Virus record (IMG/VR): IMGVR_UViG_3300009105_000010
Location: 1 to 43,570 of that record
DNA: 43,570 bases
Reading direction: 5' to 3' (one strand)
Origin: a virus
Shown one piece after another: positions 1 to 43,570 of the stretch. The position numbers and the translations under genes were made by a program. The notes under the pieces are model-generated. The model ran no database searches, was not told the DNA's origin, and was given only the letters and a program-made list of their open reading frames with translations. The stretch's first letter is position 1; each line of letters starts with the position of its first letter.

Positions 1-119
1 CGTGTACTGTATGTGGTATGGTCTATAACATCAGAGTAAACAATGAAATGTAAATGTTGCGGAACTGATCCGCTTGAACTGAGAGAGACCGATAACAACC
101 AGATCCAGGCGTGTACTGT
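1..119. repeat. Terminal redundancy, copy 1 (identical to 43452-43570)
   Basis: Positions 1-119 match 43452-43570 base for base, and reading frames continue cleanly across the join, so the sequence is a closed circle or has short direct terminal repeats. The repeat lies in an early gene and not beside the terminase genes. That favours an assembly overlap of a circular or circularly permuted genome over a physical packaging end. The exact length of 119 is also a common assembler word size (inference). Confidence 0.9.
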
Positions 120-336
120 TTGTGGTGTGGTCTATAACATCGAAGGTAGGAAACCAACGATCGTAGTCAAGAATCTTAAAGGACATAGAGAATATTGGAA
201 TCGGTTTGCTATGAACTGTTGTCCTGGCGCTTACAATATGGGCGGTAGTCCAAACGAGGTGGCTACACAGCATGAGATAGAGCATTTCAAGGCATACGTC
301 AAAGCGCATCCTCACGAGTTTGGAGGTGAAGAATGA
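43..336 (+). CDS. Zinc-ribbon protein, full-length copy
   Basis: This is a 97-residue protein of unknown function. Its N-terminus carries a two-knuckle zinc ribbon: C3-x2-C6 (with an extra C5) and C24-x2-C27. A polar, histidine-containing C-terminal half (HEIEHFKAYVKAHPHEF) follows. The first 77 bases of the gene are repeated in the partial copy at 43385, which lies immediately upstream once the circle is closed. The start is preceded by an AGAGTAAACA leader that is present before both copies. The stop overlaps the next start by four bases, so the two are probably translationally coupled. Small zinc-ribbon proteins like this are common in phage early operons. No specific role can be assigned. 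Confidence 0.75.
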   Translation: MKCKCCGTDPLELRETDNNQIQACTVCGVVYNIEGRKPTIVVKNLKGHREYWNRFAMNCCPGAYNMGGSPNEVATQHEIEHFKAYVKAHPHEFGGEE

Positions 337-566
337 GCCAATGTAATTATTGCTGTTTACGAGAGATTAAAAAAGATGCCAAGGTGAACAGTAAAAAAGT
401 ATTAATTATTGGATCTAAGCAAGGTGGATTAAACGTTTTTGTAATTCCTAAAGACATAAAAATTGATAAGGAATTTACTGACAAACTTAGAGCATTGAGA
501 CAAAGTTCAGATAGTGAATATTTCTCAGCCTGGTTTATGTCATTAGGCAGACATTGTGAGTGTTAA
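333..566 (+). CDS. Small cysteine-rich hypothetical protein
   Basis: This 77-residue protein is not recognised. It has a CxxCC group near the N-terminus (C4, C7, C8) and a CEC group at the very C-terminus. Together these could bind a metal ion if the ends meet. The middle is a basic alpha/beta-looking segment. The ATG overlaps the previous stop (ATGA), and GGAGGTG sits just upstream. It is part of the rightward early operon. Confidence 0.6.
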   Translation: MSQCNYCCLREIKKDAKVNSKKVLIIGSKQGGLNVFVIPKDIKIDKEFTDKLRALRQSSDSEYFSAWFMSLGRHCEC

Positions 567-569
567 GGA

Positions 570-980
570 ATGACCGGACCACAACTCAAAGCGTGTCCTT
601 TCTGCGGTGGTGAGGCAAAACTTCATCAATATAAAAATCCAGAGATACCAGAGTTTCTTTACAAAGTTTACTGTCTAGTTTGTGGCGTTGAGAAAAAAGG
701 TTATGATAGTCCGTTGGCAGCCATAAAAGCCTGGAACAACCGTAAGTATATATTCGAGTTTGAAGCGATGAGGATTTATCGAGCAACTATTGTCCGGAAT
801 ATATTACAGATGACAAAGGATTATAACACGATCAAGAGTACCGAATCACTGAATGTTATGATCGCACACCATCCGGATGATATTAAAACCAGCTTGAAGC
901 CGGATCCTATTCGTGATGGATCTTGGACCGTAATAGACAACACCATCAGGATCGCAGCCTTAGATAAGGTGGAGAAATGA
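570..980 (+). CDS. Lar-like restriction alleviation family protein (zinc finger)
   Basis: The first 60 residues match the pattern of the Lar restriction-alleviation family: LKACPFCGGEAKL, then a second pair in YCLVCGVEKKGYDSP, ending AIKAWNNR. The C9-x2-C12 and C-x2-C pairs form a zinc ribbon. In Rac prophage, Lar modulates host type I restriction-modification, but most phage members of the family are uncharacterised, so that activity here is only inferred. The protein has 136 residues, about twice the usual length. Residues after 60 form an additional domain I do not recognise. It starts three bases after the previous stop with AAGGA at very short spacing. The stop overlaps the next gene by four bases. 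Confidence 0.75.
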   Translation: MTGPQLKACPFCGGEAKLHQYKNPEIPEFLYKVYCLVCGVEKKGYDSPLAAIKAWNNRKYIFEFEAMRIYRATIVRNILQMTKDYNTIKSTESLNVMIAHHPDDIKTSLKPDPIRDGSWTVIDNTIRIAALDKVEK

Positions 981-1255
981 CGCTTGAAGAAGAGGTCCGT
1001 ATATTTTTTCATAATATGTGGAAGGATTTTGATTCTGGTAAAATCAAGATTGGAGATATGGACGAGTATTTTCTTCCGGATGATCTTGAAGAGCGTGTAA
1101 CCGAGTTGATTAAAAAAAAGATTAAGGATTGCGCTGAACTCGCTAATAAAATTTTCATTTGGCTTGGAGCCAATAGAGATAAGATGCCAGCTGATCTTGT
1201 CAGATCATTACAGGATTTAGCTGATAGGATGAAGGAATCTAAAAGTGAAAGTTAA
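977..1255 (+). CDS. Hypothetical helical protein
   Basis: This 92-residue protein is not recognised. It is charged and predominantly alpha-helical in appearance, without cysteine motifs or membrane segments. The start overlaps the preceding stop (ATGA) behind the GGTGGAGA of the previous gene's end. The next gene begins inside its last codons. Its position indicates an early accessory gene. Confidence 0.6.
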   Translation: MTLEEEVRIFFHNMWKDFDSGKIKIGDMDEYFLPDDLEERVTELIKKKIKDCAELANKIFIWLGANRDKMPADLVRSLQDLADRMKESKSES

Positions 1256-1403
1256 AACTAAGGTTGAGATAATAACATTTGTTTCTCTATGTGTCGGAAC
1301 AATCTTATTCATAGCGACCACATCATTTTTAACATTCTTAGGACTGGTTTTGATTGCAGCTGGCATAAGGATATTACCTGGTATTAAGTATATCGATGAA
1401 TGA
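1245..1403 (+). CDS. Small two-helix membrane protein (GTG start)
   Basis: A 52-residue ORF starts at GTG 1245 behind AAGGAATC and overlaps the end of the previous gene. After a short basic N-terminus (MKVKTKVE) it has two hydrophobic stretches, roughly residues 9-23 and 27-42, separated by a short polar turn. It is probably an inner-membrane hairpin protein. It ends just before a dyad sequence and the next ribosome binding site. Function is unknown. Confidence 0.55.
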   Translation: MKVKTKVEIITFVSLCVGTILFIATTSFLTFLGLVLIAAGIRILPGIKYIDE

Positions 1404-1406
1404 TTA

Positions 1407-1435
1407 TACGACAATTCCGTTACACATTTGTCGTA
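1407..1435. repeat. Inverted repeat between early genes
   Basis: The perfect 8-bp arms TACGACAA (1407-1414) and TTGTCGTA (1428-1435) are separated by 13 nt and fill the gap between two early genes. There is no U-tract, so it is a poor intrinsic terminator. It could be an RNA hairpin or a protein-binding dyad. Confidence 0.5.
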
Positions 1436-1457
1436 AAACAGAGAGAGGAGTTTAAAC

Positions 1458-1661
1458 ATGGATAGAGAAACAGTCGAGAAGGCTGCTAAAATCAACCAGG
1501 AGATCACTTTGCTTAATGATATGTTGCAAACCTCAAGTGGTGTAACTCAGATAAGCAAAGGAGCGCAACGTTACACCGTTCCTGGTGCGCTCGATGGTCC
1601 GATAATAAAGTTACTCAAAAACAGACTGACCAAGTTAGAAAAGGAGCTGGCTGCATTATGA
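1458..1661 (+). CDS. Hypothetical coiled-coil-like protein
   Basis: This is a 67-residue protein with two helical, heptad-like segments (residues 1-25 and 50-66) flanking a short glycine- and threonine-containing middle. The start is well supported by GAGAGGAGTTTAAAC directly before the ATG. The stop overlaps the next start (ATGA). The family is not recognised. Confidence 0.65.
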   Translation: MDRETVEKAAKINQEITLLNDMLQTSSGVTQISKGAQRYTVPGALDGPIIKLLKNRLTKLEKELAAL

Positions 1662-1900
1662 CGATTATGTTACATCCGGTCGATGATGTTATATTGATTG
1701 ATGATACCAGGCTGGACAGTTTCCTCGATCGACTGAAGAGTTGTTTTAATATTGGATATATACCTGTCGGTGGTGCTACCATATACTTCGAAGAACCAAA
1801 AGGAATTAATGAAGGTAAGCCACCAAGAAAATGTTATTCTATAGTTATGGTAAAGCATAAAGGAGTTAAGATGCTACATGATAGAATAATTCAAACGTAA
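1658..1900 (+). CDS. Hypothetical protein
   Basis: This 80-residue protein looks like a compact alpha/beta fold. Strand-like hydrophobic stretches (VILID, GYIPVGGATIYF, CYSIVMVKH) alternate with polar loops. It is translationally coupled to the gene before it (ATGA), and AAGGAG lies about ten bases upstream of the ATG. I do not recognise the family. Confidence 0.6.
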   Translation: MTIMLHPVDDVILIDDTRLDSFLDRLKSCFNIGYIPVGGATIYFEEPKGINEGKPPRKCYSIVMVKHKGVKMLHDRIIQT

Positions 1901-1917
1901 CCAGGAGGACCATGACC

Positions 1918-2184
1918 ATGGCGAGAAAACTCGTAGCAACAAAATACCGTGTCAGGATCGAAGTAGTACATACATTTGAAATCACTGGTAAACGTATACG
2001 TGAAAAGGTAGCCGATACTGGAAATGAACTTGACAATGGATCAGTATATGATTGGATTGATGATCCTAACACATACATTGATAAAGACAGTAATGAGATC
2101 TACGATCAAACCGTTGAAGCTCTTGATGTGGTGGCGGTGATCCAGGCTGTCAACAGGATCCACGAAACAGGTGCAAAGAAATGA
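1918..2184 (+). CDS. Hypothetical protein
   Basis: This 88-residue protein of unknown function has a basic N-terminus and an acidic middle. The start at 1918 is chosen over the in-frame ATG at 1912 because AGGAGG ends at 1908, nine bases before 1918 but only three before 1912. The stop overlaps the next start by four bases. There is no membrane segment or metal motif. Confidence 0.65.
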   Translation: MARKLVATKYRVRIEVVHTFEITGKRIREKVADTGNELDNGSVYDWIDDPNTYIDKDSNEIYDQTVEALDVVAVIQAVNRIHETGAKK

Positions 2185-2399
2185 AATATTACTTTGTCCT
2201 GTGGTATAATTATGACGGTAATAAAGTGGACCGATTCCTTGATAACGAAAAAGAAAAAGCTGAAGACTTTATTGCGACAATAAAACAGAAAGAAGAGCTG
2301 CAAGATTATGGTACTGAATTGAGTTATGTGATACTTGGTGAAGAGGTTAAAGTTGAGACTGTCGAAGTAACCAAAAAGGTTGTGATTAAAGATGAATGA
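2181..2399 (+). CDS. Hypothetical protein
   Basis: This is a 72-residue protein with an aromatic strand-like N-terminus (YYFVLWYNYDG), a charged helix, and a valine-rich end (VKVETVEVTKKVVI). It is coupled to the previous gene by ATGA and overlaps the next by eight bases. Nothing in the sequence identifies a function. Confidence 0.6.
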   Translation: MKYYFVLWYNYDGNKVDRFLDNEKEKAEDFIATIKQKEELQDYGTELSYVILGEEVKVETVEVTKKVVIKDE

Positions 2400-2736
2400 G
2401 GAAGTCAAAAAGAAGTTTCCAAAAGCGTATGACCTTATGATGTCATACTTCAAGCTGGAATACAACGAGAAATACGGTACTCTTCAGCTAAAAGGTCATC
2501 CTCTATCATCTTGGCATCCTCGTGGTCTTTATGATTTCTTCGCTCATTATAAAATATACTTTGGTCTTAATCCTATTTTGGTTAATCGGTTTGAATTGAG
2601 AGTCTATCAACAGTGTCCAGAAAAAGGTCATGAGAATTTCTTGAATTGTATTTATTGTGGTGAATTTGAGTCACAATCGAGAGCTGAAGATATTGGATTT
2701 CCTAAAGCATTTGAGATCCTGGAAAAGAGACTATGA
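2392..2736 (+). CDS. Hypothetical protein with CxxC near the C-terminus
   Basis: This 114-residue protein has many aromatics in its first half (DLMMSYFKLEY, RGLYDFFAHYKIYFG) and a likely metal site near the end (C75, then CIYC at about 86-89). It is the last small gene before the replication initiator and overlaps it by four bases. The function is not recognised. A replication accessory role is possible only from its position. Confidence 0.6.
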   Translation: MNEEVKKKFPKAYDLMMSYFKLEYNEKYGTLQLKGHPLSSWHPRGLYDFFAHYKIYFGLNPILVNRFELRVYQQCPEKGHENFLNCIYCGEFESQSRAEDIGFPKAFEILEKRL

Positions 2737-3506
2737 AGTGGTTTAGACTGTACTCTGATATACTGCAAAATAAAAAGGTGATGCAGCTGCCTGAAGCTAT
2801 GCGCTGGCGCTATGTGGCGCTTAAAGCATTGGCTAATATTCAAACACCAAGAGGTACACTTCCAAGCAATGAGGACATCAGTTTTGAGCTTCGATTGTCA
2901 CCTTTAGAAGTGGAAGAAACGCTTAAATTATTTCAGTCCAAACATTTTTCATTTTTAGAATTAAAATACGGAAAACTTCGCATTAGGAATTGGAAGAAAC
3001 GACAGTTCATTTCTGATGATATTACAGCTCGTACTCGACGACACAAAGGAACGGAAAAGGAACGTTCCTCGGAACATGATAGGAACGAAAAAGGAACGTC
3101 ACCAGATAACAGAGTACAGAATACAGATAAAAAGAAAAAAAGAAAGAAAAAAAGAAAAGACCTATCGCTCGAATCTATTGATCCAGTTAAATTCAAAGAG
3201 AAGTTTCCTGGTATCGATGTAGAAACTGAGCTTGAGAAGTTTAAGGACCACTTAAAATCTAAAGGCATAAGGCGTAAAGACTATCACGCTGCATTTCGTA
3301 ACTGGTTAAGATCTCCGTATACTCCAAGAATTGAGGTGAAACCGGAAGATCCGAAACAAGTCCTTTATCGGTGTCCGGTACACGAAGACAGTTTTACGTG
3401 GGATGTGCCAGGAAAGAAGACACTACGTTGCAGATTTAAAGATGTACACATGAATATTTGCAACGAAATAGCGGTAGAAGAATCTAGCGATTCAACCATT
3501 CCTTAA
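2733..3506 (+). CDS. Replication initiator / replisome organizer-like protein
   Basis: The 257-residue protein probably initiates phage DNA replication by binding the origin and recruiting the host helicase. Residues 1-105 have the pattern of the phage replisome-organizer N-terminal winged helix (WFRLYSDIL...KVMQLPEAMRWRYVALKALAN). Next is a highly charged linker with a poly-lysine/arginine run near residue 135. Residues about 150-195 resemble the C-terminal segment of phage O-like initiators (KFKDHLKSKGIRRKDYHAAFRNWLRS). A cysteine/histidine tail (CPVH, C, C) may bind zinc. It ends the early operon and overlaps the convergent gene by 23 bp. No helicase loader, primase or polymerase gene follows. 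The family assignment is from pattern recognition only. Confidence 0.7.
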   Translation: MKWFRLYSDILQNKKVMQLPEAMRWRYVALKALANIQTPRGTLPSNEDISFELRLSPLEVEETLKLFQSKHFSFLELKYGKLRIRNWKKRQFISDDITARTRRHKGTEKERSSEHDRNEKGTSPDNRVQNTDKKKKRKKKRKDLSLESIDPVKFKEKFPGIDVETELEKFKDHLKSKGIRRKDYHAAFRNWLRSPYTPRIEVKPEDPKQVLYRCPVHEDSFTWDVPGKKTLRCRFKDVHMNICNEIAVEESSDSTIP

Positions 3507-3663
3507 CGATCTCACCAAGTACGCTCTGTACTGTCCTTCCTACAACAACACACCTGGCTCTTAATCTGCGCCAATCTTCCTCCGAAATCTCTATCTTGAC
3601 ATTGGTCTTGACTGGCGGTTTGTTTCGCTTTGGTGGGCGTCCTCGTGGCTTTATATAGGTCAT
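3484..3663 (-). CDS. AT-hook plus ribbon-helix-helix-like DNA-binding protein
   Basis: This 59-residue protein starts with a PRGRPPKR segment, the core pattern of an AT-hook that grips the minor groove of A/T-rich DNA. It continues as a beta strand and two helices (VKIEISEEDWRRLR, then a QSVLGEIVKEWLN helix) typical of ribbon-helix-helix regulators. Ribbon-helix-helix proteins work as dimers on palindromic operators. AGGAG lies about eight bases before the ATG. It is the last gene of the leftward cluster and converges on, and overlaps, the replication initiator gene. It could therefore influence that gene both as a repressor and through antisense transcription (inference). Confidence 0.7.
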   Translation of the reverse strand: MTYIKPRGRPPKRNKPPVKTNVKIEISEEDWRRLRARCVVVGRTVQSVLGEIVKEWLNR

Positions 3664-3706
3664 TCTATTGGTCTCCTGGTAATATGTTAATTTAATAATT
3701 TCTTAG

Positions 3707-3753
3707 GACCGGAGCCAGGAGTCGAACCTGGTAGATCTGACCAACCTCCGGTC
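3707..3753 (-). other. tRNA-like acceptor/T-arm element (truncated tRNA)
   Basis: Read on the minus strand, a perfect 8-bp stem GACCGGAG/CTCCGGTC encloses a 14-nt segment and a complete T arm, CCAGG-TTCGACT-CCTGG. The loop fits the tRNA consensus TTCRANY. The 14-nt segment GTTGGTCAGATCTA resembles a D-loop. The anticodon arm and most of the D arm are missing, so this cannot be a decoding tRNA. It may be a degenerate tRNA, a remnant of an old integration site, or a structured RNA that mimics tRNA. It sits between two genes of the leftward cluster. Confidence 0.5.
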
Positions 3754-3775
3754 TTGGCGTGCCTATCAGCAGGCG

Positions 3776-4069
3776 TTAAAGTTCTCTACAACTGAAGTGC
3801 ATCGATGAGTCCAGAATTACCACCTGTTCATCCGGATCAATACCTAGCTTTTCAGTGTTGAATCGTTCTGCAAGCGCACAGGCTTCTTCGTAATCCTTAC
3901 CAAAGTACCAAGGCGCTGATCCGGAACCTCTACCAGTTAGCGGAAAATGACCAGGTGTGTCCTAAAATACGATCGAAGGAACAAAACCTTTATCGTCAAC
4001 ATAAGAGTCAATCGGTATCCAGTAGATCCAGCGCTTTTCAGCCATTAGCTTGTTGATTTCATTTACCAT
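3776..4069 (-). pseudogene. Small phage gene interrupted by an in-frame amber codon
   Basis: From ATG 4069, behind a good CAGGAGG site, the frame runs to a TAG at 3964-3962 (codon 36). It then continues open for another 61 codons to TAA at 3776. The two halves read as one protein: ...IYWIPIDSYVDDKGFVPSIVF, stop, DTPGHFPLTGRGSGSAPWYFG...AERFNTEKLGIDPDEQVVILDSSM. This pattern resembles a small conserved phage protein of unknown function. The second half has no usable start of its own. TAG is used as an ordinary stop by several genes here (capsid, 12678, 36390), so genome-wide recoding is unlikely. The simplest reading is a recent nonsense mutation, possibly from GAG or CAG, or a sequencing error. 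Confidence 0.65.
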
Positions 4070-4084
4070 GTCTAATCCTCCTGG

Positions 4085-4369
4085 TTAAATAATTGCATCA
4101 ACGTAGGTGTCCAGGTTCCACCAGTTGTTTGGTAAACCGTAGAAACCTATATCCTCAGATCGCTCTTTGACTTTGTTCCAGCGATCAACAATATGTTTTT
4201 CTTGTATAGTGAGCTTGTCACCATTAGCGGATCGGACAGCCTGCTTTGCAAGAGATTTCAACTCCATCCGGATCCAGCGCAGAGCTTTGATCTGTATGTA
4301 GAGTTGAGATCTTTCCTGCTCGACAAGTGCGATCTCACCAGCGATGTCTATCACATGGTCACTTATCAT
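4085..4369 (-). CDS. Hypothetical helical protein
   Basis: This 94-residue protein is first in the leftward cluster, with a strong AAGGAGGACAAAAG leader before the ATG. It appears to be two or three long helices (EIALVEQERSQLYIQIKALRWIRMELKSLAKQA) followed by a tryptophan-containing tail. I do not recognise the family. A 14-codon leader ORF overlaps its start. The cluster runs opposite to the flanking lytic genes and may be independently regulated. Confidence 0.65.
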   Translation of the reverse strand: MISDHVIDIAGEIALVEQERSQLYIQIKALRWIRMELKSLAKQAVRSANGDKLTIQEKHIVDRWNKVKERSEDIGFYGLPNNWWNLDTYVDAII

Positions 4370-4410
4370 CTTTTGTCCTCCTTACGAAAGTTTAGCGGTC
4401 TATTTTGCAT
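4366..4410 (-). CDS. Possible 14-residue leader ORF
   Basis: A short ORF starting MQNRPLNFRK ends with a TGA that overlaps the next ATG (ATGA), and it encodes the ribosome binding site of the next gene within its last codons. Its own start has only a weak AAGAG before it. It may serve translational coupling, or may be chance. Confidence 0.25.
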   Translation of the reverse strand: MQNRPLNFRKEDKR

Positions 4411-4522
4411 CTCTTAAGTTTCCTTGACTGTCATTGTACCTCAAAATTAAGCCTGCCTTCACTGTAATTCAAGTATTATTTGTACTACCATTAATAAAAG
4501 GTATAAGTAAACGTTACAATGA

Positions 4523-4545
4523 TGTGACAAAAAAGCGGTTGAAAT
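4523..4545 (+). promoter_or_regulatory. Repeated intergenic motif before the packaging/head block
   Basis: TGTGACAA followed by an A-run and CGGTTGAAAT occurs here and again at 28346-28366, with a two-base difference in spacing. In both places it precedes a rightward gene block after an AT-rich gap. TTGAAA could be a -35 element, with AAGATAACT about 17 bases downstream as a weak -10. It could instead be a binding site for a phage late activator. Confidence 0.45.
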
Positions 4546-4584
4546 CCACTGACTTTTTAAGATAACTTAATAACCGGACCACAA

Positions 4585-4869
4585 ATGAACTCGGCTTCGC
4601 TTATAATCATCTTAGTTGTTACTCACCTAATCGCTGTAATTATAGGTCACTTAATCACTGTACGATCGCTCGCTGGCCAATCAATATTCAAGAACCTGTT
4701 TAAACGTCGAAATGGTAGACCTGGTGAACTAAGTGAGGAAGAACTCCTGGAAGAAAGCGGTGTACCACCTGTCCTTGATGAGCGCTGGCAAGAACGTGAA
4801 ACCGCTGGCGTGATCGATCATGAAGAACCAGAAGTTGAAGAAGAGTATGACAGAGAGATCTCAAGCTGA
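4585..4869 (+). CDS. Small membrane protein with acidic cytoplasmic tail
   Basis: This 94-residue protein has one strong N-terminal transmembrane helix (residues 4-25), a basic patch (FKNLFKRRNGR) that fits the positive-inside rule, and a very acidic tail (EEELLEESG...DHEEPEVEEEYDRE). It is the first gene of the late block, after the repeated promoter-like motif. The ribosome binding site is weak. Small anchored proteins of this kind occur near terminase genes in some phages, but no function can be given. Confidence 0.55.
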   Translation: MNSASLIIILVVTHLIAVIIGHLITVRSLAGQSIFKNLFKRRNGRPGELSEEELLEESGVPPVLDERWQERETAGVIDHEEPEVEEEYDREISS

Positions 4870-4909
4870 AGGAAGCGCGAAATTTCAGCGCTATAACGTA
4901 TGTTATTAG

Positions 4910-4915
4910 TATAAT
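4910..4915 (+). promoter_or_regulatory. Candidate -10 box upstream of the terminase genes
   Basis: The gap 4870-5128 contains a consensus TATAAT at 4910-4915 without a clear -35 hexamer. Just before it is a short dyad, AGCGC-GAAATTTC-AGCGC (about 4874-4891). A weak ORF follows (ATG 4949, stop 5113). It has no recognisable features and I do not call it a gene. The gap may also hold the packaging recognition site, since it adjoins the small terminase gene. Confidence 0.3.
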
Positions 4916-5128
4916 CTTATGTATAGAGGATATATACAAAGAGTAAAAATGTGTACTGGCTTTGTTGCTTTTTTTTCTTCCTCATTATTTACGCAAAGAT
5001 CTTGCATCGACAGACAGCTCCTTTGGACTGACTTAATCAACAATGAGAGTAATTTAACTGGTATCAATGACTTGCGAAAACGACCTCGAGAAGTTGAAAT
5101 TGAGAAATGTTGAAAGCATGAGTTTGTA

Positions 5129-5542
5129 ATGGCAGAGGTCACAAAGGAAGCACAGTATTTGGAACTGCTTGTTAATGCAGAAGAACCATTGTCTCAGAAA
5201 GAGGTCATGGAGACTTTGGACATTTCACCGTCAACAGCATGGAGATATGCCAAGAAGTTAAAGGATAAGATCGCAGAAGCAGCTAAAGACTATGCACGAT
5301 CGTTGGCTTTGGAGATGGTGAACAACCTGAGGAAGAACGCAAATAACGGTGATACCGGAGCAGCTGTCAAGATCCTGGAGGTTGGAGAGGTTTACATACC
5401 AAGACAGAAATCGACGATAGACGGTATACCAGTTACAGGAGTGATCGTACTGCCTGAGAGAGTCATGGTGGACCAGGTTTCAGGAGAATCGGACGAAAAG
5501 TATTTGGATCCGGCTAAAGAGGTCAAACCAACAGATGAGTGA
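5129..5542 (+). CDS. terS: Terminase small subunit
   Basis: This 137-residue protein likely recognises the packaging site and hands concatemeric DNA to the large subunit. Residues about 18-48 form a helix-turn-helix (LSQKEVMETLDISPSTAWRYAKKLKDKI). A helical region (AAKDYARSLALEMVNNLRKNANNGDTGAAVKILE) suited to oligomer formation follows, and the tail is acidic. The assignment rests on this layout, the usual length and the position directly before the large subunit, which it overlaps by eight bases. The ribosome binding site is weak, so the start is less certain than the frame. Confidence 0.75.
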   Translation: MAEVTKEAQYLELLVNAEEPLSQKEVMETLDISPSTAWRYAKKLKDKIAEAAKDYARSLALEMVNNLRKNANNGDTGAAVKILEVGEVYIPRQKSTIDGIPVTGVIVLPERVMVDQVSGESDEKYLDPAKEVKPTDE

Positions 5543-6983
5543 AGAAAAACAACAAGTTAGCTGGTCTCCTCATCCTGGACCACAAACAGAAGCCTTGCAG
5601 ACGCTATGTTTCGAGACTCTGTACGGTGGAGCGAGAGGAGGAGGAAAAACAGATGCAGGACTCGCCTGGTTGACGTATGACTGCGAGCATCCACGTCTCC
5701 GTTGCCTGGTCATTCGCAAGAACGCTGATGACCTGTCGGACTGGTTGGATCGTGCCAGGCTCTTCTATCGTCCATTTAACGCTCAGGTCGTCGGTAAACC
5801 TGCACAGATACGTTTTCCATCAGGAGCGTTGATCCGGACCGGACACATGAAGGACGAAAACGCTTATACCAAGTATTTAGGTCACGAGTACCATAGAATA
5901 CTCGTTGAGGAGCTGACACTGATCGAGCGCCTTGATGACTACCTTAAATTGATAAGCTGCTGCCGATCTACCATAGCTGAATTGCGTCCGCAGGTGTTTG
6001 CGACCACCAATCCTGGAGCCTCTGGACATGGTTGGGTTAAGGACAGGTTCGTAGACGCAACGGAGCCTCGAAAAATTTATAAGGATCCAAAGACCGGATT
6101 GACGAGGATATTTATTCCTGCAAAGGTTACAGATAATCCGACGTTGATGAAATATCATCCGAAGTACATCGCATTTTTGGAGAGTTTGCCGGAGGATTTA
6201 CGTCGAGCGTGGAGAGATGGTGATTGGGACGTATTTGAAGGTCAATTTTTCAGCAAATGGCGCAGAGACATTCACGTATGCGAGCCATTTCCGATACCGC
6301 AGGAATGGTCGAAGTGTGTATCGATCGATTGGGGTTATGCACCGCATCCATTTTCGGTAGGCTGGTACACTAAGAGTTTCGAAGGACAGATTTTCAAATA
6401 CAGAGAGTCGTTAGGACACGAGACCGCGCCAAAAAATTTAGCGGAACATATCATAGAGTTATCTTCACAGGACGGACCGATAAATATGTTCATAGGAGAT
6501 ACTCAGATGTGGATACGGAATCCATATAGCGCAGGCGCACAGCAGACTTCCAAGGCTTTTAGTGATAAGAGCATAGCGGACACGATTACCAACGCTGGTA
6601 TTCCTTTACTGCAAGCGAATAAGGACAGACCAAACGGATGGATATTGATGAAGACTTTATTGGAGTGGGAAGGAAAAATAGGACCGGATGGCGAATACAT
6701 TTTAGAGAAGGAGCCGAAATTACATTATTTTTCGACTTGTAGAGAGTCCATCAAAGCTATTCCGGTCCAGATTCACGATCCAAAAAAACCAGGAGACATG
6801 AAGAAGAAGGACGGTGACGACACTTGCGACACCGATCGATACGCATTTATGCACATGACCGAGTCAGATCTTCCGGAAGCGGAGCCGACAGTTATGGATG
6901 GATTTGTTAAACAGGAGCGCAAAAAAATTCGAGGACCAGTTTACGCAGAGAAAGAGACTGGCGGAGGATGGATGGACTCATGA
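5535..6983 (+). CDS. terL: Terminase large subunit
   Basis: This 482-residue protein is the ATP-driven packaging motor and headful or site-specific nuclease. The ATPase domain shows Walker A GGARGGGKT (31-39), Walker B RILVEE (121-126), and the coupling motif ATTNPG (about 156-161). The RNase H-like nuclease domain shows SIDWG (D265) and IGDTQ (D322), with acidic residues again in the DDTCDTDRYAF segment near 431-441. Its length is normal for the family. It follows the small subunit and precedes the portal, the standard packaging order. Confidence 0.95.
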   Translation: MSEEKQQVSWSPHPGPQTEALQTLCFETLYGGARGGGKTDAGLAWLTYDCEHPRLRCLVIRKNADDLSDWLDRARLFYRPFNAQVVGKPAQIRFPSGALIRTGHMKDENAYTKYLGHEYHRILVEELTLIERLDDYLKLISCCRSTIAELRPQVFATTNPGASGHGWVKDRFVDATEPRKIYKDPKTGLTRIFIPAKVTDNPTLMKYHPKYIAFLESLPEDLRRAWRDGDWDVFEGQFFSKWRRDIHVCEPFPIPQEWSKCVSIDWGYAPHPFSVGWYTKSFEGQIFKYRESLGHETAPKNLAEHIIELSSQDGPINMFIGDTQMWIRNPYSAGAQQTSKAFSDKSIADTITNAGIPLLQANKDRPNGWILMKTLLEWEGKIGPDGEYILEKEPKLHYFSTCRESIKAIPVQIHDPKKPGDMKKKDGDDTCDTDRYAFMHMTESDLPEAEPTVMDGFVKQERKKIRGPVYAEKETGGGWMDS

Positions 6984-6999
6984 GTGGAGGAAGTGACAG

Positions 7000-7245
7000 G
7001 TGGTAAAGCCGAGTGATGCCGAAAAATTTGCGTTAATTCGATCGGTGAGGTTGGCTTTACAGATGGATCCTAAGTTGATAGAGAAGTGGTCGGATATAAA
7101 ATTAAAAGTCCAGAGCAGCTGCAAGAAATGTTTTGGAAGAGGATACACAGGAACGAACATCACACATGGACACACACCAGTTATCTGTACCTGTATGCAG
7201 ATCCATATAGACTGGAAGGAAGATAAGGTTGCCAGCACATCCTAA
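7000..7245 (+). CDS. DnaJ-type zinc-finger small protein (GTG start)
   Basis: This 81-residue protein has a helical N-terminus and a CKKCFGRGYTG...CTC segment. The CxxCxGxG half matches the cysteine-rich repeat of DnaJ-type zinc fingers. It starts at GTG 7000 behind GGAGG, just after the large terminase. Many podoviruses carry a similar small zinc protein between terminase and portal, but its role is unknown. It overlaps the next gene by 17 bases. Confidence 0.65.
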   Translation: MVKPSDAEKFALIRSVRLALQMDPKLIEKWSDIKLKVQSSCKKCFGRGYTGTNITHGHTPVICTCMQIHIDWKEDKVASTS

Positions 7246-7411
7246 AATTCACAAGGTCATGCACGAGTTTAAGCATGGTACTTTGAAGTCTGGATCCGGA
7301 CACAAGGTAACGAAAAGATCTCAGGCGATAGCCATTGCACTAAGCGAAGCGCGAAAGGCAGGAGCGAAGATCAAGAAAAAGTTTAAGAAGCGGAAGAAGA
7401 AACGTGCCTGA
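7229..7411 (+). CDS. Small basic DUF6496-like protein (TTG start)
   Basis: This is a 60-residue, strongly basic protein. The segment KVMHEFKHGTLKSGSGHKVTKRSQAIAIALSEARKAG is the hallmark of a small protein family found beside portal and terminase genes in many phages and as free ORFs in bacteria (DUF6496, by memory of the pattern). The tail is almost entirely lysine and arginine, suggesting nucleic acid binding. The TTG start has AAGGA eight bases upstream. The stop lies inside the portal gene. Confidence 0.75.
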   Translation: MPAHPKIHKVMHEFKHGTLKSGSGHKVTKRSQAIAIALSEARKAGAKIKKKFKKRKKKRA

Positions 7412-9257
7412 CGAAAAAATAGAGCGAGTAAATTTTGAAGATCAACAGTTGTGGAACTTTGTCAACGAACAGTTCGAGTTTGCTAAAGAACATCGTGACG
7501 CACAGGTGAACGTATGGCGTACAGCGGAGAGTTACCTGTATGGTAACCACTGGAAAGATTCCAGGATGCCGAATTATAAGTCAAAGATCGTAGTAAACGA
7601 CGTATTCGAAGCGATCGAGACAATGTTGCCAGTGATTACAGCGAGAGCGCCAAAAATTGAGGTCGTACCTCAGCTTACTATTGAGACGTTGGAAATGATT
7701 GAACAGGCAGAGGAATACGCACGAGGTTTGGAGCGAGAGTTTGACGAGATCTGGCAGTATTCCAAGATGCCGAGGAAAAACCGTGAGATGTTCCGGATGA
7801 TGAAAGGATACGGTAACGCTATCTTGAAGTCAACGAAGGTTGAAGGTCAACAGAGGATACTCAATGAAGTTGTTGACATATTCGCTGTCTTTCCGGATCC
7901 AAACCGTTCATCTATTCGAGATTGCGAGGAAACATTTTTTATTCATGCACCAGTTGTTTATATCAGCGAGATCAAGAAGAAATATGGTGTAGAACTGAAA
8001 GAAGATGGAGAGTTAGATAATTATCGATCGTTCCAGTTTGCACAGCAAGCGCAGCAACATCCTTACGGTGATGAACCTTTGTCTCCTGTAAGTGATACTG
8101 AATATTCAAGAACCGAACAATTCGAAACAACGACACCTGGTGTTAAACTCCGGATCAAAGGACAGGCTCTAATCGCTGAGATGTGGTATATGGACGAGGA
8201 CGAGGACAAATATCCTAATGGTCGAGTAACAGCGATCGCTCCATTTCAGGCAAAAGGAAAGATTATTTACGACGCACCAAGAAAGTATAAATACATTCCG
8301 TTTTTTGGAGCCAAGAATTATTCGGAGGCTCAATCCTTTTGGGGTAGACCTGAGAGCGAGCAGATCCGGACATTGAATAAGTCTACAAACATGATAATCT
8401 CACAGGTTGTTGACAACATTCGATTGACAGCTAATCCGAAGTATGAGCGCTTACGAGCTGCAAACATTGATAAAACGCAGGTTACGAGCGAACCTGGTAG
8501 TGGTGTATTATCATCAATTCTAGGTGGTTTCAAGTGGATAGATCCACCAAAGATGCCGAGGTATGTACTTGATATACTTAACTGGTTAGGAATCAAGACA
8601 GACAATACAACTGGTGTCCAGGATGCCTGGCGTGGAAAGTCAGCCGGATCCGGAGAGTCCGGTCGTCATGCTGAAATCCTACGATCGCAGACAGCTGGTA
8701 GGTTACAGCCACCTATCGAAGAGCAAATCGACATGATAAAAGAAGCAGCCGAACACTGGAATTATATTATTCAGCGAATGTGGAAGGATCCTAAAGTTCA
8801 TGTTGTAAAAACTCAGGAAGGAAAAATTGATCCTAGACTTTTTCACGGAATGATAATGAATCCAGCTGATACAGACAGAGAAGCGATCGACGCAAGGCAG
8901 ATAGATTTTAACGTAGATCTTTCAGTTGGTAGTTTAACGCCACACGATAAGTACCAGGAGATGCAAGAAATAGCAAATGTCATCACTTTTGCAACTCAAG
9001 GTGTACCACCTTCACTTCTTGAACCTCTGATTGATGCTTCACCTAATATCAGAGACAAGGCTAAGTTGAAGCAACTAATGAAGGATAATCCAGTTGATTT
9101 AGGTCCGGAAGCGCAATTAACTCCGGAGGACCAGGAGATCATAGAATCAGGAAACAGAGACGCAATTGCGCTGTTACTGCTTCAGAAACCAGAACTACGA
9201 AACATCATAGAGGAAGCACAGGCAGCTCCTCAAACAGATAATATTGGGCAGATATAA
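7404..9257 (+). CDS. Portal protein, P22-like
   Basis: This 617-residue protein forms the dodecameric ring through which DNA is packaged and ejected, and it nucleates head assembly. The size, the conserved N-terminal helical pattern (WRTAESYLYGNHWKD...KIVVNDVFEAIETMLPVITARAPKIEVVP) and the C-terminal helical segments fit the P22-like portal family used by podoviruses. The start is GTG at 7404, overlapping the previous gene by eight bases. It directly follows the packaging genes and precedes scaffold and capsid, as expected. Confidence 0.85.
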   Translation: MPDEKIERVNFEDQQLWNFVNEQFEFAKEHRDAQVNVWRTAESYLYGNHWKDSRMPNYKSKIVVNDVFEAIETMLPVITARAPKIEVVPQLTIETLEMIEQAEEYARGLEREFDEIWQYSKMPRKNREMFRMMKGYGNAILKSTKVEGQQRILNEVVDIFAVFPDPNRSSIRDCEETFFIHAPVVYISEIKKKYGVELKEDGELDNYRSFQFAQQAQQHPYGDEPLSPVSDTEYSRTEQFETTTPGVKLRIKGQALIAEMWYMDEDEDKYPNGRVTAIAPFQAKGKIIYDAPRKYKYIPFFGAKNYSEAQSFWGRPESEQIRTLNKSTNMIISQVVDNIRLTANPKYERLRAANIDKTQVTSEPGSGVLSSILGGFKWIDPPKMPRYVLDILNWLGIKTDNTTGVQDAWRGKSAGSGESGRHAEILRSQTAGRLQPPIEEQIDMIKEAAEHWNYIIQRMWKDPKVHVVKTQEGKIDPRLFHGMIMNPADTDREAIDARQIDFNVDLSVGSLTPHDKYQEMQEIANVITFATQGVPPSLLEPLIDASPNIRDKAKLKQLMKDNPVDLGPEAQLTPEDQEIIESGNRDAIALLLLQKPELRNIIEEAQAAPQTDNIGQI

Positions 9258-9420
9258 AACAAAGAGTCAAGTTTACTATTGCAAGGAATGTGATAAATGT
9301 TGGCAAGAAGGTAGATATGAAGATATTTATAGATTCACTCGTGATGATATAAATTTTTATGGTAAACCAAAGAAGTTATGTCCGAAGCACGAAAAAGCGG
9401 TTGATAAAACTTCAAAATGA
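9244..9420 (+). CDS. Small zinc-finger protein (TTG start)
   Basis: A 58-residue ORF overlaps the portal stop by 14 bases. It contains YYCKECDKCWQ (C13, C16, C19) and a later CPKH pair, forming a plausible zinc-binding fold. The TTG start has no strong ribosome binding site, so it may be translated by coupling to the portal. Small CxxC proteins at this position occur in related phages, but the function is unknown. Confidence 0.55.
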   Translation: MGRYKTKSQVYYCKECDKCWQEGRYEDIYRFTRDDINFYGKPKKLCPKHEKAVDKTSK

Positions 9421-9446
9421 GATCAAATTAAAAAAGGAGCAATACC

Positions 9447-9638
9447 ATGGCTGACGATTTATTTGAACAGAGGAAGTCTGATTTTAACAACGATTATGTA
9501 GCCAAGAAAATGAAATCGAGAGCTACACCTGTTACAAGATTCAAGGACAATACTCGTGTCTTGAGTCAAAAAGCTGTCAGGCAGATGCTAAATGAAGCAT
9601 TTGAGAAAGGTTATTACCAGGCTAAACAAGGTCGTTAG
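9447..9638 (+). CDS. Hypothetical basic protein
   Basis: This is a 63-residue charged helical protein (VLSQKAVRQMLNEAFEKGYYQAKQ) with no cysteines or membrane segment. AAGGAG lies eight bases before the ATG. The next GTG start overlaps its stop by one base. It lies between portal and scaffold genes; the function is unknown. Confidence 0.6.
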   Translation: MADDLFEQRKSDFNNDYVAKKMKSRATPVTRFKDNTRVLSQKAVRQMLNEAFEKGYYQAKQGR

Positions 9639-9814
9639 TGGAAGATAAAAAAAAAGCAGAATTATTTACTCAGCTTAATAAAAAACTTCATACCATCGAT
9701 AAGCAGAAGTTTACTGGTAAGCTGACAATGGAGATCAACTGTATTGATGGTCGTATTGGTAATTATTTTTCAAAAGTGGAGGCAGAAGAGCCGAATAAGA
9801 TTCTAAGCACATAA
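9638..9814 (+). CDS. Hypothetical small protein (GTG start)
   Basis: A 58-residue ORF begins at the GTG that shares a base with the previous TAG. It has a lysine-rich N-terminal helix and a strand-like segment (FTGKLTMEINCIDGRIGNYFSKVE). That segment loosely recalls the small DUF2292-type fold, but I cannot confirm this. It ends 40 bases before a strong intrinsic terminator, so it is probably last in its transcript. Confidence 0.5.
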   Translation: MEDKKKAELFTQLNKKLHTIDKQKFTGKLTMEINCIDGRIGNYFSKVEAEEPNKILST

Positions 9815-9853
9815 AGATATAGCACACCTAGCGAGGAAGTGCTAAGACAAACA

Positions 9854-9916
9854 GCGCCTCGTAGTCCTTACATCCTATCAGCGGATGGTGATGGACTATG
9901 GGGCGTTTTTCTTTTT
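9854..9916 (+). terminator. Intrinsic terminator upstream of the scaffold gene
   Basis: GCGCCTCGTAGTCC (9854-9867) pairs with GGACTATGGGGCGT (9893-9906) over 14 positions, including three G-T wobbles. The loop contains a nested CATCC/GGATG hairpin. GTTTTTCTTTTT follows directly. This is a classic Rho-independent terminator. It separates packaging genes from scaffold and capsid genes and could tune their transcript ratio. A promoter must exist downstream, or read-through must occur. Confidence 0.85.
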
Positions 9917-9952
9917 AACAGCGTCGCAAGACCAACTGGAAGGAGAAAAACA

Positions 9953-10909
9953 ATGCCAGGTGAAAATGAAGATAAAGTAACCACACACGACTTGGACGAT
10001 ATAGAAATATCGGACGACGAACTTGCCTCTTTTGACTCTGAGGAAACATTCGAGAGAGAGGAAGAAGAGCAACAAGATGAAACGTCCGATGAATCAGAAG
10101 AGACCGAGAACGACGAAGAGGAAGAATCAGAGTCCGAGGAAGAAGGAGAAACCGAAGAAAGCTCCGAGGAATCCGAAGAGACTGGTGAAGAAGAGATGGT
10201 CCTCGAAATTGACGGTGAGACGTACGATGAAGAATATCTTACGGAATCTGTCAAGGATCGCAAAAATAAGGAGAGTTGGCAAAAGTCGAATACTGAAAAG
10301 GCTCAGAAGATCGCAGCTATTTCTAAAAAGCTCAAAACTGTTAATGATGCTTTGAAGAAAGAAGAGCTGCTTGATGCCTTGGATGAATATTTCGACGGAA
10401 AAGACAACAATCCTTTTCGTGGACTGGATCTTGAAGTCGAGTCAGAGTCTTCAGCTGATGATGACACCAGCGAGGAGTCTAAAACAGACTTGGATAAAAG
10501 AGTTGAAGCCTTAGAGAGCATAGAAACGGAGCGTACTCAGGAATCGGAGAAAGTGGCACAAGCCGAGAAGATTTCTGAGGTGGTCGATCGTGAAGTTTCA
10601 GAATTAGAGGCTCTCGATAAAGAAATGAAAAAGCCTAAAGTGGTCCAAAAGGTCATTGATTTTGCGGTTAAGTATTCCGACGAGCATCCGGATGAACGTC
10701 CTATGAGTTTGAAGGAAGCCTGGCTGGAAACCAGAGGAAAGAATCTAATGACTACTAAGAAGATCACTGATGAAGCCGAAGATGGTAACAAATCGGTACC
10801 AGGCAAATCTAAAGGCATCAAATCTACCAAGCGCAAGACTCCGGCAAAAGACATTGACGAGGCTACGGACGATGCAGTAAAAGCATATCACGAATTGGAG
10901 TCTAAGTAA
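9953..10909 (+). CDS. Scaffolding protein
   Basis: This 318-residue protein probably guides capsid assembly and is then released. The N-terminal third is extremely acidic and of low complexity (long Glu/Ser/Asp runs, about residues 15-85). After it comes a DGETYDEEYLTESVKDRKNKESWQKSNTEKAQ segment typical of scaffolds in this phage type, then long helices and a basic C-terminus that would contact the coat protein. An in-frame extension reaches 9839 but runs through the terminator. ATG 9953 has AAGGAG eight bases upstream and is the real start. The stop overlaps the capsid start. Confidence 0.8.
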   Translation: MPGENEDKVTTHDLDDIEISDDELASFDSEETFEREEEEQQDETSDESEETENDEEEESESEEEGETEESSEESEETGEEEMVLEIDGETYDEEYLTESVKDRKNKESWQKSNTEKAQKIAAISKKLKTVNDALKKEELLDALDEYFDGKDNNPFRGLDLEVESESSADDDTSEESKTDLDKRVEALESIETERTQESEKVAQAEKISEVVDREVSELEALDKEMKKPKVVQKVIDFAVKYSDEHPDERPMSLKEAWLETRGKNLMTTKKITDEAEDGNKSVPGKSKGIKSTKRKTPAKDIDEATDDAVKAYHELESK

Positions 10910-11901
10910 TGGCTTTGAATTGGAACAACATCACGACAACTACGCGCGATCATATCGTACCGAAGTTGCGTGATAACATTTTTACTTCCAACGTGGTGCT
11001 TTATCGCTTGTTAAGGAAATCGAAATCTGCAACTGGTAATAAAATCCTTGAGCCTTTGATATATGATAAAGGCATCTCCGATTTTTACAGTGAATATGAC
11101 CTATTCACAATCGAGCCAAAGGAGAAATTGACCAACGCTGAGTACGAATGGAAACAGGCGTACGCTTCTATGGTTATTTCCGGTCTTGATGAAGAGGTGA
11201 AGAACGTCGGACCTGAAAAGGTCTTTAGCCTTATTAAGACTGAAGCCAGGATCGCAGAGAAAACACTTAAAGACAAGTTCGGTGAAACTTTCTTCAAAAC
11301 AACCGCAGCTGGCACTAAAGAGTTTGGTACTCTTTATGATTATGTGATTAACACCACCGGTACTGTTGGAGCTATTGATGCCAACACCTATACCTGGTGG
11401 CGGTCGATTGCTAAGAACGCTGCTGCGTTGTATGGTAACTCCTCAGCTCCTTCATGGTCGGATATTGTGGCTCAAACCAACCGTGACTTCTTACCTACCA
11501 TGATGAGAGATCTGTGGGGCGCTGTGACAGAGGATGCCGATCATCCGACAATCTGTATTACTACGCAGTTAATCTATGATGCGTACGAAACTTATCTGTC
11601 GGATCAGAAACGGTCCTTGAAACCAGCGAACCAAGGTCTAGCCGACGTAGGTTTTCAAAACTTGACTTTCCGTGGTATTCCTATTGTGTACGATTCTCAC
11701 GTACCAGCCGGATATATGTTTATGCTGAATGAGAAATATCTACAATTCCGTCACGCACCGGCAAGGAATTTCAAGTTCGAGCCTTGGCAAAAGCCAGTCA
11801 ACCAAGATGTCCGTTCTGCAAAGATTCTGTGGGCAGGTAACATTACTTGCTCTAATCGCAGGTTCCAAGGTTGTCTATACAACCTGCCAACTGCTTATTA
11901 G
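10909..11901 (+). CDS. Major capsid protein
   Basis: This 330-residue protein forms the icosahedral shell. The N-terminal pattern (TTTTRDHIVPKLRDNIFTSNVVLYRLLRKSK) and the overall length fit a HK97-fold coat family common in podoviruses and small siphoviruses. The final part (FRGIPIVYDSHVPAGYMFMLNEKYLQF...NRRFQGCLYNLPTAY) matches the conserved C-terminal segment of such proteins. It overlaps the scaffold stop by one base (TAATG), giving coupled synthesis, and ends with TAG. The next gene starts 13 bases later. Confidence 0.9.
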   Translation: MALNWNNITTTTRDHIVPKLRDNIFTSNVVLYRLLRKSKSATGNKILEPLIYDKGISDFYSEYDLFTIEPKEKLTNAEYEWKQAYASMVISGLDEEVKNVGPEKVFSLIKTEARIAEKTLKDKFGETFFKTTAAGTKEFGTLYDYVINTTGTVGAIDANTYTWWRSIAKNAAALYGNSSAPSWSDIVAQTNRDFLPTMMRDLWGAVTEDADHPTICITTQLIYDAYETYLSDQKRSLKPANQGLADVGFQNLTFRGIPIVYDSHVPAGYMFMLNEKYLQFRHAPARNFKFEPWQKPVNQDVRSAKILWAGNITCSNRRFQGCLYNLPTAY

Positions 11902-11913
11902 TGGAGACAGATA

Positions 11914-12678
11914 ATGGTTAGAGTATTATCAAGAGGTTATCCTCAGATGGTCGGTAGCACTCTCGATGTCAATGAATCTTCCGCTTCTATGCTTATTGGT
12001 ACTGTTGTATTTGATGAACTCGGAAATGCTTATCGTTATGTGAAAGCAAACGAGGCGCTTGCGATTGGACAGTGTGTTACAGCTGTACCATGGGCTGCGT
12101 GGGATAGTGGTATTGCGGTTGACGGTGCTATCACAGATACAACTGTAAGCTTAATCCATATTGACACGATTACAACTGCTATGACTGTTAATCAATATGC
12201 CGGTTATTATATCCGACAAGGAGAAGCTGCTGGCTTAGGCAGATCACAGAGGATCTATTCTCACGCTGCCATGGCTATCAGTGGAGAAGGAGATCTAAAC
12301 TTCGAGGCTGCTGTAGGTGAAGCGTATGCCAACGATGTTGCTCTACTGATCTTCAATCCTTTTCTTGTCGAACTTGTTGATGGAGATACAGAACAGATAC
12401 AAGGTGTTGCTGTCGGTACGATTACTTCAGGTTATTTCGGATGGATCCAAATTGCTGGATACGTTCCTGCTGTTGCAATCGGTCACTCAACTTCAGCTGC
12501 TATTGTTTTGAATGAACCTTTGGTTCCTGTTGCTGGTGTTCCAGGTTCATGTCAAGGAATGGCTGGAAATGCTGAAGGTGACATTATGGAAGCTGCTTGC
12601 AGTCCTTTGATGGCGCTTGATAGTGCTAATGCGGACACCACTGGATATATGCCTGCTTTTATGAAGCGGAGCGTATAG
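11914..12678 (+). CDS. Probable head decoration or stabilisation protein
   Basis: This 254-residue protein directly follows the coat gene and is rich in beta strands, Ala, Gly and Val, with few charged residues. Segments such as GTVVFDELGNAYRYVKANEALAIGQCV and GWIQIAGYVPAVAI look like repeated small beta domains. In related phages a protein of this size after the capsid gene binds the outer shell, so that role is inferred from context and composition. GGAGA precedes the ATG. A structured intergenic region follows its stop. Confidence 0.6.
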   Translation: MVRVLSRGYPQMVGSTLDVNESSASMLIGTVVFDELGNAYRYVKANEALAIGQCVTAVPWAAWDSGIAVDGAITDTTVSLIHIDTITTAMTVNQYAGYYIRQGEAAGLGRSQRIYSHAAMAISGEGDLNFEAAVGEAYANDVALLIFNPFLVELVDGDTEQIQGVAVGTITSGYFGWIQIAGYVPAVAIGHSTSAAIVLNEPLVPVAGVPGSCQGMAGNAEGDIMEAACSPLMALDSANADTTGYMPAFMKRSV

Positions 12679-12683
12679 GCGAA

Positions 12684-12784
12684 ACGGTGAAGTGGTAGAG
12701 GTAATAACTACCTATAAACCGTAAAAACTTCGAGGACGTGGGCTACCGTGGTTCATGGTCTCTACCTGGTAGCTCACGTTCCTC
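12684..12784 (+). ncRNA. Structured intergenic RNA (two hairpins)
   Basis: In the 128-bp gap after the decoration gene, ACGGT...ACCGT (12684-12722) encloses GGTAG...CTACC (12694-12712). It is followed by a long hairpin between 12732-12747 and 12768-12784 (GAGGACGTGGGCTACC with GGTAGCTCACGTTCCTC), which pairs almost fully. Only AAAATTTT follows, so it is a weak terminator at best. It may protect mRNA ends or attenuate transcription between head and connector genes. Confidence 0.5.
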
Positions 12785-12806
12785 ACCATAAAATTTTGGA
12801 GGAGAG

Positions 12807-13439
12807 ATGACTGGAAACGAGATGTTATCAACGTTAGGATTAAGGCTTGAGGATCCTGACCAGGTTAAATTCACACAGGCTGCTAAACTGGATGCGCTTA
12901 ATATCGCTCAGAAAACGGTGGTGAACCTGATTAACAACGCTTACCTGACTGAATTACAGGTTATTGATACTGGTGAAACACCTGCAAGTGGTGAACTTGC
13001 TCTTTCTGCTTTGACCAGTGTACCGATTCGTAATGGTGTCTTGAAGGTTTACGACGATACGGACGATCTTTACTGTGTTATGATTGAACCTGGTGATGTA
13101 AAGAGATTGGAAAATACATATCTTGCTGGTAGCACCACCAATCCGGTTTGCTATGTATTTAACGAAAAGATCTTTTTCATACCGGATACGATTATTCTTG
13201 CTGATATATGGTATCTAAAGGAGCCGGCGGACCTGGCAGCTGACGCAACCGAATGTGAATTTAATGTCGCTTTACACGAGCTGGTGGTTGATTTTTCTGA
13301 GTCTCAGCTGTGGAAGATGGATGCCAAGACAGACCGCGCTAAAGTTTCCTACGAAAATGCCATGCTTCAGATAAGAGCGCTTAATGAGAGATATGAGGTT
13401 GAAAAACCTAGAGGTATTGGTACTCGTGGTAATCGATAA
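12807..13439 (+). CDS. Head-tail adaptor protein
   Basis: This 210-residue protein probably binds beneath the portal ring. It starts with helices (TGNEMLSTLGLRLEDPDQVKFTQAAKLDALNIAQKTVVNLIN), has a beta-rich middle and ends in helices followed by a basic tail. This is the layout of connector or tail-tube-A-like adaptors that come after capsid genes in podoviruses. TTTTGGAGGAGAG precedes the ATG. It shares one base with the next gene (TAATG), which encodes a second adaptor-like protein. Confidence 0.65.
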   Translation: MTGNEMLSTLGLRLEDPDQVKFTQAAKLDALNIAQKTVVNLINNAYLTELQVIDTGETPASGELALSALTSVPIRNGVLKVYDDTDDLYCVMIEPGDVKRLENTYLAGSTTNPVCYVFNEKIFFIPDTIILADIWYLKEPADLAADATECEFNVALHELVVDFSESQLWKMDAKTDRAKVSYENAMLQIRALNERYEVEKPRGIGTRGNR

Positions 13440-14386
13440 TGAATTGGACAGACCTTGTTTACAGAACACTCGTTCCTTTTGCGGACGAACATAGGAACGA
13501 TCGTGGATTAACTGTTTCAGCAAAGAAGTACCTTGTTGAAGCTCAGGAAGATTTCGTAAGAGAAACTGGTTGCCTGGAACGTCAGAAATGGTTTTATATA
13601 AATGCTGAGACTGAGTACATAGATCTTCCTGTTGACTTCATAAAGATCACTCGTGCGGAGTTTAAAGGTTATCGTCTTGAATACATGGACGATTACCAGT
13701 ACGATTCCTTCCACTACCACAATACCACAGCTGAATACAGGTTTGCCAAGACGGAGCGAATTTTAATCCACGGTGGCAGGATTTATTTCGTACCTGGCAC
13801 GTCCTCAGCTGGTTGGCTTACTCTCTGGTATAAATACCATCCAAAGGTCCTTGATGATAGCGCAACTGCATATCGCAAACTGGACTATGATGGTCTGGTT
13901 ACTCATTTTGTACGTGGAGAGACTGTAACCGGAGAGGATAGTTCAGCTACAGGAGTCGTGGAATTTGACGATAATCACATGGCTACTGGCACACTCATTC
14001 TTTCAAGCGTCACAGGTGCTTTTGAGGATGATGAGGTGCTGACTGGCGATTCTTTAAGTCCGAACAGATCTACTTATGATGTAATCGATCAAAATTCCGA
14101 TCAGGTCATAGATTCAAATTCCAACGATATTGTTACAGGCGCAGGATTCGCATACGCCAATGGTATTGATAGAGGATTTTCGACAGCTGGTGATGATCCG
14201 GATATTGATGATGTATACAGGAAATACCTTGTCGATTACGCACGATCGTTGATCCTGGAAGATAAAGGATTGCCAAATAGAGCGAAACGATCCATGGATA
14301 CTTATTATGCCAATCGACAGAAAACAAGAGAGGATTTTAACGTCAGGATGGTCACCGGACCAGAAAAGATACTGGAAGAGTGGTAA
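13439..14386 (+). CDS. Second head-tail adaptor with inserted beta domain
   Basis: The 315-residue protein begins (MNWTDLVYRTLVPFADEHRNDRGLTVSAKKYLVEAQEDFVRETG) and ends (YRKYLVDYARSLILEDKG...RSMDTYYANRQKTREDFNVRM) like tail-tube-A or connector proteins: helices, a beta body, helices. Between about residues 160 and 235 is a segment of a different type (RGETVTGEDSSATGVVEFDD...GTLILSSVTGAFEDDEVLTGD), a repeated small beta domain seen in many phage tail proteins. It appears to be an insertion in the connector fold. The stop overlaps the nozzle gene start. Confidence 0.65.
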   Translation: MNWTDLVYRTLVPFADEHRNDRGLTVSAKKYLVEAQEDFVRETGCLERQKWFYINAETEYIDLPVDFIKITRAEFKGYRLEYMDDYQYDSFHYHNTTAEYRFAKTERILIHGGRIYFVPGTSSAGWLTLWYKYHPKVLDDSATAYRKLDYDGLVTHFVRGETVTGEDSSATGVVEFDDNHMATGTLILSSVTGAFEDDEVLTGDSLSPNRSTYDVIDQNSDQVIDSNSNDIVTGAGFAYANGIDRGFSTAGDDPDIDDVYRKYLVDYARSLILEDKGLPNRAKRSMDTYYANRQKTREDFNVRMVTGPEKILEEW

Positions 14387-17184
14387 TGAGCAGGTTAATC
14401 GAAATACCGTTGAATAAGACGCAGCTTATGACGCAGCCGGATCCGGAGGATATACCTCTCGGTGCTTGTGTAGAGATTGAGGACTATGAGTTAGATCAAT
14501 CTGGTAAGATCTATAAACGCAACAATGATACTCAGGTAAACACGATAGGCAGTAGAGAGTTTACACAGATAATGAAGTGGGTTAATGAAAACTTTACTGG
14601 TGGAGCCTTCGACGGAACAGCATGGATAACCTTTGATGCTACCAATGATACGATCGAATACTGGTCAGCTAATTGGAATGACGCACCGACAACCATAAAA
14701 GATCTGGTTTCAGGTGTATCAGATATTAAGATCCTTAACTTCCATGATAAGTTGCGCTTTGCGAATGGACTTACAAAGAGTCCTGGTGTTTTCCAGTATA
14801 TCGATAGGAATTACTTTTGGAACAGCGCCATAAAAACGGTTGGAGCCTTTGATTATGACGATTGCGCTCCGGACGACGACGATCAGAGCTATACGCTGGC
14901 GATAACGGATGAAACCGGATCCGGAGGATCGCTTGAGGACGCAAAAACCTATTACTACAAGTTTGTACCTATATTCGATGGTAACCAGGAAGCACCGATG
15001 CCAAAGAGGTATATATCGAACTCGCCAGGAGCCGACAGCTCAACCAATATAATAACAGCTGTATACTCAGGTGTCAACACCAGCTGGAATGAAAGGCTTA
15101 CAGGATATAACATATATCGAGCTGAGGCATGGAACGGTCCATATTACAGGATCCTGTCAATTTCTACATTGGACAACAATGACTCCAACCTGGAATATCA
15201 TACAGGAGCTTTGGTTGGTTATGGTCTTTATGTTCCGGATAAAAGCTGGTCCAGTCATGCTGGTGACGATGTTTTAATTAAAAGCATCATTTACGAGATT
15301 AGTTCAAATACTACTGACGTGGCTACACTTGCGACACAGATAGTAGATGGTTATGAGATATGGGGCGGTGAGTGGGCTATAATCACCGCTAACGTATTCG
15401 TGGCTAATTGTCAGAGTACGTTTGAAGTAGTAAATGTTGCCGATTGGACTTTAACTAATTGTAGTATGGCGATAGCTCTTGGTGATCCATATCAAGGAAA
15501 CAGAGCTGGCGAAATAACAATGGATGCAGCTGCGGACCAGTCTTCTGCGGAATCACCTACATTTGCTGTCTCTGCAAGCACGAATTATTACATTTCGGTA
15601 GCGGTTAAGAAAGATGCCAATGTTGATAATGTAAAAGTGTATGCGAAAGATGATGTTGGAGGCTACGCACCGATAGGCACATCAACTTCCGGAACGTATG
15701 AAGTGATCACCGGAACAGTTTTAACAGATGGTGCTGCCACAACTTTGCAGATAAAGATTGAGGTAAATGATGCTGGCGCTAACCAGGAGATAGGTTATGT
15801 TGACAATCTTTACGTTGGTGTAAGAGAGGATTTTGGTACGACAGATGGATACGCTGGCATAAACACAGTAATCGATGATGATTTCGTGCTTGATGCTGAG
15901 GACGGTAGACAGCATTACAGAGTCCTGGTAGGAACTAACACCAATGGAAACAATGATGCTTCCGCAGAGATCCGGAGAGTAACAAACAACGTAGGAAAAG
16001 CATTATTGGTTGACAGTGATTTTACAGGATCCTACATAGGAAGTAATCAAACTGTCTATCTATCAAAGAACTATTTATGGCAGCTATCAGATACGAACGA
16101 GGTCACGCTGACGATTTATGATACTGGTATCATCAATGGTAGAACACATCCTTACGGTGATGCGATTATTGAGGTCAATTACGAGTTTGGTCAATACATA
16201 GATGGACGTTTGTATGTACTAAGTACCAGGTTGGATCCGAATGGAACAGCTGAGGACCATAAAAACTTTTTATTGTTTAGTGAGCTGAATCAACCTGATG
16301 TGATACCGATCACAAATTACATAGAAATTCGAGATCTTCAAGGTGAGACTCCTAAAGGATTGGCAGATCAGCTAGGAGACCTGGTTATATTCATGGAGAG
16401 AGGTATTCAGAAACTAAGGATACCTGCAAATGATCCTACAACCTGGTCCAGAGTTGAAATAGCTCAAGACATAGGTTGTATAGCGTCTAATTCTATTATT
16501 TCGGTAGCTGGTACGATATTCTTCGCTGGTGAGGACTATATATATGCAGTTCCACAGGATTTTAGACCTGTACCAATCACAGAAAATTTGAAGGACACCT
16601 ATCAGGATCAATCGAATCTTAACAATTCCAGGACAATTTATGATCCATTAAAAAGGCGTGTTATATGCAGGTTTGGTGACGATGATGATAATATGTACCT
16701 ATTTGATTACGATAGCTTCTCAAAGACTGGTGAATTGAAATGGAATATGTTTACTGTTGCCACTGACACATTTGATCTATTATCGATAAATGAAGATCTG
16801 CAAATTTATTACTATAACAACCATGCAGCTTCAGGTAATGTTGCAGTCTACACACTTGCAACAGCGACAACAGGTAATAAGACTACCAAATATAAATCAG
16901 GATGGATACCGATAGCGGACCTTGACAGATCAAACATAATCAGACGATTAAACATGAGGTATTTATCGGCTGATATTATAACTGCTAAGATATTCGCAGA
17001 CGGAGATGATAGTTCAGAAATCAGAAGTATGTCATTTCCTGTAAATACTGGTGGGAGTGACCTTAGATACTATTCTCATAGACCTTCCAGGAGAGCGAAA
17101 TATATAATGATTCAGCTGACAACAAGTGGTACTTCAAATTACAACACAACAGTAGAAAGGATTGAAGTAGAACTCGATGACTGA
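14386..17184 (+). CDS. Tail nozzle protein with beta-propeller
   Basis: This 932-residue protein probably forms the tail nozzle below the adaptors, like T7 gp12 or P22 gp10. The repeated strand pattern in the second half (GRLYVLSTRLD, LGDLVIFMERGIQKLRI, GCIASNSIISVAGTIFFAGEDYIYAV, RRVICRFGDDDDNMYLFDYD) fits a beta-propeller. Residues about 348-483 look like an inserted carbohydrate-binding-type jelly roll (WTLTNCSMAI...STNYYISVAVKKD...IGYVDNLYVG). ATG 14386 is preferred to the GTG at 14380 because GGAAGAG lies six bases before it. The identification is by pattern and gene order. Confidence 0.65.
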   Translation: MSRLIEIPLNKTQLMTQPDPEDIPLGACVEIEDYELDQSGKIYKRNNDTQVNTIGSREFTQIMKWVNENFTGGAFDGTAWITFDATNDTIEYWSANWNDAPTTIKDLVSGVSDIKILNFHDKLRFANGLTKSPGVFQYIDRNYFWNSAIKTVGAFDYDDCAPDDDDQSYTLAITDETGSGGSLEDAKTYYYKFVPIFDGNQEAPMPKRYISNSPGADSSTNIITAVYSGVNTSWNERLTGYNIYRAEAWNGPYYRILSISTLDNNDSNLEYHTGALVGYGLYVPDKSWSSHAGDDVLIKSIIYEISSNTTDVATLATQIVDGYEIWGGEWAIITANVFVANCQSTFEVVNVADWTLTNCSMAIALGDPYQGNRAGEITMDAAADQSSAESPTFAVSASTNYYISVAVKKDANVDNVKVYAKDDVGGYAPIGTSTSGTYEVITGTVLTDGAATTLQIKIEVNDAGANQEIGYVDNLYVGVREDFGTTDGYAGINTVIDDDFVLDAEDGRQHYRVLVGTNTNGNNDASAEIRRVTNNVGKALLVDSDFTGSYIGSNQTVYLSKNYLWQLSDTNEVTLTIYDTGIINGRTHPYGDAIIEVNYEFGQYIDGRLYVLSTRLDPNGTAEDHKNFLLFSELNQPDVIPITNYIEIRDLQGETPKGLADQLGDLVIFMERGIQKLRIPANDPTTWSRVEIAQDIGCIASNSIISVAGTIFFAGEDYIYAVPQDFRPVPITENLKDTYQDQSNLNNSRTIYDPLKRRVICRFGDDDDNMYLFDYDSFSKTGELKWNMFTVATDTFDLLSINEDLQIYYYNNHAASGNVAVYTLATATTGNKTTKYKSGWIPIADLDRSNIIRRLNMRYLSADIITAKIFADGDDSSEIRSMSFPVNTGGSDLRYYSHRPSRRAKYIMIQLTTSGTSNYNTTVERIEVELDD

Positions 17185-17446
17185 ATTTAAAACAGGAGCC
17201 AAACCACAGGATCCGGAAGCGCAAAAAGGTTTCCAGTCAATAGAGCAAGAGATCTCAAAGAAACAAGGATCATTCAAGAGTTTCGATCGTGCTGTAAAAT
17301 TAGACGATCTTGTTGATGATGAATGGGCAGTAGCCTATGTAACTGCGCTTACGGAGACACCTTCTTCACCGTCGAGTGATGAAGTGAGATTATATCACAG
17401 AAGAGACGGTAGATTATATAAATGGACATCAACGGAGGTAACGTAA
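17177..17446 (+). CDS. Hypothetical virion-region protein
   Basis: This 89-residue protein overlaps the nozzle gene by eight bases. The first half is polar and helical. The second half has a strand-turn-strand ending (VRLYHRRDGRLYKWTSTEV), which recalls a small beta cap. It is likely a minor tail component from its position only. Confidence 0.5.
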   Translation: MTEFKTGAKPQDPEAQKGFQSIEQEISKKQGSFKSFDRAVKLDDLVDDEWAVAYVTALTETPSSPSSDEVRLYHRRDGRLYKWTSTEVT

Positions 17447-17447
17447 A

Positions 17448-18149
17448 ATGCCATTACCTGCAATCGTAGCTACGATAGGATCCTGGATTGCTAATAATCC
17501 TATGGCAACTGCCTATATTGGCAAAACGCTACTTGGTTTAGGTAGAGGAGGTGGAAGAGGTGGACCTAAACGCAAGCGATCCGGACTTGAAAAAGGTTAT
17601 TTATCACATCTGCGAAAAATAAGCCAGGAAGGAGTATTTACACCTGGTGTCCAGCGCAATATCCTTTCCGGAGTCTCAACCAGGTTAAGTGAAGTATCTG
17701 GTAGGAGCAAGGCTGATATTCAAGGTAGAATGGCGAGTCAAGGACTTGAAAGAAGCATTATAGGTACACAACAAACCAGGAAGCTCGATCGAGATGTATT
17801 GGAGAGAGTAGCCGAGGTTGCACGAGATCTCTCTGTACGCAATAGAATGAGCCAGGTTGGAGCGCAAGAACGATTAGGCGAACTAGGATTGGAAAGAACC
17901 AGAGAAGGATACGAGGACAGGTTGAGAAGGTATATGACAAGGCAATCCGGATTAGATCTCGCCATGCAAGGTGGTGTCGATTTTGCCAGCGCACTACAGA
18001 ATAAATTTGCTTCTTATGGTGATGGTGCGATAATTGAAGATGAAACTGGACAGAGGTTCATAATTGTTGGTGGAATACCAATACCAATTCCAGAGCAAAG
18101 TCTACCACAAGCAGGACCAGGAACACAATATTTACCAGGACCAACATAA
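17448..18149 (+). CDS. Ejection-type internal virion protein 1
   Basis: This 233-residue protein has a hydrophobic, glycine-rich N-terminus (IVATIGSWIANNPMATAYIGKTLLGLGRGGGRGG). Arg/Glu/Leu-rich helices with repeated GRMASQGLERS and RLGELGLERTREGYEDRL patterns follow. This composition is typical of small phage DNA-ejection proteins that insert into the host envelope. The C-terminus carries IIEDE-T-GQRFII followed by GGIPIPIPEQ (residues about 195-217), a motif that reappears in the secreted prophage protein at 34992-35363. AACGGAGG precedes the ATG, and the stop overlaps the next gene (TAATG). The function is inferred from position and composition. Confidence 0.6.
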   Translation: MPLPAIVATIGSWIANNPMATAYIGKTLLGLGRGGGRGGPKRKRSGLEKGYLSHLRKISQEGVFTPGVQRNILSGVSTRLSEVSGRSKADIQGRMASQGLERSIIGTQQTRKLDRDVLERVAEVARDLSVRNRMSQVGAQERLGELGLERTREGYEDRLRRYMTRQSGLDLAMQGGVDFASALQNKFASYGDGAIIEDETGQRFIIVGGIPIPIPEQSLPQAGPGTQYLPGPT

Positions 18150-18961
18150 TGCCACAGCAACGACCAAGAGGAAAAGTAAGAGTTGTCAGTCCAGGTGGAC
18201 GATTATACAAGGATCCGCTTCAAAGAGATCTGCAAGAAGCATTACTCGATCGAAGAAGGCAACTTATTTCTGGAAAACCTGATAAACAGGTAACAGCTGA
18301 AGATGATCCTGTCAAATATTATAAAAGTTATTTACTTCAAAAGATTGCTACCGGACAAACGCTCACATCCGCTGATTCGTCACTTGCCACAGCTGTTGGA
18401 TTGAAAGGCTATCAGAGAGAAAAAGCAAAGGAAGCAGCATTGATTAGCGCTGAAACGGTAGAAGGCACAACTGTATTAAAAGAGAAAACGCCAGGTCTTG
18501 TGACTAAGCGTAAGAAAAAACCTGAATTAGTAGCTGCCGAGACTGATACAGGAACGGTCTTATTGCCTAAAGAGGAAGGATTAGTAACTAAACAGAAACC
18601 TAGTGAGACAGAAGCAGCTCTTAAATATGTAGATCAGCGAGTCAAGTTTGAGAAAGCGATCGCTGATACTAACCTACCATTTTTAGCAAGAACGGAGATG
18701 GCTGTTGCTGGTCAGGCTGGTATCGATGCAGAGAGACAGAAGAGAGCAAAAACAGTAATTGAAAGAGCTGGTGGAATTGAAAACCTCAAATTATTTATAG
18801 AGCAAAAAGCATTAGGTTTGAAGAGAGCTGGTCTTGATCCAGGAAAAGTGAGAGACATGATAGCTTTTTGGATGCTTCAAACCTATGGATTCACACCTAA
18901 AGAACTTGGTTATAATTATAAGATCCAGGAACCAGCTAATATTCCACGAGAAACCGAGTAA
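18149..18961 (+). CDS. Ejection-type internal virion protein 2
   Basis: This 270-residue protein is very rich in Lys, Glu, Ala and Thr, with long helices. An imperfect repeat, roughly GTTVLKEKTPGLVTKRKKK and GTVLLPKEEGLVTKQK (residues about 108-152), lies in the middle. The C-terminal third (ARTEMAVAGQAGIDAERQKRAKTVIERAGGIENLKLFIEQKA) is helical. It lies between another ejection-type protein and the giant polyvalent protein, and it is likely packaged in the head and injected with DNA (inference). There are no cysteines or enzyme motifs. Confidence 0.5.
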   Translation: MPQQRPRGKVRVVSPGGRLYKDPLQRDLQEALLDRRRQLISGKPDKQVTAEDDPVKYYKSYLLQKIATGQTLTSADSSLATAVGLKGYQREKAKEAALISAETVEGTTVLKEKTPGLVTKRKKKPELVAAETDTGTVLLPKEEGLVTKQKPSETEAALKYVDQRVKFEKAIADTNLPFLARTEMAVAGQAGIDAERQKRAKTVIERAGGIENLKLFIEQKALGLKRAGLDPGKVRDMIAFWMLQTYGFTPKELGYNYKIQEPANIPRETE

Positions 18962-18963
18962 TA

Positions 18964-21900
18964 ATGCCAACATCCTACCTTGATGGATTATTCGGCACAG
19001 AGGAAAAGACCAAACCACAAGGTCACGAAGGTCAATTCCTCGATGCTTTATTCAACTACCAGGACAACGTAGTTGAAGAGCTTGAACCTAAACAAGCAGT
19101 TCCAATAGAATATATAGAACCTGAACCTGGTACTGAGCAGATCGTACAGCCAGCCGATCGCAGTATTGTAGACAGGATCCTACGCAAAAGGCGTGTAGCC
19201 AGGCGTATGAAACAGGAACAAGAAATAATGACCTACAAGGATCTTGTCAATAAGTTCGGTGAAGAAAGAGGTAAAGAGTTATATATAGCGACACGAGGTA
19301 GAGAGCCATGGATGGAAGCGGTCTACTCAGGTGCGACCGGATCCGAACCTACGATCGTACTTAATGAGTTAATGTCCGAGCGTAGTCAGAAGATAGCACA
19401 CTTCGCTGGATTTTTATTAGGTGCAACACCTGTAAGTTTTCTAGCTGGTGGACCAGCTGCGAAGTTAGCGCTGAAACTTGGAGAGAAGGTTGTAAGCTCA
19501 ACTAAACTACTCTCGATTATGACAAGAGCAGCCGGAGGTGCTGCAACTTTAGGTGGTAAGACTATTATGGATACAGCTGTCCAGATTAAAGAAGGAGTAC
19601 CTGTAACAGCGTGGGACGCAACGAAGAACATATTAGCCTCAGCTGGCTATGGTACTGCCTTTGGTGCGGTTGGTGGAGCGATTTCAAGTCCATTTGCGAG
19701 GATTCCAGCGGAGATGGCTACTGGCTATGCAGCTGTAAAACTTCAAGGTGGTGACAACGAAGATGCCATGTTTCTAGCTTTAACCTTTGGTGCGTTAGGT
19801 ATGCTGAACACCAAGAATCTTCGACCGATCGAGCGTGAGTTTGCTTTCAGGAGAATGAGAACACAGTTTGAGGAATTTGCCAGGAAGAACTACGAAATAC
19901 CTAAAGAGAAGATAGGTGATTTTGCAGCGAAGGCAGAGAATATGTTGAGAGCTGAGACTGCGGACAAAGTGACAATCCAGCGTATCGATAAGCTGATAAA
20001 CAGCATGAAGAGTGATTGGCGCAAGATCTTATCTGAGGAATTGCCACCACCGAAGCCTGAGCCAGCGAGGAAACCAGGAAGAGGATTTGTTACGAAACCT
20101 GCTCCGGAGGAACCTGTTACTCCTAAACCTGAACCAGAAGTTAAACCAACAGAATTACCAGAACTTATCAATCCGGAAGAACAACTGACACATAAAAAAG
20201 GATGGACTGAGTTTATTAGAGCAAGAGTACATCCTGAAACTTATAAGCCTTCATTTGAAAGAGTCAGTGGTAAACCAGTAACAGTAGAAGGTTATGAGGA
20301 TGTTGAGTTTTTTGCATATCCAGCTGATGAAGGTAAAGGATATTACGTTATTGAAAAAAGTACAGGACTTAGCGGTGGTGGTGGCAAGACAATCAAAGAA
20401 GCAACAGAATCGATTATAAAATCGATTGATAATATTGGTCGAGAGAAATTTGATAAAATAATTTCAGAGAAACCTAAAGTACCTACCATTGAACCGAAGA
20501 GAGAAATACCAACTGTAAAACATGATCTTGTTAGGAGAGAAGAGAAGCCAGCGCCACCAGCTGAGAGGTTGAAGAAGAGATTGGCTGAGGTTAAAGAGGA
20601 ACCAGAGTTACCGACAGAAGGAGATTTTTTTAGAATGGTGACTGATGCCATATTGACTCACAAGAAATTTTTGAATCGTGGATCAGAAACCAATCTTGTA
20701 TTAGAAGCAGGAATGGAAGAAGGAATAATAGATGGAAAACAGGCTAAACAAGTATTAGATAAGATTCGAGATTTAGAACATCAAGGAAAACTTGGTTTGG
20801 TTGGTGAAGAATTAATGCACGCCTTCCAACAAGCAGGTAAGCCTAGTGAACCAGAGATAACACCAGCTTTGGAAGAGCCAAAGGAAATTCCGGAAGAAGA
20901 AGCTGTTTTAGGTCTACCATCTATGAACAAGATCATTAAGAATGAAGTCTATGATGATCTGAAAAAAGGTAAGCAGGTAAGGTTTAGTACGCTAAAGGCT
21001 CTTGCAGAGGCAAGAGGTGTTCCTATACGTGAGGCTATGGTTGCTGCGGAATCCGCTGTGGTTGAATTGGCAACAGAGATCGTTTCAAAAGGTAAGGATC
21101 CGAGAGCTATTTATAGTACACTTCAAAGTTTGTATAAGAAACAACCGACGCTTCCAAAGACCTCAACTGTGATGAAACTGCAACAATACTCGACACCGCC
21201 ACCTATCGCTTACGCTATGGCTCATTCTATTAATGCTACGGAAGAATCTACTAAAGCTATTACAATGCTTGAACCGACAGCTGGTACAGGTATGCTCACG
21301 ATCGGAATACCTAGAAACGTTCATTCTTACCTTGTTGAACTCGACGAGAAAAGAGCTGATGCCTTGTATGAGGTATTCGGTCAAGGTCTGGAAAAAGACT
21401 TTTTGGAAACAAAGACTGATCCTAAATACTATGATCTTGTTATCACAAATCCACCTTTCGGACCATTAAAGCCAGCACAGAAGATTCATGGGTATACCAT
21501 ATCGAAGTTAGATCATGCTATTGTGATGAAAGCTATGGATCAACTGAAGGACGATGGTAGAGCTGCAATCATACTTGGAGCCAACCTTACACCAGGAGAG
21601 ATCCGGAGACCTGACAGGATCTTTATGAACTGGTTACATTCGAATTATAACGTGGTAGACAATTTTGAAGTATCCGGAAAATTATATGCAGGACAAGGCG
21701 CAAAGTGGCCTATCAGAATCATAGTTGTCAACGGTAGGCAGAAGTCAGATAATGTTGCGCCAGTCGAGGTTGAAAGAGTAAATTCATTTGAGGACCTTTG
21801 GAATCGGTCCGAGGAGATAAGAAATGTTATTGCACAAGGACGAGAACCTCTGGACACCGCCAGGAAGCGAAAGCAGTATGCTGTTAGCCGTGCCGGTCCA

Positions 21901-24900
21901 GAGAGGAAAGCCGAAGGATTGGGCAAGTTACCAGAGCCTACTCAAAGAGAAGGTGAGGAGGTTGTGGAACGAGTCGAACCAGGAGCGCCAGCGCGAGGCG
22001 TTGTCGGAGGCGAACGAGAGAGGTTACGAGGTGTCGAGCCTGGAGGACCTGGTAGAGCAGCTGTTCCTTCGCCACGAGAACGCGAAGCCGAACCGATCGT
22101 TGAGCGTGGTGCAGAAGTTCTTCCAGAAAAAGCCAAGCCTGCAAAGACTGTCGAGTTTGAGTCCGAGGAACAAGCTCCGCAAGTCGCAGTCGAAAAAGCT
22201 ACTGAGGCAAGAGGTGGAAGAGCTGGATCTCGTGGACTTCGTGCAAGAGATGATGTAAAACAGGTTGAAACCGAACACCAGGTTTCCTACCGACCTGTTT
22301 CCAGTGGTTCAACATTAGGTGCTATGATTCCTAAGCATCTTGCCGGACCAACAAAAGCAGCCATAGAACAGATCGAGAGTAAAACCGGATCCATTGATGA
22401 ATATGTAAGAGAGAAACTAAGATATAAGAACTTGAAGGATCTGAAAGAAGTATTGTCAGCTGAGCAGGTAGAAGGTGTTGCGGTGCTTATTCACCAGTTA
22501 GAATCTGGTAACGCAGCTGTCATAGGAGATCAGACAGGAATGGGCAAAGGCAGGATCGGAGCCTCGATGATACGATATGCCTTAATCAATGGAAAGATAC
22601 CTGTTTATGTGACTGCAAACGCAGATTTATTTTCAAGCGTTTATCGTGATCTTGTAGATATTAGAAATCCGGACATTTCACCTTTTACCATGGGACAGAG
22701 AGACAGGACACCGATCGTTGATATTAACGACAATGTTTTGTTTCAAGCCATACCGAGACCGGACCAGGTCGATTTTATGAACAGGAATAAAAGTGGAGAA
22801 TTGAAATTAGGTGATTATGATGTAATAATGATGACCTATTCACAAATCAACAAGGTTGGAAATATTCAACAACAGTTTATAGAAAACGTATCTCGAAAAG
22901 GAGCTTTGTTCATCCTGGATGAATCGCATAAAGCATCCGGACAATCTACGACTGGCGCTTTCTTCCGTGGTGGTGGAATGGTGAAGAAAGTGGAAGGTGA
23001 ATGGCAAAAATTAGAATTTCCAGGTGTAATCAATCCACCTTCACAGGTTGTCTATATGTCAGCTACGTGGGTTAAACGGCCGGATTCGATTCCGGTTTAT
23101 CATCGTACAGATCTTGGAAAAGCAACTGATGATATGGATGCACTTGTTGAAGTAATGGATCTTGGAGGTACACCGATTATTCAGGTTGTTTCATCTCAGC
23201 TTGCGAAAAATGGTCAATATATGAGACGTGAGCAATCTTTTAAAGGTATCAGTATGCCTATCAAGGTCGATACCACGCATGAAGTAGAGCAAGCAAAGGT
23301 AGTTGATAGAGTTACTGATATATTACAACAGATAGTACAATTTGATTATGAGAAGATGGATCATATAATTAAGCCAATGGATAAAGAGGCTAAGGCTTAT
23401 GGTAGAGAAGTGACTGGAAGTAAAAATGTAGCATCCGGAGTAAAGAGCGCATTGTTCTCTTCTCGATTTCACAATGTTATCGGTCAGCTGATGTTATCGA
23501 CCAAGGTTGAAAATGCGATCACAGAAGCGATCGACGCAGTAAAGAATAAAAATCAGAAGCCTTTTATAGTAGTGGAGTTTACCAATGAATCTTTGTTGAA
23601 AGATATTGTAGCTAGAGATGAGCTTGTTATAGGTGATGGTATTGATGAAAGATTCAATAATATTTTACACAGAGCGCTTGAAAGCACGCTAAAAGTTACA
23701 GAGATAAATCCTTACGGAGACTCAACATCGAGAATATTAACCATACAGGAGCTTGGAGATTTCGCAAGAGTATATTTAGATATTCAGAAACAGATAGACA
23801 GATTAGATATACCACTTCGAGGATCACCGATCGATTATATGATTTCCAGGTTAAAAGCGGAAGGAATCAAAGTAGGCGAGATTACAGGACGAACTATAAT
23901 TGTCGATTACAATTATGACAAAGGAACTGGAAAATGGAACGGTATATATCGAAGAAGAACAGCTCAGGAAAAAGTTAAGACAAGGATTGCTAACGCTTAT
24001 AACCAAGGTAAACTTGATGCTGTAATTGCAAATATATCCGCAGCTGAAGGTTTTGACGCTCATTCTTCATCAAAGTTTAAGGACCAGAGACAAAGAGTAC
24101 AGATCTTGGTTCAACCACCAAGAGAGATAAATGCCTTCATGCAGATTCAAGGTAGGATCAACAGAGTAGGTCAGGTCAATTTACCACAGTATACTTTTCT
24201 ATGGACCGCTTTACCGACAGAACGTAGACCAGCTGCGGTACTTGCCAGGAAACTTGAATCTTTAAATGCAAACGTGGCAGCTGACGCAGAATCGGCTATG
24301 AGCATGAAAGAAGTGGTTAATATGTTTAATAAGTATGGTGACGAGGTAGCAGCTGAATGGTTGATAGAAAACAGATCACTTATGAAACTATTTAACCTGG
24401 AAAAGGACATAACAGAATGGAGTTCACCTCCTGGTAAGGTTTCTGCGGAACCAGGTCTTATGCTAAAATTCACTGGAAAATTAACATTGTTACCAGTACA
24501 GGAACAGTCACAGGTACTTGACGAGCTTGAAGAGAGATACATTCAATATATTGACTACCTGGATGAGACTGGACAGAACGATCTTAGAGTAGAGGCTCTT
24601 GACTGGTCAGCTGAAACGACAGACACAAAGGTTATAGATAAAGGCACAGACCAATCGAACAGTTTTACTTCTGCAATTAACCTGGAAAAAATAAGTATTA
24701 AGGAATCGAGAAAGCCTCCGACCTTCCAAGAAGCAGCTGTTATGGTTTCTGATGTTGTCGAAGTAGAAAAGAAAGCTGATTATGTTAAATCGATAGTAGA
24801 CACCATAAATAAAGAGTATGAAGAATGGAAGAAGGAACAACTTGCAGAAATCCAGCAGATTAAAGATGAAAGGTCAAGACTTGAAAGAAAGTCGATGCTT

Positions 24901-27900
24901 GAGGAAAGACTCGTAAGCGCAGATCAGTTGTTTAAGAAAACTAAGAACCTACTGTTTATTTATAGTCCACACGATTACTTCAATATAAGTACAGCTGGTG
25001 AGGAATACGCAGCGATCGTACAGGAAATAGTCGTAGGAAAAAGACGTGAAGGTATTAATCCAGGTATACCAAGCAGGTTCCGGATCCGGTTTGTAGTAAA
25101 TGATCCGATCAGGAAGATCACTGTACCATTAAGTAAACTTATGACAGGTGGTGTTGATGCAAGAGAGAGTTACTCATGGGGCGTAGAGAACGACTTTAAA
25201 AGAGCGCAAGATCTTGAATTTAGAACCAGGAGACAGGTTATTACAGGCAATATAGTTCGTGGCATGGATGTAGCTGGAAGAGGTCGAATAGTAGCTTATA
25301 CAACTGATGCTGGTCCAACAAAGATCGGTATACTACTTCCTCGTGATTGGCAAGAATCAGATCTTAAAAAGGATCCTCGTCTCGAATTGATTAGTAAAGA
25401 TGCTGCCAAGTATTTTATGGACCATAATCAGTATGTAACCATATCAACAAAAGGTGGATTCAAGATCAATAACAGCGCTGGTTACTATACACTTACAGCG
25501 CCAGGTGGCAAGCAGCGTGGAGGTAGATATTTTTTAAGTGATGAAATCATTAATGAGGTTGGTGAGTTTGTTAAGATCGGAAACAGGATGGAGGTTAAGT
25601 CCTACGATAGCAATAAGGTCCATAACGTGATAGATATAATATATGATAACTTTAGAGAGCGCTTATCAGGACATAAACTGAATACAGAAAACATTAAGCT
25701 GGCTAATGAACATGAACCGGATACTGACCATGGTGTTGAGTTAGGCTTTCTTGGAATGACACCTGAGAACTTCAAGAGCTTTGCCAAGCTATTTCAGACG
25801 AATCGATCGCACAATGCTTATTTAAGAATGATCTCGTCAGATAATCCTAAATATGAAGATTTGTTTATCCAAGACAGAGCATCAATGGGCAATCCTGTTT
25901 CCTGGATCCTGAACTTGAGAGATCGCTATAAGACCTCATTGGTACTTACACCACCGGATGTAAGATTGAAGAAACACCAGCTTCCGGAAGATAGTCCTAT
26001 ATCATTAAATGAGATCAATGACGAGTTTCGAAAGATCCGTGATGTTCAGAAGTTTGCCAGGAAAGAATCTGTAAGACTTATGGAGAAGATCTTGAAGCCA
26101 CTTAGAGATAGTAGAGATCTCGCCATTTTTGAGAGGATAGTAATAACACGAGATCTCATAGCTACTGTGAAGGAAGGTTTAGTGGTACCTAACGAATTGA
26201 CACTAGGTGAATTGGAGAAAGAACTAAACACGCTTGAAGATTTCGCGCCTGATCGTGTGATTGATGCAGCTGACAACCATAGCGTTTTGATGAAGAGACA
26301 TGGTATGCAACTTGTCAAGCGTGGTAAGATCGAAACGCCAAGAGAAGATTATTTTCCTCACTTTGTAATGGAATACTATCGAGACTTCAACAAGGTATCG
26401 TCTACCGGACCAAGGTTGAGAGATCCGTATAGACCTTACACCAGGAGGCGTGAAGGATCCGACAAACCTATCAAGACTGATTATGTTAATACCATGCTGG
26501 AACATTTGACCAAGTACCTGGCTGACAATATGATCGACGATTTCAACGCCAAGATGCTGAACAGCCTTGACATATATCCGAGGTTGATCCAGGAAGTGAT
26601 GGACGAATTGGACGTAGGAAAAAGGTTGGCAACGAAGAAAGTTAAAGTTCCACCTGGTTATGCAAAATACCAGCCGGTACCTGGTAACTATTTCTACACA
26701 GGAAACCTGGTTGGCGACAAGATCCTGAACACAAGTACAGAAGATTTCTTTGATGATCTTGCAGATATGATGAATACTGTGGATCCTGAAAAAATACCAC
26801 CAAATGTACGTGACCTGGTTAAAGCAAGAGAAGGACTTGCGGTTGGACAGAAAAGAAAGACATATATCATACCTTCGACACTGGCAAAACATTTTACACA
26901 GTACAGGAAATATGAGCAGCTTGGACCATTTTTACGTTTAATGCAGGATCTCGTTATGGCTTGGAAGTGGAATGTTCTTGTACTTAATCCGAAGTACCAG
27001 ATCAAGAATATAATGGGCGATAACCTGAACCTGTTTTTTGATGATACAATGGCTTTTATGAGACATCCACAGGCTATGGGTATGCTATTAAAAAGATTTC
27101 TTGTGAAGTTTGGTGCTAAAGGAAGATGGTTAGAAGAGAAGGAGTTGTCAGATAAGATCCAGAGACTTGTCAGAAACAACAATCTTAAAGCAAAGACATA
27201 CATTGAATTGGCTGAGGAATTAGCTGTCATAGACTCTGGTTTTGTCGGTGTAGAGATTGCGGAGATCCTACGCTTACCTGAGTTTAAACGATTCAGTAAA
27301 AACTATTTTGAGAAAGGTAAGGTTGCGCTTAAAAGTATACCACTGGCTTTAAGAGAAATTAGTGTTGTCCGTGAGAATTGGGCGAGACTGGCAAAGTTTC
27401 TTACTGACCTTAAAAGGATTGAAAGAGGCAAGCGCAGGCTTACGACAGATCAGATGGTCCAGAATGTTATCAGGAGAGCGTTATCTCTTGAACCTATCAT
27501 ACCAAGTGTAGTGAGAACCAGGACGACAACTCTTGAAGGATTGGACCAGATCTCGTCAGCTGCCAAAGCCAGTCGTCGTGCTTTGTTGGATTATGGTGAT
27601 TTTTCGAGGATTGAGGATAAATACGTCAGAAGATTCCTGTATCCATTTTGGGCTTGGGCTAAAGGTAATGTGATTATCCAGGCAAACAAACTATGGAGAT
27701 CTCCACTTAACTATTTCTTCAAACTTGGTTCGATTTATTATCTGATGTACCTATGGAATAACAGCGATGAAGAGAAGAAAAGATTTGAAGGAAGACTGCC
27801 TGATTGGGCTAAGTATATGCCACATTTGAACATAAAGATTGCGGGAAAAATGAGAGCTTTGTTAATTGATGCGCCATGGTCAGACGCAGCTTCCAGGTTA

Positions 27901-28317
27901 GGTCTCTCTTCATTAGCTAAATTCTTATCATTGAATCTAAAAATGGATCCGGTCCAGGCTTTAAATGAATCACTTGAAGATATTTACCGTGAATGGGGCA
28001 GCGGACTTAATCCTTTCATTCTTGAGTTAATTGAACAGAGGACAGGAATTGATGTCTTCACAGGATACAGATGGAAACCATACAAGCGTAAAAGCGAATC
28101 TGAGGAGGCTTATGCTCGCAGGCTAATGGAAGCCAGGAAGGAGAAAGTTTTTGATCTCATAAGAGCGTATGCAGCCATACAGCGCATAAAGAGAGCAAAG
28201 GAGCGAGGACGTGGAGCTATTGAGGAGTTTTTGCCGATAAGATCTTTTCCGGAGAACAGATTGAATCCAGCGTTCAGAAAACCTAAGAGAGAAACCAGGA
28301 CAGTGAGGTTCCACTAA
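18964..28317 (+). CDS. Giant DarB-like polyvalent protein (methyltransferase + SNF2/strawberry-notch helicase)
   Basis: This single 3117-residue protein takes more than a fifth of the genome. Residues about 146-281 hold two glycine-rich hydrophobic stretches that could enter membranes. A DNA adenine methyltransferase-type domain follows, with EPTAGTGML (about 769-777) and NPPF (about 829). A Pro/Glu/Arg-rich linker (about 960-1110) leads to a superfamily 2 helicase: Walker A GDQTGMGKG (1188-1196), DESH (1319-1322), SATW (about 1366) and QIQGRINRVGQ (about 1727). This order matches phage P1 DarB and the strawberry-notch type. The C-terminal third is helical, with RFLYPFWAWAKGNVIIQ (about 2890) resembling a large-polyvalent-protein-associated domain. 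DarB is packaged in P1 heads and injected to protect DNA from type I restriction. The same role, combined with ejection, is inferred here. Confidence 0.85.
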   Translation: MPTSYLDGLFGTEEKTKPQGHEGQFLDALFNYQDNVVEELEPKQAVPIEYIEPEPGTEQIVQPADRSIVDRILRKRRVARRMKQEQEIMTYKDLVNKFGEERGKELYIATRGREPWMEAVYSGATGSEPTIVLNELMSERSQKIAHFAGFLLGATPVSFLAGGPAAKLALKLGEKVVSSTKLLSIMTRAAGGAATLGGKTIMDTAVQIKEGVPVTAWDATKNILASAGYGTAFGAVGGAISSPFARIPAEMATGYAAVKLQGGDNEDAMFLALTFGALGMLNTKNLRPIEREFAFRRMRTQFEEFARKNYEIPKEKIGDFAAKAENMLRAETADKVTIQRIDKLINSMKSDWRKILSEELPPPKPEPARKPGRGFVTKPAPEEPVTPKPEPEVKPTELPELINPEEQLTHKKGWTEFIRARVHPETYKPSFERVSGKPVTVEGYEDVEFFAYPADEGKGYYVIEKSTGLSGGGGKTIKEATESIIKSIDNIGREKFDKIISEKPKVPTIEPKREIPTVKHDLVRREEKPAPPAERLKKRLAEVKEEPELPTEGDFFRMVTDAILTHKKFLNRGSETNLVLEAGMEEGIIDGKQAKQVLDKIRDLEHQGKLGLVGEELMHAFQQAGKPSEPEITPALEEPKEIPEEEAVLGLPSMNKIIKNEVYDDLKKGKQVRFSTLKALAEARGVPIREAMVAAESAVVELATEIVSKGKDPRAIYSTLQSLYKKQPTLPKTSTVMKLQQYSTPPPIAYAMAHSINATEESTKAITMLEPTAGTGMLTIGIPRNVHSYLVELDEKRADALYEVFGQGLEKDFLETKTDPKYYDLVITNPPFGPLKPAQKIHGYTISKLDHAIVMKAMDQLKDDGRAAIILGANLTPGEIRRPDRIFMNWLHSNYNVVDNFEVSGKLYAGQGAKWPIRIIVVNGRQKSDNVAPVEVERVNSFEDLWNRSEEIRNVIAQGREPLDTARKRKQYAVSRAGPERKAEGLGKLPEPTQREGEEVVERVEPGAPARGVVGGERERLRGVEPGGPGRAAVPSPREREAEPIVERGAEVLPEKAKPAKTVEFESEEQAPQVAVEKATEARGGRAGSRGLRARDDVKQVETEHQVSYRPVSSGSTLGAMIPKHLAGPTKAAIEQIESKTGSIDEYVREKLRYKNLKDLKEVLSAEQVEGVAVLIHQLESGNAAVIGDQTGMGKGRIGASMIRYALINGKIPVYVTANADLFSSVYRDLVDIRNPDISPFTMGQRDRTPIVDINDNVLFQAIPRPDQVDFMNRNKSGELKLGDYDVIMMTYSQINKVGNIQQQFIENVSRKGALFILDESHKASGQSTTGAFFRGGGMVKKVEGEWQKLEFPGVINPPSQVVYMSATWVKRPDSIPVYHRTDLGKATDDMDALVEVMDLGGTPIIQVVSSQLAKNGQYMRREQSFKGISMPIKVDTTHEVEQAKVVDRVTDILQQIVQFDYEKMDHIIKPMDKEAKAYGREVTGSKNVASGVKSALFSSRFHNVIGQLMLSTKVENAITEAIDAVKNKNQKPFIVVEFTNESLLKDIVARDELVIGDGIDERFNNILHRALESTLKVTEINPYGDSTSRILTIQELGDFARVYLDIQKQIDRLDIPLRGSPIDYMISRLKAEGIKVGEITGRTIIVDYNYDKGTGKWNGIYRRRTAQEKVKTRIANAYNQGKLDAVIANISAAEGFDAHSSSKFKDQRQRVQILVQPPREINAFMQIQGRINRVGQVNLPQYTFLWTALPTERRPAAVLARKLESLNANVAADAESAMSMKEVVNMFNKYGDEVAAEWLIENRSLMKLFNLEKDITEWSSPPGKVSAEPGLMLKFTGKLTLLPVQEQSQVLDELEERYIQYIDYLDETGQNDLRVEALDWSAETTDTKVIDKGTDQSNSFTSAINLEKISIKESRKPPTFQEAAVMVSDVVEVEKKADYVKSIVDTINKEYEEWKKEQLAEIQQIKDERSRLERKSMLEERLVSADQLFKKTKNLLFIYSPHDYFNISTAGEEYAAIVQEIVVGKRREGINPGIPSRFRIRFVVNDPIRKITVPLSKLMTGGVDARESYSWGVENDFKRAQDLEFRTRRQVITGNIVRGMDVAGRGRIVAYTTDAGPTKIGILLPRDWQESDLKKDPRLELISKDAAKYFMDHNQYVTISTKGGFKINNSAGYYTLTAPGGKQRGGRYFLSDEIINEVGEFVKIGNRMEVKSYDSNKVHNVIDIIYDNFRERLSGHKLNTENIKLANEHEPDTDHGVELGFLGMTPENFKSFAKLFQTNRSHNAYLRMISSDNPKYEDLFIQDRASMGNPVSWILNLRDRYKTSLVLTPPDVRLKKHQLPEDSPISLNEINDEFRKIRDVQKFARKESVRLMEKILKPLRDSRDLAIFERIVITRDLIATVKEGLVVPNELTLGELEKELNTLEDFAPDRVIDAADNHSVLMKRHGMQLVKRGKIETPREDYFPHFVMEYYRDFNKVSSTGPRLRDPYRPYTRRREGSDKPIKTDYVNTMLEHLTKYLADNMIDDFNAKMLNSLDIYPRLIQEVMDELDVGKRLATKKVKVPPGYAKYQPVPGNYFYTGNLVGDKILNTSTEDFFDDLADMMNTVDPEKIPPNVRDLVKAREGLAVGQKRKTYIIPSTLAKHFTQYRKYEQLGPFLRLMQDLVMAWKWNVLVLNPKYQIKNIMGDNLNLFFDDTMAFMRHPQAMGMLLKRFLVKFGAKGRWLEEKELSDKIQRLVRNNNLKAKTYIELAEELAVIDSGFVGVEIAEILRLPEFKRFSKNYFEKGKVALKSIPLALREISVVRENWARLAKFLTDLKRIERGKRRLTTDQMVQNVIRRALSLEPIIPSVVRTRTTTLEGLDQISSAAKASRRALLDYGDFSRIEDKYVRRFLYPFWAWAKGNVIIQANKLWRSPLNYFFKLGSIYYLMYLWNNSDEEKKRFEGRLPDWAKYMPHLNIKIAGKMRALLIDAPWSDAASRLGLSSLAKFLSLNLKMDPVQALNESLEDIYREWGSGLNPFILELIEQRTGIDVFTGYRWKPYKRKSESEEAYARRLMEARKEKVFDLIRAYAAIQRIKRAKERGRGAIEEFLPIRSFPENRLNPAFRKPKRETRTVRFH

Positions 28318-28334
28318 AATTTTTTAAGTTAGAG

Positions 28335-28366
28335 TGTGACAAATTTGTGACAAAAACGGTTGAAAT
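28335..28366 (+). promoter_or_regulatory. Repeated intergenic motif before the fibre/lysis block
   Basis: The 90-bp gap after the polyvalent gene holds GTGTGACAAATT followed by TGTGACAAAAACGGTTGAAAT (split here: TGTGACAAAAA, then CGGTTGAAAT). The second part repeats the motif at 4523-4545 with two bases fewer. An AT-rich stretch and a good ribosome binding site (TACGGAGG) follow. It is a candidate late promoter or activator site. Confidence 0.45.
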
Positions 28367-28407
28367 GAAGAAAATTAAAAACCAAATTTAGTACGGAGGT
28401 ATTAACA

Positions 28408-28779
28408 ATGGGCATTGGAGACATAGGTTATGGTCTAAAGACTTGGTTCAAAAAAGATGTAGATAACGTAGAACAAGAGATCAGCTCAGACGAGACTAAG
28501 CTGGTTTTTTTACAGGTAACCAACAAGGATTCTACTGACGCTTTTATTCAGATCTTCAAGGAAGCAGCTGTCGATGTAACCGTTGGAACGACTACGCCTG
28601 ACCAAAGTTATTTAGTTCCAGCTGGTGACGGAACATTATACGGTGCTTTGGTACACGAATTTAAACCAGGAATAGATTGTGAAAACGGTTTAACGATTGC
28701 CTGTACGACAACTGAGGATGGCGCAATAGCAACATCCACAGCGCTTATCGTAAATATTCTCTATCTTGGCGGAGGATAA
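28408..28779 (+). CDS. Hypothetical structural beta protein
   Basis: This 123-residue protein is mostly beta in character (KLVFLQVTNKDSTDAFIQIF, VDVTVGTTTPDQSYLVPAG, TALIVNILYLGGG). Its N-terminus has an amphipathic GYGLKTWFKKDVD segment. It begins the fibre/lysis block, behind TACGGAGG. It is probably a virion component, such as a fibre attachment or small decoration protein, but I do not recognise it. Confidence 0.5.
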   Translation: MGIGDIGYGLKTWFKKDVDNVEQEISSDETKLVFLQVTNKDSTDAFIQIFKEAAVDVTVGTTTPDQSYLVPAGDGTLYGALVHEFKPGIDCENGLTIACTTTEDGAIATSTALIVNILYLGGG

Positions 28780-28782
28780 TAA

Positions 28783-30321
28783 ATGAGTGGCTATCACCGA
28801 CCTTCAGTTGGCGCAACCGTAGAAGAGGTTGAGGTCAACTATGAATCTCTATTCACTACAAATAATTTAGACGCGAACGCTCGCCAGGTTAAAGGCGCAA
28901 GGAGTGACGGTCTTTCTGCATTATACGTTGGTACCTCCATTGTTGAGGTCAAGCCTGCGTCTGATGGTGTTGCGGTATTCAATGTAAAGCAAGCTGATGG
29001 TACGTCTGTATTAGCGGTAGACACTTCCACACCTAAAGTAATTATTGCTTCCAATTTAGAGTTTACAGGTGCGCAAACTATCACCACGTCCACTGGACAA
29101 TTAGATATTCAGACTGGTGCTGGAAATGGTGACATAGTTCTTACGCCTCATGGTTCAGGTGACATTATTCTTGATGGTCATTGGAATTTTAACGCTAATG
29201 CTCTGACCAGTCTTACTGATAACAACACCACGATTACAGCCTATGCAGGAAAGAACATTACCATTGAATCAGTCACTTTTGATGGTGGCGCTGTTGCTGC
29301 TATTACTACACTTGATATGACAGGCGATCTTACGATAGGAAGCACAACGAGAATAACATTAGGTGGTGGAGCGAATGACGATGGAATTGTCTTTGCAAGT
29401 TTAGGCACAGCGACCAAGGCTATTGATTTCAGTTCAGATGGTTTAGCTGGTGCAACCGATTATCATATCTACATAGGAGCTGCTGATTATTGGGCTGCCG
29501 ATGGAAGTTTCTCAGCTACAGTCATAGCGATCGGTGGCGTTACGATCACAGGTGATATAACCACCACAGCCACAGCTATTGATTGGGACCTGATCGATAA
29601 CAACGCTTCTGCGCTAAGTTTTGATGCAGCTGGTAAGGCTGGAATCCTTGAGATCGTTACGACTAATGCAGGTGAAGGCGTTAATATGTCCGGATTCCTT
29701 ACTGTTACTGGTACGGTAACAGGAGGAACGCTTACCGATGGTACTGCATCAATCACAGGTGGCGCGATCACCGGAGTAGGTACACTTACCGCAACTGGAA
29801 ACCTGGACATTGGCGCTCACGATTTTAGAGCGCTTTCCTTTACTTCTGATGTGGCTATTGGTACAGCTCCTTTGGTGGTTACTTCAACCACGGTTGTAGC
29901 GAATCTTAACGTTGACCAGGTTGATGGTTATGACCTGGACCAGGACGTAACAACTTCTGGTACACCTACCTTCGCAGCTTTAACCGTTTCCGGACTTACG
30001 ACTCTTAGCGGTGGACTTATAACCAAGCGAACAGCAAGCGCAACTGACTACACAGCTCTAGCCACTGACCAGATCATAGCGATTACCGACACCACAGTAG
30101 CGAGAGCTATAACTTTGAATACTGCGCTTCTGACAGCTGGTAGAACATATATAATCGTAGATGAATCAGGTGCAGCCGGCACGAATAACATTACGATTCA
30201 AACACAAGGCGCTGAAACGATCAATGGCGCTGCGACTCTTGTGATTAGTGTTAATTATGGAGCCATATTTATATACACTGATGGTTCCAATTGGTTTGCG
30301 ATTTACGAAGGAATAGCATAA
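28783..30321 (+). CDS. Tail fibre / receptor-contact structural protein 1
   Basis: This 512-residue protein is almost entirely beta strands with Gly, Thr, Ala and Asp repeats (TLTATGNLDIGAH, SITGGAITGVGTLTATG, VTGTVTGGTLTDG), typical of trimeric phage fibre shafts. The C-terminus (ARAITLNTALLTAGRTYIIVDESGAAGTNNITIQT...IFIYTDGSNWFAIY) is a compact cap widely seen at fibre ends. GGCGGAGG precedes the ATG. It shares the TPxGSG-type repeat with the next gene, suggesting the two derive from a common fibre module. The receptor is unknown. Confidence 0.75.
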   Translation: MSGYHRPSVGATVEEVEVNYESLFTTNNLDANARQVKGARSDGLSALYVGTSIVEVKPASDGVAVFNVKQADGTSVLAVDTSTPKVIIASNLEFTGAQTITTSTGQLDIQTGAGNGDIVLTPHGSGDIILDGHWNFNANALTSLTDNNTTITAYAGKNITIESVTFDGGAVAAITTLDMTGDLTIGSTTRITLGGGANDDGIVFASLGTATKAIDFSSDGLAGATDYHIYIGAADYWAADGSFSATVIAIGGVTITGDITTTATAIDWDLIDNNASALSFDAAGKAGILEIVTTNAGEGVNMSGFLTVTGTVTGGTLTDGTASITGGAITGVGTLTATGNLDIGAHDFRALSFTSDVAIGTAPLVVTSTTVVANLNVDQVDGYDLDQDVTTSGTPTFAALTVSGLTTLSGGLITKRTASATDYTALATDQIIAITDTTVARAITLNTALLTAGRTYIIVDESGAAGTNNITIQTQGAETINGAATLVISVNYGAIFIYTDGSNWFAIYEGIA

Positions 30322-30336
30322 TAGGAGTTTAAAATA

Positions 30337-32121
30337 ATGGCTAGTAAACAACACAAACTTTTAGCTGGTGTGAATGATCTTCACATTCCTTACATCACAA
30401 ATGCTGGTAGTCCTGACTCATCTGTTACAGCTGCGCAGAACCACTTTTGTTTAGATACCACTAACACCATAGTATACCGGAATACAGACGGTGCGCAAGC
30501 CTGGAGTGTATTCGCTTATGCTATGAACGCTACTCTTGGTACGATCGAAGCCAGTAAAGGTGTGGCTCTTGATTCCAACAAGAAGGTGGATGAATGGAAC
30601 GTTGACAACCTGAAAATGGACGGTAATACTCTATCGTCTACTGATGCGAATGGAGCTGTCAATATTACTCCGAATGGTTCAGGTGCGGTTGTTGTCAGTC
30701 AAAAACTGACAGTGAGTGATCTCACAGCTGGTCGAGTACCTTTTGCTTCAACTGCTGGATTGCTGGTTGATGATGCGGATTTCACATTTGCCACTGATAC
30801 ATTAACAGTCACCAAGATAGGAGCGTTTGAAGCTGTCGGTGCGATCAATTTCGGTAATCAGAACATGACCAATGTAGACATTGACTCCGGAGATATTACA
30901 GGTGTGACCATAAGCGGTGCGCTTACCTGGTCAGCTGCTCAAAACCTGAACTCTCAGGCTCTTACTAATGTCAACATTGATTCCGGAACAGTTGACGGAG
31001 TAACGATCGGAGGAGCTTCCGCTGGTGCGATCACTGGTACAACTATAACAGCAACATCTCTTGTGATCGGTGCTAATACTCTCACAACAACCGAATGGGC
31101 GAATCTTGACGGTCAGGATCAAGCGGTAGCGAGTGGAAGCTCACCATCTTTTGTTGATGTTACTTTATCCAATGATTTATTACTCGCCACAGGTAGTATA
31201 ATCAATTTCAATTCAGGTGCCGAAACGATAACTCATTCGGCAAATACTATTACAGTCGGTGGAGTGACAACTTGGGACATGGGAGCTGTAACTACATTAG
31301 ATTTTGGTGGAGCAACTTCAATTACTGCTTCCGGTGCTAATCTTATTACGATTACTGGCACAACTGCTGGTGTGTTTTTGAGGAATTTAGTGTTTGTTGG
31401 TCAAATTGGTGTTCCAGCTTCTAATGCAAACATGACCGATGGAATTACAATAGGACAACTCGGTGGAAGCGGTGAGGCATTAACTTTCAAATCAAATCTC
31501 ACAACACATGGAGTAACCACTCAGACAGAAACTAATACTTGGGGAAAAGTGAGGATTTTTAACACTGATGATGGTGGGATCATGATGGCTGGATATTGTG
31601 ATGCTGGAAATACTGGTGTTTTAATTCAAGGAACTGCTCCTACTGATGATACAGGCAAAGCAACAACTGACAATGGTAATATAATACTAAATGCAACAAA
31701 GACAAATGGCACAGGAATACAGGCTGTTGGAGCAGATGGTAATCTTGTTACGATTGAAAATAATCATACAGCCCGTTTCATATTCGATGCCGAAGGATCT
31801 GGTCATGCAGACGTTGAATGGGTTGCATTTGATGAATATAATGATGTTCAGGTTCTTTCTGATATTGAGGCTTTGATGCTTCCTGATATGTTTGGTCAGA
31901 CCGTTGAATACAATCTTGTAGCGCTTGAAAAACTTGGTATCGTTGGTAAAGGCTCTTTCGGAACCAATCCTAATGGTAAAAATCACGCTATGATTAACTG
32001 GACTAAAATGAGTATGCTGCACCATGGAGCGATTCAACAGGTTTATGCTGAGCTCCAAGAGTTAAAGGAAGAAAACAGTCAGCTCAAATCTCAATTAACG
32101 ACTTTAATAGGAGAGGCTTAA
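30337..32121 (+). CDS. Tail fibre protein 2 with C-terminal coiled coil
   Basis: This 594-residue protein has the same beta-repeat character as the gene before it (NITPNGSGAVVVSQKL, NVDIDSGDITGVTISGAL, NVNIDSGTVDGVTIGGA). A distinct domain of about 100 residues follows. The end is EYNLVALEKLGIV...AMINWTKMSMLHHGAIQQVYAELQELKEENSQLKSQL, a helix and coiled coil. Such C-terminal segments in fibres often act as intramolecular trimerisation chaperones. Whether this one is cleaved cannot be seen. TAGGAG precedes the ATG. Confidence 0.75.
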   Translation: MASKQHKLLAGVNDLHIPYITNAGSPDSSVTAAQNHFCLDTTNTIVYRNTDGAQAWSVFAYAMNATLGTIEASKGVALDSNKKVDEWNVDNLKMDGNTLSSTDANGAVNITPNGSGAVVVSQKLTVSDLTAGRVPFASTAGLLVDDADFTFATDTLTVTKIGAFEAVGAINFGNQNMTNVDIDSGDITGVTISGALTWSAAQNLNSQALTNVNIDSGTVDGVTIGGASAGAITGTTITATSLVIGANTLTTTEWANLDGQDQAVASGSSPSFVDVTLSNDLLLATGSIINFNSGAETITHSANTITVGGVTTWDMGAVTTLDFGGATSITASGANLITITGTTAGVFLRNLVFVGQIGVPASNANMTDGITIGQLGGSGEALTFKSNLTTHGVTTQTETNTWGKVRIFNTDDGGIMMAGYCDAGNTGVLIQGTAPTDDTGKATTDNGNIILNATKTNGTGIQAVGADGNLVTIENNHTARFIFDAEGSGHADVEWVAFDEYNDVQVLSDIEALMLPDMFGQTVEYNLVALEKLGIVGKGSFGTNPNGKNHAMINWTKMSMLHHGAIQQVYAELQELKEENSQLKSQLTTLIGEA

Positions 32122-32122
32122 T

Positions 32123-32347
32123 ATGCCAGGAATAAGTTTTGATTTAACAGACGATCAGCTTTCACAGGCACAAGAAGCATTAACAACTCAGGATGCAGAT
32201 GGGAATGATGTTGTACCTACGCAAGCCGAAGTAGGTAGTTGGTGTTTGCGCCACCTGAGAGATAAAGTTTTGAGTTTCTTTCTTAGTCAGGCTTCTACGG
32301 AAGCTGAAAGTACCAAGAGAACCGACCTGACGAATGCTGGTTGGTAG
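32123..32347 (+). CDS. Hypothetical protein after fibre genes
   Basis: This is a 74-residue acidic helical protein (LTDDQLSQAQEALTTQDADGND..., VLSFFLSQASTEAESTKR). GGAGAGG precedes the ATG. It could be a fibre-assembly or minor tail protein because it sits directly after the fibres, but nothing in the sequence shows this. It ends with TAG. Confidence 0.55.
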   Translation: MPGISFDLTDDQLSQAQEALTTQDADGNDVVPTQAEVGSWCLRHLRDKVLSFFLSQASTEAESTKRTDLTNAGW

Positions 32348-32382
32348 TACATATCACCACAAACCACAGGAGACCATAGACC

Positions 32383-32802
32383 ATGAAGAAGATCACGTTT
32401 AAGACGTTCGAGGTATTAAATCCAACAAGGTGTCATATATGCGGAGCAGCTGGCGGTCCACAAGGACAGATGATATTCCTGGATCCGGAAGGAAAGCAGA
32501 AGTGCCATTACAAAGAGCTTATCATATCTGCGCTGGACAATCCTCCACAGCAAGGTTTCTTACCTTCTGTTATGGAAGAGAGAAATAGAGTTGTCAAGAA
32601 GCTCAAATCAGCGAAAGGAACTGTTAAACTTGAGGACGCTGACTTTACTGTGTTACATAATGCAGTTAAAGCGCTTCCATTTCGAGTGAGAGATGAAGGT
32701 TTCACAGAATACTGGAATCACCTTGATTGGGTTGAAGAAACAGAGTTTGACGATGATGGTAACGTAGTAGAGGAAGAAGATAAGAAAAAGAAGAAGAAGT
32801 AA
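32383..32802 (+). CDS. Hypothetical zinc-binding protein
   Basis: This 139-residue protein has an N-terminal CHICG group (C17, C20) and a further cysteine and histidine (KCHYKE, C41, H42), suggesting zinc. The middle is helical, and the end is a lysine-only run after an acidic stretch. AGGAG lies about 12 bases before the ATG. It sits between fibre and lysis genes. I do not recognise the family. Confidence 0.55.
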   Translation: MKKITFKTFEVLNPTRCHICGAAGGPQGQMIFLDPEGKQKCHYKELIISALDNPPQQGFLPSVMEERNRVVKKLKSAKGTVKLEDADFTVLHNAVKALPFRVRDEGFTEYWNHLDWVEETEFDDDGNVVEEEDKKKKKK

Positions 32803-32819
32803 TTGGAGACTACGTCTTG

Positions 32820-33059
32820 ATGGAAAAGAATGATTACAAGAAATGGAAGGACCATGAGTTACTTGTCAGAGTTGCTACTAAGCAGGACATGATGCACGAG
32901 GACGTTAGAGAATTGAAAGATGAAGATAGGCGTATACATCATCGTATTAATGACGCTCACAAAAGAATTAATGCCATCAAACTATGGACAGGAGTTTCTG
33001 GAACAATAGGTGGAATTATTGGAGGATTCCTGGCATGGTTGACAGGTGGAAAATCATAA
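32820..33059 (+). CDS. XhlA-like membrane protein of the lysis cassette
   Basis: This 79-residue protein has a charged coiled coil (residues about 10-52, HEDVRELKDEDRRIHHRINDAHKRIN) and one C-terminal transmembrane segment (about 54-75, LWTGVSGTIGGIIGGFLAWL). That is the layout of XhlA-type haemolysin proteins, which work with holins. ATG 32820 is preferred to the TTG three bases before it. It is followed by a two-helix membrane protein and an endolysin, completing a normal lysis cassette. Confidence 0.7.
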   Translation: MEKNDYKKWKDHELLVRVATKQDMMHEDVRELKDEDRRIHHRINDAHKRINAIKLWTGVSGTIGGIIGGFLAWLTGGKS

Positions 33060-33071
33060 CCAGGAGGAACC

Positions 33072-33323
33072 ATGTTTTACATACTAAGATTTATCCGAGC
33101 ATACATAGGTGGCAAGACAGAGTTAGGATTGCTTTTCAGCATCCTGGCGCTTGCTATCTATATGCTTCCGATCGTGCCTCAGTTCACCTTTGATATGTTA
33201 GTACCTGTACTGACAATCATAGGTACGTTCACAGGCACAGCGTTATTTAGTAGGATCGAAGATAAGAAAGGTACTCTTGACGCTTTCAAGAGCCTTTTCG
33301 CAGCCTTCCGAAAAAAAAGGTAA
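33072..33323 (+). CDS. Putative holin
   Basis: This 83-residue protein has two transmembrane segments (about residues 20-37, LGLLFSILALAIYMLPIV, and 43-62, MLVPVLTIIGTFTGTALF) and a basic C-terminus (FRKKR), consistent with a class II holin. CCAGGAGG precedes the ATG. It lies directly before the endolysin, which it overlaps by one base (TAATG). The family is not certain, so the function rests on topology and position. Confidence 0.65.
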   Translation: MFYILRFIRAYIGGKTELGLLFSILALAIYMLPIVPQFTFDMLVPVLTIIGTFTGTALFSRIEDKKGTLDAFKSLFAAFRKKR

Positions 33324-33697
33324 TGCCTCACATACGTCGTCACATCACACTTGCCGAGTTGTCCTGTCCTTGCGGTAAGTGTAAGCCTGTTATCAATAAT
33401 CGCTTTATAGATAAGGTTGAAGCTGCACGAGTAATAGCTGATAAACCTTTCCGCTTTTCTTCATTCTACCGTTGTCTTAAATACAATACTAAGATCCGTG
33501 GAGCCAGTAACAGTCCTCATCCACAAGGTATTGCCTGTGATATTAGGACTCATGGTAACAGAGTATTAACCAGGTGTATTGTAGACGCAGGACAAAAGGT
33601 TGGTTTTGAAGGTATAGAGATCTGTTCCAGACACGTACACTTCGATGATATGAAGAGAGCCGAAGGTCATGTAATGTTTATCAACCTTTCCAAGTAA
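33323..33697 (+). CDS. Endolysin, M15-type peptidase
   Basis: This 124-residue enzyme probably cuts the peptide cross-bridges of the cell wall during lysis. It shows the M15 zinc-peptidase signature: SPHPQGIACD (H66, D73) and HVHFD (H106), with FRFSSFYRC before it. These residues would hold the catalytic zinc. An additional CPCGKC group (15-20) near the N-terminus is unusual and could bind a second metal. There is no signal peptide, so export depends on the holin upstream. It ends the rightward late block. Confidence 0.85.
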   Translation: MPHIRRHITLAELSCPCGKCKPVINNRFIDKVEAARVIADKPFRFSSFYRCLKYNTKIRGASNSPHPQGIACDIRTHGNRVLTRCIVDAGQKVGFEGIEICSRHVHFDDMKRAEGHVMFINLSK

Positions 33698-33701
33698 GTC
33701 C

Positions 33702-33785
33702 AAACTTAATTATTTTAAGTAAAACCTTCCTGCAGTGATCCAAAACCGGTCAACCGGCAGCTCGTCAAACCTAATTTATTTAAGT
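33702..33785. repeat. Direct repeats beside attP (candidate integrase arm sites)
   Basis: Two 19-bp repeats, AAACTTAATTATTTTAAGT (33702-33720) and AAACCTAATTTATTTAAGT (33767-33785), match at 16 positions. They lie 45 bases apart in the non-coding region 33698-34020, left of the tRNA-like core. Spaced direct repeats at attP usually bind the integrase N-terminal domain. A short dyad CCGGT-CA-ACCGG lies between them. Confidence 0.5.
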
Positions 33786-33878
33786 TGCGGATCCATACCG
33801 GCTTTAATAAGTTCAGTTTAGAAACTAATACTGATTTGATGTGAAAAATGAGCTGCAAATGTGTGACAATGACAATTT

Positions 33879-33934
33879 TCTCGACGAAGCTGTTTAAGTT
33901 CGATTCCCATCGGGCGCTCTCCTCTTTGTCGAGA
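33879..33934. other. Candidate attP core: tRNA 3' end within inverted repeats
   Basis: TTCGATTCCC ATCGGGCGCT (33899-33918) reads as the T-loop, T-stem 3' strand and acceptor 3' strand of a tRNA, lacking the 5' side of the stem. Its pattern suits a glycine or arginine tRNA starting GCGCCCG. It is flanked by inverted repeats TCTCGACGAA (33879-33888) and TTTGTCGAGA (33925-33934). It lies about 100 bp from the integrase stop. Phages commonly integrate at tRNA 3' ends and restore the gene with their own copy. The 323-bp gap 33698-34020 also holds TGTGACAA at 33862 and 33997. Confidence 0.6.
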
Positions 33935-34020
33935 GGAAACCTCCTCTAATTTACTGTAATTCCAGCTAAGTCGTATCGAGGAAGAAACGAAATGCGTGTG
34001 ACAATTACGTGACTAAAGTG

Positions 34021-34992
34021 TTACAGTTGATTGATGTAATAACGGAGGAAGTCTGTGTTTGGATGTGTATAGTCTGCGGTGACCTTGCTTGTGGATATGT
34101 GACCTAACAACGCTTTACGGTCCTCATAGGCAAGACCTAGATCTCTCAGGTGAGTGTTGAAGCTATGACGAAGGCTGTGCAGATCTGCTTTCATACCAAA
34201 GTTTTCTCTCAAGATTTTTTGAAATCGTTTCCTGGATTCATCTCTTCTGTGGACCGTTGGCATTAGATCTACCAGCTTATCTTTATAAGGTAGTAATTCA
34301 TTATGTAGCGGAATCATAACTGGTTCCGCTGTTTTTGTTTGTGCCAGCTCGATACAATCACCTTTAAGGTTTTCAGGTTTTAACGTGCCTGCATCACCAA
34401 CACGAAGTCCAGTATAGTAAAGTAAGGACCAGAATATGCGATCGTCCTCACGCCAGGCAAGATCTATTGTCTTTTTAACTATATCGTGAGGAATTGCCTG
34501 TCTTGGTCTTTTTGTTTTTTTCGCTGGAAGTATTACATTTTTACAAGGATTGCTATGAATGTATTTATTCTGAATAGCATATTCGAACATAGCTTTTACG
34601 ATCGAGACTTCATCTCTGACTGTTTTGTTTGCTTTGTCATCCTTTAATCTTTTGCTGATATAATTATTTATGTCCTTAACGGTTACTCTACCGATTAAGT
34701 GATTGCTGTAAACATAAATAAATTGTTTCAAACCAGCGCTTATACGTTTGGACCAGGACTCCGATTTCACTGTTTGGATCAGCTCGATATACTCCTGGTA
34801 TAGAGCTTCGCAGGTCATACTTTTAGTGGCAATTCCATGTCTTTGCAGGATCCTCTCTTCGTCCCACTTAGCCTGGATTAGCTGAGCGATACGTTTATTA
34901 GGTGTGCCAGTTGACTTCTGGATCCGGTGAGGACCACCACCATCAGTATATTGCCAGTGAGGAGATCCTGTACGCTTATAGATGCGTGACAT
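34021..34992 (-). CDS. int: Tyrosine-type integrase
   Basis: This 323-residue site-specific recombinase would insert and excise the phage at the tRNA end seen next to it. The catalytic residues are visible: R197 (TGLRVGD), K220 (QTK), H272 and R275 (LHSLRHS), H298 (LGHIS) and Y308 (DYTH). The N-terminus has an arm-binding-type segment, followed by a SAM-like core-binding domain (about 60-145). Its start overlaps the stop of the secreted protein gene (TAATG), so it is translated from the lysogeny operon. Its 3' end faces the attP region. Confidence 0.95.
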   Translation of the reverse strand: MSRIYKRTGSPHWQYTDGGGPHRIQKSTGTPNKRIAQLIQAKWDEERILQRHGIATKSMTCEALYQEYIELIQTVKSESWSKRISAGLKQFIYVYSNHLIGRVTVKDINNYISKRLKDDKANKTVRDEVSIVKAMFEYAIQNKYIHSNPCKNVILPAKKTKRPRQAIPHDIVKKTIDLAWREDDRIFWSLLYYTGLRVGDAGTLKPENLKGDCIELAQTKTAEPVMIPLHNELLPYKDKLVDLMPTVHRRDESRKRFQKILRENFGMKADLHSLRHSFNTHLRDLGLAYEDRKALLGHISTSKVTADYTHPNTDFLRYYINQL

Positions 34993-35363
34993 TATTGCTT
35001 AGATATAGGAAAAGGTCTACCTTTGAAAATAATAAATCTCTGACCAACTTCATCTTCAATGATTGAACCACTTGGATATTTATATAAACTATCTTTTTCC
35101 AATACATTCCATTCTATTTTGTTCTTCCAATAGTACGATTCATCGTCAGAGTATTCAATAAATAGTTCATACATATCACCTGTTGCATTATCAAACAAAA
35201 CATCCATAACCTGAAAGTCAAAAATTGTAGTGTCAAGATCTTTTGTATCATGATAAAATATTGTTGGAATAGTAACCTGTTTGATTTCATATCTTCCTAC
35301 TTCCTGAGCAAAAATCAGAGAAAGGAATCCTATAATATATAATAGCTTTTTCATTCTATACAT
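34992..35363 (-). CDS. Secreted protein of the lysogeny operon, sharing a motif with a virion protein
   Basis: This 123-residue protein begins with a clear Sec signal peptide (MKKLLYIIGFLSLIFAQ), with cleavage likely after FAQ. The mature protein is small, acidic and aromatic. Its last 25 residues read SGSIIEDE-V-GQRFII then FKGRPFPISKQ. The ejection-type protein at 17448-18149 ends with DGAIIEDE-T-GQRFII then VGGIPIPIPEQ: 17 of 26 positions match. DNA identity is only partial, so the similarity is not a recent copy. The gene lies between repressor and integrase, overlapping both, so it should be made in lysogens. A role in superinfection exclusion or other lysogenic conversion is inferred. 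No known family is recognised. Confidence 0.75.
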   Translation of the reverse strand: MYRMKKLLYIIGFLSLIFAQEVGRYEIKQVTIPTIFYHDTKDLDTTIFDFQVMDVLFDNATGDMYELFIEYSDDESYYWKNKIEWNVLEKDSLYKYPSGSIIEDEVGQRFIIFKGRPFPISKQ

Positions 35364-35671
35364 TTCTTCCGCAATCGCTTAACTTCCTCAACAACCGCCA
35401 CCAGGTCGTTCGCCATAACCGCTTGAACTAACCTCTCATTTGTCTCCTTCAATTCTTTAATATATTCAGCTGTCTTATCCTCTTCACCTTTAAGCAGCCA
35501 ATCCAGGCTTACATTAAATACCTCGTGAATACGAATAATTGCATCGATACCAGGTCTGGATCTACCTTTCAACCAATCAGCTACATTTCCAGAAGAAGCA
35601 TCAATCCGTCGGGCAAATTCAGCTGGATTGATTTTTTCATCATCAATTATTTTTTGTATTCGCTCGTACAT
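35351..35671 (-). CDS. CI/Cro-type repressor
   Basis: This 106-residue protein has an N-terminal helix-turn-helix of the Xre/CI type (INPAEFARRIDASSGNVADWLKGRSRPGIDAIIRIHEVFNVSLDWLLKG) and a helical tail, without a LexA-like protease domain. It probably holds the phage in lysogeny by binding the operator at 35691-35710. An upstream TTG (35692) is in frame but has no ribosome binding site. ATG 35671 lies just after a TATATC -10-like box, so the transcript may be leaderless. The stop lies within the next gene. Short repressors without the cleavage domain need another route to induction. Confidence 0.8.
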   Translation of the reverse strand: MYERIQKIIDDEKINPAEFARRIDASSGNVADWLKGRSRPGIDAIIRIHEVFNVSLDWLLKGEEDKTAEYIKELKETNERLVQAVMANDLVAVVEEVKRLRKKCIE

Positions 35672-35685
35672 AAGTGATATAGCTC

Positions 35686-35715
35686 TTGACAAGCTCGTAT
35701 TTACGAACTTATATT
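35686..35715 (+). promoter_or_regulatory. Rightward early promoter with embedded operator
   Basis: TTGACA (35686-35691) and TATATT (35710-35715) are 18 bases apart, a near-consensus sigma-70-type promoter facing the early genes. The spacer is filled by a 20-bp dyad, AAGCTCGTA-TT-TACGAACTT (35691-35710), with one mismatch in nine pairs. A further half-site GCTCGTA lies at 35662. The divergent repressor gene starts next to it, so this is the lysis-lysogeny switch region. A repressor bound here would cover both promoter elements. Confidence 0.8.
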
Positions 35716-35725
35716 AAGGATAGCC

Positions 35726-35806
35726 ATGAACCGCCAACTCACCGCAAGTCGTCATTATATTACACGATATAAATACGTAAATCAAGGAAAAGTGACAAAA
35801 ATGTGA
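35726..35806 (+). CDS. Possible 26-residue leader ORF
   Basis: A short ORF (MNRQLTASRHYITRYKYVNQ...) begins a few bases after the expected transcription start, behind AAGGA. It ends directly before the ribosome binding site of the next gene. It is basic and aromatic, with no recognised domain. It could be a leader peptide or a chance ORF. Confidence 0.3.
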   Translation: MNRQLTASRHYITRYKYVNQGKVTKM

Positions 35807-35816
35807 AGGAGGAATT

Positions 35817-36014
35817 ATGTCTGAGAACCATGAAATATTGACAATTAAAGAAGTGGCCAAGTATCTGCGCTTTGAGGACGTAAAGGCAGTTTATGACCTG
35901 ATTCATCTTGGCAAGTTGAAGGCAACAAAACTTAACAACCGGACTTACCGTGTCCGAAGAGTTGACCTTGATAGGTTTCTTGAGGAAAACGAAGTCCAGG
36001 TACCTCACTTATGA
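35817..36014 (+). CDS. Excisionase-family helix-turn-helix protein
   Basis: This is a 65-residue DNA-binding protein of the MerR-like helix-turn-helix type used by excisionases (ILTIKEVAKYLRFEDVKAVYDLIHLGKLKATKLNNRTYRVRRVDLDRFLEE). In temperate phages such a protein bends DNA at att sites and directs the integrase towards excision. It may also regulate early genes. It is the first full gene after the early promoter and has a strong AAGGAGG site. Whether it is Xis or a Cro-like regulator cannot be told from the sequence. Confidence 0.7.
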   Translation: MSENHEILTIKEVAKYLRFEDVKAVYDLIHLGKLKATKLNNRTYRVRRVDLDRFLEENEVQVPHL

Positions 36015-36031
36015 GCGAAAGGAGTCAACCA

Positions 36032-36298
36032 ATGACTACGAATATGACTGAAAAATCGATACCAGATTATTTTGACGACTGGCAAGATGTTTTAGGTTGG
36101 CACTCGTGTATGCTTTGCGAATCACCAACCGATAACGGTAGCGATCAGGCTTGTGATGGCTGTCAGGAAGAATGTGAACATGAAGATACTGAGGTTTTGA
36201 CAGAAGATGATGTTGGGCCATACAACTTGTCATCAGCTGGTAAACATTGGTGTCTGAATTGCGGAAAAGTTTTGGAGTACGAACCGTCATGCACATAG
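36032..36298 (+). CDS. Cysteine-rich hypothetical protein
   Basis: This 88-residue acidic protein has many cysteines: CMLC, then CDGCQEEC, then CLNCG near the end. These suggest one or two zinc sites. ATG 36032 is chosen over 36011 because AAAGGAG lies eight bases before it. The next ORF starts within its last codons. The family is not recognised. Its location in the first early genes suggests a host-takeover or regulatory role. Confidence 0.6.
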   Translation: MTTNMTEKSIPDYFDDWQDVLGWHSCMLCESPTDNGSDQACDGCQEECEHEDTEVLTEDDVGPYNLSSAGKHWCLNCGKVLEYEPSCT

Positions 36299-36390
36299 AC
36301 GGAGAAACAGTGGCAGCCACGATAGGATTTGCGACCTTAATATATGTGGCGCTACGACTTATTTATGATATTCTTTTTAAGGAGGAATAG
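36289..36390 (+). CDS. 33-residue single-helix membrane protein
   Basis: This small ORF overlaps the previous gene and has one hydrophobic segment (VAATIGFATLIYVALRLIYDIL) after a short polar start, ending KEE. It ends two bases before the next ATG, and its last codons contain the AAGGAGG used by that gene. Small membrane proteins of this type occur in early regions of many phages. The function is unknown. Confidence 0.45.
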   Translation: MHIDGETVAATIGFATLIYVALRLIYDILFKEE

Positions 36391-36392
36391 CC

Positions 36393-36572
36393 ATGATTGA
36401 AACCATAACAGTAGTAGCTATTCGTGAAGGAATCTGTGATGGACATGGCGGTTTTTCACATGAACTTGGATTCATTGAAGAAACAGAAGAATGGTTATGT
36501 GAAGAATGCTGTGATGAATTATATGAAGAGATCATAGATGATATTATTGAAAGTGATAGAGCAAGTCTGTGA
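36393..36572 (+). CDS. Small acidic cysteine-containing protein
   Basis: This 59-residue protein is strongly acidic with four cysteines (GICDGHGG, WLCEECCDELYEE), so it may bind zinc. AAGGAGG lies seven bases before the ATG. The GTG of the next ORF overlaps its stop. The very acidic C-terminal helix (LYEEIIDDIIESD) could mimic nucleic acid, as some phage inhibitors do, but that is speculation. Confidence 0.5.
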   Translation: MIETITVVAIREGICDGHGGFSHELGFIEETEEWLCEECCDELYEEIIDDIIESDRASL

Positions 36573-36691
36573 TAATTGAGGAGAGAATAAAGCCGAGGTG
36601 GTGGGGTATTAGTAATATCCATTGGAGCGTTATCGTAAAGTGGGTTTGGAGGCGTTATTTCTCTCTTGGAATGAAAGGAGAATCATTATGA
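36569..36691 (+). CDS. 40-residue tryptophan-rich ORF (GTG start)
   Basis: A short basic ORF (IKPRWWGISNIHWSVIVKWVWRRYF) fills the gap between the acidic protein and the ATPase, overlapping both (GTGA and ATGA). It has five tryptophans. No strong ribosome binding site precedes the GTG, so it would depend on coupling. Confidence 0.4.
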   Translation: MIIEERIKPRWWGISNIHWSVIVKWVWRRYFSLGMKGESL

Positions 36692-38004
36692 GTGGATACA
36701 AAATTTATCGCTTTATTGCGGAGAAAGTTAATGGTCTGAAAGTGATCCAGCTTTCTCCGGAAGGAAAGAGTTTGCAGGTAACCGGAAAGGTCGGATCCGG
36801 CAAGACCTCTATTATCGATACGCTGTTACAGACATTTACTGGTGGACTGGTTCTAAAAGAAGGTGAGGATTTAGGATCCTCAGCTGTTGAGATCTCTGAT
36901 GGAGAAAAGCAATTCAGGATCCAGCGCAAGGTACGCCAGGATAAGAAGCCTACTCTGGAAGTGTTCACCGGAGACGAGTTTGATATGAGGATAGCACAGC
37001 CTTCTGATTTCCTGAAAACATTGGTAGGAAAGGACGTGGCGATCAGTCCTACCATGTTCAACAATGTCAAAGGTGGTGGCAAACAGCGAAAGGAGATCTT
37101 ATTCGAGGCTTTAGGTATTGACACAACTACTGAGGACGGTGAGATCAACAAGCTGAAACAGGAACGGTCTTTACTCAAGCATGATATGAATAAATTGCGT
37201 GTGGACCTGGAAGAAACACCGATCGATTCTCACCTGCCGAAAGAGCTGGTGTCCGCTACTGAGTTGATGGAAGAATTGAATAAGGCTAACCAGCATAACC
37301 AGGACCTACAAAGACGTTTAGATGCTACTGGCAGAGCTACTCAAGATTACGAGAAGGACGTAAAAGATCTACAAATGGTGCTTGAAGAGATCGAAGCCAT
37401 GGAACAGAAATTACAGGATATGAAAGACAGGTATAAACTCAGATCCGGACAGATTGCAGAAATCGGCAGACAGATTACAGAGGAAGAGGAAAAACTCCAT
37501 GAGATACAACCGATCGACACTACTGAGCTTAAAGAGAGGATCCAGAAAGCTGATGAAGAGAATGAACTGATCCGGAAGAACATTGAGCAAAAGAAGAAGA
37601 AGGTTGATCTGGAAACGAAACAGGATGAATACCACGATTTTGGTCAGGAGATCAAAACGATTGAGACTTACAAGAAGGCTTCCATCGATGAATTAATGCC
37701 GATACCTGGTCTGTCGATCGGAGAGGACGACGTTTACTACGCCAAGAATGGATCCACACCTGTACCTGGATCCATGTGGTCCACTGGTGAGAGCATTTAC
37801 CTTGGTTGTGTGATACGAGTCGCGCAAGGTGGCAATTCCAAGCTAAAGACAGTATTTGTGGATGATGTATCGCTCCTGGACGTGGAGACGCTTGACCGCT
37901 TGCGAGAGATACTTGGTGACTACCAGGTGTTTGAAGTACACAACAACATAGTTGGCGAACCGCTTAACGTGGTCACTATTTCAGAAGGTGAAATAGTAGA
38001 ATGA
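36688..38004 (+). CDS. SbcC/Rad50-like ATPase
   Basis: This 438-residue ABC-type ATPase has the split layout of SMC/Rad50 proteins. Walker A GKVGSGKTS is near residue 35, a long charged coiled coil runs about 160-330, then the signature-like WSTGESIYLG and Walker B TVFVDDVSLLD with a D-loop. The coil is much shorter than in SbcC. The start at ATG 36688 follows GAAAGGAG; an in-frame TTG 66 bases upstream is ignored. No SbcD-type nuclease lies beside it. The YqaJ exonuclease and RecT downstream suggest a joint role in DNA end processing. Its last residues (GEPLNVVTISEGE) recur at the end of the next ORF. Confidence 0.8.
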   Translation: MSGYKIYRFIAEKVNGLKVIQLSPEGKSLQVTGKVGSGKTSIIDTLLQTFTGGLVLKEGEDLGSSAVEISDGEKQFRIQRKVRQDKKPTLEVFTGDEFDMRIAQPSDFLKTLVGKDVAISPTMFNNVKGGGKQRKEILFEALGIDTTTEDGEINKLKQERSLLKHDMNKLRVDLEETPIDSHLPKELVSATELMEELNKANQHNQDLQRRLDATGRATQDYEKDVKDLQMVLEEIEAMEQKLQDMKDRYKLRSGQIAEIGRQITEEEEKLHEIQPIDTTELKERIQKADEENELIRKNIEQKKKKVDLETKQDEYHDFGQEIKTIETYKKASIDELMPIPGLSIGEDDVYYAKNGSTPVPGSMWSTGESIYLGCVIRVAQGGNSKLKTVFVDDVSLLDVETLDRLREILGDYQVFEVHNNIVGEPLNVVTISEGEIVE

Positions 38005-38546
38005 AAGTGATTCCTCTTAAAGGCAAACATGGTATAGGAAAGTTCGCTCTCGTTGACGACGAAGACTACTATGGTCTTATTAGATGGAAGTGGCAGGTCA
38101 ATTATTATGGTTATGTATTTAGACACGATTATGATCCAATAACTCAAAAGGTTAGATGTGTCTACTTGGCTCGTTTCCTAATGAATGCGCCAAAAGGATC
38201 GTTGGTTCATCATATTGACCACGATCCTCTTGATAATAGAAGAGAAAACTTGCAGATCTGTGACAAAGTACAGAACGCTCAAAGTAGTGTTGTTAGAGAA
38301 GGACGAAAGTATAAAGGAGTGAGTTTTCATAAATCAGCTCAGGCTTGGGAGGCATATATACAAGTAGATAAGAAGAAGATTTACTTAGGTGTTTTTACTA
38401 ATGAAATAGAGGCTGCCAAAGAATATGATCGTGCTGCTACTGAATATTTTGGAGAGTTCGCCTTACTGAACTTTCCAGGTGAACCTTTAAATGTTATAAC
38501 TATCGAAGAAGGAGAGGTTAAGGATGGAAAAGAAAACAACAAGTAG
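38001..38546 (+). CDS. HNH-AP2 homing endonuclease with ATPase-derived tail
   Basis: This 181-residue protein has an HNH nuclease core (VHHIDHDPLDNRRENL, H70-H74, N79) and an AP2 DNA-binding domain (about 103-158, YKGVSFHKSAQAWEAYI...YLGVFTNEIEAAKEYDRAA...LLNFP). That combination marks a phage homing endonuclease. The tail, GEPLNVITIEEGEV and on to DGKENNK, does not belong to the AP2 domain. It repeats the C-terminus of the ATPase just upstream. The gene starts in the ATPase stop (ATGA) and ends inside the next gene. The endonuclease gene seems to have been inserted at the ATPase 3' end, leaving the old end fused to it. Confidence 0.85.
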   Translation: MKVIPLKGKHGIGKFALVDDEDYYGLIRWKWQVNYYGYVFRHDYDPITQKVRCVYLARFLMNAPKGSLVHHIDHDPLDNRRENLQICDKVQNAQSSVVREGRKYKGVSFHKSAQAWEAYIQVDKKKIYLGVFTNEIEAAKEYDRAATEYFGEFALLNFPGEPLNVITIEEGEVKDGKENNK

Positions 38547-38967
38547 ACACCTGAAGGTTGTATTCGATACAGATAAACTTCAGGATTTATCAACACAACT
38601 GGCTTTAAAAACTGCGGAGCTTAGATCGCAGGAAGACGAAAAAAAGGAAGTGATGTCTGATTTTACTGCAACACTTAATCGATTGAAGGCTGAGACTAAT
38701 TCTTTAGCAACGAAGATCAATAATGGCTACGAATACCGTAGTGTTGATTGTGATATTGATTACTTATGGGACGAAGGAAACAAGAAGATTATCAGACAAG
38801 ATACACAGGAAGTCGTTGAGACTCTTGCTATCACACCTGAAGAGATGCAGACGGAATTTCCGCTTGGTGAACAGGAAATAGAAGGATCCGGTCAAGATGA
38901 GGTTCCGACGCAAGAAAAGGAGGTAGTGGAACATGAAAGATCTGATTATTGGCTCAGTTTGCCTTGA
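38524..38967 (+). CDS. Hypothetical protein of the recombination operon
   Basis: This 147-residue protein starts with a helix-rich half (SRHLKVVFDTDKLQDLSTQLALKTAELRSQEDEKKEVMSDF...LATKINNGYEYRSVDCDIDY) that I recall from other phages next to recombination genes. A tail rich in Glu and Gln follows. No catalytic motif is visible. The ATG lies within the last codons of the HNH gene, after GGAGAGG. Before the HNH insertion it would probably have overlapped the ATPase gene directly. Confidence 0.65.
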   Translation: MEKKTTSRHLKVVFDTDKLQDLSTQLALKTAELRSQEDEKKEVMSDFTATLNRLKAETNSLATKINNGYEYRSVDCDIDYLWDEGNKKIIRQDTQEVVETLAITPEEMQTEFPLGEQEIEGSGQDEVPTQEKEVVEHERSDYWLSLP

Positions 38968-38995
38968 AGATCGTATAGAATGGCTAAGAGCATGA
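38933..38995 (+). CDS. 20-residue ORF, possible truncated gene
   Basis: Behind an excellent AAAGGAGG site an ORF reads MKDLIIGSVCLEDRIEWLRA and stops inside the start of the second HNH gene. The strong ribosome binding site with such a short product suggests a gene cut by the HNH insertion. A true small peptide is also possible. Confidence 0.4.
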   Translation: MKDLIIGSVCLEDRIEWLRA

Positions 38996-39489
38996 ATAAG
39001 AAATGTCCAACGTGTGGAAAGCAATTCAAAGCTGAGAGGAGCAGAAGGATATTCTGTTCTAAAAGTTGTTCCTATGGTTCTCGTGAAACAAAACGAATTG
39101 ATCGTGGAAAGCTGGTGGAATTATATCATTACCGAAATATGAGTCAAGAAGAAATTGGTAGATATTTTGGTGTCTCTCAAAAGGCAATCCATTCTTATAT
39201 GAAACGTCATGGTATATCTACAAGAGTTGCTGTCAAACGAAATCAATGCGGTGAAAACAACGACAACTGGAAAGGAAATAGGATTGAATATAAAGGTGCA
39301 CATAACAGAGTAAGGAGTGTAAGAGGAGATCCTAAAATTTGTGAACACTGTGGAGCAAAGGAAAAAGGAAGAAAAATACATTGGGCAAATCTTAACAAAA
39401 GATACCATGATCCATTCGACTACATTGCTCTTTGTGCGAAATGCCATGTGCGTTTTGACAGAAAACGTCGCTTAACTGTTATAGCATAA
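38980..39489 (+). CDS. HNH endonuclease with zinc finger and helix-turn-helix
   Basis: This 169-residue protein has three parts. An N-terminal zinc finger (CPTCGKQF...FCSKSCS) comes first, then a helix-turn-helix (MSQEEIGRYFGVSQKAIHSYMKRHGI), then a C-terminal HNH-type core (ICEHCGAKEKGRKIHWANLNKRYHDPFDYIALCAKCHVRFDRK). It is a probable free-standing homing endonuclease between the hypothetical gene and the exonuclease. ATG 38980 and ATG 38992 are both possible starts. It appears to have landed in or next to a small gene (38933-38995). Confidence 0.8.
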   Translation: MAKSMNKKCPTCGKQFKAERSRRIFCSKSCSYGSRETKRIDRGKLVELYHYRNMSQEEIGRYFGVSQKAIHSYMKRHGISTRVAVKRNQCGENNDNWKGNRIEYKGAHNRVRSVRGDPKICEHCGAKEKGRKIHWANLNKRYHDPFDYIALCAKCHVRFDRKRRLTVIA

Positions 39490-39504
39490 TAGGAGAAAAA
39501 AACT

Positions 39505-40455
39505 ATGAACGATTATTTTACATCATCCAAAGAAGATTGGTTGATGAAAAGAAAAAATGGAATAGGCGGTAGTGACGCAGCTGCTATCCTTGGTCTTAAC
39601 CGCTGGAAGTCTCCGATCGAGGTCTACTACGAAAAGATTGCTGAGGATCCGATCGACAAACCTGAGACAGCGATTATGACGTTTGGACACATGGCAGAGG
39701 ATATTATCGCTGGCTGGTGGGAAAAGGAAACTGGTCGGAAACTCGCTCGTGATGCGAAGCCTGGTGAATATCACATGAGATTCCATCCGGAATATGACTG
39801 GATCTTCTGTGACCTGGACCGTGTGATTCTTCCGGACCAGGAATTTGATACACCAGGAGTATTCGAAGCTAAATCTACAACCTCATATTACATCAAAACC
39901 TGGACCACTGAAATACCTCTCGAGTATTTTGCTCAGGTGCAACATAATCTGTTTGCTACAACGTGGATCCATGGAGCGCTTGGTATTCTCATAGTGGACC
40001 AGCGAGACTTTGACCAGAAGCCTTTACTTCCGGATGAAAACTACCAGAAGTTGATGTTTGATGAACTGAAGCGCTTCTGGTTCGATAATGTGTTGGAGCA
40101 AGTTCCACCGGAGCCTAAAACTGAGCAAGATCTGAGTATTCTTTATCCTAAGTCGGATCCGGAAAAAACTATCGAAGCTACTGAGACTGAATACAACCAG
40201 GTTGAGGCTATCAAGGAACTGAAGGCGCAGAAGAAAGAGGTTGAGGCTCAACTGGAATCGCTGATCGAGGAAGTCAAGCTACACATGAAGGATGCTGAGT
40301 TCTTGATGTATGACGAGAAGGTGATCGCCACCTGGAAGTCCGCTGCTGATAGTAAATATTTCGACGCTAAAGGCTTCAAAGAGGCTAATCCGATACTCTA
40401 TGAAGAATTTGTAAAAACTAAAGCAGGATCGAGGAAGTTCCTGCCTAAGAAGTAA
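39505..40455 (+). CDS. YqaJ-type (lambda exonuclease family) exonuclease
   Basis: This 316-residue nuclease would resect double-stranded ends to give single strands for RecT. It has GIGGSDAAAILG (19-30), GHMAE (61-65), CDLDR (102-106), EAK (121-123) and QVQ (144-146), the order of conserved residues in the YqaJ/PD-(D/E)XK family. The C-terminal part adds a helical segment (EAIKELKAQKKEVEAQLESLIEEVKLHMKDAE) with a strand-rich tail. AATAGGAG lies before the ATG. The RecT gene follows 23 bases later, the usual exonuclease-annealase pair. Confidence 0.85.
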   Translation: MNDYFTSSKEDWLMKRKNGIGGSDAAAILGLNRWKSPIEVYYEKIAEDPIDKPETAIMTFGHMAEDIIAGWWEKETGRKLARDAKPGEYHMRFHPEYDWIFCDLDRVILPDQEFDTPGVFEAKSTTSYYIKTWTTEIPLEYFAQVQHNLFATTWIHGALGILIVDQRDFDQKPLLPDENYQKLMFDELKRFWFDNVLEQVPPEPKTEQDLSILYPKSDPEKTIEATETEYNQVEAIKELKAQKKEVEAQLESLIEEVKLHMKDAEFLMYDEKVIATWKSAADSKYFDAKGFKEANPILYEEFVKTKAGSRKFLPKK

Positions 40456-40478
40456 CCAGGAGATAGGAGGACCACAAC

Positions 40479-41696
40479 ATGAATGACGTTGCTGAGGCTG
40501 CTACGCAGTCTATCCAAAAGCAAGTTCCTACGATCTATGATATGATCGAGAACGCTCGCCAAGGTTTCGCAAGATCACTACCAGCTGGCTTTAGCGCGAA
40601 AAGATTTGTTGAGCTGGCGTTGAGAGCTGTTGATGCTACGCCTGCATTGAAAGGTTGTAGTTGGAAAACGGTAGTAAGAGCGCTCAAGGATTGCGCTCAC
40701 ATGGGCTTGGAGCCAAACTCACCACTTCATGAAGGCGCTATAATTCCTTACAAAAAGGTGGCAACATTCCAGCCGGAATATCGAGGCATACTAAAACTGG
40801 TGTGGAATAGCGGACTAATCACGTCATTGGACTATGGTAAAGTTTGCTCCAATGATGTATTCGAGGTTGAACATGGATCCAATCAGAAGTTGAAGCACAT
40901 TCCGAATCTATCTGGTGAGCGTGGAGAGGTCTACGCTTACTATGCTTGCGCCAATATTCTTAATGGTGGTTTCACTTTCGTTGTTAAGACAAAGGCAGAC
41001 ATACAGGCTCATGCGCAACGATTTTCTAAGGCATGGAAAAAGGAAGATTCACCATGGCACACGGATTTTGACGCTATGGCTTACAAGACAGTATTGCTTG
41101 AACTTGGAGATAAGAAGCTACCGAAGAAAACGACAAATGAAGCTTTACTGTTTCACCGAGTAGCGGTTTCGGAGACATCTGGAGACATACTGGAAGGAAG
41201 GATCAATCATCTTGACCTGGACATTGGAGCATTTGAGGAAGATAAAGTACCAGCTCCTCCGGAAGAAGCTAAATCTGACGACGGATCAGGTAATGGACAG
41301 CCTGAGGATCCACCAGTAGAGCAAGAAGAGACCAAACCTGAAGTAGCTGAAACAGCGGAACCAACGGAACCAACGGAAAAGAAGGAAAAAGGCACAGATC
41401 CTCGGAAAACGGAGCCTGAGGATGGCTCAGAAACGCAAGAAACGACCAAAACTGAAGAATCAGTCGATGAAAATGAAGATAGTTCAGAGACACCTATCCT
41501 GGCTGATACTGTTGATGGTTTGATTGACTTCGCAGCTGACTTTTGGAAGGTTCCTAAAGGTAAGACTCACGTTGCTTTGAATGAAGTCGCAAGAAATGAT
41601 TACCAGGTGACGAGCGTCACCAAATTGAATAAAGCCATGATCCAGGATCTTGCGAAAAAGATCCATGATGGTACAGTCACTTTTAAAAGCGACTGA
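40479..41696 (+). CDS. recT: RecT-family single-strand annealing protein
   Basis: This 405-residue protein should bind resected ends and anneal them, acting with the exonuclease upstream. The RecT core spans about residues 15-265 (RFVELALRAVDATPALKGCSWKTVVRALKDCAHMGLEPN...AIIPYKKVATFQPEYRGILKLVWNSG...YAYYA). After it is an acidic, Pro/Thr/Glu-rich linker (about 265-345) and a short C-terminal helical domain, so the protein is longer than standard RecT. ATAGGAGG precedes the ATG. The extended tail may carry partner contacts, as acidic tails of SSB-like proteins do (inference). Confidence 0.9.
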   Translation: MNDVAEAATQSIQKQVPTIYDMIENARQGFARSLPAGFSAKRFVELALRAVDATPALKGCSWKTVVRALKDCAHMGLEPNSPLHEGAIIPYKKVATFQPEYRGILKLVWNSGLITSLDYGKVCSNDVFEVEHGSNQKLKHIPNLSGERGEVYAYYACANILNGGFTFVVKTKADIQAHAQRFSKAWKKEDSPWHTDFDAMAYKTVLLELGDKKLPKKTTNEALLFHRVAVSETSGDILEGRINHLDLDIGAFEEDKVPAPPEEAKSDDGSGNGQPEDPPVEQEETKPEVAETAEPTEPTEKKEKGTDPRKTEPEDGSETQETTKTEESVDENEDSSETPILADTVDGLIDFAADFWKVPKGKTHVALNEVARNDYQVTSVTKLNKAMIQDLAKKIHDGTVTFKSD

Positions 41697-41766
41697 TCCA
41701 ATATAAAACTACTCGCGGGAGATTTTCAAACTGACAAGAGCTGAGATTACAGGTAAAAGAAGTCTA

Positions 41767-42105
41767 GTGTTTTCCAGGTGGATAAGACGTTGCTTACCTC
41801 ATAGTGAGAAAGGCTTTCGTGTTACCAACCAGGACTGGATTTTCTGGAATGTTAAGACCAGGTGTTTAATGCTGTGTGAAGAGAAAACTTTTCATGCAGC
41901 ATTATCATATTGGTTCAGACAGCTTATTAAAGAAGTCCTGGATCCTGCCTTACGTCAATACTGTCCACAGGTCGGTGTTGACTACCGTGGTTACCACTTC
42001 ATTCAGTTTGAAAAACACGGACCAGAGGACGGTAGGATCTGGCTGGACGGTCGTCCGATCTCAGAGCAACAACTCAAACAATTCTTATCTATGAGAATAA
42101 ACTAA
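41767..42105 (+). CDS. Hypothetical protein (GTG start)
   Basis: This 112-residue protein is unknown. It has a basic N-terminus (FSRWIRRCLPH) and a tryptophan- and phenylalanine-rich middle (NQDWIFWNVKTRCLMLCEEKTFHAALSYWFRQL). The start is unsure: GTG 41767 has a poor ribosome binding site, and the frame is open further upstream, where GGGAG lies near 41717. The stop overlaps the RusA start by one base (TAATG). Its place between RecT and RusA suggests a recombination role. Confidence 0.5.
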   Translation: MFSRWIRRCLPHSEKGFRVTNQDWIFWNVKTRCLMLCEEKTFHAALSYWFRQLIKEVLDPALRQYCPQVGVDYRGYHFIQFEKHGPEDGRIWLDGRPISEQQLKQFLSMRIN

Positions 42106-42512
42106 TGAACAAAATAATCTTAGAAGTAAGAGGTATTCCGAAAGCTCAGAAGCGATACAAATACGCAAAGAGTTTTGGACATACTTACGATCCATCACAA
42201 GGCGATAAATCTAATCTGTTGAATGTCGTCCAGGATAAAGCTCCGGAATCACCGATACAAGTACCTATGGCGGTATTTATGACGTTTTATTTGCCGATTC
42301 CTAAGTCTATGCCGAAGTATAAGAAAGAACTGATTAAAAGTGGCAAATATCATCATGGTAAGAAGCCGGATACTGAAAACATGGTTAAGCTGGTTCTTGA
42401 CGCTCTGGAAGGTGTGTTCTATACCAATGATAGTCTGGTATACTTCATCCAATCTCAGAAGATCTATTCGGAAACACCAAGAACTGTAATCATTATAAAA
42501 TGGTCAGATTGA
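42105..42512 (+). CDS. rusA: RusA-type Holliday junction resolvase
   Basis: This 135-residue enzyme would cut four-way junctions produced during recombination or before packaging. It has the RusA signature KKPDTENMVKLVLDALEGVFYTNDSLV, in which the aspartates bind metal. The N-terminal strand (IILEVRGIPKAQKRYK) also fits. The length is normal for the family. It overlaps the preceding stop by one base, and the next gene begins inside its last codons. Confidence 0.9.
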   Translation: MNKIILEVRGIPKAQKRYKYAKSFGHTYDPSQGDKSNLLNVVQDKAPESPIQVPMAVFMTFYLPIPKSMPKYKKELIKSGKYHHGKKPDTENMVKLVLDALEGVFYTNDSLVYFIQSQKIYSETPRTVIIIKWSD

Positions 42513-42709
42513 TACTATTTGTCATTGGTGTTATAACCTGCCTTTACCTGGTACCTACCAGCTGGTGGAATTGGCTTGATAACTTATCCTGGTACTGGTG
42601 GATAATAATTGCTTTCTATGGAGTCATATTAACCTGGTTCTGTATAGGATCTATTATCTTCATGATCGAAGGTCAAAAGAAGAAGAAATCGGAGGCTCAG
42701 AATTGCTGA
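42500..42709 (+). CDS. Small two-helix membrane protein
   Basis: This 69-residue protein has two hydrophobic segments (LILFVIGVITCLYLV and YWWIIIAFYGVILTWFCIGSIIFMI) joined by a tryptophan-rich loop, with a lysine-rich cytoplasmic tail. The start at 42500 lies inside the RusA gene. It may act at the membrane in early infection; the function is unknown. Confidence 0.6.
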   Translation: MVRLILFVIGVITCLYLVPTSWWNWLDNLSWYWWIIIAFYGVILTWFCIGSIIFMIEGQKKKKSEAQNC

Positions 42710-42789
42710 CAATGGCGTGTTTTCATGTTGTTGAGGATAGGTTCCTTTTCTCTCCTATCTCGCGGAAAGGTGCGCAGCCTTGAGCCTCC
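42691..42789 (+). ncRNA. Candidate structured RNA / RNA switch
   Basis: GGAGGCTCA (42691-42699) is exactly complementary to TGAGCCTCC (42781-42789), which would close a 99-nt domain. Inside, GGATAGG (42735-42741) pairs with CCTATCT (42754-42760). The closing strand includes the only ribosome binding site (GGAGG) of the small ORF within the domain. Either this is a noncoding RNA, or the structure controls that ORF. I cannot match it to a known RNA class. Confidence 0.45.
42703..42783 (+). CDS. Possible 26-residue ORF inside the structured element (TTG start)
   Basis: A TTG-started ORF (MLTMACFHVVEDRFLFSP...) has GGAGG seven bases upstream. It ends exactly in the 3' arm of the inverted repeat. 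It has no recognised domain. It may be a real small peptide or only an accident of the RNA element. Confidence 0.3.
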   Translation: MLTMACFHVVEDRFLFSPISRKGAQP

Positions 42790-42802
42790 TAAACTATTAT
42801 AG

Positions 42803-43039
42803 ATGAAACCTAACATAAAAATCGAACAAGGCAAACTGAGCCAATTTGTTGAGTATCATTTTCGATCAAGTAGAAGCATCGATGTAGTGAACCGTAGAAC
42901 AAAATTCGCGCTTGGTAAAATCTATTATCACGAACCATGGAGCCAGTTCATATTCGAACCAAAGTCATATACCGTTTATTCGATTGATTGTCTTAAAGAT
43001 CTAGTGAGGTTTTTAAAGGAAAGGAACAATGAAAGTTGA
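42803..43039 (+). CDS. Hypothetical protein
   Basis: This 78-residue basic protein is rich in aromatic residues (SQFVEYHFRSSRSID, KIYYHEPWSQFIFEP, YTVYSIDCLKDLVRFLK) and looks alpha/beta. There is no ribosome binding site directly before the ATG, which follows the structured element by 13 bases. Its end overlaps the next gene by 11 bases. Function is not recognised. Confidence 0.55.
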   Translation: MKPNIKIEQGKLSQFVEYHFRSSRSIDVVNRRTKFALGKIYYHEPWSQFIFEPKSYTVYSIDCLKDLVRFLKERNNES

Positions 43040-43388
43040 ATATCACGTAACCAGTTTAGAAATCTCAAAACAGCTTAAAGAGGCTGGATTTGAGAAGGAG
43101 AGTTTGTTTTATTGGTATTTTCATCCAATTGATAAAATATGGCATATTAATTATGGCATACCTGTTTATAGTAGTACAGAAAGATATGGATCCTATATCG
43201 CTACAGAGATAGTTGAGGAGTTACCGAATCATGGATTATCAATTTATAAAGTATTAGGAAATCTGTGGTGCGTTGAAGGACAAGCAGATAATGATCCTGT
43301 AAAATTCAGAGATGAAAAACTTTGTGATTGTCTTGCAAAAATGTGGCTCTGGCTCAATAAAGAGAAAAACCAGGAGAGTAAACAATGA
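43029..43388 (+). CDS. Conserved-looking phage hypothetical protein
   Basis: This 119-residue protein has an N-terminal LEISKQLKEAGFEKESLFYWYFHPIDK, a middle YIATEIVEELPNHGLSIYKV and a C-terminal DEKLCDCLAKMWLWLNKEK. The pattern is familiar from small phage proteins of unknown function that mention neither enzyme nor metal motifs. AAAGGAAAGGAAC precedes the ATG. The stop overlaps the ATG of the partial zinc-ribbon copy. Confidence 0.65.
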   Translation: MKVEYHVTSLEISKQLKEAGFEKESLFYWYFHPIDKIWHINYGIPVYSSTERYGSYIATEIVEELPNHGLSIYKVLGNLWCVEGQADNDPVKFRDEKLCDCLAKMWLWLNKEKNQESKQ

Positions 43389-43493
43389 AATGTAAATGTT
43401 GCGGAACTGATCCGCTTGAACTGAGAGAGACCGATAACAACCAGATCCAGGCGTGTACTGTATGTGGTATGGTCTATAACATCAGAGTAAACA
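43385..43493 (+). repeat. 109-bp tandem duplication unit
   Basis: The unit at 43385-43493 is followed directly by a second start of the same gene at 43494, which equals position 43. The copies are identical over the first 77 bases. They then differ at two positions (TATGTGGTATGG against TTTGTGGTGTGG) before the unit ends in a repeat of the AGAGTAAACA leader. The duplication includes a ribosome binding site, so both copies can be translated. Confidence 0.75.
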
Positions 43494-43504
43494 ATGAAAT
43501 GTAA
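43385..43504 (+). CDS. Truncated zinc-ribbon copy (39 residues)
   Basis: This ORF repeats the first 33 or so residues of the gene at 43-336 (MKCKCCGTDPLELRE...CTVCGMVYNI), then reads RVNNEM and stops at TAA 43502-43504, inside the start of the full copy. The two zinc knuckles C3-x2-C6 and C24-x2-C27 are kept, so a folded mini-ribbon is possible. It arose from a 109-bp tandem duplication whose length is not a multiple of three. Confidence 0.6.
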   Translation: MKCKCCGTDPLELRETDNNQIQACTVCGMVYNIRVNNEM

Positions 43505-43570
43505 ATGTTGCGGAACTGATCCGCTTGAACTGAGAGAGACCGATAACAACCAGATCCAGGCGTGTACTGT
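43452..43570. repeat. Terminal redundancy, copy 2 (identical to 1-119)
   Basis: This is the second copy of the 119-base end overlap described at position 1. It should be removed before counting genes, because the frame at 43494 is simply the start of the gene at 43. Confidence 0.9.

What the first reader, a model, noticed from the sequence alone, without database searches (positions are those of the whole stretch)
34992..35363. Secreted lysogeny-operon protein ends in a motif shared with a virion ejection-type protein
The signal-peptide protein between repressor and integrase ends in IIEDE-V-GQRFII plus a PFPI tail. The ejection-type protein at 17448-18149 ends in IIEDE-T-GQRFII plus IPIPI. 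Over 26 positions 17 match, in two genes 17 kb apart on opposite strands with different expression phases. A prophage protein exported to the envelope that carries a piece of the incoming particle could block assembly of the ejection channel of a related phage. That would be superinfection exclusion by virion-motif mimicry, which I do not know as a described mechanism. Alternatively, both motifs bind the same host envelope partner.
Basis: partly seen in the sequence, partly recalled or inferred. Interest (0 to 1): 0.85.

Follow-up and report, generated by a model that had tools for sequence, protein, structure and literature searches.

The report
Exported prophage protein echoing phage injection protein
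A temperate virus of bacteria carries, between its two lysogeny genes, a small exported protein that ends in the same peptide of about 26 residues as one of the virus's own presumed DNA-injection proteins; the match is real and looks maintained by selection, but whether it blocks rival viruses is untested.

Summary
The exported 123-aa protein (34992-35363, minus strand) and the ejection-type protein (17448-18149) share an ungapped 28-residue stretch, 18 identical, p about 1e-9. Synonymous sites are saturated, so this is not a recent DNA copy. The exported gene sits in a tight repressor > exported protein > integrase operon (ATGA and TAATG overlaps) and is the most AT-rich gene of the phage (29% against 42% GC). 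First, the motif is not a standard part of the ejection protein: about ten homologues in related phages lack it, and here it lies in a 45-codon appendage of atypical composition. Second, a loose scan of 2.9 million viral contigs found one further coding example, at the C-terminus of a protein in the presumed ejection cluster of an unrelated podovirus, so the motif may be a portable C-terminal hairpin. No relative has the exported protein, so co-variation could not be tested. Best reading: a lysogen-expressed envelope protein, probably superinfection exclusion as with Ltp, SieA or filamentous pIII, whose hairpin competes for a partner shared with the ejection protein. The mechanism is inferred.

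The parts
34992..35363 (-). AT-rich gene for a small exported protein (123 aa from 35363, 120 aa from the better start at 35354)
   Evidence: 28.8% GC, lowest of the 46 genes tested (median 41.7%); no Pfam, NCBIfam or PADLOC match above noise
35304..35354 (-). signal-peptide-like N-terminus MKKLLYIIGFLSLIFAQ
   Evidence: direct reading; no signal-peptide predictor was available
34995..35078 (-). C-terminal shared motif YPSGSIIEDEVGQRFIIFKGRPFPISKQ
   Evidence: predicted as two strands, low confidence
17448..18014 (+). core of the ejection-type protein, conserved in relatives
18015..18098 (+). shared motif YGDGAIIEDETGQRFIIVGGIPIPIPEQ in the ejection-type protein
   Evidence: absent from all complete homologues found
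18015..18149 (+). C-terminal appendage (motif plus tail), third-position GC 5/45 against 62/189 in the core
   Evidence: Fisher p 0.003; as low or lower than 99.6% of 45-codon windows of late genes
35351..35692 (-). HTH repressor; its TGA overlaps the ATG of the exported-protein gene (ATGA at 35351-35354)
34021..34992 (-). tyrosine integrase; its ATG overlaps the TAA of the exported-protein gene (TAATG)
35817..36014 (+). divergent HTH_17 gene, the other side of the lysogeny control region
   Evidence: a similar divergent gene lies beside the integrase in relatives
14380..17184 (+). nozzle-like tail protein upstream of the ejection-type gene (label from gene order in an SU10-like cluster)
   Evidence: gene order compared with PMC9509320

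Best explanation
The protein is a lysogen-expressed, exported accessory ('moron') protein of a temperate SU10-like podovirus. It is translationally coupled between the repressor and the integrase, so it would be made while the prophage is silent and would sit in the envelope. Its most likely job is superinfection exclusion at the DNA-entry step. Its C-terminal hairpin resembles the C-terminal appendage of the phage's own ejection-type protein, so it probably occupies the partner (a host envelope protein, or another ejection or tail protein) that this appendage must engage when a like phage delivers its ejection proteins. Shown: the shared motif, its protein-level conservation, the gene overlaps, the AT-rich composition. 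Inferred: export, expression in the lysogen, the ejection role of the 17448 protein, the hairpin fold, and the competition mechanism.
For: Motif homology p about 1e-9 and E 1.3e-6 in the record. Conserved residues with saturated synonymous sites: dN 0.28, dS 4.4; 9 identical codons among 18 identical residues against 7.5 expected at random. ATGA and TAATG overlaps in the operon. In Streptococcus phage TP-J34 the exclusion lipoprotein Ltp has a like place (integrase, ltp, metalloproteinase, repressor, then divergent cro), is made in the prophage state and stops DNA injection by acting on the tape measure protein (PMC3952083). P22 SieA acts on the ejection proteins of short-tailed phages (PMC10883804). 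A related integrase operon (L101) carries two other exported proteins in the same slot. A second, unrelated podovirus carries the motif at the C-terminus of a protein in its presumed ejection cluster.
Against: No homologue of the exported protein in viral contigs, phages or plasmids. The ejection-type homologues of related phages lack the motif. Ejection function is inferred from gene order; no profile or solved structure supports it. Structure predictions are low confidence and a fold search is uninformative. No expression or infection data; the host is unknown.
Confidence: 0.33

Rival explanations
1. The motif is a portable C-terminal binding hairpin that takes both proteins to the same envelope site; the exported protein is a lysogenic-conversion factor with another role (host fitness, surface change) and does not exclude phages.
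For: The motif is terminal in both proteins, and both copies are compositionally atypical; it recurs once in an unrelated presumed ejection cluster. L101 shows unrelated exported proteins in the same slot.
Against: The motif was not seen in any other exported protein: the only other plausible coding match was in a presumed ejection cluster, and 299 Pseudomonadota genomes gave only chance-level partial matches. The host group itself could not be searched.
Confidence: 0.3
2. The two C-termini are short beta-hairpins from a wider, weakly conserved pool, acquired separately; the likeness has no functional link between the two genes.
For: Relatives do without the motif. The exported gene is AT-rich and foreign in composition. 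An RfaH chain shows a similar short stretch, QRFISFGGEPLPVPE (E 0.008), which shows that such stretches can arise elsewhere.
Against: 64% identity over 28 ungapped residues is far above chance, and among 980 kb of related loci no ORF other than copies of these two comes near the motif profile, best E 0.76.
Confidence: 0.25
3. The exported protein binds the appendage of the incoming ejection protein directly (pairing of like hairpins) rather than competing for a third partner.
For: Like hairpins could pair; P22 SieA escape mutations map to two ejection proteins, so exclusion proteins can act on them (PMC10883804).
Against: Nothing in the sequence shows self-association; the structure models are poor.
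Confidence: 0.12

Closest known systems
Ltp of Streptococcus thermophilus phage TP-J34 (superinfection exclusion lipoprotein; PMC3952083)
   Same: Small exported protein in the lysogeny module between integrase and repressor, same strand, made in the prophage state; blocks DNA injection by acting on a phage entry protein.
   Different: Lipid-anchored, with a repeat domain, acts on the tape measure protein; no shared virion motif mentioned in the passages read; here no Cys for a lipid anchor and no detected homology.
P22 SieA (PMC10883804)
   Same: Prophage envelope protein of a short-tailed phage; genetics point to the ejection proteins gp16 and gp20 as its targets.
   Different: Inner-membrane protein; no sequence shared with the ejection proteins mentioned in the passages read.
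Filamentous phage pIII superinfection immunity (PMC7070036, citing Boeke 1982 and Riechmann 1997)
   Same: A virion protein resident in the host envelope saturates the host partner TolA that incoming phage needs: the competition principle proposed here.
   Different: The whole coat protein does it, not a dedicated lysogeny gene that carries only a short motif.
SU10 (Kuravirus) ejection cluster (PMC9509320)
   Same: Portal, capsid and adaptor profile matches; in SU10 the ejection proteins gp20-24 are numbered after the nozzle gp17 and needle gp18.
   Different: The window phage carries an integrase and repressor, and its ejection-type protein has no detectable profile match.

Membership tests
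Ltp-type superinfection exclusion proteins | gene in the lysogeny module between integrase and repressor | tested here: met
   compare the gene table of PMC3952083
Ltp-type superinfection exclusion proteins | lipoprotein signal and lipid anchor | tested here: not met
   no Cys in the protein; plain signal-peptide-like start
Ltp-type superinfection exclusion proteins | sequence homology to known exclusion proteins | tested here: not met
   no Pfam, NCBIfam or PADLOC match and only a weak PHROG match of unknown function
Superinfection exclusion proteins in general | blocks infection of a lysogen before or at DNA entry | not testable with these tools
   needs infection assays
pIII-type immunity (virion part in the envelope saturates a host partner) | the envelope protein carries the part of the virion protein that binds the host partner | tested here: inconclusive
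   shared 28-residue stretch shown; whether it binds a host partner is unknown
SU10-like podovirus (for the phage) | SU10-type portal, major capsid protein and adaptor | tested here: met
   SU10_portal E 5e-13 and SU10_adaptor E 3e-11 (over cut-off); SU10_MCP E 4.5e-4 (below cut-off)

The most novel reading that the evidence does not exclude
A temperate phage encodes, inside its repressor-integrase operon, a dedicated periplasmic decoy that carries the C-terminal hairpin of an ejection protein and so blocks channel formation by phages that use the same hairpin: superinfection exclusion by a borrowed virion peptide.
Probability: 0.2. Interest if true: 0.8.

Novelty: new variant of a known kind. 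Interest (0 to 1): 0.5.

Why it matters
If the motif is the working part, it would link a lysogeny gene to a specific short peptide of the injection machinery of short-tailed phages, whose binding partners in the envelope are poorly known. It would give a sequence-only way to predict which phages a prophage excludes, and a handle for finding the partner.

Tried and rejected
Searches for homologues of the exported protein in viral contigs, phage and plasmid records: none. Motif-only scan with close patterns: itself only. Capsid-based scan of genomes: one distant Geminicoccus locus, so the host group stayed out of reach. Recent duplication between the two genes: rejected, synonymous sites are saturated. 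Copying of the phage's own virion gene: unlikely, because the exported gene is the most AT-rich of the genome. Motif as a standard part of the ejection protein: rejected. Motif as a general bacterial element: no sign in 299 Pseudomonadota genomes, but that is probably not the host group. Weak PHROG 12467 match (E 0.007): no genome searched held the family, so nothing learned. Structure prediction of both proteins: below useful confidence; fold search meaningless. Short-peptide tblastn of the motif in phage records: nothing or chance-level matches; default settings are weak for queries this short. Promoter scan of the operon: no more sites than in shuffled sequence. No tRNA gene that would mark an attachment site.

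Full report
Setting. The window is a 43.6-kb record of a viral-contig collection. Portal, capsid and adaptor profiles are of the SU10 type. A nozzle-like gene (14380-17184) is followed by a small gene, the ejection-type gene (17448-18149), another small gene and a 3117-aa protein with helicase domains. On the minus strand lie repressor (35351-35692), exported protein (34992-35363) and integrase (34021-34992), with a divergent HTH_17 gene on the other side.

Observation. The exported protein and the ejection-type protein share one ungapped 28-residue block, 18 identical, score 89 against a maximum of 49 in 2000 shuffles, p about 1e-9. Within the record it is the only other match of the exported protein. 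A near-identical contig (L003, 99.99% over 16.7 kb) confirms the ejection-type gene; the exported gene is seen in this record only.

How old is the likeness? DNA identity is 55/84. Of 18 identical residues 9 use the same codon; 7.5 are expected if synonymous choice were random. dN is 0.28 and dS about 4.4, which is saturated. So the peptide has been kept while the DNA drifted, or the two genes acquired it separately. A recent copy is excluded.

Where did the pieces come from? The exported gene has 28.8% GC, the lowest of 46 genes (median 41.7%), while its operon neighbours are ordinary. The motif and tail of the ejection-type gene (45 codons) have third-position GC 5/45 against 62/189 in the core, Fisher p 0.003; only 0.4% of equal windows in the late genes are as low. 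Both copies thus look like late additions, perhaps from AT-rich sources (inference).

Is the motif part of the ejection protein? Relatives were found through the capsid protein, the integrase and the ejection core itself. About ten homologues that reach their stop codon (L015, L017, L024, L025, L031, L032, L038, G025, G027, L140, L142, L143; some near-duplicates) have other C-termini and no motif. L009, from one of the phages nearest by capsid protein, is cut before the end. The motif is therefore optional.

Does the motif occur elsewhere? A profile of the two copies finds nothing else in 980 kb of related loci, and only partial matches at the chance rate in 299 Pseudomonadota genomes. A looser DNA pattern over all viral contigs gave six stretches on five contigs: the phage's own copy, three contigs with matches in implausible reading frames, and L156, whose 341-aa protein ends EGRVVVNKATGERFVIRNGKPVPIKEGV. 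That gene lies between a nozzle-like gene and the fibre-like genes of an unrelated podovirus, among presumed ejection genes; the labels there are mine, from gene order. This phage has no second copy. As the pattern chose the residues, only the location is independent evidence; by a rough estimate of mine a chance match would fall there in about one case in a hundred.

Lysogeny operons of relatives. Four SU10-like relatives have integrase and a divergent HTH gene with no gene between that resembles the exported protein. Several integrase relatives have repressor and integrase adjoining. L101 has a repressor, an exported protein, a DUF4468 lipoprotein, and then the integrase. So the slot takes exported proteins, but not this one. 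An all-against-all comparison inside ten such phages found no other exported-virion motif pair.

Mechanism. Position and the signal-peptide-like start point to a lysogen-expressed envelope protein. Ltp has a like place and stops DNA injection by acting on the tape measure protein (PMC3952083). SieA acts on ejection proteins (PMC10883804). pIII, present in the envelope, saturates TolA (PMC7070036). Combined with the shared hairpin, competition for a partner of the ejection protein is the simplest account. Each step after the sequence facts is inference.

Verdict. A real, statistically strong, unusual motif pair; the mechanism is open and its principle partly precedented. New variant of a known kind.

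Noticed in passing
36622-38004 and 38001-38546: An AAA_23/SMC-like protein and the adjoining HNH_3-AP2 endonuclease share their last ~16 residues (GEPLNVVTISEGEIVE / GEPLNVITIEEGEVKD; 12 of 17, E 0.002; DNA similar over 38 bases with many synonymous changes). It looks like a homing endonuclease gene that carries a recoded copy of the 3' end of the gene it follows.
   Followed up: partly
18964-28317: A 3117-aa protein with strawberry-notch-type helicase domains and a weak methyltransferase match inside the virion gene cluster, as in large polyvalent phage proteins.
   Followed up: no
L101 506-2973 (L118 in the fuller record): Related integrase operon with two exported proteins, one a DUF4468 lipoprotein, between repressor and integrase; the same record has three further signal-peptide-like proteins in another cluster, L119 7446-11715.
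   Followed up: partly
L106 2294-3001 and L107 2231-2992: Repressors with nearly the same HTH part but unrelated C-terminal domains, directly before the integrase: domain exchange in the repressor.
   Followed up: no
28783-30321 and 30337-32121: Two adjacent fibre-like proteins are diverged paralogues over about 500 residues (E 5e-10).
   Followed up: no
34995-35078: The motif profile matches QRFISFGGEPLPVPE of an RfaH chain in the PDB set (9ik0, E 0.008), probably convergent.
   Followed up: no
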